Shown: positions 1-64,000 of the stretch, piece after piece
Numbering within the stretch: position 1 is the first letter of the stretch
Layout of the letters: the number at the start of each line of letters is the position of its first letter
NCBI GenBank assembly: GCA_963920665.1
Contig: OY987269.1
Span: 22,136,501-22,200,500 of the forward strand
Origin: Straminergon stramineum
Taxonomy: Eukaryota; Streptophyta; Bryopsida; Hypnales; Calliergonaceae
Direction: 5' to 3'
Length of the DNA stretch: 64,000 nucleotides
Made by a program: the position numbers and the translations under genes
The notes under the pieces: generated by a model
What the model was told of the DNA's origin: nothing
Databases searched by the model: none
What the model saw: only the letters and a program-made list of their open reading frames with translations

Positions 1-32
1 TATCCGTTCCTAATATTCCTACTATTTACACA

Positions 33-1715
33 CTAAGCGCCCACCCGAGATCCGATGGTGGCACTATCCGCTCTTGGCTCCATCTGCTCGAAGATCTCAT
101 TCAAGTTCCGATTCCGCTCCCCCTCCTGAGGGTTAGGAACCTGGTCGCCTTCTGTGGATCCGGGGGTTGAGTCCAAGTCGATGGCGGTTCCGGGCAAACC
201 GGCTTGATTCGCCCTAGCCTCCGATCTCTTAGACTTGGGAGTGGCATCCTTTCCCTCCCCTGCCATTACATCCAGGAACGAATCCGGAAGAGAAATATCC
301 AAGAGTTGAATCCCGCGAGAACAAGTTGCTCCTGACAATATTCGGGTACTCTCCTCCATCCAGTCCGCTGCCTTCCACGCCTCTCTCATTGCCGCTTCAA
401 TTTTCTCGGCAAAGTCCGTGAGAATCCTGACCATCCAGGAATCGGATGGCTTCTTCTCTTCATACATCTTCTCATCGAATAGCTTAGCTTTGGTAGCAAC
501 CATTCCGATCTCCTCGAATGTAGCCTTCACCCACTCCACCATCTTCTGAGATTCATCCGCCATCGATCGAGTGGTTGCAAAGTTCTCCTTGAGTACAAGG
601 AGTTCCGTCTTCGCCCAATCCACTTTCTCCTGTAGTCTTCGGATCTCCGCCTCCTATTTCCAGGATTCAATCGGATCGGAAATGCAGCTTGCTACCTTCT
701 CTGGTAGCTCTCTGTCTAGTGGCACTTCTACCAACTTCCTGATCGCAAGCAGGATTCTCTTCTTCACTTCCCAATCTGATCTCACATCGCACAGGATCTT
801 GACAAGAGGGTTGAATGGGTCATCAGGATTCGATTCCTCCGACACGGTCTTCTCAACCTCTAGTTTCTCTTCCAGGGCTGAGGTGTCACGAGCAGGTGGC
901 GTCCCTTGCTTGTTTGGGGAGGTCGTTTTCTGTCGCTTGATCAACGGCATCTCCGGTTCCTCCTCCTCTGACTCACTGTTCTCCTCGGGTTCAGAACTAG
1001 ATTCGACTTCATCATCCGTTTCCGATTCCCCGTACCGTAGGAGAACTTCCTGGGCCCTCCATACCTTCTCCTTTGATGCGCTCAGGAGTTGATGGGAATG
1101 ATAGAGATGGATGAGGTAGGGACACACAGGAGTGGCCCTACTCTTCCCAACTCTTCCTACGAGTTGGGTGACCAGATCAGAAATGATTTGGGCCCAGTCG
1201 ACTCTCCGGTCTCCTCTTAGGGCATCGAAGATGGTATTCGTGAGGGAGATCGTCACCCTCGTTGGCTTTTCCGGATGCAGGATCGGAACTAGGAACTACA
1301 GAAGCCGGCGGTGCCACTCGTCAATGTAGTCCTCCACGGCATATCCGTCCTTTGGGTTGACAACACCCTGGAACTTCCCTCAGATGAATTTGTCCTTCCG
1401 GTTCACCATTCCTAATCCTCCTGACTAGAAGTTGTATACCAATCTCCAGGCATCCTCCGTCCAGAGATGCGGAATTGCTCTCATGGTGTTGTCAAACTCA
1501 TTGGACAACTTGCCCAAGAGTTCCCTCACCATCACTTCTTCTTTGAAGCCCCAGGGTTTCTCTACAAACCCCAGGCAACCCATGGAAGTCAAATCCTCCA
1601 TGAGTTGGGACTTGGTTGGTTTAGTAGAGGGAATAACCGGAATTACTTTCCGGAGCTTCACCTCCACCGAGGATGCACTAGCCTGTCCGCCTCTACTTCT
1701 CCTAAGCTGTGGCAT
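33..1715 (-). pseudogene. Gag-like ORF of element A, copy 1, broken by stops
   Basis: I do not recognise a named family. The likely start is the ATG at 1715 (protein MPQLRRSRGG...). The order is a basic N-terminus, a conserved block with GCLGF.EKPWGF and LWTEDAW, a block with HPEKPTRVT and CPYLIHLYHSH, an acidic serine/glutamate-rich linker, and a long charged alpha-helical segment likely to be a coiled coil. The C-terminus ends near SATIGSRVGA at 33. In-frame stops interrupt it near 1422, between 1256 and 1424, and near 654. There is no CCHC knuckle, protease, reverse transcriptase or integrase. A gag-like structural protein is an inference from its position in an LTR-like repeat and from its helical, charged make-up. 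Confidence 0.6.
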
Positions 1716-1971
1716 GGATATGGGCACGAGCTCGAAACCCCTTTTCGATTCTACCTCACTCTCTCCTAGCCGCACATCCCGTTCCTCACTTTCTTTCTTT
1801 GATCTCAACTGGAAATCCAAGCTGTAACACTAATACCACAACCCTCGCCAAAGACACTCTCATACAAAGACTGACACGGAAAGTTGAGTGATAGACGCAA
1901 ACAGGAAGCTCAAAGCATGGAGAACGCTGGAAAATGAAAAATGCAAAAGAGGTTCAATTAGGCAGTCCAGC

Positions 1972-1980
1972 CCTTATATA
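1972..1980 (-). promoter_or_regulatory. Candidate TATA box upstream of the element A ORF, copy 1
   Basis: The minus strand reads TATATAAGG about 260 bases upstream of the ORF start. The same box is conserved in copy 4 at 19149, and copy 3 has a weaker variant near 6980. Confidence 0.45.
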
Positions 1981-2252
1981 GTCGTTGGACCACCTACCAC
2001 CTCATCATGACCTATTTCGGATCCAGTTCCTATACAATATCCGGTCCATCCCCTATCAAGTCAGGCTTCCATTCTAATCTGTTCTCCTCTTGGGACTGGA
2101 TTGAACAAATCCCTCCAATATCTCATTTTCCTTCTCTATTTTAGCTCTTAATGGTTCCTTTAGGTAAATCCGGATACCTACCTCTAGTTTCCGGTTAGTT
2201 TTACTAGGTAAACCAAAAAAATTTAGAGTTTCATGTCACTACATCTACCGAA

Positions 2253-2801
2253 CCAACTAAGTCCCAACTCATGGAGGATTTGACTTCCATGGGTTGCCTG
2301 GGGTTTGCAGAGAAACCCTAGGGCTTTAGGGAGGAAGTTATGGTGAGGGAACTCTTGGGACAATTGTCCAATGAGTTTGACAACACCATGAGAGCAGTTT
2401 TGCATCTCTGGACAAAGGATGTCTAGAGAGCGATGTATAGTTTCCGGGCAGGAGGATTGGGAATGGCGGACCGGATGGAGGAGAGTACCCAGATACTGTT
2501 GGGAGCCACCTGCTCTCAAGGTATTCGACTCTCAGATATATCTCTTTCGAATTCGTTCCTTGATGCAACGGCAGGGGAGGGGAAGGATGACACTCCCAAG
2601 TCCAAGAGATCGAAAGCAAAGGTGAATCTAGCCAATACTCCCGGAACCACCATTGACTTAGACTCAACCCCTGGATCCACAAATGACGACTCGGTTCCTA
2701 ACCCACAGGAGGGGGAACGGAATCGGAACTTGAACGAGATCTTCGAGCAAATGGAGTTGGGAGCGGATAGTGCCACCATTGGATCTCGGGTAGGCACTTA
2801 G
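2253..2801 (+). pseudogene. Gag-like ORF of element A, copy 2, internally deleted
   Basis: The reading frame begins in the conserved MEDLTSMGCLGF block. It passes a stop at CRETL in the PWGF block and another before AMYSF. It then jumps at about 2470 from the GLGMA block to DRMEESTQILLGA, losing roughly 1.1 kb relative to copy 4, and ends at TIGSRVGT (stop at 2799-2801). The joint lies at GGCGGACCGG, a sequence also present in copy 4 near 39180, which fits a deletion between short matches. Confidence 0.6.
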
Positions 2802-3876
2802 TGTGTAAATAATAGGAATTTTAGGAATGGATTTGGATCTTGTTCCAATTCGGTTAGTAGTAGGTAGGACCGAAAATTCCGGCCCAAGTCGCAGCGGAAC
2901 TTTTGTAGGCATTTTCGCCCACGTGTACTTTTAGTTTGGTATTTAAGTCAATCACTGCGAAGGGTACTATGGTGTTTTCTCTTTGTAAATTCCTTGTACC
3001 TTTGTATACGCTCTTGTGTTGTGTGTATCTCCCAAACTTGGCAGGGTTGCATGGCGTGGAGTTAGGAAGGTGTAGGATTGATTTGTGAATTGATTTCTCC
3101 CCTTGGTGTGTAAGTTTTCGATCCTTAGTGTATGAGAGTGGGTTGTGGAAGTGTTGGGAGTGGACTTCAGTGCCTCAACAAATCTAGAGTTTTGAGTTCC
3201 GGGTGAGAAAGCTGTTGTTAGGCTAGGCAGATAGGAAGGGTATCCTTAGTCGCGCTAGAACTCCTGAGTGGGAAATTCAGTTGAGTGTCCGATCTTCTGA
3301 GAGGTCTCACCACCTTAGTTGGTAAACGGAATAGCTCTAGTAAGTATTGGAACGGACGAGTACACTTGTGACCACCTAGCTTTGCACGGGTAGGAACTGG
3401 CATCAAGGTCGTTGTAGTAAGAAAGGATCATACGAGGGGTCTCTGTGTGACCTACGAATCGGATTATTGTCCGGGTTGTTGTGAGGGATCAAACTAGATC
3501 CGAGTTAGTTTAGGAGAGGAAGAGATAGGATAGTGGGCCTTCAACCACTATAATCCATAGAAGGAGTGGTGGGCCTACCACTCACAAAATCAAGTGGCGC
3601 CCCCTCTAATGGTCCAACAGAGGCAAAACTAAACCGGAATAGGAGTGGAGAGACATACAGACAATCCTGAACAGATTGGTCTAGAGGAATACAAGGATTG
3701 GAAATGGTGCGGTCTTGGGATTGGGTTAAATTGGACCAATTGGAGATTTAGGGAACTGGAAGAGGATAGATCCAATCAGATACTATCCAGTGTTTGGTTG
3801 TTTCCGATTTTAGATCTAGAACCGGAAGAAAGGTTTAGAGGTTAGCAAAGCTTACTCGCTTAATAAAGTTAAATAC

Positions 3877-6800
3877 TGTCGCAGCACAGGGTAAGTAAAT
3901 TCCCTATTATACTCACAAAAATCACTCTAGAGCATAACAAAGTGACTCTAAAGATCGAACGCACGAGATTCTGTGAAGTATTTACTTGATTTGGGCGAGT
4001 AAGCACTCTCACTCTCTAAAACTTCCTTTCCGGTCCTAGATCTAAAACCAGAAACAACCAACCACCAAGAGGATTAGGACCAGATTACTTCCCATTCGAT
4101 TCTTTGATTCTCTGGTTAACCCAATTCTCCCAATCCCCAGGACCTAAACAATTCCGGTCCTGGTACTGCTCTGAACCAATCCGCTCCGGTTGGTTCCTGT
4201 ACCCCACCTCAACTCTCTTCTGGTTTAGTTTTGCCTCTGTTGGACCATCAGAGGGTTCGCTGCTTAGGTTTCTGAGTGGTAGGCCCACCACTCCTTCTGC
4301 GGATTATAGTGGTTGAAGACCCACTATTCTCTCCCTTCCTCTCCTAACTAACTCGAATTCGGTTTGATCCCTCACAGCAATCTGGAATGCAGGTCACACA
4401 GAGATCCCCCATACGATCCGTTCTTACTACGACCTCAATGCCAACTCCTACCCGTGCGAAGCTAGGTGGTTACAAGTGTACTCGTCCGTTCCAACAGTAA
4501 CTAGGATCATTCTATTTACCAACTAAGGTGGTGAGACCTCTCAGAAGATCGGACACTCAACCAAACTACCCGTCCAGGAGTTCTAGCGCGACTAAGGATA
4601 CCCTCCCTATCCGCCTAGCCTAATAGTGGCTATCTCACCCGAAACTTCAAAACCCTAGATCTTGCTGAGGCATTGAAATACACTCCCAACACTTACACAA
4701 CCTGCACACACACTAAGGATCGGAAACTATCGCACTAAGGGGAAAAATCTAATCACAATTCTATCTTACGCCTTCCTAACTCCACATCATGCAAACCTGC
4801 CAAGCTTGGGAGACACACACAACAACAGAGCGCATACAAAGGTACAACAGAAATTGCAAAAAGAAGACTCCCAGCGTCCCTCACGGGCGCAGACTATATA
4901 CATTTTAAAAAGTTACAAATGGGCGGGAAAACTCGCGAAAGTTTCGCCGCCATCTCGGTCAGACTTTCCAGTCCTACCTACTTCCAACTGGATCGGAACA
5001 GTTTCCGTATCCGTTCCTATTCTACCTACTTTGTACATCCTAAGCTCCTATTCGCGATCCGATGGTCGTGCTGTCCGCTCCCAGGTCCATCTGCTTGAAA
5101 ACATCGTTTAGGTTCTGACTCCTCTCTACCTCCTGAGGTCGAGGAACCGGATTGCCTTCTGTGGACGCGGGTGGTGAGTCCAAGTCGATGGTGGTTCCAA
5201 GTGTGCCAGCCTAGGTCGTTCTCTTGGACTTGGGGGTCGTATCCTTCCCCTCTCCTGCTGTCACTTCCGGGAACGAATCCGGGAGAGAGATATCCAAGAG
5301 TCGAATACCGCGAGACCAAGTTGCTCCTGACAGTATCCGGGTACTTTCCTCCATCCGGTCCACTGCCTTCTGTGCCTCCTTCATTGCCGCTTCTACTTGC
5401 TCGGCAAAGTCGTTGAGAATCCTCACCATCCGGGAATCGGATAGCTTCTTCTCCTCGTGCACCCGCTCGTCAAACAACTTTGCTTTGATGAGGGCCGTTC
5501 TGGTCTCTCTGAACGTGGCCTTCACTTGCTCCATCATCTGCCGAGTGTCCTCTGCAATAGATTTGGTGGCTGCGAAGTTCTCCTTGTGCACCAGGATCTC
5601 CATCTTCATCCGATCCACCTCCTCTTGTAACCGGCGGATCTCTACTTCCTGCTTCTAGGCCTCGACCGGATCAAAGATACAACCCGCCACCTTTTCCGGT
5701 AGCTCTCGGTCGGGTGCTGCTCCCACCATCCTCCTGATTGCTACCAACATCTTCCTTTTCATCTCCCAATCCGCTCGTATGTCACATAAGGTTTTTACAA
5801 GTGATCTAAACGGATCCTCGGGATCCGATTCTTCTAACACCGTCTTCTCGACCTCCGGCTTCTCCTTTGGGGCCGGAGTGTCAGGGGCGGGCGGCGTCCC
5901 CCTCTTGTTGGGAGAGGTCGTCTTCTGCCGTTTGATAGGTAGCATTAGCGCCTCCTCTTCCTCTGACTCACTGTTCTCCTCGGGATCAGAACCGGATTCT
6001 ATTTCCTCATTCGTTTCCGATTCTCCGTATTTCAGGAGAGTTTCCTGAGCCTTCCACCTCTTCTCCTCTAGTGCATTCAGGAGCTGGTGAGACTAATAGA
6101 GGTGCATGAGATAGGGGCACACCGAAGTGGCCCTACTCTTCCCCACTCTTCCTACGAGTTGGGTGACCAGCTCGGAAATGATCCGAGCCTGGTCAACTTT
6201 CCGATCTCCTCTCAAAGTGCTGAAAATAGTGTTGGCGAGGGAGATAGTCACCCTCGTCGGTTTTTCCGGATGAAGGACCGGAACTAAGAATTTTAGTAGT
6301 CGGCGCTGCCGCTCATCGATGCAGTCATCCACCGCGTATCCATCTTTCGGGTTGACCACTCCCCTGAACTTTCCGCGGCAAAACTCATCCTTTCGGCTTG
6401 CCATTCCTAGCCCTCCTACGTGGAAACTATAGGCTGTTCTCCACACGTCTTCCGTCCACAGATGTGGAACGGCTCTCAGAGTGTTGTCAAACTCATTGGA
6501 CAGCTTGCCCAAGAGTTCTTTGACTATGGACTCTTCTTTGAAGCCCTAGGGTTTCTCCACAAACCCTAGGCAACCCATGGAGGTTAAATCTTCCATGAGT
6601 TGGGACTTGGCTGGTTTGGTGGGGGGAACAACCGGAACTACCTTTCGGAGCTTCACCTCCGCTGGTGGTATACTAGAACTGGCCTGTCCGCCTCTACTCC
6701 TCCTAAGCTGCGGCATGGACACGGATTGGTGTGCTCGGGACCCTTTCCGATACTCCCTCGCTATCTCTCCTAGCCGTACACCTCGTTCTCGCTTTCGCTC

Positions 6801-7247
6801 CCCAATCTCAACCAGTAATTAAAGCTCGAACACTCAAAGACCACAAGTCTCGCAACGAACACTAGCACAAAAGACTGTCACGGGAAACTAATCGACAGGC
6901 ACAGAGGCAAACATAGAGCATAGACAGCGCTGGGCAAACGAAGATGAGAAAGAGTTTGATCTAGGTAGCTCTAGTTCTTTTATAGCCGTTGGACTCCCTG
7001 CCACCTCATCCTGATTCATTCCGGATCTAGTTCGTCTAAGGTATCCGGTCCATCCCTGTCCGGTCAGACATCCGCTTCTATCCGTTCACTCCCTGGAACC
7101 TGGATTGAGTAGATCTTTCCACTATCTCATTTTCCGCTTCTTATTCAGATCTAAATGGTTCCTTAGCTAATTCCGGATACCTATATGTATTTTCCGATTA
7201 ACTTGACTAGGTAAACCAAAAAAAATCGAAAATTGCACATTGTGACA
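3877..7247 (-). mobile_element. Element A, copy 3 (complete, 3371 bp)
   Basis: Plus-strand ends are TGTCGCAGCAC at 3877 and CATTGTGACA at 7247, with direct repeats AATAC on both sides. The element is in opposite orientation to the copy 2 it interrupts. No long direct terminal repeat is present, so formally it has the structure of a solo LTR or of a TGT...ACA element with very short inverted ends. The 3' kilobase (3877-5000 on the plus strand) matches the 3' ends of copies 2 and 4; the decayed ORF occupies 5030-6716. Confidence 0.85.
5030..6716 (-). pseudogene. Gag-like ORF of element A, copy 3
   Basis: The start is the ATG at 6716 (MPQLRRSRGG). Conserved blocks appear in the same order as in copy 1: PWGF near 6540, LSNEFDNTLRAVPHLW near 6480, PEKPTRVTISLANT near 6250, CPYLMHLY at 6100, the acidic SE-rich linker near 5960, and the helical segment 5618-5211. 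Frames are broken by stops near 6093, 5945 and 5655 and by a frameshift near 5211. This copy is closest to full length, but it cannot make the whole protein. Confidence 0.6.
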
Positions 7248-7358
7248 AATACTTCACAAAATCTCATGGGTTCGATCTTTAGAATCACTTCGTTATGCTC
7301 TAGAGTGATTTTTGTGAGTATAACAGGGAATTTACTTGCTCTGTACTGCGACAGATGG

Positions 7359-7773
7359 GAACTCGGAATCCACTAGGTTAGTATGAAATAGTTTATAATA
7401 GTATAGAATTTTTCAAATTTTTCAATAGGCAAATAGAATTAGAATCCTCTTAGCCTAGACATTGTTTTAAGGCTCAGAGGATGATCCAAGTGTTCCATAA
7501 AAGGATCCAGGATGGATCGGGATTTCAAAAACCCGGATAGTGACAGCCTACGGTCTAGAGTTCCAGTCTAGGAATCTAGGGATCCGTTACGGATAAACGG
7601 TCCGCTTCTGGAATGGTCGATAGGATGACGGGTACTTAATCTCGCCACTCCCATTTGTTCTTCCTCTTTCTTCCGCAATAGTTTTTGCGGTCATATAGTT
7701 GAGAGAAAGAGTGGTGAATTAGTGATCGTCTTAGGAGCTACTGACTGTTTAGATCTCAGCTTAGTTTCAGTTT
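7359..7773. other. Unassigned spacer left of element B
   Basis: No gene is seen here. The sequence follows the 3' end of element A copy 2 and leads into the element B reading frame; it may be the 5' untranslated part of element B. Confidence 0.4.
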
Positions 7774-8109
7774 TTGATGGTGGAGGGAGATATTCGAAAA
7801 CCCTTAGTGATGGCACGGATGGTTTGTCCGACCATTCCAGAAAGGCTGAGAGAGCTGTTGCAGCTAGAAGATGACCTGAGCGAGATAGGATGTGTCGGCC
7901 TATTCTTGAGGCCATGGACAATGAAGAATGATAGGATAATTCAGGAGCTCATCGTAGGAGCTCCGAATCAGTATGAGTTGACAGTGAGGGGGTGACCTGG
8001 AACTTGGACCGATGAGATTTGGGCCAAGGTATACAGATTCCCCCAAACGGGATCCAGATTAGCCTCTCGCATAGATACGTTCGCAGTAGGAAAATTTAGG
8101 AATGCACCC
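7774..8109 (+). pseudogene. Element B gag-like ORF, 5' part
   Basis: This is a diverged relative of the element A ORF: GCVGLFLRPW aligns with GCLGFVEKPW, and TWTDEIWAKVY aligns with LWTEDAWRLVY. The frame opens at 7774, has a TGA at 7993-7995 after ELTVRG, and continues in the same frame to GKFRNAP at 8109, where element D interrupts it. The second half resumes at 10852. It is a pseudogene, and its function is unknown for the same reasons as element A. Confidence 0.6.
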
Positions 8110-8460
8110 AGGGAGGACACTCTTCGTATTTTCTGGGTACCACGTGCGGCGCTGGGGTATTTTTAGGGGGGGTATTTATTTATTTTTTTGAATTTTCAGG
8201 CCCCTATAATTACTTATAAACCCCCCTAGAGCCCATATTATCGTGCCTATCTTTACTTATAATACGTACATAGGCTGAATTTATTGGAGGCTATTTTCTT
8301 TATAAAGAACAAAACTAATTTAACAAGTAATGAGAATTAAAGTGACAAGATATGCCCTGTACACCCACAAGATTCAACTTTAAGGCAAAAAATGGATGTG
8401 TTTACATTAGAATGCATACTTGAAGACAAATACATGCACAAATGCTAAATAAAAGCAAGA

Positions 8461-8591
8461 CATTACAAATGACAAAGTAATGAAAGAGTTTAATGTACAA
8501 AATGTGTTAAAAAACACAAACATTACATATGAAAAAGTAATGAAAGAGTTTAATGTACTAAAGGTGTTAAAAAACACAAACATTACAAATC
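8461..8591. repeat. 60-bp tandem repeat, two copies plus a partial third
   Basis: The units begin at 8461 and 8521 (cattacaaatgacaaagtaa and cattacatatgaaaaagtaa), and a third starts at 8581. The array lies at the 3' end of the minus-strand exon of element D. Confidence 0.85.
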
Positions 8592-9121
8592 ATTTACAAG
8601 AACTATGGCAACAAGCTGCAGTTCTAAGCCATCCAACACATGTGAAAAACCATCCAACTGCACAATTCTAGCTTGAGCAGACCTGTGCTGAAGTTTCTGA
8701 CTGCTAAGTTTCCTCCTCATGAGTCGAGCATGGTCAGCAATTTCTGGAATGGAGAGGTAAGCAAGTCGCCTTCCAGCTCCAGTGCTTCTCCCTCCCCTCT
8801 TTTCTACACTAAAATGTTCCCTGACAACTCGTTTGTAAAAGTCATTCTCTTTCGGGATAGACGAGCACAGCTCACAAGACAGATTCACAAATCCTCTACC
8901 CGATCTATCGACCCTGCTACAAGACGTATGCCTAAACGTACCATTCACTTTTACAAATTTACCGTTTCTCATGAATGTCGCCGTCAAATGAGGTTCGGCA
9001 TACCAGACAGCGCCAACGTGAGGGTCATTGAACAACGGAGTCACCGAATAAGACACACCACCGTAAATCCAATTCGGACCTCTAAAACCCAAACACAAAG
9101 AACCCAGCAAGTCATTCATGC
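8583..9121 (-). CDS. Zinc-binding-like protein of element D (start at 9121 inferred)
   Basis: The family is unnamed to me. From the ATG at about 9121 the protein runs MNDLLGSLCLGFRGPNW through LFNDPHVGAVWYAEPH, then a cluster FRHTSC followed about 15 residues later by SCELC, and a basic tail rich in Arg, Lys and Leu (LMRRKLSSQKLQHRS). The H-x2-C and C-x2-C spacing suggests a zinc ribbon. The frame is open far upstream to 9764, but that part translates the tandem repeats and is not credible as protein. It may be a captured host exon or the N-terminal exon of a transposon protein. The stop is at 8583-8585. Confidence 0.5.
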
Positions 9122-9342
9122 GAGCTGAACACTCACCTTCATGAGGGGAACCGCTGAGGTCGACTGCAGAATCCCGAGCAGCCTCCACGCGATCAGCACC
9201 CTCTCCACGACCAGATGACTCCACTGCCCACCATCTGCCGAGATTGGGCTGATTCGAATGCACGCTGGCCGCCGAGGACAAGGCAGGCCGACCTCGTCTT
9301 CCGCTGAGGAGAGCGCAGCACCGTCGTGAACACACTAGCAGA

Positions 9343-9398
9343 AAACACACCCGCACAAACAAACACACCCGCACAAACAAACACACCCGCACAAACGA
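9343..9398. repeat. 18-bp tandem repeat (acacccgcacaaacaa), three copies
   Basis: Three near-perfect units of 18 bp occur in element D, upstream of the minus-strand exon. Confidence 0.8.
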
Positions 9399-9532
9399 AC
9401 ACACGAACAACACCCGCACTCCGTGACGCCGCTGACCTGAACACACCACCACAATTGATCGCGCACAAACAAGCAAGCTAAAACAATCCCGAACACCATC
9501 CTCCACGCTGGTAAACCTTGCACACCCCAGCA

Positions 9533-9882
9533 GAACTGATCGCGCACCCCGCAAAAGCAAACCCCGCACCAGACAGAACTGATCGCGCACACCGCAAGAG
9601 CAAACCCCGCACCAGGCAGAACTGATCGCGTACCCCACAAAAGCAAAACCCCGCACCAGGCAGAACTGATCGCGCACGCCGCAAAAGCAAAACCCCGCAC
9701 CAGGAATCGGTGATCGCGCACCCCGCAAAAGCAAACCCCGCGCCAGGAATCGGTGATCGCGCACCCCTCAAAAGCAAACCCCGCACCAGGAATCGGTGAT
9801 CGCGCACCCCGCAAAAGCAAACCCCGCGCCAGGAATCGGTGATCGCGCACCCCTCAAAAGCAAACCCCGCACCAGGAATCGG
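9533..9882. repeat. 42-45-bp tandem repeat, eight copies, each with GATCGCGCA
   Basis: The motif GATCGCG starts at 9538, 9581, 9623, 9668, 9712, 9754, 9798 and 9841. Each unit continues with CCCCGCAAAAGCAAACCCCG and ends in an ACCAGGCAGAACT or GCCAGGAATCGGT variant. The array lies in the presumed upstream region of the minus-strand exon, like the subterminal binding-site arrays of some DNA transposons. Confidence 0.9.
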
Positions 9883-9924
9883 GAACACCTTTGTCACGCC
9901 GCTGACCCCAAAACAGAATTCCAC

Positions 9925-9996
9925 AACTGATTGCGCACAAACAACTGGTCGCGCACAAACAACTGATCGCGCACAAACAACTGATCGCGCACACAC
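9925..9996. repeat. 18-bp tandem repeat (aactgatcgcgcacaaac), four copies
   Basis: Four consecutive 18-bp units share the GATCGCGCA core with the longer array to the left. Confidence 0.9.
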
Positions 9997-10200
9997 AAGC
10001 AAGCGCCCCCGCACAAGGAATCGCCGACCCCTTCGTTCACCTCCTCACCCTAAGCCCACCACCAATCTGATCGCGCACCCACAACCAAGCGCATGCCATC
10101 CCCAAGAGCAGCCTCCACGGTTCAGCCGAAGAACTGATCGCGCGAATCGGAAACACCATCTCCACGCTGCCGTCCCTCAACAAGCAGCAGAACTCATCGC

Positions 10201-10430
10201 GCGATTAACCCTAAACCGCACCCAGATTGCAAACAAATTCGTGAACACACGCTGCCGTCCCTCAACAAGCTGCCCCCCTGATCGCGCGATTAACCCTCAA
10301 CCGCACCCAGATTGCAAACAAATTCGTGAACACACGCTGCCGTCACTCAAGAAGCTGGAGAAGTCATCGCGTGATTAACCCTCAACCGCACCCAGATTTG
10401 CAAACAAATTCGTGAACACACGCTGCCGCA
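10201..10430. repeat. 85-bp tandem repeat, nearly three copies
   Basis: Units start at gcgattaaccct (10201, 10286) and gtgattaaccct (10371). Each continues through ccgcacccagattgcaaac to a cacgctgccgtc block. Confidence 0.85.
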
Positions 10431-10843
10431 CCTCCCTCCCAACCTCGAAATTATCGTTCGCGCCTAAACCCTAGCAGTAGTCGTTAAACTTAACAGACAG
10501 AACAGATGGAAACTACCCCATTCATCGACTGACTACAAGATATGTTGTAGTTATACTTCAGATTTGTATAGTACCTGTATCTTACTAGTACTGTAGCATA
10601 ACCATAACTGAACCTAGTAAATAGAATTCCTTGGATCCTATTCTTTGGCCCCTATTTTACATTTAAAAAATAATTAATGGACCATAATTTTCGGGTATCT
10701 ATTTTACTTATAAAAGACATGTCACTTTTTAAGTCCCCTTCTTTAAATGTAAAATCTTTATAAATTTTACCTATGATGAATTCAATCCACCCTATTTTTC
10801 GCCGCAAGTCACTTTGTAAAGCGCGGTGAGTGTCCTCCCCTAG

Positions 10844-11541
10844 GGAATGCAACCCATTCCAAAGAGGGGTACGCCATCAACAACTGTTTAGATGTGAGGC
10901 AAAAGCAGGTCCTAGAGTTTCTTATCCTGATCTTGTATCTGGAAAAGCCTACTCGGGTTACGGTTATGGTAGCCAACACCATCTTTGGTGCCATGGAGGG
11001 TAGACCGGTCAATTGGGGCAAAGTCATTGGAGCAGTAGTCTCCAGACTTGCCGCCAATGTAGGAAAGGCAAAGACCAGCCCAATTGGTCCTTACCTGTTC
11101 CACCTCTATTATCATGCGAAACTCTTGATTAATGCAAAAATGGTAGAGTACACTACCAGATCCACCATCCTACGTTACAGCCTTACAAACGAAGTAGAGG
11201 TGGAGCAACTCATGGATCGAAGTCGGAGGAAATACGTCGATCCGGCTTCACGAGGAAAACTCCCAGCTCAAAAGAAGGTTCCCGAGGAGCCAGAGGAAGA
11301 CATTTCTGGATTCTTCAAAATCGGATTCAATTGGGTCTTGTAGGCGTAGGAGTATCATGAGAACCTCGCCAATATTCTCAGGAGGATCAGCAAGGAGTTA
11401 AAGGTCGAGCTAGAGGACATACTCGACGCCGTGAAGAAACTTCCAAATCCGAAAGAGTTGGGACGGAAGGAGAAGCAGATTGAAAGTCTAGAGAAGGAGA
11501 AGACAAACCTTCAAGCCCGACTGAGTTGGGCACAAGGGGAG
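10844..11541 (+). pseudogene. Element B gag-like ORF, 3' part
   Basis: The frame resumes after element D with NATHSKEGYAINN and continues through PTRVTVMVANTIFGAM and GPYLFHLYYHAKLL, which align with the central block of the element A ORF. There is a stop at 11341-11343, after which a further helical segment (KQIESLEKEKTNLQARLSWA) is readable in the same frame to about 11541. A coiled coil is likely. The match then stops and AT-rich sequence begins. Confidence 0.6.
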
Positions 11542-13261
11542 GTATGTCAAAGCTACAATGCTAGCTCATCAAATTCAATATGAATCTCTCTATGAAAGTT
11601 GGGAATGTCAAAAATATGGTCCACATTGTCAAAATCATCATTCAATTGAATGATGATAAGTCGTTGCATATAAACGCACCTTTATTGCCTTCATCATATT
11701 CACTTCTTTATCCATGTCCAATGGATTAAGTTTCATTCCTAGCATGGCAAACCCAAGCTACATGTACAAACATATAATAAATCAAGTATAGAAAATTCAA
11801 ACAATTATCCATCACAAAAGTCTCAAACTACATTCACAAATGTCTAACACAAATAATTATTAAAAATTATATGTATTGTCAAAGTACATAAAAGCTTAGA
11901 TTTATTGTAATTTTTTCCTTGGAGCACTCAAGATATTGCTCCATGAATAGCATTCGAGCCATAAGGGTCAATTGATCCATCTTCAAGAACACAAATTCTC
12001 CATTTTGTCAATGCTTTTATTCTTACTACAAAGGTTTATACAAGCTCACTAATCTCATTTCTCAAAGAAAGAACACAATTAGTCCTCACAATTCCAAACA
12101 AACATCGTACCACTCCAACAAAGTAAAAGTAAGTAAAAGTCTTATTGCTCTCTCATTTCTACACTGAAACTTTTTTATAACAACACAACAATTAACAAAC
12201 TTTGTTCTCTCTACACTGAATAGGGGTATTTAGGGGACCCATACTAATTAATTGACATTCCACACTATAGAAATATCTACCTTTATTGAACATCAGTAGT
12301 TATTAAAGTGTGTAGGGAATGTACATCATGTTTCAAACATCTACAATTTTCTACAATTAGTCCCTTTAATTTTTTGGTCCCTTTAATATTCCTATTCAGT
12401 GTAGATTGATCACTACAAACCAATGATTATATTAAGCTTACAATACACTTTTGGAACTAGCCCTTGAAGGAGCGTGTTAGAGCAGCACTAGAGGATAACT
12501 TCATATTTGTGCAGACAAGTAGGGAAACAAAAGGGACATCCATGAATCAAACAGTCATTGTAAGTGAGATGCATCGGCTTGAGCCCACATGTAAATCCTT
12601 TCACAGACATGTGCACTAAAAACAAGAGAAAATTTAACCCCAAAAGGTTTTCATTGTGTTTTCACCAAAAACACTCCAAAACTACTATTTGTATTACAAG
12701 TACCGAATTTGAAAAAAACACATTATTTGGGCACATGTAACCATAGGATCTTGTAGTACGCTGGTTTGAGAAGTTGTGGAAAAAGTTTCAGAAATTTTCA
12801 CCTTACAGATTGCAAGATATTAGTTTTTGAAGTGTCAAGAATCCCTTTTCTTGCCTTGCAAAAATTTGGGCAGTTGTACTTCACAAGGTCAGATCATTAT
12901 GAAAAAATGTCCAAAATGGTTGTAATTCATTGGATTCATTCTTCAAGGCAAGTTGGATACATTTAAAAAAAATATTTAGATCATTTGGAATTGTACAACA
13001 TATAGGAAAAAATTAGTAAGTAGAGAAGTGGAGAATGATTCAAAATATTGAATTGTTAACAATTTCTTTATGAGATTAAAAAATGCCAATCCCAATGGTT
13101 GAAATGCTGTAATGAACAATCTACACCTAATATATTTATTTTTTTCCAAAAATATTTAAAATTGAGTTAAATAAAGGTCTTCAAAGTTTATTATAGAGTG
13201 GAGATTCTATAATTATGCACACACTACCCACAACTAAAACTCCTCTTAACATTCATCTCAT
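11542..13261. other. AT-rich spacer
   Basis: No gene is supported. It contains one small MITE (12214-12401). Its right end carries the left target duplication of the LINE. Confidence 0.7.
12214..12401. mobile_element. 188-bp MITE with TA duplication
   Basis: Inverted ends CACTGAATAGGGGTATTTA and (read inward from the right) CACTGAATAGGAATATTAAA flank about 130 bp. TA lies on both sides (12212-12213 and 12402-12403), as for Tc1/mariner-type MITEs. It has no coding capacity. Confidence 0.75.
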
Positions 13262-13274
13262 AAATCAAAATGGA
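13262..13274. repeat. Left target-site duplication of the LINE
   Basis: AAATCAAAATGGA is repeated exactly at 45492-45504, 32 kb away, directly after the 3' end of the LINE. Confidence 0.85.
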
Positions 13275-13277
13275 GGA

Positions 13278-13335
13278 GTTTGTGCACGTATTAGCTCTAG
13301 AATTACTACGATTATCCGAGTAGCAAGGTAGCATC
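13278..13335 (-). rRNA. Fragment of 18S rRNA sequence, antisense to the LINE, at its 5' end
   Basis: The plus strand reads GCACGTATTAGCTCTAGAAT, TTACTACG, TTATCCGAGTAG: the reverse complement of the highly conserved 18S segment around nucleotides 170-225, with a few substitutions. It starts within a few bases of the LINE 5' boundary. It is too short to be a functional rRNA gene. It may have been acquired by the LINE, or be a chimeric 5' junction. Confidence 0.85.
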
Positions 13336-14819
13336 ATCTTCCTCTGAGGAACCCTAGAGTTTGAGAGCCGCACCCCTTGGAGAGAGTCTAAGGTGTTGAT
13401 TTAGGTTTAATTCCCACGGTGTTTTCCCAAGCTACTGTAGAAGATACGTCCGGCGGTCGACAACGGTCATTTTGAGTGGTTAATTGCGTCCATTAGGGTC
13501 CAGATACGGTCAGAACACCCCCCGCACCATTAGGGTTCAGCTGCCGCCACAGGTGGTGGTCCGATCCACAAGGGAGATAGTTAGGGGTCACTTATTCAAG
13601 CTTTTTTCTAGAGTGCTTTTCCAAGGCAAGTTGATTGCGAGGAGTCCAGCTTGCAACAGATTAGAATCACACTACTTTCTTATCGGAGGAGGGTTGTACA
13701 GTTTAACTTCTTCCTCCGGAAATCCGGAGGCGGAGAACAATGACAATCCAGCCTTCTGATTAGAGTTGTGAGCGATCGGCATCGGTTTAGGTTTAGAGTC
13801 AGTCAATTGTGGAAGCAGCAATAGGATCACAATACCAGATCAGAGAGAGTTTAGAATTAGTAGCGTTCCCCGAGAGTTTTTTTAGGGTTAAACCGCCCTC
13901 GCAAATTGACCAGAGCCCAAGAGAAATAGACAGGAGGCGGCTACGGTTCTGTCCTTCCACTTATTTGGTGCAAGTAATCGTAGAAAACGAAAGCTTAGTC
14001 GCAAGGCCATAATTTTAGCAACAACAAGGGATACATACAAATTGGCATTCGGGGACACTATCGAGGGTTTGCAATTTTTAGAGTTAGGGTTGGGATTCAA
14101 GTCGTGCAGATCATTAAGCGCACATGTCCGTGGAGTTGTAAGACGGACAGGCTAGTACAATCGGTATCAAGGAAGATTTCTTACTATGCTATAGCATTCT
14201 GGTTTCTTGGGTGTTAAAACATCAAGCTTGTTCTTCAAGAAGGATGTAGCCAACGTTCCTCGCACGGGAAAGGAATTTCTTTACTGATATTATACATGGA
14301 TTGTTTGATGGAAGATGCACAAGCCATATGCCTACCGGACATAGAGGGAGCCGGATGGCATACCTCAAAGGGTCCACAGGAAATGGAGCAGACACAAGTG
14401 GACAAAAGTCTGGTGGAGCCTCCACAGCTCATCACAAGATAGTCACAACAGCCACCGACCTAGAGGGGAACAATACGAGAGGCTAACCCTAGCCAAGAAG
14501 CCCAGGAAGTGAAGGTTCCTGAGGAGCAAACGAATCCAGTGATTGATAAGCTGTGGAAGCTCAAACTTATGCTCTTAAAGGAACAATTGGAGGAGATTAG
14601 AGCCACAAGGGAGACACTCCATCAACGAATGGTATTAGGGAGAGTGGCGAGGTAGTCCCCGGGGTACACTTGGATTTACAAACTCATGGTGGAATATTTT
14701 GAGGAATTAGTGTGTGTTGTGTAGAACCTAGCTAGAGGATTCTTCAGAGTGGAGTTTCAGTCTCCAAAGGTAGCAACGGAGGCAATCAGTCTAAGAACTC
14801 TGCAAAAAGATGGCAAAAC
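13336..14819 (+). other. LINE 5' leader and decayed start of ORF1
   Basis: This is GC-richer than the flank and lies between the LINE 5' end and the readable ORF1. Short open stretches exist but no continuous frame, so I cannot place the ORF1 start. Confidence 0.4.
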
Positions 14820-15327
14820 CCTAAAAAAATTTCCATGGAGGAAAGGATTTTCTCTAGAGAACCTGCCAACGGAGATGGACATGGGTCATTTGATCAAAGT
14901 GTAGTTCCTAGGGTTAGACCCAGTGGTCCTCGTAGAGGACTGGCTAAAAGCCTTTGCTGGCTTAATTGGGGAAGTGATATTAGTGGAGCACAAGGAGCTA
15001 GCATACAAGTGCCAAGGGGGGCCACTGATTTCAATTCGAGTGAAGGATATTTCCAAACTTCCAGGAAGCATTCGCATTCTAGGATTTGGAGAGGGGCAAG
15101 CAGATACAGCCACCCTGGTACAGGAGGTCAGCTACTCTGGATTACCTAATCAATGCAACAGATGCCGACAGTTTGGGCACAATGCAAACAACTGCCATTT
15201 GAACAAATCCAAAGCCCAGGGCCCCAAATCTACTCCAAATAAACGAAAGAAAGAAGCACCTCAGAGCCCTGAGGTACGGATGGAGGATGAGGGTTACACC
15301 CTAGTAACATCGAAAAAGAAAAAATAG
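14820..15327 (+). pseudogene. LINE ORF1 (nucleic-acid-binding protein with CCHC knuckle)
   Basis: One frame reads KFPWRKGFSLENLPTEMDMG, a TAG at about 14902, then VEDWLKAFAGLIGEV and ISIRVKDISKLPGSIRI, as in the ORF1 N-terminal (DUF4283-like) domain of plant LINEs. A knuckle CNRCRQFGHNANNC (C-x2-C-x4-H-x4-C) follows, then a lysine-rich tail ending in SKKKK. ORF1 products bind LINE RNA during retrotransposition. The frame closes at 15327, and further ORF1-like low-complexity text to about 16800 contains many stops. Confidence 0.7.
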
Positions 15328-16804
15328 AGACCGAGCAATAGGGCTAAGGGGCAGTGGAGAGAGATTTCCCATCAAAGTCAGGAGCAGCCGTAGAGTCCAA
15401 TACCTACACAGAGACAAGATCCAGATAGGAGTGGCCACATAGCAGAGAAGAAGAAAGCCCAGCCGAAGAACACGGTAGTAAAAGCAAGTCCACAACACAC
15501 GACACAGAAGGAGGGGGCATCGCGCACATCTAATTTAGTAGTCCAGATAAAGAAGCAGATAGAGGATCAGAAAGGACGATCACAAACATAGGAGCAGCAT
15601 CCACCACAAGCAACCTCTCCTGGAGCGGTACACCCAACCTCAAAGAAGCTTTCCTTGGAATAGGAGCCACGAGGGGCTCCACACACTATTACAGTACAGG
15701 AAGCCATACAAGAGAAGGGAAAATCCTCTTCCTCAAGTCCCTCAGAGGTAACACAATTTAGGATAGAAATGAAAGAGCCAAGAAAGGTATAGATCATTGA
15801 CCCCATTTGGAAGAAGGTGGAAAGACAAACATTATTGAATCAGGAAATAGGCCAGACAAAGCTGGTCAAGGAACGTATAGCTCTAGCTGAACAACCGCAA
15901 GTGGTCCCTGAGTTCCATTTTCAGAGAGAGGGCCAAGAAATACAAGGACAGTAGGCCAATAATCCGTTTGGGGAAGATAGCAGATGGGAAGCATCGGATT
16001 TCCCACCATTGGAGGTCACTTTTGCAGCAGAGCCGAAGCAAAAGAAGGTACCAAGTAGTGACTTCATGACAAAAAATCCCCTTCAGGGGAAATTCTAGAA
16101 TCAACGGAAGGGCAGGACCTCCACACATGTCCCAAAAGCATGGTGGGTGGCTTGGCCGGAAGGAGAGATGGAGGAAACATTAAAAATATATCCAAAACAA
16201 ACTGAAAACACCAGGGACACGTATGTTTCCATTTGGCTAGTAGTATACAAGGCCAAAGAAGACGACTGGGAAGTACTACTTTCCGCAGAGAGTGATCACG
16301 TGCCTGCACTTTCCACACCTCTTGGGGTGGAATTTAGTAAGTGGACATGACAATTGGAGCCATAAAAGAGACCATCATGTCAGCACTGAGGGTTCATGTA
16401 AAAGCAACTATCACCAAACCTCCCAAATTTTCGGATTAGGAGTAGGTAGAATGGACAACACGATGGGATACAAAGGGGGACGCCTAGGAGTTGATGATAT
16501 TGGCTTGCTTACGAGTCACATACAAAGCGAGGTGTTTAAAAAACGTATCTTTAATATGGGTCTCGACAAACCGAATGAAAGAGCTCGCACTTGGAAGTAG
16601 AAGAGCTAAAATCAACGCGCTACTGCAGGATTGGGAAGGGGTTTTTACATTCCCAGAACTCTATGAAGATTGGCAGCCAAGCCTACAAGTTTCTCCGCGG
16701 CCCCGGGCCAAAAGATCTTGGTCAGCAAAGAGCCCTATATCCCTAGCTCTAGACTCACCCTCGAAGGTCTCTATGTGGGGCGATAATATAGAAGATTAGG
16801 AGTG

Positions 16805-18896
16805 ATGGATTTAAAAATCTCATTAGCTACGTTGAATATCAGGGGTGTTGGAGTGGGTACTCGGGGATCCCAAAAACAAGTCCATATTAGGAGAATTTTT
16901 GAACGCATGGAAGAGCCGCCAGAGGTGGTCTTCATACAAGAGCATTGGATGTCAATAGATCGTTGCCAAAGGAGATGTCACAGCTTACCATTTGCGGGCG
17001 GCTTTAGAGGATGGAACCCAGCCATCAAAAACATTGAGGTGATGAAAAGATGGAGGGCAAGGATTGCCATCCTCGTCTCAAAATAGTTGGCTGGAAGGGT
17101 TAAGCAGCAGGGGATCCTTGTGGAAGGAAGAGCACAATTTATCACTATTCAATCAGATTTGGAAGGCAACCTAGCTATTATCAAAGTGTAAGCCCCAACC
17201 ACCTCGGCGGACAAGGTGGAGCTGTGGAACACACTCGTGAACAGTAACATTTTTGAGGATGGTTACATCCTGGTGGGGGATTTTAACATGGTAGAAGCAG
17301 AGATAGATAGATTAGGTAGTTCACAGAAATGCACCGCGCCGAACAGGAGAGAAAAGGCGGTGTGGGCTAGACTACTACACGAGTACGGCCTTGAAGATAC
17401 ATGGGCATCGGATTATATCCGTAAGACCACCGACATTAAATTTTCTTGGGATAACAATAGATTGGGACAAGCACATAGGAAAGCAAGGATTGATAGGATT
17501 TACCTTTCGACAAGCCTTTATAGCCAAGGAGGAAACCTAATGATGCATCCACATTTAGGTATTTCAAATCACGTGCTGGTCTAGCTCAAGCTGTACCCCA
17601 GACATAGACCCAATCCACAAACATGAGTCTTTCACGGTGAGACACTCCGCAAACAAAGCTCCAAGAACTGCATACTCAAAGCCTGGCAAAGCGAAGTGAA
17701 ACCATAGGCAAGAGAATCTTGGATGGAATGGGTCTTGTATGCGCAATCCAGGGTGCAAGAGGTAGCCATCACGATATAAAAGGAAGAATGGATCTAGAGA
17801 TACTGGGAGGAAAATAGGTCAATAAGGCAACTCAAGGAAGCAGAGGGCAAGTTGTAGGAACACCCCTAGGATACTACCGTAGTCGAGCACAGGAATTGGG
17901 CACAATCGAAACTCTAGGACCTTACTTTATAAGCGTTGGAGATACAATACCATGCCACAGCAGCCAAATGGCTGAAGAACGGGGAACACTGCACAAAAGA
18001 ATACTTCAATATTTTTAAAGAAGGGAATAGGCAAACCCACATTGCAGAGCTCACGGTGAAAGGGAGAGTTCTAAAAGAGCAGGGAGCAAAAGCAGAGGCA
18101 ATCACTGTGTTCTATCAAGAACTCTACACTGAAGTCCCGGAGTCCATAGAGATTCTGGAGGCGCAGAGACAGGTCCTCAGTAGTGTGCCACACAACGTCA
18201 TAGACAAATAGAATCAAGCACTACAAGAAGACATCACATTACAGGAGCTCAGGGATGCCATAAAGGAGCTCACATTGGGACATGTGGCAGGCAAAGACTA
18301 GATTCTGACTGATTTTTTCAAGATTTGCACAAAAGAGCTCGAAGGGGACGTGTTACAGGAAGCTCATGAAGTAATGAAGACAGGAAGCCTTTCGCAAGCA
18401 CACAATAAAGGTATAATCGCCCTTCTACCAAAGGGGGGAGATTCCACGCTCATTAAAAACTTCAGGCTGATTACATTGTTAGCATCCTTCTATAAAATAG
18501 TGGCTAAAATTTTGGCCATCCGGTTACAGAAAATCCTCCTAGCCATCATACGACTAAATTAGACAGGTTTCGTTAGAGGTAGATGCATCATTGACAATAT
18601 CTTCTTAGCACAAGAATCCATACATTACACGGAAGAGCCAGAGCAAGATTTAGTATTGATGCTCCTAGATTTCGAGAAGGCTTATGATAGAATCTCCTGG
18701 TCGTTTATGAGAGGAGTGCTGGAGCAACGGGGCTTCCACCCGAATTTAAACTCAAGAGTGATGGCACCATATGTGCATCCCACATCGGCAATTATAGTTA
18801 ATGGAGAGATAGGAGAAACTTTTGATTTGTCATAGTCAGTACGCCAGAGTTGTCCCCTCGCTCCCTTTCTGTTTATTGTAGTATTTGATGTCCTAG
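16805..18896 (+). pseudogene. LINE ORF2: endonuclease and N-terminal reverse transcriptase
   Basis: From the ATG at 16805 the APE-type endonuclease shows LATLNIRGVG, FIQEHW, LVGDFN, SWDNNR, RIDRIYLS and SNHVLV, the metal-binding and catalytic boxes of the family. Stops interrupt it near 17084, 17190 and 17581. The reverse transcriptase then shows IIALLPKGGDSTLIKNFR, a stop at 18560, LLDFEKAYDRISW (first catalytic Asp), a stop near 18835 and CPLAPFLFIVVFDVL. It is cut there by element A; the FVDDAFLY box lies beyond the insertion. Confidence 0.85.
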
Positions 18897-19148
18897 TGTG
18901 GCCACGTTAAACTTTAATTTTTTTTGGTTTACCTAGTAAAACTAATCGGAAATCAGAAGTAGGTATCTGGATCTAGCTAAGGAACCATCGGGAGCTAAAA
19001 TAGAAGAGGAAAATGAAATAGTGGATGGATCTGCTCTAATCTGGTCCCAAGAGGAGAACGAATGACTGACCAGATAGGGGATGGACCGGATATCGTGGAG
19101 GAACCGGATCTAGAATAGGTCATGATGAGGTGACACGGGTCCAACGAC

Positions 19149-19157
19149 TATATAAGG
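19149..19157 (+). promoter_or_regulatory. Candidate TATA box of the element A ORF, copy 4
   Basis: TATATAAGG lies about 250 bases before the ATG at 19408 and is conserved with copy 1. A second box, TATTTAAG near 42132, lies in the 3' part of the element and would sit in the U3/R region if the element is an LTR. Confidence 0.45.
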
Positions 19158-19407
19158 GCTGGCCTAACCAATTGAACTTCTTTTGCATTTTTCGCCTGTC
19201 TTAGTGCTCTCCACGCTCTGAGCTCCCTACTCTCGTCTGTAACTTAGCTTTCCGTGTTGGGTTGTGTGAGAGTGTCTTTCTCGAGAGTTGTGTTGATTTT
19301 GTTTTGATTTCCGGTTGAGATCGGAGAGAGAAAGTAAGGAACGGGATGTGCGGCTAGGAGAAAGTGAGGTAGAATTAGAAAGGGGTTCCGAGTGGGCATT
19401 TGTGTCC

Positions 19408-19890
19408 ATGCCGCAGCTTAGGAGAAGTAGAGGCGGACAGGCTAGTACGTCCTTAGTGGAGGTGAAGCTCTAGAAGGTGATTCCGGTTATTTCCTCTACC
19501 GAACCGACCAAGTCCCAACTCATGGAGGATTTAACTTCCATAGGTTGCCTAGGGTTTGTAGAGAAACCTTGGGGCTTTAGGGAGGAAGTTATGGTGCGGG
19601 AACTCTTGGGAAAGTTGTCCAATGAGTTTGACAACACCATGAGAGCAGTTTTGCATCTTTGGACAAAAGATGTCTCGAGAACGGTGTACAATTTCTGGTC
19701 ATGGGGATTAGGAATGGCAAATCGGAAGGACGAGTCCGTCCGGGGGAAATTCCAAGGTGCTTTGAACCCGAAGGACGGTTACGCCGTAGCAGATTGTGTC
19801 GACAAGCGCCACCGCCGACTTCTACAATTCCTTGTTCCGATCCTACATCCGGAAAAGCCAATGAGGGTAACGATCTCCCTCGCAAATACC
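19408..19890 (+). pseudogene. Gag-like ORF of element A copy 4, 5' part
   Basis: The ATG at 19408 starts MPQLRRSRGGQ. A TAG follows at about 19471 after VEVKL. Then the frame is open from 19477 through GCLGFVEKPWGF, LSNEFDNTMRAVLHLW and HPEKPMRVTISLANT, where the Mutator-like transposon enters. The frame continues at 38330. Confidence 0.65.
19881..19890. repeat. Left target duplication of the Mutator-like transposon
   Basis: CGCAAATACC here is repeated at 38320-38329. Copy 1 of element A has the homologous uninterrupted site (near 1225), showing a single copy of this block. Confidence 0.9.
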
Positions 19891-19935
19891 AATGACGCTA
19901 GAGTGTGAGCGTTGAGCGTTGAGCATTGAGCGATT
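19891..19935. repeat. Left terminal inverted repeat of the Mutator-like transposon
   Basis: It begins AATGACGCTAGAGTG and contains four tandem 7-bp steps of TGAGCGT or TGAGCAT. Its partner is 38275-38319 on the other strand. Confidence 0.9.
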
Positions 19936-20731
19936 AGATTTGAATGCTCATTACAAATATTATTACTAAAAATAGACATGTCAGAGTAATAAATAGTGTT
20001 GTCAGATCCATAAATAGTAATGTCAAAAATTATATCCTAAAACAAATACCCATAAAAATTCCAAAGATTAGTATTAAAATAATCAATTTTGCAATCCACT
20101 GTTGCATAAAAGGGCATCAATGAAAGAATAGTATTTCTTGAACTAAGAGAAGTACAACCATAGAAATGATGTATGAATGAACTTCATCCATGTCATCCAT
20201 TCATCATCCATCCAAGAAGGATTTAAATTGAACATTACAATACATGTCCCCAAAAATCCAATGTAATTTCTTTAGTTCTTTATTTCAAAAACAATAATTA
20301 TAACTCAAAAAACCCATTTGCATTGTTGACTTCAAAGTTGTGTTAACTATCTTGAAGTTGCTTTCATGCTCCTCGGAACCAAGCAACACCTTCAAGGTTC
20401 ATTTGGAAAAATGAAACAATCAATTCTATTGTGTTGTTTAATTGTGGTTTAGGGTTCCTTGAAATCGAGGAGCATCTTTAACATCCACTTGTAGAATTGT
20501 AACATTTCATCACACACTATTGTTTGGCTAAATTCAGCCTTTTCTTATGTATTTTTTTTACTGTTTAGGATTTTACAAATGGTTTGATTGGTCCTTTGTA
20601 TGCCATGAACTATTTCCACCTTCAACTAGTTAGCCTTCAAGACCTATGACAACTACTCCATTGGACTAATATTTATCCGCCTCTAAACATAAGTTGTTTC
20701 ACCATCTATAGTAAGATGGATAAAAAACAAC
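19936..20731. other. Left subterminal region of the Mutator-like transposon
   Basis: This AT-rich stretch has no gene. It holds two copies of the short palindrome (20369-20388, degenerate, and 20457-20474). Confidence 0.6.
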
Positions 20732-23700
20732 TTATAGATTGCTAGCTAGAAGAAGTAGCTTCACTTCATCAAAGCTCAAACTTGGTGCATGTATGAATTT
20801 GTCATCTTCAGAGTTTGCCTTGCAAATAAACCTAAAGACATAATATAAATGCTTGCAATTCACCCATGATTTCCTACTACCAAGTGCAGCTGTACTCATA
20901 GTAATGAAATCTTCGTAGGTACAAGCAGGGAAGTCCGAAATTGTGATTCGATAGACCTTTTGGTAGGGAAAGATACCAGACATGAGGGTTATCACTCTAC
21001 CGTAGCTAGGGTATGGAATAACAATTACGGATTCAACAACAGCTTTCAAGTTCCTTGCTGTCTCCCATTTGTTGCGGTGGTCAATTGTGGGCGCATTAGG
21101 GTTACGTCGAATGGTCCTCCCTAATCGCTTCGTGGGATGCATGTCACCGTTAGACGGTTGAAGATCACTATCTGTTTCCTTCGGATGAAAGAAGGAGACC
21201 CCTCCCACCGTACTCTCTTCATTAAATAGGCGAAGTGGTAGTTCCCCTACCTCTTCAGTTTGCAATTGGAACCCTGCTTCCTCAAGAGAAAGGATCTCTG
21301 ATTTCGTGAGATGTGTCCCACATTGAACAGGCCATACATTTGGAAGAGGGGGCCAATCATGAACCCACTTCACCTTAGAGCCTCCTACACAATGCACAAG
21401 ATCATCTGCACAAAACCAAAAATCAAAGTCGATAATGGCCTTGGTTCCATATTCTGTCATGCGTCCATTATAGGTAGGTGCTACTGTTCCATTCTTTTTT
21501 GACTTGTTTATTTTGGCCCCGCATTTCTTCTTCATCCCAACTTGAACTCCATGGCAAGTCTTCCCTTCCTTCCTACACCTAGCAATGTGCCAAAGAGAAG
21601 GATTGCAATCTATTTCAAGTACTTTAGTAGCGTGAAGACGTAATATACTTGGTTCACTTTCTTCTACCAACATTGGCGTTGAAGCGCCTGCTTCTGTACG
21701 TGCTCTAGTTGATCGAGTTTGAACTTTCGGTGCTGAAAAGTTCACTGTATCATGGCAATGAGAGTCGCCGTCTGATCCAGGTGGTAGGTTTAGTTTGCGC
21801 TTAGCAGAGCCAAATACTTCTTCACCTTCCAAGTGGGGAACCCGCGTGGTGAATAGGTCAGCACCTGGTAGTTTTGCAACTGCCTCAGCAAACTTTGCTA
21901 CATTTTTGGTTCGTCTTACAGCTCGAAGGCGAAGCTCGTCCAAGTGGGGACCGGTGCCAGATGCATAACCTTGGAGGTATGCCCAGTAATTAGTCGATTG
22001 CTGAATAGCCCGCATCATATCATCTGTAGTCGCAACGTACAAGCAAGTCCCCCTCTTCCCAGACATTTGCAGCCACTTGTTGTGAACTGTCTCTGCCAAG
22101 TTGCATGAAGGCATTTCATCGAGCTCTTCCAAATTTAAATTCTGCAGCAACAATAACAATTTTGAATGATGCAAGGTAAGGCTTTCTTGGTTTTGAAATG
22201 CTTGTTCCAATATTTGTTATGGTAGATGTTTAGCTCAAAGTCTTGGGTTTTCTATAGATGTGAAGGAAAATAATTAATCCTAAATCAAATACCGATGGCA
22301 CTAAAAGAATTTGTCTATGAAAAAAATTTTAGCAATTAATATCGGGGATTCGAAATCAAGGAGGCATGTGACTTACCAATTCCAGAAATCCGCCCCACTG
22401 TCGATATCGGAAGTGCCAAAAACCAAGCCAATCATCTAGTTGTCGGAGAGAGTCCTCTGATGCAGCCCTTGACGAAAGCCACCAACCCTTGATTCCAAGG
22501 TATCGCTCTTCTGCTTCTGCCATTGATTTTACATCCTTGTATTGTTTACAAAGTCGCTTATGAGTTTCTTGGAACTCTGAGCGAATGAGCTTCTCTGTAT
22601 GTCTGTTCAGGGACGTTGTCCAATGTAGTAGACAAGAGCGCTCTCGATCTTGCATTGGCTCTTGCTTATTGCCACTTCCATACACCACACGAACAGCATG
22701 CCAGTTGGCCATGGCATTGTCAGCCATGAAACCCTTGAAATTTGGAGATGGAATCTGATGGCGCGCCATGACAGAGTTAAGGGATTTCTACATTTGTTCC
22801 TGTGATTGAGCATCCTCACTCATCATGTCACAGACACATATAGTTTGGACTCGACAGAACTCAGGGTCATAAACGTGGGCAGCCATAGACGTCCATCCCT
22901 TCACCCTCTTCACATGATCAAACATGCACCAAGAATTCTGCAAGTCTCCATGAGGTTGCATTCGCCTCACCAAATCCACTCCGCTTCCAGGACCTTCCTC
23001 GGACATCTTGAAAAGGTAAACCTTATCTTTACCTAGGCCTGGAAACACACTATCTTGAATATACGAATATGCACTTCTCATTTTTAATGAGATAATGTTG
23101 TCAATAGGTCCCTCGCTTGTATTGTGACGAAAACTAGAGATGGTATTTCGAATACTTGGTGAACTAAGTATCCGAAACTTCTCCATAATTGCTTCTAGTG
23201 CTTCTCCACGGAGGGGCTTCATAGGACCTTGTAGTCCATCCTCACCAAATAATTCAGATGCAAGAAAATCTTTGCTAGCTGCAAGACTAATGGCCGAATT
23301 AGTGGCACATGGTGTTCTAGAGACTTGTTGACTTATCAAAGATGTTGTCCGCTCAACGGAGTCACGACAAATACCCCTACCTATAGGATGTTCATGATGA
23401 CCAATATGGATACAAGCTCTCGGAAAACCATTAGAATTTAAGACCCTATACATGCGACAAGGGCATAGAGATTTGCAAGAGGGGGACACTTTACAAATCC
23501 AGCATACAAGATTGGACTTTGCAGGAGACTCATTCCCCACGGCAAAGATAACAGGTGACGAGCCTTCCCACTCAGTCTCATTTTGGCTTCCACCCCGCCG
23601 AATTCTAGGACAATCTAAATTCTCGCAAACAAGATGGCCAACACAGAATGAGGAGCGAAACTTAAGTCCAAAGTCATTAGCGATGTTCGTAGTGTGTGTA

Positions 23701-24515
23701 TGTGTCCAATTGTGTCCATCAAATCTACGGTCCATGCCTTCAAGTTGTCGACCTACGGACAATGAAGATGTCGACCTTGACAAACCAATAGAAGAAGATG
23801 CCGGAGAAGAAAGAGGAGGTAACTCAAAAAACACATCTCCATCAAATGACTGAGGAAGATGACGTACAGATTCACAACGAAGTTCATTGAAGTTGAGGAA
23901 CTTCAAATCATTCCGTGCACGAGGTCGACTCTGCATATCTCTAAGGCACTCAAAGACACTTTGAAATTGTGATGCATTCTGGGGACCTGAAGGAGGCAAT
24001 GTACTACCATGAGTACTTTGGTTCAATGCTACATTACTGTCATTGCCCCTCTCAGGTATGGAAGACAATTTTCCTGTTGTTTCACTAACAAGAATAGCGT
24101 CATCATCTGAAGACTCAGTGAGATCAATGTGGTTGTGATTCGAGGGCTCTACTTTGACATGAATTCCCCAAGACATCTGCACAGTAGAGTTTGCAGACCC
24201 AGGCGTAAGAATATCTGTTGACATAGACCTAACAACATTTGGAGTACCAAATACATGGTACCTTCCAGGAGTGAGTTTCCAAACATCTCCTATGTCATTC
24301 TGGAGCTTCATTTGCATAACAGTTGATACAATTTCTACTCCGTTGAAATCAAATAGCTCCTCCTCCACCCACATGGACATCAATTCTAGATTAAACCTCA
24401 CACTAAGAACCGCAGCAGAGACCCACGCCACACCATCTCTACAAGGAAATGAAATAGGAATGCTAAACTCGTCACTACGAACCACTGCCATGTCCATATT
24501 TAGATGTACATGCAA
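20732..24515 (-). pseudogene. Mutator-like transposase (WRKY/GCM1 zinc cluster, MULE core, SWIM) with one TAG
   Basis: Exon 1 is 24515-22377, ending TTG before GTAAGT. Exon 2 is 22141-20732, following TTGCTGCAG. The joint keeps frame and gives about 1,182 residues. Residues 268-375 form a zinc cluster (HTHTT, CVGHLVCENLDC, CPCRMY, HIGHHEHP) like the WRKY-GCM1 fingers of Mutator proteins. The DDE core follows, with CMFDHV, ICVCDMMSED, FKGFMADNAMANW and CLLHWTTSLNRHT. The C-terminus holds a SWIM-like motif CTYEDF...WVNCKHLYY, in which the second Cys of C-x-C is Tyr. An in-frame TAG at 22790-22788 lies inside the core, after SQEQM, where relatives have Trp as far as I recall. It would excise and insert the element if read through or repaired; as it stands it is probably inactive. 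Confidence 0.85.
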
Positions 24516-25058
24516 CCTACAAATTCATGCTCAAACTTCTATTCAATGTTGTTGTTTGCATAAGAGAGTTCAAAAGCATGTTGGTGATAGTATATAACTA
24601 ACTAGATCACATAGCGTATATAGATTTCAACGGTTCTATATTGGATTCTTGCGGTTTGAAATTCAAAATCAACAAATCAAATTTTTTGATTTTATGCATG
24701 GCCAACAGTTCTATAATTTCATTTCATTGACTAGTATACAAATTTGGTAATGATTAAGTACAAATAGCTTAGCAATCAAAGATGATCGTTTGTCAGAAGC
24801 CACCAAAAAAAGCCCTTCATTAATGTAGGAATGATATCTTCAAATCTATGAGTGGTCAAAAATACGGTTGATCAAACAAGGGATGTTTGTAGTGATCGTT
24901 CATGTTGTACTAATTGGGTGTCATTTGATGTCGAGAAGCCCTAATTGACACAATGGAAATACATTCATCACAGTATAGTATTCCTATATATTAGAGAGAT
25001 TATAGGGTTACAAACAGAAGGTAGGAATAGTATTGTTGCATTGTTTTTCGTTGGAGGG
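24516..25058. other. Intergenic region between the two divergent transposon genes
   Basis: This 540-bp AT-rich spacer has no gene and probably holds promoters for both directions. No clear TATA pair is assigned. Confidence 0.5.
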
Positions 25059-27145
25059 ATGCCAGAGGATTCCTATAGGAAGAGACGTAAGGTTGGATTC
25101 CGTTTTTCTAGTAAGAAACAGTTAGAGAAAGCAAAGATGGTTAGACGCTTGCATAGGACTAATGGCGTCGACATTAGTAGCACTGTTCGGACTTTGTCCT
25201 ATGAGGATCATCGAATTGAACTTCAAGAGTTCCAGTTGGAGGAGATTTTGACACAAACTAGCGATGGAATTCACATTGCCAACGCCGGCAGTGTAGATGA
25301 GAGCGAACAAGGTATACTTCAATCAGGTTCCCCATATAAGGAGATGTCGCTGACAAACAAAAAGTTGGTAAGTTCATCTTTGCATTATAGTGCATGAAAT
25401 GTTCTTGTTTGTGATTAAATATATTTATGTCTACAGCTTTTCTAGAATGTAAGAAACTCTATCAAAAGTTCATACCTTCAATTAAGGTAAACATGCCTAT
25501 GATATGCACATCTTCCATGATAGGCTCGTAGAAAACTATCCATCAGAGTCTTAGGTGGTTAAAACTACACATATTGGGCCTACTTTAGGTGGTAATATGA
25601 CCATTATAGCAACAATTTGGAGTAGTCTAGCAACTGTTTTGGGCTAATGGGGCAACTTCCCTCAAGAATTAAAAAAGAATTCATAATTTGTCCTAAAAGT
25701 AAAATTTCAATGGCTTCCTTAATTTTGCACAATTATCGTGGTATGGCTGAAAATTGAAAAGCTTTTTGGTAATGGCAAGACGCTAGGCCAATTATTCTAC
25801 ATGTCATATGCAAATTTATCTTATTAATGGAAAAATATAACAATTGATGTTAAGGTAATTATGATTGTAGTAAATAACATCAAGCATATCTATTTCTCTT
25901 ATCAATTAGGGTGTAACATCTTGTGACAGACCTAGGACAAAATAACCCAATGGCATGTAAGTAAATCAAACTTGACTTGCTTTAGGAGCTCCATTAATCA
26001 TTTTTCATTAATATTCAATTATGAATACAGGTTTTTTAATTGTTGTAATTGCATAGGTTGGCATCAAGTTCAAAGCTAGTGTATAAAACATGAAAAAAAC
26101 TTAAGATAGAAGCACACCTGTAAAATAAAGGAGGTGATTGCAAATTGCATAATTTTTAAAAATAATACACGTTCTTAAAAACATAATTTGGATAACTTTT
26201 GCTAAAATGTAATAAAAACAATTATGAAATTTGTTCAGATAATTTGTTTGGGCAACCTTCAATGTCATCGCACCCTAAAGCTCTCCACTGTTGTCCAAAC
26301 TAGGTCAAATGCATACTAACCTATATGGCTTGGTGCCCATTTAACTTTGGTGTATACTAAGATGTTATACACTATAATATACAACTATATTTTGAATTTT
26401 AGATTTAGGGAGTTATTCATTCTTTTATATGAAATAATAAATTATCATTGTCACAAATTCATAGTAATTTCATATTTCTAGAGAAATTCACGACTTGTAC
26501 ACTTTATGAATTTTGACTTTATGCTTGGGGTTTGGAAGACATATGGGAACACTGTCAAAAGAGAAACTTTGTTGTCTAAACCCTAATCGAACCAACACTA
26601 CGTTAGCTGGTCTAGGTTTTGGTTTAGCGCGCCGTTGTCTCTCAGCTTGCTTGGCTTGCTTACGGGAATCGCTCTGGCTCACAGTATTGCTCTTCCTCAC
26701 CCCAAGCGCAGATTTTTTTTATCTTTTGGTGATTCGAGAGTTTGAATTCTTGATTCCTTCATTGCAGACAATGGACGAGGAAGGTATATCCATGGGCGGT
26801 GGTGAGTCTTACGGAGGCGGTGGCGAGTCTGACGAAGGCGGTGGAGGAAACCGACTCGCGATGGGAAACGAACACTCTCCGCTTGCATTGACGGTGAGCT
26901 CCACAATTTAGTTTGTTTTTGCAAAATCCCCAACTTAATCAGAACTGCAAAGATGGGAGTCCCTAAACCCTAACGACTACAACGTGATTATCTTTCCATA
27001 GGGAACGGACGAATCCACAGGCGCAGAGAACAAACGAGTGCTGCAGAGAATTGAGGAATCGATGGGAGCGACTCGACAGGACGAGATTCATGCCGATGTT
27101 GCTGAAACACAAATCGTGTGGAATCATGATCGGACTGCACCTACC
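25059..27145 (+). CDS. Candidate 5' exons of the ParB-methyltransferase-like gene
   Basis: Three exons can be joined in phase 0. Exon 25059-25367 starts MPEDSYRKRRKVGFRFSSKK and ends before GTAAGT. Exon 26768-26893 follows a pyrimidine tract and GCAG, and contains a Gly/Glu-rich stretch GGGESYGGGGESDEGGGG. Exon 27002-27145 (GTDESTGAENKRVLQ...) ends before GTGAGT. The first exon is very basic and could be a nuclear localisation or DNA-binding segment. Because 27145 ends in phase 0 and 30922 begins in phase 0, a direct junction is possible. Whether these exons belong to the downstream gene is not shown by sequence alone; 26768-27145 could also be a separate small gene. Confidence 0.45.
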
Positions 27146-27300
27146 GTGAGTACCTCTGAGTTGATTTTCACGTGTTTTCCATTTCTCAAAAATGGACTTC
27201 TTACCTTCAACAGTGGACAGCACTTGCCGTGAGTACCTCTGAGTTGATTTCAAGTGTTTTCCATTTCTCAAAAATGGACTTCTTACCTCCAACAGTACAG
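27134..27300 (+). repeat. 82-83-bp tandem duplication of an intron with its splice sites
   Basis: Unit 1 starts gactgcacctaccgtgagta at 27134 and unit 2 starts gacagcacttgccgtgagta at 27217. Each runs through an identical stretch ccatttctcaaaaatggact to an AACAG acceptor. If spliced, this gives introns 27146-27213 and 27229-27295 or 27229-27300, separated by a 15-nt exon (27214-27228, WTALA). Confidence 0.85.
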
Positions 27301-27578
27301 CACTTGCGATTAGAAATGTGTAGAGAGCAGCAGCGATCGGAAATGCGTAGAGTCCGTTGAGAGCACCTCAAAATCGAAATGCAGGATCGGAGTATGTTCA
27401 TAGGGTTTCTATTCTTTGCCGCCTCTTACTGTAGAATGGTTTTATCGCTAGTAGGAAAATGTAATTTTTTTGAAAAATACGGGAATCCAACGTGGAGGCT
27501 GTCGAAAGAAGCGCCCAGCGTGCAGGATCGTTTAAGCTCAACGGAACCCTCCTCGAAATCGAGGAGCGCTCAAGGAGC

Positions 27579-27651
27579 CCCGAGGAGCTTTAGTGGGGTC
27601 CCGAGGAGCTGTACTGGGGTCCCGAGGAGCTTTACTGGGATCCCGATGAGC
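27579..27651. repeat. 21-bp tandem repeat of cccgaggagctttagtgggg type
   Basis: Units start at 27579, 27600, 27621 and (partial) 27642. Each contains GAGGAGC, a half-site of the palindrome family, and the array directly follows a full palindrome at 27548-27567. Confidence 0.85.
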
Positions 27652-29477
27652 GCTCCGAGTTGCTTGGCTGTGCGGTCAGACTGCTTGGGCTGTCTTGTTC
27701 AGACCACAGTGATCAAATTTGCACAGTGGTCAGATCTGTGCAGGTAGTGGTCAAGAATGCTCAGAGAGTGTTCATAGCTGCTTGCGGAGGGCTTAGATAA
27801 CATTCAATGAGGAAATTTTCAGTTTTACAGTATTATTGATGGAACTCACTAAGTCAGTTCTCATAGATCTAAAGTGAATCCAGTGTGCTCTGAAGTAGAT
27901 CTTAGTTACAGAAATCACTCTTGCTTGTCTTGCCCGCTGAATCTAAAGTTTTCACAAATCAATGCATATCATTAGCAATCAGCTGAATTGTGGCAGAAGC
28001 ATAAATTATTGTGCTCCTTTCATCAAATTTAGAATGCTTGGCTTCTTGAAACAAAGCCAAAATAGCTGAATTAGAATTTGATGGATTAGAATATAGATGC
28101 TTCAAGCAAACTTGGAAGAGTATTTTTTGTGATGCCATCATGCACTGATGTCGTTATTGGGTTAGAAGCTTGTTTTATGCAATTGTACCACGGCAGAATC
28201 ACTTCAAAAATGTTCTTCAATCATGTACTATTATAGATGATTTGACAAATTATAGTCTATAAACTAGTTGGATAGAAAATTCATACAACCTATATTTTGT
28301 TATTTTCAGTATTGTTGATCGTTTTAGGGGTTTTGATGGTTGATATCCAGTCTTTAGCGTCAGTACTAATATTTTACTAGTTTCCAGGCTCACCTATCAA
28401 ACTAGGAATTATATATCTAGTAGTCTCAAATCATCAAAAATGGAAATGTTAGAAAAGTGTTGAAAGATAGCGTTCTACAAAGTTCAGAATTCTTGCACAA
28501 ACCCAATTCATAATCTACCAAATGTTATTTTCCATGTGTGTTTTCATTTTGATGCATGATCCTTTATTTTATGATATTTGAATACTTAGTAAACCCTTCC
28601 AATCAAATTTCTTTTCCATTTTGTTTATAGTTAATATCGCAAGAATTTCATAGCTATGCTAATTTGAGGATGCTATGCATAACAAATAATGCTCATTGCC
28701 ATTATAATAGAACCATAATATAAACATGATTCCTAGTCATGATTTTATTATTGAATCCAAAAAAATTAATTTTCTAATCAATTCAAACATTGGAAATATT
28801 CCAAAAGACAAATGGAGGTTCAGAATTGATTTAGAGTTCATCCCACTTTGAAAGTCACATGAGAATCAACGTGACATATGTCTTATAAGATTAGTAGCAA
28901 CCTTCCATATTCAAATGCACATTCAATTCCATAGCTCTCTTAAGGTTTAAAGTCCTTTTTACCTTCTAAAGGACCAAGTAGTATCTTTTGGCAATAGAAA
29001 ATTTATTCAATATTATGAATATTTTCATGCTACATGTGATTGAGGAGTAGCCTTACCGCATAATATTTTTTACAAATTCTACACTACACAGGTTAAGAGT
29101 TATTGTACAATATGGAATTTTTCAGTAAACATAGTGTCACTCAATTTTGCACTTGATTCTAGAATAGTATAGAGGTTTTGTTAATGACCTACATACATAT
29201 TTCTATTCTTTAGACCAAAGTTAATGTTGAACTTTTTCCAGAAGTTGTCTTCTATCCAAACTATTGCTTATCATAAGTCCTACCAAAACATAGAATTATT
29301 ATAGTAGATTTTGAGCTTGTATAACTCAAAATGGTTTTGTTCAAATCATTTTGAAAATCTATAGAGTTACTTATCTTGGGGTTTTTTTCAAATATAAATT
29401 ATCATCCTAATCTCATCTAAACAGAAAATTTAGTACTTTGAAAGAGTTGTTACATGGATTTCCATTGCATCTCAAAA

Positions 29478-30806
29478 CCCTCCTTGGATTCGAGGAGCAG
29501 TAGAAGCATATTTATTTTGCAATAGTGGCTAAGGTCTGTTCACAAGACATGGAGATTTAAGCTTATATTCACAAATTCAAGTAATTTTAGTGAGATTTAA
29601 TAGCTCTTCAAAATGAAAAGTTTATCAAACAAACCTCCTCCTAATCGAGAAGGATCTTATTTGCACCTCATTTCAAATAACTTCAATAAGTACTAGAATT
29701 TCTTGTTACAATTTGGGAAAGGTGATGGTTTCAAATTCATACTTATTAGCCCTCCTCGAAATCAAGGAGGGGTACTAACGTAGGGATAGGAGCCTAAGGC
29801 CGCAAGTCCTCAACATTTATTATGTGATATTTTGCATGTTGGCCTCCAATATTGTTGTCTTAGTGAATACCAAGAGTTGGAAGATAAATTCTTAATATGA
29901 AGATTTTTATTTTAATGGAATGTATGAATTGTATTTCGTGTGATAGTTAGATGCCATAGTGCTCCTTGAAATCAAAGAGCATCCTTGGGACCAAGGACAT
30001 TTGGTCCATAGAGGCCTCCTTGATTTCGAGGAGCATGTTTGGAACTATGTAAGGCCCATCTATTGTTGGAATCTGGAATCTTCATTTCACTTTAGGAGTG
30101 CTTATATTCTAATAATTCATTTTACATCATGATGATTCTTTTAATATTCTGTCCAATGAGCTATGCTTTAGCCCTCCTCGGAATCGAGGAAGGCTCTTAA
30201 CTTGTCTACAAGACTACTAGGTGGAATTTAATTCTATGAATTTGAGGTTAGATGGTCAATCTCATAGGAATTTCCAAAATCTAAAAAAACAATAGGTCAT
30301 TTCATGTTGAGAATTGTATATTCAAGACCTTCTTGATTTCAAGGAGGGGTCTATGAGAGCTTATTGGGAGAAGAACTTATCATTTTTATGTTCAAGATTG
30401 AATGGTCACTGTGACCAAAAATTCATATCATCTGATTATTGGAGAATTGTTAGAGTACATAGGTGTATGCTTTCATGCTCCTCAAAATCAAGGAGGGTTC
30501 TTATCCTATATACAAGAAACCAAATGAATGGCCACCTAAATTTTATAGTGTAGATTTAATCATTAAATCTTCTAAATACATATTATATTTTGATAGGAAA
30601 AGAATATGTTGATGTTGATTATTCATGTGAAGGTGGTCCTAGAAAAAGATAAGATATCTACACTTACTCATTTAAATTTCCATCTACGTTGCTGTTGTGT
30701 AAAGTCAAACAATTGGTGCTATGAATTAATATTGTATTTTGAAATGATGGATACGTTTTTGGATTAACAATGACATGTCCTACTGCTCCTCGAAATCAAG
30801 GAGGGA
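29478..30806. repeat. Densest cluster of the short palindrome family
   Basis: Copies near consensus CTCCTCGAAATCGAGGAG occur at 29478, 29635 (degenerate), 29749, 29961, 30013, 30171, 30326, 30477 and 30785. Others in the transposon lie at 20369, 20457, 27548, 32936, 34505, 36202 (degenerate), 36454, 37370 and 37448. Both arms vary, often with compensating changes that keep the self-complementary form (for example CTCCTTGATTTCGAGGAG). Confidence 0.85.
30430..30535. repeat. Intronic segment duplicated at 32890-32990
   Basis: About 100-150 bp around the palindrome (gagaattgttagagtacata through gggttcttatcctatataca) recurs near 32900 with about 85 percent identity by eye. This shows that at least some palindromes moved or were copied with flanking sequence. 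Confidence 0.75.
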
Positions 30807-30921
30807 TGTAAATGTATTTCCTTGTTGTTTTTTGTTACTATATTTAAGGTAGTTGAGCATTCAGTCGTACAATGTAAAGGCACTTATAACTTACTGAAAA
30901 ATTGATATTCTGAATTCACAG

Positions 30922-33900
30922 GAGCGTGAAGATGCTGAACCACATCTATTGACATGTGAGGAGACTAGAGATGCTTTCCGGATGAAAGAGAGACTTGACT
31001 CTAACTCAATCATACGGGAGTTACGATTTAAGCCACATGAGTCTTGCCGGTTTAAGATTCCTCTATGTCGGATGATATCACTTCCAATGGTCAGGCCGGT
31101 TCTCCAAACAGATGTAGTTCGGCTTCAATCCGAATTTGTTCATGGATACCGAGAAGGTGATAGAGTGTTATATGTGTCAATTACTAATGATAAGGGCCTC
31201 ACTCAGAAGGTCACCGAGGAGATTTCAGGGAGTTGGGATGTTCATTGGATTACAGAGAATGCACTTTTTGAGGAACAACTTCAAAGCCATAAGGATCGTT
31301 CTTGCCTCTATGGACTTATGTTTTTTGTTTGGGATGGTAATCACCGACATATGGCGTGGATGAATTACATCACCAATATGCGAGCTGAGGAAAAGGCGTG
31401 GCATATTTGGGTGGATTCTATTTTGCTCGAAACAAAAGGATTCACAACAGTCTTGATGAACGCGATGAATGATATAAACAGGTTAAATCCATTGCCTTTT
31501 CTCATATAGAGTTATTTTATAGAATTTTTGTACTTCATTATGTATTTACATATTATAATAACAAGATAAAAATTGTTTAATTGAAGTTGTACATTACACT
31601 AATTTTTCATGCATATTCATCAGATCTACGGAAAACGCTCATGTCAAGACCAACATAGTACACCGGCTTCATCGAGTCAACACTTACGGGTCACTGAACT
31701 TGGAAGACTTCAAAGATCTTCTTACTGAAGAAGAGTATCGGACTTGTGAGAGTAGGGGTAAACCATATCCATGGTATCCACTTACATCAGATGTCTTTAT
31801 CAGGTTCTTATATCGGGTAAGTGAATTTCTAATTAAAACTTGAATTCTGTGGAATGTAAAAGGAAAATACATTCAATTTGACTTTTTCACTTCATTTTTA
31901 TAGCAAGAAGTGTCAGCCGCTACGGATGAGGCCGCTGGCTTATACGAAGAAAAAACCACAAGAGAAGATAGAAATTCTAGAGCTTTGCACGAAGCTATGA
32001 AAGTAGCAGCTAATGCAAAAGTGAAGTCTCTTCGGTCTGAGTTTGATAAACTCAGTGCGGTGGGGAACCCTAAGCATGGACCACGATGGTTGGAAGAGGT
32101 AAGTCTCGAATATTTTCATTCATTTTTTAATGAGGTCAAATCTTTTTTGCTTGAAATTAAAGGACATCATTGACAATATGTCTTATGTTTCATACATACG
32201 CGCTAATTCATTATTTCTCTTTGGTTTTCTAGATCAATCTTCATTGGAGCAAACATGAACGCCCGGACATGACTTTGGATAAGCTCCAACACTTGGCTGC
32301 AACTATTGTCTTGCCACTTTATAAGAGTCGATGGTTGTCTTGGTGGAATTCAAGCGATATGAATCGAGCGGCTCTTCGATTTCCGATTCCAGTGGCAACT
32401 GAGGAAAAACTCAAAAATTGGTTGCCTAAAGCAACCTTTTGGGCAGAGGTGAGTGTCTATGCTTTTATTTCTTTTCATTGAGACACTTTCATTATTTCTT
32501 CATGACTATCATATACTATGACCTTCCAATGTTTAATTGCTATACAAAATTTATTTGTATGATTCCTTGCAGCTTGAAGAAGCGGCTACCACATGGTTCA
32601 ATGCAACAATAGCTTCCGAGCGCATCATTGTGAAATGGGATGCAGATGATTCCCTCGACCGAATCGGTGACTACATTGAACGTTACCGAATCATTCTTTG
32701 GGATCATGCCTTTTACGTGTTTTTTGGCAAGAATTCAAAGTACTCACGCACTGTGCCATTCATTGGGCAAGAAGGAACGGAACATGTTATGCTGCGCTGC
32801 GTGTATCGGTATTCTCACTAGTCTTCCCTTTGTGATTATCATTTTTATGTTTTAGATTGTATGGTTGATGTGACCAAAATTTCATTTCATCTAATTTTAG
32901 GAAAATTGTTAGAATACATAGGTGCATGCCTTCATGCTCCTCGAAATCAAGGAGGGTTCTTGTTCCATGTACAAGAACCCAAATGAATGCCCTCTTGATT
33001 TTATTCTTTATTTTGTGTTTTATTTTAAGGATTTATTTTTAAATTCTATTGGGTTGATACTTATGTTGCAGGTATTTCCTTCGCGAGTTAGCTCTAAAGG
33101 GAGGCATTGCCAAGAGGGCGATGCCCAAACTCTTTGGAGCATGGATTGATAAGACCTTGCCTACTTGTGTATTCACATCCATACAAATTCGTGCTTTCTC
33201 TGTTGAAGAACTCATTGCCTGTCCATGGTACTTGGAATGCAAGAGATCATACGCACCTGCAGAAGAGCAAATGGAGAAGGCAGCAGCCTCAAAGTCAATA
33301 GTAGAAGAATTGTCTGATGATGAAGTGGACCAAGAAATTGAGGAGCCACCAAATGATAGTAAGACAAAGAAGAAGCCACTTTCAAAAACACAACCTGCTA
33401 CAAAGAAGGCTCAAAAGGGAAAAGAATCTGGGGCCACGTCTGTATGCGAAGGTGAAGTTGCGGGTGCAGAAGTTGTCTTAGTTGCTTCATCCCAAGCTCC
33501 TCCTCTTCTCCAATCTTCATCAACAGTGGTTTTTGCACCCTCACAATGGCAAACTGCGAGCACACTCTGCTCTGTCACTATAGGTGTTGATGTGAGTCGC
33601 CTTGTTCTCCAATATTCTATCCGTGATGCCATTGAGTACTTGGTAAAACACAAGCAACAATCCCCTCAACAAATCCAGATATTGGACTTTGCAAAGAAGG
33701 TAACTACTTAACTACATACTTGCTTGTTTCATCTATATTATCTATTTTGTATATCATCCAAATTTTTATTAACAAGTATGTTTTGGTGTCAACAGGTAGG
33801 TAAAGGCCGCGAACGTCCTATTGGTGGAGTTAGCAAACGTGAGGCTTGCTTTGATCTCATTATTGGTGATGTCCCTGATGGTCTCCCAGTACTCAATGTG

Positions 33901-35695
33901 TCCCAACCTCCATTTAGTGTTCCATCTTGGAAGATTTTCAGTCCAGATTTTGTGGAATCCATATTTGAGTTTGCAAGTGGTACACTTCAAGATAATGGTG
34001 CGGTGATGTTGTTTCTCCCTGACAATCCGAAGATGAGGCATGGAGTGGATAAATTTGCCAAAATACACGGCTTTGAGTGCGCCCATGATTGGTGGAGAGT
34101 CAATGAGTTGCGGTTGACTTCCTACAGGAATACAAATTGCACTGTAAGTAACACTTGATCATTTCTTGGATCGTCATTTCATTGTAAACATGTAAATTAT
34201 CTTTGTTTTCTAATAATTATGTGTTGTCATATTGATTTCATAGACAAAGCGTTTCTGGATTGTACTATTTGTTCGAGTTTCGTATAAGGGGAAGGAGGTA
34301 GAATCAACTTTCTCAATTGAGGAGAACCAAAAGCAAAGCGAGAACAGCACAGACCTTACTGGTATATTTCTTTATATGGATTATTAGTTTCTTTTACGAT
34401 AGACTAAATTCATGAACTAGTTCTTTAAATTATTATTTTTAAAAGTTATAATTATCACTCCATTTGGAATTTTTTTTTATCTAGACATGAAATTATAATG
34501 GATTGACCCTCCTTGAATCCGAGGAGGGTAGAGTTGGCAACATATTTGATAATCCAGAGGTAGTTTCATTTCAAAAGTCGTGTTTCAAATAGATTTTTCA
34601 AAAACATTTAGCTAGTTACTATAATTGCAAATTGAATGTAGTGGACGTTTTATCTTCTATTGCTATGAAATACTGTGCTTGGGTTTGAAAAGAATGTGCC
34701 CATTTTAATTTAATGAACTTTTTTGTCCAAATACAACTCATTGGTAATGGATTTTCATTAGTAAAGAACTATATACTATTGATTTTGTTGAAATATAGTG
34801 GTTTGTCATTGGTTATGTAATAGGAGAGGGACTTTTGCACAACTTCACCACTGTGAATAGTCAACTCAAACGAGATGGGATCCCGTGGAGAGGCGCTCGT
34901 GAGAAGGATCCATTATTTCTCCAACTTCTCATCGAGAGTTTCTCGAAGCCTGGTGATGTAGTACTTGACTGCAATGCCTCCACAGGTTTTTTTACTACTT
35001 GAATCCATAATTTTTGTAAATGTTATTGTCTTTCCTTACTGCATATTCTATTTGAATTCCTAATTTTGTCATTGAAATGATAGAACCAAACTAATTATTG
35101 TTTCAATCATCTATAATAGGGGCAAGCATTCACGCGTGTAAAAGGGCTGGCCGGCATATTGTGGCAATTGAGTCAGACTCAGCAATTTTTCAAGAGGTTC
35201 TTGCTCCACTGATTGTCCCTGAGGCTATAGCAAACTCTGTTCGGTCTAAGCGAAAATATCGTGAGTCATCAAGCGAGGAAGATGATGATAGCCCCTCTAG
35301 CAAGGGTACTAAAAGTCCGGTGCCAGTTGCACAAAACCACTTCGGTTCGTAAGTTAAAACTTTTTTCTTAGGTGTTTGTGGTTTGGTTGTCATTGTATCA
35401 ATTTATTCTAGCTTTTGTTAATCTTATTTTTAATGTATTATAGATGTGGTTGTGCAGGTTGGTGACATTGTTTGATAGCCCACCTATGCCATGGGCACTA
35501 CCTTTTTATGCAGAAGCAATTGCTCTAGCTACTGCGGAAGAAGTTTCACCATTGGCGGCTCCAAAGAGACGGAGGTTGCACCTGAAGTATATGGACGTAG
35601 AGGCTGTAGAGGATAGCCATGGGAGTGAGACAGAAGAAGACTATAGTAGTGACGCATTGAGTGCTGCAGATATAGTCGGTTCAAACTGGGGTTAA
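30922..35695 (+). CDS. ParB-like plus N6/N4 DNA methyltransferase-like protein, 11 exons
   Basis: Exons: 30922-31481, 31624-31816, 31904-32098, 32233-32448, 32573-32808, 33072-33699, 33796-34143, 34244-34361, 34824-34985, 35120-35348, 35458-35695. All have GT..AG borders, phases agree at every joint, and the sum is 3123 nt (1,040 residues, TAA at 35693). The first exon resembles a ParB-like domain: RPVLQTDVVRLQSEFVHGYR, then WDGNHRHMAW at 31330-31359 in the place of the ParB GNHR/GxRR box. A helical middle region and a Lys-rich linker (33355-33430) follow. The C-terminal fold has DLIIGDVPDG (33853-33882) at the DPPY position and, after it, KPGDVVLDCNASTGASIHACK (split by an intron) as motif I with AIESD as motif II: the beta-class order of N6-adenine/N4-cytosine methylases. 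DPPY is replaced by DVPD, so catalysis is doubtful. It ends in an acidic tail. A role in marking or protecting transposon DNA is inference. Confidence 0.8.
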
Positions 35696-38274
35696 GTATA
35701 AGTTCCTTGTTGATACTCCAGATCAGTAACTATATACCAAATTTAAATAAAGGGCCTGGACACTTGTGGACTATGTCTACAATGTTTCATCTTTGGAGTT
35801 GGTATTACCAACTCCACATTGCCCACAACTAACGCTTCTTGGGGGGGGGGAGTTCATTGGCAATGAAATTTAAATTCATTAGATAGATTTGCCCAATAGA
35901 AATGCCTTCAATGCTAGAACAGGTTGTGTGGGCTTTATCTTATTTTTATAGGACCAATGGAACAAGCGTCTTCAAAAATGACACTTACAATACTGCTTGT
36001 TTTGTTTAACTTAAACCAAAATTTATTCAAAATGAAGTGATCCATTGGACCTCCACCTAGAAGTGGTTGATGATGATTGGTGTCAAAATATGATCTGAAT
36101 TTTTTGGAAGGGGTTAGTTTATTAAAGGAGGTTAGGCTGATGCTCCCTCTAGAAAAAGTGATGGTTTTCTAGAGCCAGATGAGGACTCCGTGGAATTGAA
36201 AATAGGCTTCTCGGTTCCAAGGACCTCTATTTGGCGCCAATGACATTTGGTGTAATGAAGGTTCTTGGATGCTATCATCCAAAATGAAGCTTACAATAAG
36301 ACTTGTATTTTTTAACTTAAACCAGAAATGTACTGTAAATAAAGTGGTCAATTGCACCTTATGAGAAGGTGTCATTTATTTCGGGGGAGGGGGGGCACTA
36401 CATCCAAGCCACGTTTTCAGTAGCCAAATGAAGGCTCCATAGAACTCCAAAAAGGCTCCTTGATTCTGAGGAGCTTAATTTGGTGTTGAGGACATTTGGT
36501 ATAATGAAGGTTCTTTGAAGCTATCCTAAAAAAAATAAGCTCCCAATAATGCTTGTTCTCTTATCTAAACTATAATTGTACTCAAGATAAAGTAGTTCTT
36601 TGTACTTGAAGACAAAATGGTTGATGATTGTAGGATTGTTCTTTGTTGGTGTCAAAGCGCTAAAAAGAAAGGTCCAAAAATATGAGGTTATCTGTGCAAA
36701 AAAATATTGCATTGTAGAGTTTGTCCATGCCCTTAATTATGTATGTCTTTAAAGCATGGCAATAGAAGCCCTTAACAAAATTAATTTCACCCCTTGAAGG
36801 ACGGAATAGTGACCATGGAAGTCATCCCTTTTGGAATTGTGTGACATCATCTACTTCAACAAAACCCAAAATATTCATTGGAGGTCAAACTATCTCTCAA
36901 TTTTAGCTTTTCCACAAAACTCTAAGGACAAACAATTTCACTTTTGTCAACTAAACTCCAAGGACGAACAATTTTACATCTTGAATTTAGTTGTGTAGGT
37001 AATTTTTTGAATAATTCTTTCTACCCAAAAATGTTAGTGTAGGAAAATTATAATGTAATCATAATCCCATTTTTTGGGATAAAAAATGCACCTTCATTGG
37101 TGAATATCTCACCAATAATTACTCCCTCACGATCCTAAACCAACAATAAAGATTAAAAGCGTTGAAAGACAAAGAATTCTATTTTGTACTTTCCTCTTAA
37201 AATATTAGAACAAAGTTTTGCCAAATTTACATGGGTCTTATGTCATTACCCCTACTCTTAAGATTTTTGGAGGAGGTTTCATTTTTTATTTATTCATTCT
37301 TTTGATGCTCCCTCTAGGTCAAGGAAAGGCTCTTCGGACCCATATGAAGGCTCCTTGGAACTCAATAAAGGCTCCTCGATTTCGAGGAACCCTACTCTGG
37401 TGCCAAGGACTTCTGGTTTCAATGAAGGACTGTTGAAGTGAAAAGACGCTCCTCGGATCCAAGGAGCCATTTCTTATTGCCAAATTGATCGTAAACCCTT
37501 ATTTTTTTCCGATGGCCCACCCAAAACTTCAACCAAACCATTTCATTAGAATTATTTTTTATATGTTTTTAAATATCTATACATTACCCTCTATGAATAT
37601 TTTCTATTTTTATTATTTAGAAAATATATTTTTACATGTTTAAATGACATGAGGACTACATGTTAGAATTCTAAACATCTTTTTGTTGGAATAAAATATT
37701 CACTTCAGACAGAATTAATATAGACTTCAAAGTGTATATCTTACACCAATGAAGGCCTTAGTGAATTTCATTTTGACAGAATGTGGATAATGTTTTACAT
37801 ACAAAGTATGTCTTTAGATCTATGTTAGTATAAGAAGGAAAAATTAAAGATTATATTTTCATCTATTAGAAGGCTAAAATGTAATAAATTCTTCTAATTG
37901 ATACTTTTAATAATATAATAGACTAATTCTCACAATAAATGTTTTAGTCAATTGCACTTTTGTACTTAAAAATATATAGTAGGTGCTTCAATCAATATTA
38001 AAAACTATATTTTATAAGTGGTGTACAATTGCATATTTAGTTCCATCTATCAGTTATCCAAACTTAATTTCATTAAATGCAATGAAGAATAGATGTATTT
38101 CATCCGAAATAAACAAGTCCAAAAAAGTTCATCCATCCCCATTCATCCCCATTCATCTCCATTCATCTCCATTCATCTTTTCTACACGCATTTAATTCCA
38201 TACTTTTTTTTTCTAAACACAGACATAAGGGTTTTATGGTTTATGGTTTACAAATTTTTACCCACTTTTCTAAA
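35696..38274. other. Right subterminal region of the Mutator-like transposon
   Basis: There is no gene. Degenerate units of about 240 bp begin near 35945, 36180, 36420 and 37345, each with a palindrome or half palindrome followed by a GACATTTGGT-like block and AATGAAGGTTCTT. A 10-bp repeat cccattcatc occupies 38135-38180. Confidence 0.6.
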
Positions 38275-38319
38275 ATTGCTCAACGCTCATTGCTCAACGC
38301 TCATACTTTAGCAACCCTG
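38275..38319. repeat. Right terminal inverted repeat of the Mutator-like transposon
   Basis: Read inward it is CAGGGTTGCTAAAGTATGAG followed by heptad steps TGAGCAA and TGAGCGT. The outermost 7 bases differ from the left end; from GCTA inward the two ends agree at 33 of 39 positions. The target duplication CGCAAATACC follows at 38320-38329. Confidence 0.9.
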
Positions 38320-38329
38320 CGCAAATACC

Positions 38330-39478
38330 ATCTTCGACACCCTCAGAGGAGATCGAAGAGTCGACTGGGCCCAAATCATTTCCAATCTGGTCACCCAGCT
38401 CGTAGGAAGAGTTGGAAAGAGTAGGGCCACTCCTTTGTGTCCCTACCTCATCCATCTCTACCATTCCCATCAACTCCTGAGCGCTGGAGAGAAGAAGGTG
38501 TGGAGGGCTTAAGAAGTTCTCCTAAGGTATGGAGAATAAAAAATGGATGACGAAGTCGAATCTAATTCCGATCCTGAGGAGAACATCGAGTCAGAGGAGG
38601 AGGAACCGAATATGCTGCTGATCAAACGACAAAAGACGACCTCTCCTCACAAGCTAGGGACGCCACCTGGTCGCGATACCTCGGCCCCGGACAAGAGACC
38701 AGAGGTTGAAAAGATCGTGTCGAAGGAATCAAATCCCGATGATCCATTCAACCTTCTCGTCAAAATCCTATGTGACGTGAGAGCGGATTGGGAACTGAAG
38801 AGAAGGATCCTGCTTGCGATCGGGAAGTTGGTGGGGGCACCGCTAGACAGAGAGCTACTAGAGAAGGTGGCAAGCTACATTTCCGATCTGGTCGAAGCCC
38901 GGAAACAAGAGACGGAGATCCGGAGGTTGCAGAAGGAGGTGGATCGAGTGAAGGCAAAACTCCTTGTGCTCAAGGAGAACTTTGCAGCCACTCGATCGAT
39001 GGCAGATAAAGCTCAGAAGATGGTGGAGTAGGTGAAGGCTACATTCAAGGAGACCAGAATGGCAGCCGCCAAAGCTAAGCTATTTGATGAGAAAGTGCAC
39101 GATGAGAAGAAGCCATTTAGTTCCCGGATGGTCAGGATTCTCACAGATTTTGTCGAACAGGTTGAAGCGGCAATGAAGGAGGCGGACCGGATGGAGGAGA
39201 GTACCCGGATACTATAGGGAGCCACCTGCTCTCAAGGTATTCGACTCTCGGATATATCTCTTCCAGATTCGTTTCTGGATGCAACAGTAGAGGAGGGAAA
39301 GGATGCCACTCTCAAGTCCAAGAGATCAGAGGCTAAGGCGAATCTGGCTGGTATGCCCGGAACCGCCATCGATTTGGACTCAACCTCCAAATCCACAGAA
39401 GGCAACCAGGTTTCTAACCCTTAGGAGAGGGAGCGGAATCGGAACTTGAACGAGATTTTCGAGCAATTGGAGCCGGGA
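38330..39478 (+). pseudogene. Gag-like ORF of element A copy 4, 3' part
   Basis: It continues directly from the transposon insertion with IFDTLRGDRRVDWAQIIS, CPYLIHLYHSHQLL, a stop near 38510, the acidic linker (DDEVESNSDPEEN), a long frame to QKMVE (39031), a stop, then the helical segment and the DLDSTSKSTEGNQV tail. At 39478, close to its end, element C copy 1 is inserted. Confidence 0.65.
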
Positions 39479-40662
39479 TGTCGCGCCCCTTAGTGGCACT
39501 TACCACCTTAAGCTCACTTTCCAAACGCTTAACACCTCAATGCCACCAAGGTTCACGCTCTCCTAACACTGCACATGCCACGCACCCACAATGTTAGGTT
39601 CCAACTCAAATCACGGGGTTCCCCATTCCTCCATGACTCCCAATCCTTTCCTTCTAATCCTTAACTCCCACAAGACACCGGGCATGTCATTTGATGACAT
39701 GGGGCGGAACTTCCATTGATGTCCAAGCACTCGGTGAGGCACTACTCCCACCGGTGCTAACCGCCCTTGAATGGGACCCAACTCCCCACTAGGCCCGACC
39801 CAACTCCCCACTAGGCCCAACCCAACTCATTTCGGGACTCACTAATCGGGACTCACCAAACGGGACTCACACCATGGCCTAGTGTGGAGTGGGACACCAC
39901 CCAACCGGTATCAAGGAGTGCACAAGCACTCCATGGTAACACACAAGTGGTGGTGAAGCTCCAACACTAACCTCACCACCCGGGGCCACTTAGGCTCACC
40001 ATGGCACCATCCGGGAGTGAGGAGGGAGACCACCCCTCCTCATAGTACTCTCTACGGGATTCGGCAGCCCCCCCCCCTTGTATGTCAAGGGGGAATCCCA
40101 AACACCCTTTGGTTTTGGAAGACCACCCTGTTTCTCCCGATTCGCACTAGTTTGGGACTCCCGAACTTCCACCCGGCATAACTTTGCGATCCGGTATCCA
40201 AATTGCACATGCGACCCCATTTTCGACATCTACGCGACGCGTAGATGCCGATGGACTACTCACTTGCTCCATTCGGACAAGTACTTGCAAAGATATCGCC
40301 CTCCAAAGATTCGGGACACTCCCGCCGCGGCCGGGACACTCCTGGCGCGGCCAGGGCACTCCCGGCTCGACCAGGGCGCTCCCGGTGCGACCGGGACACC
40401 CCGAACTTTGAACGCCCATAACTTTTGACTCGCAAGTCCAAATCACGCGTTCTTTGGACGGCTGGAAGCGTCTTCTCAAGACCTTTCCAAGCATGTATCA
40501 CACGCCCCCACATTCGTCCGGATCAGAGCGCTACATCGCTCTGATCGCTCGGGACTCCTAGTCCCCCTCACCTCATCTCTTGCAAGGCTTGGGGAGTCAC
40601 CCCCAATGTCCCCCTTGCTCACCAAGGTGGCATGGGCACACCTTGTGACGAGGGTCATGACA
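39479..40662 (+). mobile_element. Element C, copy 1 (1184 bp, solo-LTR-like)
   Basis: The ends are TGTCGCGCCCC and GGTCATGACA; the target duplication is CGGGA (39474-39478 and 40663-40667), inside element A. It is GC-rich, with no supported ORF. TG...CA ends, a 5-bp duplication and no internal direct repeat are the signature of a solo LTR. Confidence 0.85.
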
Positions 40663-40749
40663 CGGGAGCGGATAGTGACACCATTGGATCTCGGGTGGGC
40701 ACTTAGTGTATAAATAATAGGAATGTTAGGAATGGATTCGGACCCTGTT

Positions 40750-42043
40750 TGTCACAACCCTCATCACGAGGCGTGCCCGTGCCACCTTGGTGAGCAAGGG
40801 GAACATTGGGGGTGACTCTCGGAGCCTTGCAAAAGATGAGGTGAAGAGGGACTAGGAGTCCCGAGCGATCAGAATGTGGTAGCGCTTTGATCCAGACGAA
40901 TTTGGGGGCATGTAATATATGCTTGGAAAGGTCTCGAGGAGACGCTTCTATCCATCCAAAGAACGCATGATTTGGACTTGTGAGTCAAAAGTTATGGGCG
41001 TTCATAGGTGGGGGTGTCTCGAGGGCACCGGGACACTTAAGGACTAGGAGGGAGGGGTTCATGAGGAATCCCTCCATGAAGTATGTCATGTAGCATATCC
41101 TTGGAAAACTAAGAACACAAGGATGATAGATTGACAAGAATTACGAGGTTCTAAGGTAGGAGCCTCAAGTAATGGCCAAGAGAAACGCCGTGGTGAAGGC
41201 GTGACGCCTCTCCCGGTGGACCCGAATCTTTGGAGGGCGGTAACTTTGCGAGTACTTGTCCAAATAGGACAAGTGAGTAATCCATCGGCATCTACTGGTC
41301 GAGTAGATGTCTAAAATGGGCTCACATGTGCGATTCGGAGCCCAGATCGCAAAGTTAGGCCGGGTGGAAGTTCGGGTGTCCCAAACAAGGGCGAATCAGG
41401 AGAAATGGGGTGGTCTTCCAAAACCAAAGTGGGTTTGGGAGTCCCCTTTGACATAGAAGGGGGGGGGGGTCTGCCGAATCCCACAGAGAGTACTATAGGA
41501 GGGGTTGGTCTCACTCCTCACTCCTTCTTGGAGCCTTGGTGAGTCCTGGTGACTCAAGGTTGGTGGTGTAGGGTCACCACCACTCCAAGGCACCATGGGA
41601 CACTTGTGTGTGTCCCGTGGCACCGGTTGGGTGGAGTCCCACTCCTTGCTAGGCTATGTGGAGGTGTCTCGAATTGTGAGTCCCAATGAGTGACAATGTG
41701 GAAAGTAGCAAATACACAAGGAGCCTTGTGTAGAGTTGGGGTGACACTCAAGGGCGGTTAGGACCATGGTGAGTAGTGCCACCATGGGTCCTTGCATAAT
41801 AAGATGGGAGTCCCGCCCCATATTACCAAGTAACATGTCCCGGTGTCATGAAGGGTGTAGGTGTGCTAGTAGTCTCAGTGACTGGGACTTAGCACAAAGA
41901 GTTGGAATTGGGGACTAACATTGGATGTGCGTGGCATGTGTAGTGTTAGGAGAGCGTGACCCTTGGTGTCACTAAAGTGTTAAGTGCTTGGAAAGCATTG
42001 GAAGGGGAACTTGAAGTGGTAAGTGTCACTAAGGGGTGCGACA
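40750..42043 (-). mobile_element. Element C, copy 2 (1294 bp), inverted relative to copy 1
   Basis: The ends are TGTCACAACCC and GGGTGCGACA; the target duplication is CTGTT (40745-40749 and 42044-42048). It is the same family as copy 1 in opposite orientation, separated from it by only 87 bp of element A sequence. No ORF is supported. Confidence 0.85.
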
Positions 42044-43185
42044 CTGTTCCAATCCGGTTAGGAGTAGGTAGGACAGAAAAGTCCGGCCTAAATTGCAGCG
42101 GAACTTTAGCAGACTTTCAGGCCCACTTGTACTTTTGAGTTGTATTTAAGTTAGTCCCTGCAAAGGGCACTATGTGTTTTCTTTTTGCAAATTTCTTGTA
42201 CCTTCGTATGCGCTCTTGTGTTGTGTATGTATCTCCCAAGCTTAGCAGGGTTGCATTGCGCAGAGTTAGGAAGGTGTAGGATTGAATTGTGAATTGAATT
42301 CTCCCCTTGGTGTGTAAGTTTCCGATCCTTAGTGTATGTGAGTGGGTTGTGGAAATGTTGGGAGTGGACTTCAGTGCCTTAGCAGATCTAGAGTTTCGAG
42401 TTCCGGGTGACAAAGCCATTGTTAGGCTAGGCGGATAGGGAGGGTATCCTTAGTCGTGCTAGAACTCTTGGGTAGGGAATCCGATTGAGTGTCCGATCTT
42501 CTGAGAGGTCTCACCACCTTAGTTGGTAAACGGAATAGCTCTAGTAATTGCTGGAATGGACGAGTACACTTGTGACCACCTAGCTTCGCACGGATAGGAA
42601 CTGGCATCAAGGTCGTTGTAGTAAGGAAAGATCGTACAGGGGGTCTCTATGTGACCTGCGAATCGGATTGCTGTCCGGGTTGTTGTGAGGGATCAAACCA
42701 GATCCAAGATAGTTAGGAGAGGAAGAGATAGGACAGTGGGCCTTCAACCACTATAATCCACGGAAGGAGTGGTGGGCCTACCACTCACAAAAACAAGTAG
42801 CGACCCCTTTGATGGTCCGACAGAGGCAAAACTAAACCGAAACAGGAATAAGGAGACATACGGACAATCCCGAATGGATTGGTCCAGAAGAGTATGAGGA
42901 CCAGAAGTGGTGCGGTCCTGGGATTGGGTTAAATTGGGCCAACCGGAGATTTTGGGAACCGGAAGAGAATGAATCCGGTCTAATAAGGTCTGGTGGTTGG
43001 TTGTTTCCGATTTTAGATCTAGGACCAGAAGAAAGGTTTAGGGGTTAATAAGGCTTACTTGCTTAATAAAGTTAAATACTTCACAGAATCTCGTGGGTTC
43101 AATCTTTAGAGTCACTTCGTTATGCTCTAGAGTGATTTTTGTTAGTATAACATGGAATTTCCTTGCTCTATACTGCAACACCTAG

Positions 43186-45260
43186 GTTTTATACTTGAGG
43201 ACCCCAAATACGGTATCCAGGGCTTCCGTTTACCATCTGGCTAGGAGGTCAAGGACGCATCCTTTGTAGATGACGCATTCCTGTACCTAAGAGGCACATC
43301 GGCAAATTTAAACAAAGTCGTAGCAATATTGGAACTGTTTTGCAGAGCATCAAGCTCCAAAATAAATTGGGATAAGTTTAGCGCTATCTGGGCCTCAAGA
43401 AGGTCGAGGAACTTTTAGTGGGGAGATACTGTAGGACTCTCGTGGATCCCAGAAGGGATTGGAGTTAGATATTTAGGTCCCTTAATCAGGTTTCATATAG
43501 GGAAAGACGTCAACCCGACACCATTGATTGACCTTATTAAGAGGAAGTTAAGAAGCTGGGTAGCAAAAACAGTATCAGAGGTAGAAAGAGTATTGATTTG
43601 CAACCAGGTGCTATTAGGAACCTGTTGGTACCTCGCGGCATGCTGTGGGTTGTCCCCCAAGAATTGTGATATAATACGGAGCCTCATCACGTAGTATCTC
43701 TAGACAGGCAGAGAAGAAGGTAGGACTCCTTCTCGGATAAGATGGAGCATGTGTATCTTACCAACCGAGGAGGGAGGGTTGGGATTGATTGACCCCTTCC
43801 TCCAAACGCAGGCCCTTCTTGCCAAACTTGTAGTTCACAATCTCACTCTGGGGGAGGAACCATAGAAGTGCTTCATGCATTATAACATTGAACAATCCAG
43901 GCCTTTAGGTGATGCGAAGTGGCACAGGTCACACCTGGCTATTATTTAGCAAGGGTTTAAAGAGAGAGAACCACTCCCCCCTAGTGACAACTTGCTTAAA
44001 AGCCTTCATTTCCGTTAGAGGGAACCTCATTCAGAGATCTCCCAAACTCATTAGTGAGATTATGCGTCAACCATTGTTTGGGAACCCCTTAATTATGGAA
44101 GGAGAAAATACCCCCTTGGGATCTGGGCTGAATTTAGGACTGCATTTATGGGCATGAGCAGGCATTAATATAGTACAACATCTGTAGGAGGAGACAACGC
44201 AAAACAAGATTTCAACAAAAGCTTTACAAAGCAAACTCCCCAAACAAAGAGCAGTCACAGAGAAGAGAGCATTGAGGAGGCTCAAAGTTATTTCACACAT
44301 ACCATGGGACCCTCGGGCATTCCCACACAAACAGAAGGTAGCTTGGTTGCAAGGGGAGTGGGATTAGCGCATCTTCTTACACAGCCTTGAAGGACAAGGG
44401 GGGTTGAAGGTGGTCAGTTTCAACAAACACCTCGGCAGTGAGCGGTTACATAGAGAGAGGGGCTAGAGTTCCCTTCCGGAAGACAAATTCCATGTGGTTA
44501 GAGTAGTCTGCTAGAATGCCGGCAGAAGATCCTTCAATGAATGCAATCCAGTTGAACCCCCCAAGGAGCCTAACACAGCATGGCATTACAAGAGTGAGCA
44601 CATACAAAACTTACCTTGGGACCCGGGGGAATGGACTTGGGGTCCATTAGGTAATATCGGACAGACATCCTTTTTTGCATATACGGTCAGAAGAGGGTAT
44701 AGGGAGGGCCTTCAACATAAGCGAGACCCCTCGATAGGAATGCAGGAGTTGATAAATCAAGGCTATTTGGAGGACCGTAGAAGGTTAACATTTAACCTCA
44801 TCTGGCATTACACCAGACCTCGCAAACCGGCAATGTTGCTTTGGCAGATTTTAAACGGGGGAGTAGTCACAGGAGAATGGCTCTCCTGGCGTGTCAAATA
44901 GGCAGACCATGGCTACCCAACGTGTGGCTATCACCTTGAAACTTCACCCCACTTGTTTTGGGAGTGCAAAATGGCTAGAAAATTATGGCAGAAATTCCAT
45001 AAGTTCAGTGTAATTTTCAATGTATCCAAACTAGGAAGCTTCAAGGAGGCTCTCTTAGGTAGAAACAGTCTTGACAAAGATAGGAAGCTAGGAAAATATG
45101 TTTATGCTTTCCAACCCTGGGATATTCTTAGATCGTTTTTGATTTGGCATCTCTGGATAGAAAGGTGTAATGCCAAATATGGCACTCGGGAGTTCAGCTC
45201 CCGTAGAGTTATGAAAGCCGCCTGGGACCCCACCATTTATATTGGCATGGCAATTAGATA
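43186..45260 (+). pseudogene. LINE ORF2, C-terminal part (RT palm, zinc-binding tail)
   Basis: After the CCTAG duplication the frame resumes. The FVDDAFLYL box (YADD equivalent) lies at about 43268, INWDKFSAIW near 43365 and GVRYLGPLI near 43460. Later a zf-RVT-like motif, PTCGYHLETSPHLFWECKMA, lies near 44920-44970. Several stops interrupt it (for example near 43417, 43693 and 44900). It is a continuation of the ORF2 begun at 16805. Confidence 0.8.
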
Positions 45261-45491
45261 GGATTTTAAAACTAGGATTCAGAACAACGAATTTAGGGAT
45301 CACATTCAGGGTTAGTTCGTGAGCCTTTGGGCCCCCGTTTTCTGTCACCCTAGACTTAGAGTTTGGCATTTTAATTTGCCCGACATGCTGTAGTAGTTCA
45401 ATCTGCTCAACATGCGCTTGTAAAATTTTGCTTATGTTTTATCTTAGGGGGCTTTGCACCCCTGCCCAGCCCATCACGGCTTTCACAACAA
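43186..45491 (+). mobile_element. LINE retrotransposon, 3' part
   Basis: This is the second half of the LINE that starts at 13275. Its 3' untranslated end runs from about 45260 to 45491 and is followed by the target duplication AAATCAAAATGGA (45492-45504). No long poly-A tail is present; the end is only A-rich (acaacaaaaatcaaaa). Confidence 0.85.
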
Positions 45492-46775
45492 AAATCAAAA
45501 TGGAATGATTCAAAGCTTTACACATATACATACATACACACATACAATTTCAAGTTTTTGTTTTAAAAAAAAGTGATTTTTTAATAATTTGTTTTGTTAC
45601 CTGGTCTACCTACTGAGCGATGAAAACTAGACATCATACAATAACTTTTTAACCATGTATTCAAAAGTTCTGAAAATTATTGGGTCTTAAAGCTACTCCT
45701 TAGGCACATATTTTGTAAAATTTTCAAAGAAAAAAAATAAAAATTTGATTTGTAGTGAACTTCCCCCAAAACACTATGTTGCCAAAAAACACCGTTTGGT
45801 CTTTTAGGAGTTAAAAATCAATTGGCAAGAAACTTAAGTGGTAGATTAAGAAGCTAGTATAGTATGGTAGTATGCTCTTATTACAACCAGCTTCTTCAAA
45901 CAAACCTATAGGAACCTCTGAAATGGATAGTAAGTGGATCTAAAATAGATTGCCAACAATGTGAGAGTATAATTAAGATTTGATAGGTATTGGTTCATAC
46001 TTTGCCAATGGATGGAATAAGAGCCAAGGAGGGGCCATTTCACAGCTAAGGTGTGTCTACTTAATTTTTCTATATGAGAATTGATTGCCCAATTGCCTTC
46101 TTACAAATGTTTAAAGAATTTAGGGTCCATTTAAGTTTAGTAATGGTGACATTTAGGAACCTTGTGTATTAATTTTTGAATGCCACAGTGCTTGTTTTTG
46201 TTCAAGCCATATCTTTTTTCATAATACATGTGTGTGGCTTTTGGAAGGCCTATGATCAAGAATAGGTGCCTACCACATAATTCTTTGGAAATTCAAAAGT
46301 AATTCATAAATGCTCCAAAATATAAGATACCACTTGTGTTAGATTCCGCATCAATTTTTCTTCAAGTGAAAAATAAGGGGAAATTATTCTGGGGCATTTG
46401 AAAACCATAAAAAAGGCCCAACAGCCCTTAAAGGGACGGTTTATGAGCACACTACCTTACATTTTCTAAAATCTGTGCTCTCAATTTTTCACAAACTTTT
46501 TCTCTTAAGTTAGAACATTGTGCTTCCAAATCTGAACCCACAGGTCAATCTTGGATTGTTAGTTGTTTCAAATACACTAGTTTGGAGATTAAGGTGTCTA
46601 TTTAATTAGTAAAATTTCCTCTATTATTTTTTCAGATTTTTTTTGTAGAATTGATTTCTAGTTGTGTCTACAACCTTGTAATGTCCAGGACAGTGTATTG
46701 AAGTTGCTCTCCTTTGAAATTGTTTGAATTCCTTTCTAACTTATGAAGATGATTGATGAGCGTCTTAGATGGCTA

Positions 46776-47050
46776 CTGAGCCCCTCATCAGGAAAAAAAC
46801 CCCACTTGCATTAGTACTGCATCAGTACTATTGCAATGGTTGAACAATTCAATATTGAAATTGTACCGTTGCAATATTGCAAATAGTATTGCAACAATAC
46901 ATTTTCAATATACCTACTAAAAATGTACTCAAATATATTGTTGCAATACTATTTACAATATTGCGACAATACAATTTCAATATTGGAATATTCAACCATT
47001 GCAAGAGTACTAATGCAATGAGGGGTTAGTTTCCTGATGGGGTTATTCAG
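46776..47050. mobile_element. 275-bp fold-back MITE
   Basis: The left arm (CTGAGCCCCTCATCAGGAAA, then GCATTAGTACTG and ATTGAAATTGTACCGTTGCA) is complementary to the right arm almost to the centre near 46910. The arms are about 120-130 bp. No clear target duplication was found. Confidence 0.75.
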
Positions 47051-47996
47051 ACATCGGATGTTTTGCAGTTCTAAGGGTGAAATACAGTTATCCTAAGGCA
47101 ATTTAATTCTTCCTAATGTAGATATGGATGTAACACATTGCAAGAAACTTTCACCATCACATCTGTGGTAATGTTTACAATGTAGAAAAGAAAAGAAACT
47201 CATGATTGATGAGGTGCATTAGGCATCCATGATCATCACTTTTGGCATTATGGTTACCACTTTACGCATATTTTGGTCAAATTGTATATGTTTTTGTTAG
47301 CAAAAATAGAAGATTCTAATGCATCAAGTGTTGCATTATTTGGATACAATATGCTAGATGTTGTTTGCAAGAAACATTGGTCGTTTTTTATGTCACACAT
47401 AGCATATTGGACTTGTGATTCACTAGAACTTTTGAATCATGAACTTGATTAACTTGAATTTTTTTATATTGGAGATGGATGCTTTTGTTGTAATCATATC
47501 CCTTCTTTTTCAAAAAATTCAAAGGGTGCAACTTCTTAGACACTTGAAGATACTTTTTTTATTATATTTCTAGGAGAATCTTATCTCTATAAAGTTCTTA
47601 CAAATGGCCATTTTTTTTTCAATGTTTTTTCTATTTTTCAATAATTTAAACATCAAAGTGTCTATTTTCTTAAAAAAGTTCGTTCTTCAATTTTGTGAAT
47701 AAATTTTGACCTATATTTTTTTAGGTCTCAGATATTGGTGATATGATATTTTTAGAATTATACTAATTATCCACATTTTATATATTTATTTATTTCCAAA
47801 GGTCATAGTATTATCCAAAAGGTCCCATATGCTACAAAATTGACCAATCTTTCTTGCAATCACCCTAAAAATATGTTGGTTCAAAGTTCTTTCATCGCTA
47901 TCTTAGGCATGCTCTATATGAAATGCTACAAACATTTTGGGCTTAATTTGGGCTTCACATATCTGGATCCTCATGCAGCACACAAACTTTTTGTTC

Positions 47997-48193
47997 TCAT
48001 TTGAGGCTTTTGTATCCAGCTCTTCAAGCACCACACATGCTGTTGTGTTCAAGATTTGAAGCTTTTATATTAAGATATTCAAATAGCACACATGCTTCTC
48101 CTTCTGATTTGAAGCTTTGTTTGTTCAGATATTCAAGCTACACACATGCTTTTGATTTCGAATTTGAGGCTTCTATACCTCAATATTCAACCA
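47997..48193. repeat. 54-57-bp tandem repeat, 3.5 copies
   Basis: Each unit has TTTGAGGCTT or TTTGAAGCTT, then ATTCAAG and CACACATGCT. A 66-codon frame across it reflects the repeat and is not annotated as a gene. Confidence 0.75.
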
Positions 48194-49095
48194 GAGTATA
48201 ACCTTGTGTTTATGATGTGAAGTTGGCCTAAAGCCTTGCTTTGTCGCTTCTCTATCTCTATTCCCCTATGTCTTGTACACCAAACCCTAATCAAATAGCA
48301 TCCCTACCATAATGCTCAAACCCTCCGAATTTCCTAAACGAGAACCACACAATGACGTGAGACCCTGATGTGTTGCATTCCTACACCTCGGCTATGGTGT
48401 AGGGTTACTCTCCCTCTCCCTCATCTCTTTTCCAAAATTGGAAATTGCAACATAGAGAGAAGGTGAGATTATAACAAGTCCCAACCTAAATTTTATGAGC
48501 TTGAGAATTCTAGCAATGTGAAGCTCTTGATATTTGCTACGGCATGGGATCATCCCTCAAGGATGAGGACAAAGTGAAGGTTCAATAGAATGGTTGCTTG
48601 GTTGTAAAGCAAGGGTGGCAATTTGACTCTACCTATGATTATAAGGACTTATTCAATAATTTGGAGCCGTATGTTTTTATTGTAGGAGATCAAAGTGTGT
48701 GATTGTAGGGATAAACTCAGTTAAGCGAAGTATGATGAAGGGAGAGATGAGGAAGGTGGTAATTCTGCCATTGCAATGGTACTAGGATGCAAGTCAAGGG
48801 CTTGTTCCGTCAAATTACTTTGATAAGCAGAGACTGTATACCATGATGTTTAATCAATGAACAAGGAATGGGAGATGATAGGGATACTCATTTTTGATAT
48901 TGAATTGATGAAGGTTTGAAATATGGAGTTGCAATGAGGTGAAGGGCATAGGGGTCCAATGCACTAGATTCGGAACTTTGGAGTGTTGGTGTGGTTTAAT
49001 TGTGTTATGGTATAATTGGAGTTTTGTTCATGAAGAATGGAGCTTATGATTAGGCATGTAATTGAGAGAGTATTGTGGGGGCTTCCATACAAATT

Positions 49096-49690
49096 TGAAG
49101 TGCAATTTGCAAAATGAGTGTTATAAATTTGTAACATATTCCATTTAGAGTTTCCAACATTGAATTGTTTAAACTTTGAAAGTTGCTACTTCGAAAATAC
49201 AAATGGTGCATGTTTGCATTGTCGTCTAGTATGTCTTGTGTACTTTGTATTTGAGTGTTTGTTGTGCTTCACTTTTTGTCTCTCGATAATCATGAACTTA
49301 TTTTGTTTTAGGGTTAGCTTTGGGATTGAACCAATACTCAAGTGGCTTATTTACTTTGGACAAAATTGAGTCTCAATTTGTGCAAGTAGGGTTATAAGTT
49401 TGTCACATACTCTCATTTTTGGCATTAAGTTTTCTATACTTTGATGCAAAGGACACTTGATTGTATAGCCAGCTAGTGCGTCTTCTTTATGTTGACTTTT
49501 TCATTGTTGTCGTCTATGTTTTGCTTTCTATCTTTGAATAAATAATAAATGTTTTGTTTTGTTTTGGATTCAACCTTGCCATTGAGCAAGTACTGTTATG
49601 GCTCCTTCATTGTATACAAATTTGAGTTTCAATCCATGCAATTAGAGATTACAAATTTGTAACCTTTTCTCATTTTTTACAATGAATTGT
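49096..49690. repeat. Degenerate repeat of about 270 bp, just over two copies
   Basis: Blocks of GTGCAATTTGCAAAATGAG/TTATAAATTTGTAACATA type recur near 49100, 49379 and 49640, with matching blocks between (AATCATGAACTTATTTTGTT and AATAAATAATAAATGTTTTG). Confidence 0.6.
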
Positions 49691-51949
49691 TGAAACTTGA
49701 AAAGCCACATCTTGTACAATGTGATGTTAAGAAGAGAGGGTTTGCCTTGGAAAAACACTAGATTTCTAGCTACAATTAGAATTGGCCCAGAGTATAAAGA
49801 AGTTCACGATTAAGTGAAAAGTAAACCCCATAAAATACTCCCAGTCATGTTCATACTCGAATGAATCTTATAGGAAAAAAGATCCATAAAGTTGTATAGA
49901 GATGATAAAAGTTGTATATGAACCTCAAAAGTCCTTTGAAGAATTTTTCAATGTTAAATTGAATGCCAAATTTGCTCTAAAATTCTACATGAAGAGTGTA
50001 TTATCTTTTTAAAAAGCTAACATAAAAATTTATAGGCACTTCAAATTTCCAGTCAAAATCTCATATTGTTTGACTTTCCTAGCCATTCAAAATTTTCTCT
50101 GTCCAATTCACAGACAATTCTTCATTATTCTACCTTCAAGTCTGTATCTCTCTCCCTAAGTTCAAAGTAAAAGTACAAAGATTCTTCATGAATTTAACAT
50201 AAATATCAACAAACTCTCCAAATTTGAACTCACAAGATTATACTCTTCAACTTTTATAGCCATTCAAAGTTCTCTCTCTTCAATTCATAGGCAACTCATC
50301 ATTAAATTACTTTCATGCCCATAATTTTTACATCTTAATTCCAAACTATGAGAATGCTAGCTCTTTGGAAAGCTAAAAAATCAATACATAGTCATACTAA
50401 ATCACAAATGTAATTACTTTTTCACCAAACATTATGATGCTCAAAATTTTTGCCCTCAAACTTTATGACAATGAACCTTCTTACATTCCATCAAGAAATC
50501 ATCCCATTAGAATCACACTACAAAAAAGAGGCTTTGATAAATGATTTTTTAGAAAAACAAATCATGCAACTAGTACTAGAGATGAAATTGAAATCAATTT
50601 CTAATTTTAATTTTTAATATTCCTGTGTGTCAAGGGAGAAAATCTTCATCCTAATCATGTGTGGCACATGATATGGCAAGTGAGTTCTATCTTGGAACTT
50701 TTCAAGGTTCTATTTTGCTTCCATGGACTTATAATCTTTAAAAATAATTAGATGATGAAATTAGAGAATAGTGAGGACATACAAATTCTTTAGGGAGGGA
50801 GGGGACTTTTGTTCTAGGTACATCCCTCAAAGGTTAAATTTCTTGTGGTTTGTATAAGAAAACTCTTAATTTTAAAAAAATTATTTATACTTACATGAAT
50901 TGTCTTTTAAATTTTTCTTTAGCCCACAAGGTTGAAGTTTACACTACACCTTTTATTCATCCTGGGCAAGCATGTACTCAAAGGTTTGATGAAAGAATAT
51001 AATGTGTAATATATGAAGATTTAGTGTTTAAAATATTTATGTATGCAATATCTTTGATGAGAGCTAGGTGATAAATGATAAGGGGCATGCTTAACCTTGT
51101 AAGGACACTAAGGCCAAAATGTGTTTGATGGATGATTTTCTAGATCATTGTAGAAATGAAGAATGCACCTATTGGTCCAATAATTGTATCATTTTTGACA
51201 AGTTACCTTGGTAATAGGTCTCATACTTTTAGGGTTAATCCCTTAACCTTGGAATGATGCAACAACCTAAAAGTGTTCGATGGATGACAAAGAATTTTAT
51301 TAAGTAAGATAGAAGTGTTGATGTTCATCCTTAGAATCTTGTGTGAAAAGGGGAGGTCTTGCGTAGTAGTTTGACCTTTAACAATTGTTTTTGGGTGTTT
51401 TTAAGCAAATGATTTACATAGTTAAAAAAAGGATGATATACACAATGACCAACTTGGCATTCTATATTTAGGGTCCTTAAAGATGAAGGAGTCCAAATTT
51501 CTCCGATAATGTGTTATAAATACATGTTTTTTAGGATGTGTGTTGCTTTCTCGAGTAGAAAAATATTGCATTGTCCTATGCTATGAGACAAATTTGGATT
51601 TATTTTTCAAGGGAGCTGTTCTTTACTCCTTGGTGTCACTAAATGTATTGTGAAATAAAAATATCCCAACCGTAGTATACAAACCTCCATTGTATTTGCA
51701 TTTAATATTAGATGTAGCTTAAATAGCCTTTGGAGTGATGTACACTAATACCCTTTCCCATGGAATTCACATATTGAACCTGCAAACACCTAATACACTA
51801 TAAATAAATAAAACTCCCCCCTACTCTTATAATTTTCCTCTTATACATGCCATGAAAAGATAAACTTTATTAGTTATATATGTTTCTTTATAGAAACATG
51901 ACCCTAGAATTTTCTTGATTTCACTTATAATTTTTATATACAAATATTA

Positions 51950-52513
51950 AAGGACACACTATATTGGTATTCACTTAGTCTCTTAACACCTACTAGCATG
52001 TCCCAACCAAAGAGAATTGACGAGTAAAAAAGGTTCTCCACTTCTTTCGGAAATGCCACCAAGCTTGAACACCTATCCAAATTTAGAATGATCAAAGAAG
52101 ATAAGTTCCTTCCTTCTTTTAACAATGTCGTCAGGGTTGAACAAGGGTGCAAATCAATGTTAAAAAAAGACGTATTCCCCACTTCTTGCAACAATGTTGC
52201 CTAACTTCACCAAGAGCCCAAATGGAGAGTAGTCAAGGAAGACAAATTCCTCTCTTTCTTCAACACTATTGCCAACCATGAACAACATTCTAAATTGAAA
52301 GTGGTCAAAGAAGACAAGTTCCTCACTTCCAATGGCACAAACACCAAGCTTACACAAGAGTGTAAATTGAGAGTGGTCGGGGAAGACAAGTTCTCCACTT
52401 CCTTTGCAATATCAACAAGCTTAAACACCTCTCCAAATCAAGAGTGATCAAAGAAGGCAAGTTTTCCTTTAGAAATGCCACAAAGCCTAAACACGAGTGC
52501 AAATTGAGAATGT
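51950..52513 (-). pseudogene. Decayed 3' tail of the LRR array
   Basis: About seven further 72-bp LRR units are recognisable in mixed frames (IAKEVENLSSPTTLNLHSC, LKEGRNLSSLIILNLDRC, FPKEVENL). They lie downstream of the stop that ends the NLR frame and are separated by frameshifts, so they are no longer translated in frame. They show that the array was once about 25 units long. Confidence 0.75.
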
Positions 52514-55500
52514 TCAAGAAAGACAAGTTCTCCACTTCCTTCGCAATGCCGCCAACTTTGAACGGTTGCCTAAATAAACAATGGTCAAGGAAGACAAGTT
52601 CTTCACTTCCTTTGGCAATGCAACCAATCTTGAACAACCAACCAAATCAAGAGTACTCAAGGAAGACAAGTTCCCCACTTCTTTTGGCAATGACACCAAA
52701 CTTGAACACCAACCCAAATTAAGAGTGGTCAAGGAAGACAAGTTCCCCACTTCCTTTGGCAATGACACCAAATTTGAACAAGAGAACAAATGGAGAGTGG
52801 TCAAGGAAGACAAGTTCCCCACTTCCTTTGGCAATGACACCAAACTTGAACACCAACCTAAATTGAGAGTGGTCAAGGAAGACAAGTTCCCCACTTCCTT
52901 TGGCAATGACGACCAACTTGAACACCAACCCAAATCCAGAGTGGTCAAGGAAGACAAGTTCCCCACTTCCTTTGGCAATGACACCAAACTTGAACACCAA
53001 CCCAAATTAAGAGTGGTCAAGGAAGACAAGTTCCCCACTTCCTTTGGCAATGACGACCAACTTGAACACCAACCCAAATCTAGAGTGGTCAAGGAAGACA
53101 AGTTCCCCACTTCTTTTGGCAATGACACCAAACTAGAACAATAGCGCAAATCCAGAGTGGTCAAGGAAAACAAGTTCCCCACTTCCTTTGGCAATGACAC
53201 CAAACTTGAACAAGAGCGCAAATTTAGAGTGGTCAAGGAAGATAAGTTCCCCACTTCCTTTGGCAATGACGCCAAACTTAAACAATCACCCAAACGAAGA
53301 GTAGTTAAGGAAGACAAGTTCCCCACTTCCTTTGGCAATGATGCCAAACTTGAACAATAGCGCAAATCAAGAGTGGTCAAGGAAGATAAGTTCCCCACTT
53401 CCTTTGGCAATGATGCCAAACGTAAACACCAACCCAAATGGAGAGTGGTCAAGGAAGACAAGTTCCCCACTTCCTTTGGCAATGATGCCAAACTTGAACA
53501 CCAACCCAAATGGAGAGTGGTCAAGGAGGACAAGTTCCGTACTTCCTTTGGCAATGACACCAAACTTGAACAATAGTGCAAATCAAGAGTGGTCAAGGAA
53601 GACAAGTTCCCCACTTCCTTTGGCAATGATGCCAAACTTGAACACCAACCCAAATGGAGAGTGGTCAAGGAGGACAAGTTTCCTACTTCCTTTGGCAATG
53701 ATGCCAAACTTGAACACTTCTCCAAATCAAGAGTGGTCAAGGAAGACAAGTTCCCCACTTCCTTTGGCAATGATGCCAAACTTGAACAAGAGCGCAAATT
53801 GAGAGTGGTCAAGGAAGACAAGTCCCCCACTTCCTTTGGCAATGTCGCCAATGCATCACAAAAACTTAGATCCAGTCTCAATAGGATATTGCTTGATCCA
53901 AATCTTTTTGGTAATTTCTTGAGGAACCTAAATCTCTTCAGGTCAAGAATCTTTAATGATGTACTAGTACCACAAAGGTTTGATATCCTCTTATTAAGAA
54001 TAAATCTAGTATCTGCAGAAAGTTTATTTGACAATGGGATAACACTTTGGAAGTCTTCTAGTATCAAAGCTTCCAATTTAGGACATTGTAAAGCCAATTG
54101 AAGTATTAAATCCAAGTTGTCAAAATAAGCCTCAAAATTTCTTGAAGCACTTTCGAAAATCAACACACGAAGGTTCTTAAAATCAAAAGAATTGTCATGT
54201 TTCAACAAAGGCCCTTGATGGTTGATAGTCCCTTGTAAAAAAATGCCTTCAAGAACCTCAACATCCTGCATTCAAGAAAGTTTTCATTAGAATGTATTAC
54301 ATCTTCATAAAAAGGCTACAAATGATAATGGACTTCTAACATTTCAATCATAACTCATCATTCTTGAAATTATATGGGTTTGAATCATCACTAACAACAT
54401 TCAAATGTATAGAAGAAAACTTATACTTCCTATCACACTACTTGTACTAGTAAACTATTACCTTGCATGAAAATCCGCTTTCGGGGATCATGGATGCTTT
54501 CCAAATTCTTGTATCCTTGGCAATCTTTCGTCCCATATCACGTAGTTGGTCATGCATCTCTAGAATGTCACCATCTTCATTGACCTTCAACAATGACATG
54601 TCAATCAATCTTTGCAATTCGTCTACAGGAAGGATGCCATCTTTGGACCACATGTACAAGATTGTCTCTCTTGATATGCCAAAAGGATACACATCTCGAC
54701 AAAGGAAACAAGCCATGTCTAAAAACATCCTCTTTTCAACATCCTTGGTCAAGCCATCAAAGCTTATTTCCAAGGTGTTCCAAATTTCTTCATTGCCATC
54801 CAAATTCCTTCCTCGTGCCATCCTTTGTAGTGCTCGTTCCCAACTTCGCAACCTCTCTTTATCATGGAGAAATGCACCCATCACTTTCAAGCTCAAAGGC
54901 AAGCCATTGCAAGCTTTCACAACATACTTGCGTAAATTCTCAAAATCTGGGGGTAAAGGACCTACACCCCAAGAAAGGTGAGTAGTGAAAAGTGTTGTTG
55001 CTACCTTTTCATTCAACAATTCAACATCAAACTTTCCATCAGAGCCCACAAATGATTGTATTGTACTCCAATCACGTGTTGTAAGAATCACTGTGGTACC
55101 CTTGCTAGCTTGTACAATGTTAGGAGGTACTATATCAAGCACTTGAGAATTGTCCTCGATATCATCTAGTATTAAAAGAACCTTCTTTTCAACCAAGAGC
55201 TCTTTCATCATCTCTTGGGCATCTCCAATATTCATAGGTTTTCTATTCTTCCCAAAGTCTAGTAATATCTTGCACAATATATCATATGAACTTTGATAGT
55301 CTTTGCATCGTGCAACAAAGCATGACACATGGTATGATGACTTTACTATCAAATCATCAAAGATGACCTTTGCTAGTGTGGTCTTGCCAATTCCACCCAT
55401 GCCAATGATTCCTACATAATTCAATTTCAATAGCCCTTTCACCTTGGACAATTGATGATCAAAATCAACAAGAACTTCCTTTGGAGGTGCAATTTTCTCA

Positions 55501-57852
55501 TCCACCTATATAAATACAAAAGTCATATTTACTAAATTAGTTTCACATAAAAACAAAAAAACTCTTTTCAAATCATGAATGCCAAATATCAAAAGGGAAT
55601 TACAAAAAACAAACATCACTATCTAAGTCTTGTAGTTTAGTACTTCCATACCTTTGGGACATGGTCCACAATGAACTTGGAACTTCTTAAGGTGCAAGGT
55701 GAACCAAATTGTGGAACCATCTCACATGAATAGGTTCCCTTCAAAAAGGACTTCTTCAAATTTGTGAGCCTTTTACAAATTTGGGAAAATGTTGGCCGTT
55801 GAAGAGGGTCTTGAAACCAACATTCTTGGATTAGATTAGTCAATTCTTCAAAATTGTAGGGTAGGTCCGGTCTAATGCTTTTGTCCCTGTTGCCTTCAAT
55901 ATGTGATATTTGATCATAAAAATCTTTTGCTTTCACACCAAAATATGGAACCTTTCTTGAAAGGATCTCTGAACATATCATGGAAAATGACCACACATCA
56001 GCTTGAAATGGATACAATGGAGTTGTACTTCCCTTGATCACTTCAGGGGACATATAGCCTTGTGTTCCAATGGTGTACATTGATGACTTTGGATCCTTTG
56101 GTTTGCTACAAACCTCCAATAGAGAAGTATCAAAATCAGTGACCTTGAATATGCAACAAGGATCCTCTTTAGATATTTGGCTTGACAAAACATTAGCAGG
56201 TTTCAAGTCAAGATGAGCCACTTGCATGTCATGAAGATAATACACACCCTTTGCAATTTGGTGCATGATGTCAATTGCAACATGGTAGGGTAATGGATCT
56301 CTTAAATTCTTCAAAATGGAAGACAAGCTTGTTTCCATCAATTCCATCACCAAATACATTTGACCGGTTTCAACTTCTCCAACGTTCTCATGACTATTCT
56401 TGTTAATCCCACAACCAAAAAATTGGACAAGATTTGGATGGCTCAAGCCTGCCAAGATGCCAGCCTCCTTTCGAGATCTGATAAGAATATTTGAATTGCC
56501 TTCCAAAGTATTAGCCCCATTTCTAGAATTGATGAGAAAACTTGGATCACCTTCCAACACTTTTGTAGCACAAGTGAGACCCAACCACTTTGACTTGAAT
56601 ACATGTCCATTATTTCCTGCACCAATTTTGTTTTTGTACTCTGGTGTCTTGAAATCATTCAGAACCTCCAAAGCATCCAAGTCCCCACCATCAACTCGAT
56701 CCACATTTCGAAGTCTCAACAATAGATGTTGTGCTAAATTGTAATCTTCTAAGGGTTCTCCTTGAGGTACAAGTTCAAGCTTCTTCCTAAGTTCTTGTCC
56801 ATCTTCAACGATTTGTTTGTAGGTAGCTCCATCAAATTGAATAGGTAAGATATTGGTTGATTGATTTGGATGGTGGAATAAGTACAAATCACCTGATGCA
56901 TCATAACAACACTTCAAATCCAAAAGGAGCTCACGAAAAGTTTCTTTGTTTTGGAGTTGAAATACAACCAAATGACACCCTTGATCTTCTCTAGTGCAAT
57001 TTTGAACCACAATCTCTATTTTCCTTTGAAGACAATCCAATTCTTGAAAAATAGATTGGAACTTGAGACCCTTTGTAGCAGTTGAAAACATTTTGTCAAT
57101 CCCCTTCATGGCTAGTATGAGTTTGCCCAAGAGATGTACACATTGATTCTTATTCAAGACTTTCTTTGGAGATGCTTCCATATCCTTCAAGCATTTCTCA
57201 AGACGTGGCATCACATTGTCCAATCTATTACAATGCTCACTTTGAACATGTGAGAAACCCTCGTCACTCCTACAAAGTAGATAATTATTAGTGTCAATGA
57301 GATATCCTAAAACAAAATGGAGAGCAATTATCCTATGATATTGAATAAATTAATCAAACATGTTATACAAATAAAACTTTCATGAATGATGTAATTGCAC
57401 CCAAAAGTTAATCTCAACATTATCTTTAGGAAACTACATATTTATTTTGGTTATTCCACAAGGACTACCATATTCTTCATTTGTCATACAAAAAAAATAT
57501 TCTTGTCTAAAATTTCCAAGACTAGTATTACTTTTTTCTAATTTTGACCACTAGGTACGATACTAGAGTTGTCTATCTAATGAAAGTTAGAGACATATTT
57601 CTAAATTCAACTACAAACACAAATGCATAAAACAAGACTACTTGTAGAGCTCAAAGTAAATCAAATAGAAATTTTGATAAAAACTATACAAAGAACTTTA
57701 TACAATACTTTGAACAATAGTACAATTTATCATTCACATATCAATCACTAACACTCACTACATAGTATTTGAACTTACCGGGCAAAACACATGTATTTCC
57801 AATAAATTGCCATTGAGAAGAAGTTGGCAATCCACATGAAAAAGCGCGCCAT
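52514..57852 (-). CDS. Kinase-NB-ARC-LRR immune receptor (moss-type PNL)
   Basis: Exons: 57852-57779, 57269-55652, 55505-54462, 54265-52514, all GT..AG, phases matching, 1,495 residues. Residues 1-25 (MARFFMWIANFFSMAIYWKY) form a hydrophobic, membrane-anchor-like segment. A helical region follows, then a kinase domain (about 235-530) with IGAGNNGHVF, Lys in ATK at about 260, HLDLKPAN (377-384; Arg of HRD is Leu), DFD instead of DFG (403-405) and GYMSPE. NB-ARC (about 565-900) has GMGGIGKTT, LLILDDI, VILTTRD, GLPLSLKVMG, MFLDMACF and EMHDQLRDMG. LRRs start near 1045: eighteen units of LPKEVGNLSSLTTLxLxxCS. Such receptors sense pathogens in the cytosol; ADP/ATP exchange in NB-ARC switches signalling. 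A one-base loss near 52543 frameshifts unit 19 and stops the protein at 52514, so this allele is truncated in the LRR. It may still fold; the first three exons are intact. Confidence 0.88.
52546..53850 (-). repeat. Homogenised 72-bp LRR-coding tandem array, 18 units
   Basis: Units differ mainly at the solvent-exposed positions after the second L-x-L and at the A/V before SLPKEV. Units 11-12 and 13-14 are identical in protein (LDLGWCSSW / LNLGWCSSL pairs), which points to a recent 144-bp duplication. Confidence 0.9.
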
Positions 57853-60800
57853 TTTGTGTAGCAATAGGAGTAAAATATAGAAATTCTGCAGTAGCATCAA
57901 AACAAATTCAAAGAATTTAGTCAAAAAAATAACATCCAAACTTGCAAAAATAACAAGCTCCCAAGAGGATTACAATCAACTAATATTTGGAAAATCCTCT
58001 TATACAAGGAGTTGTATCAAATCTATTGAACAATTCCTATACAAATCTAATGATATATTAAAATAGAAAAAGTATACAATACCATATGCTTATCCACTTT
58101 TTCAAGGAACAAAGCATAATTTTAGAATTATAATTGTCAATATTGTAACAAAAATTTCATTGTGTATATTATTCCTTAAAAGAACTATAGAAAACAATGT
58201 GTAGGCGAGTGTATTTGTTTCTTGGAATTTAAATTATGTACTAAACAATGGTTAGACTTACACTAGCAGTTCCAACATTCTAAAATCATCATCTTTCATT
58301 TGAATGTCATTTCAACATAGAAATGTTGTTATGCTCAAACGCAACACCATATAGTTTGAATATAGGACAATTTTGAAACTTCTCAAAGATTTAGGAGGTA
58401 CAATAATAAATCAAATTCGGCATACCACGCATCATTGGACCCAAATCATAACAAAGATTAACTATTGTCTCCTTTCTTTACTACAATTCATGTAAAACAT
58501 TCAAAATATACCATGTTGAGAACACAATTCAAATGTTTGATTTCAAAAATTCCACAAAATAACTATTGAAATTTTAAAATATTGAGTGGATGATGGAAAT
58601 TGCATTTCAAAATTTTGACAAAGAGGTATGCCTTCATCATTGCATTAATATTGCTTGATATTCTTGATGCAAAATCATAGTTCCTTAATTCTTAAATCTT
58701 TAATACCATGTCCTTTGTCGCCCATTCACTAAAGTCCTATTCAATCCAAATAAATCAAAGTTAATTACAACCCCAATCAATTAACATGCATTATTCAATA
58801 TTACATAACACAAATTTGGACTAAAGATCATCATGATTGTCTCACCAAAATACATATTCTCTCAAGACCATCCTAATTGCATTCTTTCACCTTCCATCTT
58901 TCTAAAATTGAAACATAAATACAATAATTGCCTACTTTTAAACCATACCTCATATTAATGACATCGTATTATAATAGTTGATTAACATTTTCTTTGAAAG
59001 CTAAACCAACCATAATTCAAAACAAAATATTTAATCATAGAAAGGTGTGGAATAAAATTACTTCCGATTTAGAGAGACTATACAACTTTCATCAAATAAG
59101 TAATAGTGTTCATTTCAAATTAATCAAATATTCATGACTTTCAATCCCCAGATGGAAAACACCTCATGGCTTGTACTAAGGATGAGAATTTCTAAAATAT
59201 ATGAACAAAACTAAAGAAGCTTACTATTCAATTGCTTTGTTACATTTGCATTGATATTCTAATGGATAATATGAATATGAAGACTATCAATGCTTGAAGA
59301 TAATGTCTCCCAATTGAAAGGCCAACCTATATCATTTCCTAATCTAAGAAGGTAATAGACCCTTAAAGAAAGGTACATATTGGATTCTTCAATGAACCAA
59401 CAACAAACATTTCAAGGAAGAAACGGTTATAAGAACTTGTCATTCCAACTTCAAAAATTCATAACTATTTGACAAGTTGAAAAACATAAATAAAAGTAGC
59501 TTGAATGCAACTTCCATTTGTCTCCCATCATAATATCAACACAATACATATACCTCAAGCCATGAGCACGCGCTCAAATTCAAACCCTAGTTACAAACAA
59601 AATCATTTAGTGACAAAAAAAACAAGCCAAACAAAGTTGGATAAATACACATGTACCAATTGCTATTCTAAAGGAGCAATAGATTCTTTTGTTGTATTTT
59701 GTTAATTGATCAATTCAATATGAACAAATAATTTCACTCATTGAAACTAGTGCTTGTTACAATGTTGGACTACTATCCAACTCCACTCGTAATAATTCAT
59801 GATACAACTTCTATATACATTTCAAAAAGAAACTAGTTTTAAATTTCAAGGCTATAGCAAGATTAAAACATAGTACCTTGAGAAGAATTTAAATAGATCC
59901 TTCCACTTGTATTATATACAAATTAATATTGTATTAGAAGGTGATGACCACCATTGGACCATGACTATGACCATTTTTCAATAGAATATGTGCAACTAAA
60001 AGTGATTCTCCAAAGAATTATTGTATAAATAAAATAGTATGGCTTTTTCATCTTTTCACAACCAATCAAAGTGAAAATTGATGCCTCCCTTCCAAAGGTA
60101 ATAATTGGATCTTGTTCAATAGGATTCAAAATTTATTGGTAGCTAGCATCAATCAATATGAACAAAATTAAATAAGATTTTCAAGTAGAACATTTAGATA
60201 ATTCTTACCATTAGATGAATCTATATTTTCCAACACTTAGTCACTTACTATCCAATCTCACATATATGCATTCACCAAATTTCATATTGCAATGTTAGAT
60301 GCAATGCCATTTCTTTTGAGAGAATGAAAAGTGCAATGCTTGACCTAGAGTTTTTTAGGACAACCCTTACCCTAGCCCTTACCTTGTAAATAATAAGATT
60401 TTCAATCTCATGCCATGTCAAAAATCACTTGGCAAATAGCTCCTTCCGTGTCCTTGATTACCTTTCAATGCACCTCCTCTTCACTGCAAAGACTTTCATT
60501 TGACCAACACTATCCTGAAAAAAGATACAAAGAATTTCACGGTAATTTTCTACTATGAACCTGCATTTCTCGGTGGATGAAATCATTGAATTGCAACAAG
60601 TCTCTAACGATATTGCTTCTTGGAATAATTTAATGCTCTTGGATGAAAAAACATTTCAATTCATATTTCACCCATATCTGCCATAATGATAAATTGCTAC
60701 GTCATGAGAGACAAATGTCAATTGCTTTCTAGAATATCTAAACTAAATGGAACAAGATGCCCCACTTTCACCATGCACTGCTCTTTCTAAGAGTTCATAG

Positions 60801-61732
60801 CCAAAAGTATCCAGAGCTATCAATATGATTCAATCCTCACCAACCAATTTGGTGAGAAGGATAAATCCTTGATCTCTACAGCCCATCCCAAGTTTGTTTA
60901 TCCTTGCAGCATAGCAACCATTCATTTTGGTGATCCAAATTCTTGCACCAATTTGCAACTAATCACCGCATACTCTGGGACTCACGGAGAGGACAAATTG
61001 TATTTAGCATATTCACCCAGCCCTCTATTGACAGGTTTGCACAGTACAACAAGACGAAGAAAATGAATTCCAACTCAAGTATCGCCCCTGGAGCTGCTGG
61101 ACGGGCTGTTAGCCCAGCCAGTAGAAAGCTACTAAACCTAATTGCAAACCTCACCCGCAAGCGATCGCTACAGATTCTTGAAACAAGTGCCAAACACAAG
61201 ACCTAAGCAAGAGTCTAACGAAACTAGGAACATCTGGAACAGCACTTCCAAGATCCAATATTCACTCACACAGTATCTCCAAACGACACCCTAAGACTTT
61301 CTGAAATGGTTGATGAAGTGCAACCCAGACCCAAACCCAATCAAATCTGAAGCAGTCTAATGCAGGGAACCACGCTCAGACTCACACTTGAACGCATTTC
61401 ATTAAGTCCACACACCTTATTGCCGTGAGGATCCAAGAACGCTTCTTTTCAATTACTAAATTGAACTTCTGTATGCAGTTGAGCGCCGAGAAAACCGAGC
61501 TGCAATGAGAGAAAACTGATCTCGAGAGTGACACAGGCCGGCTGCAAGACCAACGAAATCAAAAAACGGTAACCCAAAACAGAGCGTCGGAGACGATGAA
61601 GAGCCGACCGGGAGCCTGTGTCGAGGTTGCGACAGCAATACTGGACTGGGGATGTGGGACCTGGTTGCAGCCGCCCCACGTGAAGAAGAATAGAAAACTG
61701 TATTTGGACAAAGTCAAGGATTGAGTGTGGAC
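57853..61732. other. AT-rich spacer upstream of the NLR gene
   Basis: No exon, RNA gene or clear repeat is supported. The promoter of the NLR gene should lie just right of 57852, but no box is assigned. Confidence 0.6.
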
Positions 61733-61825
61733 TGAGTGCCAGCACGCGAGACGTTAAACACCCCCCATCGAGCTATTCTCGGATCCAGATGGCAGTCCGC
61801 GTGGCAAGCAGGTCAAGCCGGTCCT
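61733..61825. repeat. 93-bp inverted repeat, left arm
   Basis: The arm contains GCGAGACGTTAAACACC, CCATCGAGCTATTCTCGG and CGCGTGGCAAGCAGGTCA. Its reverse complement recurs at 63245-63338 with only a few changes. Confidence 0.9.
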
Positions 61826-63244
61826 CGTCCCCAATTCCAATACAGAAATCAAGATCTGCCCGAGGTCGGAGGCTGCCCGGCGGGAAGAAGCGAGATTTCA
61901 AATGGAACTTCTGAGAGCACGGTTCTGTGTGTGCCCCGGGGCTGGGATTCTCAGATCTCGATCTCCCATTCTGCACACAGCTCACATTTCCCTCACATGC
62001 CCTTTTGCCATCGATTTTGCTCCTGTGGCTTGAGTTTTCTCCTCGCATTGGGAGTGGAGGGAAGGAAAAGCATTTGATATACAATCATCTCTGAAATACG
62101 AGCTGAAGTTGTTAAGTATATACTCGATCTTGACTACGGATGAACTTTGAATGACCCAGCTTGCCTAACCCTATGCTCTGCTTCAATACACTAATGCCTA
62201 AACACAATCTACAGTATCGAATGAAGATTAGCTAGACCATCCCATTTTATTAGGACAGCGAGCTCAGTTCAAAGTTACATAGAATCGCTGCAATGTACAA
62301 TACATACTTGCTGAAAGTATGGAAGAAGGATACAAATCGCACTGCCTTGAGCAGGTTAAAATTCCAATTGCCTTAGGAGAAAGTCCCTTAATGATGTTTA
62401 GAACTATTGATTGTTGATGGTTTGTCCACGCACCACTTCTTAACCCGTACCACGTTTTTAACGTTCACATTCATGAGCTCTAGAACCAGGTTTTGTTCCC
62501 GGTTGTCTTTTCCATCTTGCAATGAATCTTGAAGTAGCAGGCATGCATGTTGGCACTTATAAACGCCAAGTGACCAGCATGAATGATGTATTTAAGAATT
62601 TTGATCCAAAACTACCAAAGTTCAGATCTGTTTGTAAGTGAATCCTCTTTCTCGATTGAGAATATCATGAATTCTTCCTCTGTCATTATTCAACCGTAAT
62701 GTGGGTGAAATCCTGCATTTGAAGAAGGCAAGGTTATCAACTTCAAATTGATGATCTCCAACCAGTAAGTGTCCTATGGCACACTCTTCATGTGATGGAG
62801 AATTGGGTTTTCAAATCACCGGGTTTGTACAAATTGAATGGACGTGTATAAGTTAACTTTTATCGATGTAGTTTTATCTCCTCATTGTGCCTCGCATGGC
62901 ATGAAAATAATCAAGTAGGGTTAACTCACAGGCTGTGTCTTACTCAACAATTCCAGTGCAGTAGGATAAAATCAAACACACACATGGAGTAGGCTTAAAT
63001 GCACTGCACATAACTACGATGAGGGAGACGACGGGAGGAGCACACACACAGTGTGCCATAGCTGGAGGAGGAGCACACACACAGAGCATCGGGAGGAGAC
63101 GATGAACTCAACAACGAGGGTTGTTGTCCTCCTGAAAAAATGGATCTGAGGGGGGAGCAGCGCCTGCATCGGGAGGAGAGCGGCACATTTAGCGGGGAGC
63201 TGCCCGCGTCCCTACCCTGCCCCCCCAATGAGGCTCATTGGGTA
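61826..63244. other. GC-richer segment between the inverted repeat arms
   Basis: No gene is supported over 1.4 kb. It contains small repeats such as ggaggagcacacacacag (63034 and 63066). It may be the body of a 1.6-kb non-autonomous DNA element. Confidence 0.5.
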
Positions 63245-63338
63245 AAATGGAACCGGCCTGACCTGCTTGCCACGCGGACTGCCATCTGGACCCGAGAATA
63301 GCTCGATGGGCGGTGTTTAACGTCTCGCTGCCAGCACT
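63245..63338. repeat. 93-bp inverted repeat, right arm
   Basis: It reads GACCTGCTTGCCACGCGGAC and CCGAGAATAGCTCGATGGGC, the complement of the left arm at 61733. The outer ends align as AGTGCCAGCACGCGAG and AGTGCTGGCAGCGAG. No convincing target duplication is seen. Confidence 0.9.
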
Positions 63339-64000
63339 GTTTCACCTGCTGCGTGGGATCCGTGCCCGTGGGCCAGGACTTTGAGGCTTTGAGCTCATCT
63401 GACTGAGAGCAGCCCCACGGCAGACTCGCCAAGACCACACGCCAGATGATGGTTTGGCGAGTGGTTCTGAAGACCGGGCCGTGTCTGCTCCTCCTGTACC
63501 CCAATGCGCACTCGCCAATCAGACTCTCCAACCGGGATATTCAACGCCAGGTACTTTCGTTTTTGAGGAATCAAAAATCAAAAATTTCAATTCATTTTGA
63601 ATTTTGTACTCCTGTCCGCTTTCAATGGCTTCTACGTAGAGAATTTCGAATTTATTTTTACGTAAATAACATGAATAGAAGTTCATTATATACACTTGGA
63701 GTGGTAGGAGGTAGAACAATGCATGTGGGATATGTAAATTAAATCTACTAGGAGCTCAACCGCTTATAGTTAGGTCAAAAGTAGAATTTGTGTTGGAATT
63801 AGAATTTCGAACCTCGTTTAGGCATAGTAAAATACATTTTTCTAAAAACTTTTGAACTAAAAAAAGTTGTTAAATCAAGTTAAATTTTACCTCCAAGAAT
63901 CCGTTTAAGGTTTCAAGCCTCCAATCAAAAGTTATGGACATAATTCAAAGAAGATGTTTGAAAATGACAAAAAAAAAATTCCTTCCAACCCCTATCTTGA
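63339..64000. other. Spacer at the right edge
   Basis: No gene is supported; short frames are without recognisable motifs. Confidence 0.6.

Follow-up and report, generated by a model that had tools for sequence, protein, structure and literature searches.

A spliced ParB-like and methyltransferase-like fusion gene as the second gene of a DNA transposon in Straminergon stramineum

The window analysed here, a stretch of 64,000 nucleotides of the Straminergon stramineum genome, carries a two-gene plant DNA transposon of 18,430 bp (19890..38319) in which a transposase gene and a spliced accessory gene are divergently transcribed and move together. The accessory gene encodes a protein with a predicted ParB/Srx fold at its N-terminus and, as judged from its sequence, a permuted methyltransferase-type domain at its C-terminus. 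With a probability of roughly 40%, we suggest that this protein serves the element as a self-recognition factor that would bind CTCG-N4-CGAG repeats and probably protect the element or aid its transposition.

The element starts with CA and finishes with TG, and its ends are conserved in other copies and supported by a target site duplication, terminal inverted repeats and an empty-site paralogue within the window, in agreement with the earlier note that had placed the gene on a plant DNA transposon. The duplication CGCAAATAC is found at 19881..19889 and 38320..38328 as part of a match of 10 to 11 bp, its length of 9 bp being inferred via the copy on contig C2, which has the duplication GTTATGGAA. 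The aligned parts of the terminal inverted repeats (19897..19935 on the plus strand and 38274..38312 on the minus strand) match over 39 nt with 85% identity (E 3.8e-5). The transposase is encoded on the minus strand by exon 1 (22377..24497, from open frames and homologues, with its end inferred from a splice donor), which is interrupted by an in-frame TAG at 22788-22790 in the window copy, and exon 2 (20732..22141, within the open frame 20732-22216, with an inferred splice acceptor), which contains a SWIM-like CKHLYYV stretch recognized by eye but has no match in Pfam. Exon 1 has 13 database homologues with 38-55% identity, and a PDB sequence search with the transposase alignment gave no match. 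The proposed MULE membership is consistent with the target site duplication, which is 9 bp long in both copies with both ends read and lies within the 8-11 bp of MULEs, but finds no counterpart in the transposase itself, as neither the window frames nor the 13 homologues matched the MULE transposase or SWIM profiles of Pfam.

Genome-wide, at least 133 exon matches of the accessory gene were grouped into 26 clusters (with 44 of 2,602 candidates scored), 18 of which have a linked transposase compared to a chance expectation of 0.30 (76 transposase places typed), so that the anticipated further copies with transposase linkage indeed exist; the remaining 8 clusters have no scored transposase nearby. 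Conversely, of the 17 best transposase copies of full length, 14 have an accessory gene within 25 kb, and contig C9 carries an accessory gene of 45% identity beside a transposase of 46% identity. Neither of the two things that would have spoken against the earlier proposal, a lack of any domain match or of a transposase-linked copy, was encountered when we checked for them. All 18 linked clusters are arranged head-to-head, which also speaks for an accessory factor for transposition itself (end binding, excision, reintegration), comparable to second genes of other transposons, that has no role in silencing, a possible though rather unlikely reading that is further in line with the additional open reading frames described for several MULEs in the available text of PMC6446971. 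Against such a factor stand 57 of the 76 typed transposase places, around which no accessory gene was scored up to a distance of 25 kb, but this is a weak point because scoring covered only 44 of the 2,602 candidates for that gene.

The accessory gene was modelled with eleven exons on the plus strand (30922..35695) that, as the earlier note had stated, join in frame over 1,040 codons. A stop codon follows, and each of the ten introns has GT-AG borders. Exon 1 (30922..31481) encodes the ParB/Srx-fold domain and is followed by exons 2 (31624..31816), 3 (31904..32098), 4 (32233..32448) and 5 (32573..32808) and by exon 6 (33072..33699) with a charged low-complexity stretch seen by eye. Exon 7 (33796..34143) encodes the methyltransferase-like domain with the motif IV position DLIIGDVPDG and is followed by exon 8 (34244..34361), exon 9 (34824..34985; PWRGAREKDP at the motif X position, by comparison, and the motif I start VVLDCNAST), exon 10 (35120..35348; remainder of motif I, GASIHACKRAGRHIVAIESD) and exon 11 with the stop codon (35458..35695). 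Since the exon at 30922 opens directly after a splice acceptor, it is probably not the true gene start, and two probable coding exons at 26771..26893 (with ATG) and 27002..27145, both on the plus strand and inferred from phase and splice sites, would extend the protein to about 1,129 amino acids by a phase 0 join. That the eleven-exon frame is not due to chance follows, at the level of sequence, from an intact near-identical copy (contig C2, 98.7% identical, with exons 1-10 and their splice sites intact over the exons 1-10 compared), from homologues of exon 1 in the protein database (106 of 117 candidates at E<=0.1) and from the genome-wide exon matches. A search of the protein database with the full-length protein returned none of 7,994 scored candidates at E<=0.001, probably because the database holds the gene as exon-sized pieces.

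The ParB-family signature that had been noticed in the N-terminal half was borne out by structure prediction: An AlphaFold2 model of the exon 1 domain (pLDDT 89.6, pTM 0.81) matches ParB, Noc, KorB and Srx, so that by its model this domain has the ParB/Srx fold. Its WDGNHRHMAW box includes DGNHR (residues 138-142) and thereby the GxxR motif (Box II, P motif) as GNHR at residues 139-142, and (D/E)GNHR is found in 46 of the 52 aligned rows with letters at that position. Pfam searches of exon 1 revealed no family at E<=10 and no match to PF02195, and those with 53 rows of its alignment gave weak, scattered matches such as DUF6551 and CB_ParB_C with two rows each. PDB sequence searches with exon 1 and its alignment yielded nothing useful, and no helix-turn-helix, C-terminal dimerization or other DNA-binding domain was recognized by Pfam in the 1,040-aa protein.

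For the C-terminal half, the motif order IV before I that the earlier note had described is accompanied by a Pfam match of the 1,040-aa protein to N6_N4_Mtase (PF01555) with 32.8 bits above the gathering cut-off of 26.7 (E 8.7e-8), by matches to DNA methyltransferase PHROGs (best E 7.9e-7) and by a best phage relative in the "putative DNA methylase 2" of Cronobacter phage CR3 (92% of the piece, 25% identity, E 2e-5). A six-frame search of the host genome with PF01555 gave no match, probably because of introns. While these similarities and the permuted order would fit an active DNA methyltransferase of the N4-cytosine or N6-adenine kind with one of the roles that the earlier note had suggested, the marking of the element's own DNA, we regard this reading as unlikely, and catalytic activity as an N6/N4 methylase is not supported by the motifs. 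Motif IV is usually (D/N/S)PP(Y/F/W) and motif I usually D-x-F-x-G-x-G. DPP[YFW] is found at the motif IV position in none of the 15 copies read, which have D-[VIMR]-[PL]-[DEN] with D, E or N at the aromatic position instead, and motif I is DCxAS in 15 of 16 copies and DYNAS in one. Furthermore, the PF01555 match begins only at profile position 31, beyond the usual place of DPPY. The motif IV aspartate is nevertheless kept in all 15 copies, and a displaced motif is possible because S-x-P-P follows in 14 of 15 copies and is aligned by BLASTP with the phage DPPY.

Between subfamilies, both the transposase and the accessory gene are under selection. For exons 1, 7 and 9, differences at the third codon position are about 1.4 to more than 3 times as frequent as those at the first and second, and exon 6 of three deep copies differs by about 0.34/0.26/0.57 at codon positions 1-3; these counts were used since dS by the Nei-Gojobori method has reached saturation in most deep accessory-gene pairs. 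Close pairs are near neutral or mixed by Nei-Gojobori (e.g., 0.39-0.85 for three transposase copies of >93% identity), and the exons of the window copy are no better conserved than its introns when compared to the closest copy (98.7% vs 99.4% identity), so that the proposed selection, past or present, is apparent between subfamilies but not visible between the closest copies. This lack of better exon conservation between close copies and the tendency of MULEs to acquire host gene fragments (available text of PMC6446971) would suit a captured host or viral passenger gene without function for the transposon. We disfavour this as very improbable given the clear codon-position bias between deep subfamilies and the retention of frame and linkage in deeply diverged copies like the one on contig C9, while selection on both genes agrees with a transposition factor. 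Searches of viral contigs confirmed no relatives of the protein, of the transposase (both searches suited to close relatives only) or of the exon 1 alignment, and a viral insertion is therefore without support.

The noncoding DNA of the element contains dispersed palindromes such as CTCCTCGAAATCGAGGAGC (27549..27567), one of 17 places with <=5 mismatches between 20455 and 37466, seven of which form a cluster upstream of exon 1 (29752..30804; 29752, 29962, 30015, 30174, 30328, 30478 and 30786). Three core 10-mers of the palindrome are absent from window positions 1-18400 and 38401-64000. Some places (20455, 37371, 37448) are found near the two element ends, at distances of about 0.6 and 0.9 kb, which would again fit a transposition factor, but none lies within the terminal repeats, which argues against it. 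CTCGN4CGAG, a form picked after inspecting the very spacers counted, occurs in gene spacers of four subfamilies (2 times in the window, 7 in locus L072, 5 in L073 and 2 in L074; shuffle means <=0.01), 2 and 3 times in two further spacers from subfamilies already sampled, and not at all in 45.6 kb of window flanks. These copies are not independent since they sit in a 116-bp tandem repeat in L072 and in 86-bp units in a related subfamily. The top 10-mer exceeds all 20 shuffles in four of four spacers and in neither of two control stretches, but when all possible 4+4+4 inverted repeats are ranked, the count for CTCG arms lies above the maximum from 50 shuffles in just one of four spacers (L072, 7 vs 4; window, 2 vs 5; L073, 5 vs 7; L074, 2 vs 6). 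The main repeat of L074 is a half-site and not a palindrome. Among seven genome copies examined besides the window, four have a clear repeated motif and three (L049, L054 and L056) have neither an over-represented 10-mer in the 1.5 kb upstream of exon 1 nor CTCGN4CGAG, with three weak matches to the window palindrome in L049. The short motifs that recur in noncoding DNA of the element differ between the four subfamilies, and they equally could be sites of the transposase.

For the self-recognition factor that we favour, the ParB-type domain with its conserved GxxR phosphate-binding box would probably bind a nucleotide, and the protein, perhaps via its middle part, may be guided to the CTCG-N4-CGAG palindromes of noncoding element DNA. 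Writing methyl groups would be a less likely role of the methyltransferase-like domain than sensing SAM, holding a base or binding a partner, because the motif I stretch is conserved and the catalytic DPPY motif is missing. A more specific version appears doubtful to us, in which the transposon would have domesticated a ParB nucleotide switch of bacterial or phage type along with parS-like palindromes (CTCG-N4-CGAG, with a four-base spacer differing by subfamily) and coupled the switch to a non-catalytic, SAM-binding methyltransferase fold, the result being a nucleotide-gated DNA clamp that covers the element copies and guards them against silencing. By analogy, the likely outcome would be that the element is shielded from silencing or its transposition is helped, as for VANC proteins. 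We know of no domain shared between VANC and the present protein. VANCs are anti-silencing proteins encoded by VANDAL transposons of Arabidopsis (PMC5735166 and PMC10398659, as far as their available text goes). In noncoding regions of the element that encodes it, VANC21 binds arrays of a short motif, and the targets of VANC6 have other motifs (PMC5735166). Both cases share an accessory gene in a multi-gene plant transposon and short repeated noncoding motifs that differ between families, but the VANC motifs in the available text of PMC5735166 are non-palindromic and anti-silencing by the present protein is putative.

The pairing of both domain kinds had been described as known, and fusions of a ParB-CTPase fold to an N6_N4 methyltransferase (PF02195 and PF01555) are indeed reported from phages and prophages in the available text of PMC12704722, which makes a prokaryotic or phage transfer a plausible origin of the gene by analogy. 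Like these fusions, it combines both domains in one polypeptide carried by a mobile element with GxxR kept; unlike them, it is eukaryotic, spliced and carried by a plant DNA transposon, encodes about 1,040-1,129 amino acids with a long middle part without domain assignment and lacks DPPY and a Pfam PF02195 match. The N4CMT of bdelloid rotifers similarly is a permuted bacterial-type PF01555 domain with introns in a eukaryote that is fused to another domain, in that case a chromodomain, but is an active host gene (PMC8885841, available text), whereas the present gene is transposon-borne and without DPPY. Chromatin- or DNA-modification folds are also carried by other DNA transposons, with TET/JBP genes in fungi (PMC12730594) and SET genes on oomycete MULEs (PMC6446971) according to the available text, but these are different enzyme folds in other host kingdoms. 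The words "methyltransferase" and "ParB" are absent from the main text of PMC6446971, and in the titles and abstract starts covered by our literature search, with Repbase and most subscription papers outside its scope, no ParB-methyltransferase gene in a plant transposon was found described.

Here, a ParB fold is found in a spliced, multi-copy and selected transposon gene and joined to an altered methyltransferase fold. To the best of our knowledge, ParB-type nucleotide switches of eukaryotes are known mainly as sulfiredoxin, which is also named as the eukaryotic example of this fold in the available text of PMC12704722. Should the protein recognize the repeats of the element, plants would have arrived at a second solution, independent of VANC, to the same problem, and a single protein with a single DNA motif would allow direct tests of how transposons escape silencing in this lineage.

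The accessory gene resides in a DNA transposon of 18,430 bp (19890-38319), together with a divergent gene on the minus strand. A 39-nt inverted repeat (19897-19935 against 38312-38274, 85%, E = 3.8e-5) encloses both genes, and outside of it lies the direct duplication CGCAAATACC(A), 10 to 11 bp long by match. Joined with one duplication copy, the flanks match a paralogue without the insertion at 1643-533 of the window (minus strand), aligning over 1,111 bp at 84% with no gap; a second such paralogue aligns at 74%, with gaps. The copy on contig C2 of the same genome has the same ends (97.5% over 121 nt and 98.3% over 120 nt), its own 9-bp duplication GTTATGGAA and a length of ca. 18.4 kb, and comparison with it puts the target duplication of the window copy at 9 bp, CGCAAATAC. 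For the copies on contigs C8 and C10, one further element end each was recovered; the second end did not show up in the stretches retrieved for either.

The host genome comprises 326 Mb in 59 contigs (the window being C7, 22,136,501-22,200,500), and the window reads as plant DNA, with two frames assigned by Pfam, to a protein kinase and to NB-ARC, plus a leucine-rich-repeat-like frame recognized by eye. These three follow each other on the minus strand at 52514-57349, the last as a 72-bp tandem array, and look like a kinase-NB-ARC-LRR resistance-type gene. The element is inserted inside one member (19474-19890 and 38330-39424) of a repeated gene family that also includes 33-1295, 6093-6545 and, by eye, 10780-11343; none of the frames scanned matched a Pfam family above cut-off. 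Nested inverted repeats of 56 to 248 nt, up to 88% complementary, occupy 39517-41995 directly beyond the right end of the element, and broken plus-strand frames at 16300-18840 resemble, by eye, the endonuclease and reverse transcriptase of a non-LTR retrotransposon.

The minus-strand gene, at 24497-20732 with two exons and an inferred splice, has homologues in the database (13, at 38% to 55% identity), the conserved blocks CDMQSED, FMADSAQAN and TCLFHW that appear DDE-transposase-like by eye, and a SWIM-like CKHLYYV close to its end; in the window it is broken by a TAG at 22788-22790. We class it as a transposase by its position within the element, the number of its copies and these conserved blocks. 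A link to MULEs, as implied in the earlier note, fits the 9-bp duplication, given that MULE target duplications are described as 8 to 11 bp long (PMC6446971), but neither this protein nor its homologues matched any Pfam transposase profile. A PDB sequence search with the transposase likewise gave no match.

The accessory gene claimed from the sequence proved real, with 11 exons and GT-AG introns (30922-35695) that splice into an open frame of 1,040 codons and a stop. Its exon 1 starts directly at a splice acceptor, and two candidate upstream exons in matching phase (26771-26893, with an ATG, and 27002-27145) would extend the protein to ca. 1,129 aa. A 167-nt unit with one palindrome occurs both 5' of exon 1 (30377-30543) and in intron 5 (32836-33002) at 84% identity. 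The reading of the C-terminal half as a methylase held at the level of fold: Pfam N6_N4_Mtase (PF01555) matches residues 728-910 with 32.8 bits (cut-off 26.7), PHROG DNA methyltransferases match as well, and among the phage proteins listed the best match comes from Cronobacter phage CR3, "putative DNA methylase 2" (25% identity, 92% of the piece aligned, E = 2e-5). It did not hold at the catalytic motif, as seen when we read exons 7, 9 and 10 of genome copies including the window's (15, 16 and 14 rows). The motif IV position (exon 7) carries D-[VIMR]-[PL]-[DEN] in 15/15 rows and (D/N/S)PP(Y/F/W) in 0/15, so the alteration is old and common to the copies rather than a recent lesion of the window copy. 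At motif I, 15 of 16 rows have DCxAS and one has DYNAS, A[ST]IH[AS]C comes next in 14/14, and the motif X position has EKDP in 16/16 rows, within a complete PWRGAREKDP in six. Since BLASTP pairs an S-x-P-P found downstream of the motif IV position in 14/15 rows with the phage DPPY, a displaced catalytic motif is possible.

With 77 of 1,059 candidates scored, the genome contains at least 106 matches to the transposase exon; with 44 of 2,602 scored, it contains at least 133 to exons of the accessory protein, and these we grouped into 26 clusters. That further copies would be linked to a transposase was borne out: in 18 of these clusters a scored transposase lies no more than 25 kb away, always head-to-head, against a chance expectation of 0.30 computed with 76 typed transposase places. 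The other eight have none within 25 kb among the scored places (77 of the 1,059 transposase candidates). Conversely, among the 17 top full-length transposase copies (at least 70% identity), 14 have an accessory gene no more than 25 kb away, as do 19 of the 76 typed places overall. Even at 12.13 Mb of contig C9, with identities down to 45% for the accessory gene and 46% for the transposase, the two genes are still linked. At G000:C7:10591471-10611719, two such pairs stand back to back in opposite orientation, with identical match scores for the accessory genes and differing ones for the transposases, perhaps an inverted duplication.

The suggestion that the gene is "under or recently under selection" is right for its older history. 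Against deep copies (n = 6), exon 1 of the window differs by ca. 0.23/0.16/0.52 at codon positions 1/2/3, and third positions are likewise in excess in exons 7 (ca. 0.26/0.17/0.60) and 9 (ca. 0.24/0.15/0.55) against one subfamily and in exon 7 of the four most distant copies (0.39-0.48/0.30-0.33/0.55-0.71). Recent insertions show no visible constraint, because the window and C2 copies differ by 13/9/16 over the accessory codon positions and their introns (99.4%) are slightly more alike than their exons (98.7%). For the transposase exon, dN/dS is 0.17-0.28 at dS 0.24-0.91 (13 copies) and 0.39-0.85 in the three closest copies. Because silent-site divergence between the same element pairs is far higher in the accessory gene than in the transposase, the two genes do not share one history throughout, and module exchange between element lineages is a likely explanation. 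In elements with transposase loci L007-L009 and accessory loci L045, L047, L048 and L058-L060, transposase dS to the window is ca. 0.48 and accessory silent sites are saturated.

A near-perfect palindrome, CTCCTCGAAATC[AG]AGGAG, recurs in the element, with 17 of its 19 window places (at most 5 mismatches) between 20,455 and 37,466 and none of its three core 10-mers at 1-18.4 kb or 38.4-64 kb. A second subfamily carries CCTCCTCGGAACC (13 and 12 copies per 1.5 kb in two copies; also present in two more), and others carry GGCCTCGTCAACGAGGTC and CTCTCGGCGCCGAGAG; CTCG-N4-CGAG is common to three of the four forms, the fourth having mainly the half CTCGGAAC. The top 10-mer of the transposase-accessory spacer exceeded 20 shuffles in 4/4 subfamilies (4 versus 3, 6 versus 3, 9 versus 4 and 8 versus 3) and in 0/2 control stretches. 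CTCG-N4-CGAG, a form picked from the same data in which it was counted, occurs 2, 7, 5 and 2 times in the spacers of the window, C8, C9 and C3 (shuffle means at most 0.01), 2 and 3 times in two later spacers that are DNA relatives of those already counted and once in copy locus L062; it is absent from the window flanks of 19.9 and 25.7 kb, from 39 kb across nine transposase loci and from copy loci L049, L054, L056 and L063-L065. Against enrichment, CTCG arms exceeded 50 shuffles among all 4+4+4 inverted repeats in only one of four spacers, two of the arrays are tandem repeats, and no 10-mer was over-represented in the 1.5 kb upstream in three other copies.

The analysis thus establishes the fold, the location in the transposon, the linkage to the transposase, the older selection and the lack of DPPY at its usual position. 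Beyond this, we propose that the ParB-type domain would bind nucleotide and that the protein would be targeted to the element's repeats, serving escape from silencing or transposition. The nearest functional parallel is VANC21 of Arabidopsis VANDAL transposons, described as binding a nine-base motif that forms arrays in the noncoding DNA of the element encoding it, with silent marks being lost (PMC5735166; PMC10398659), with other motifs at VANC6 targets (PMC5735166); by analogy, the accessory protein may work like VANC. In architecture, the nearest parallel is a phage fusion of a ParB fold with N6_N4_Mtase (PMC12704722): the fusion type is known, its carrier is of a new kind and its catalytic site is altered.
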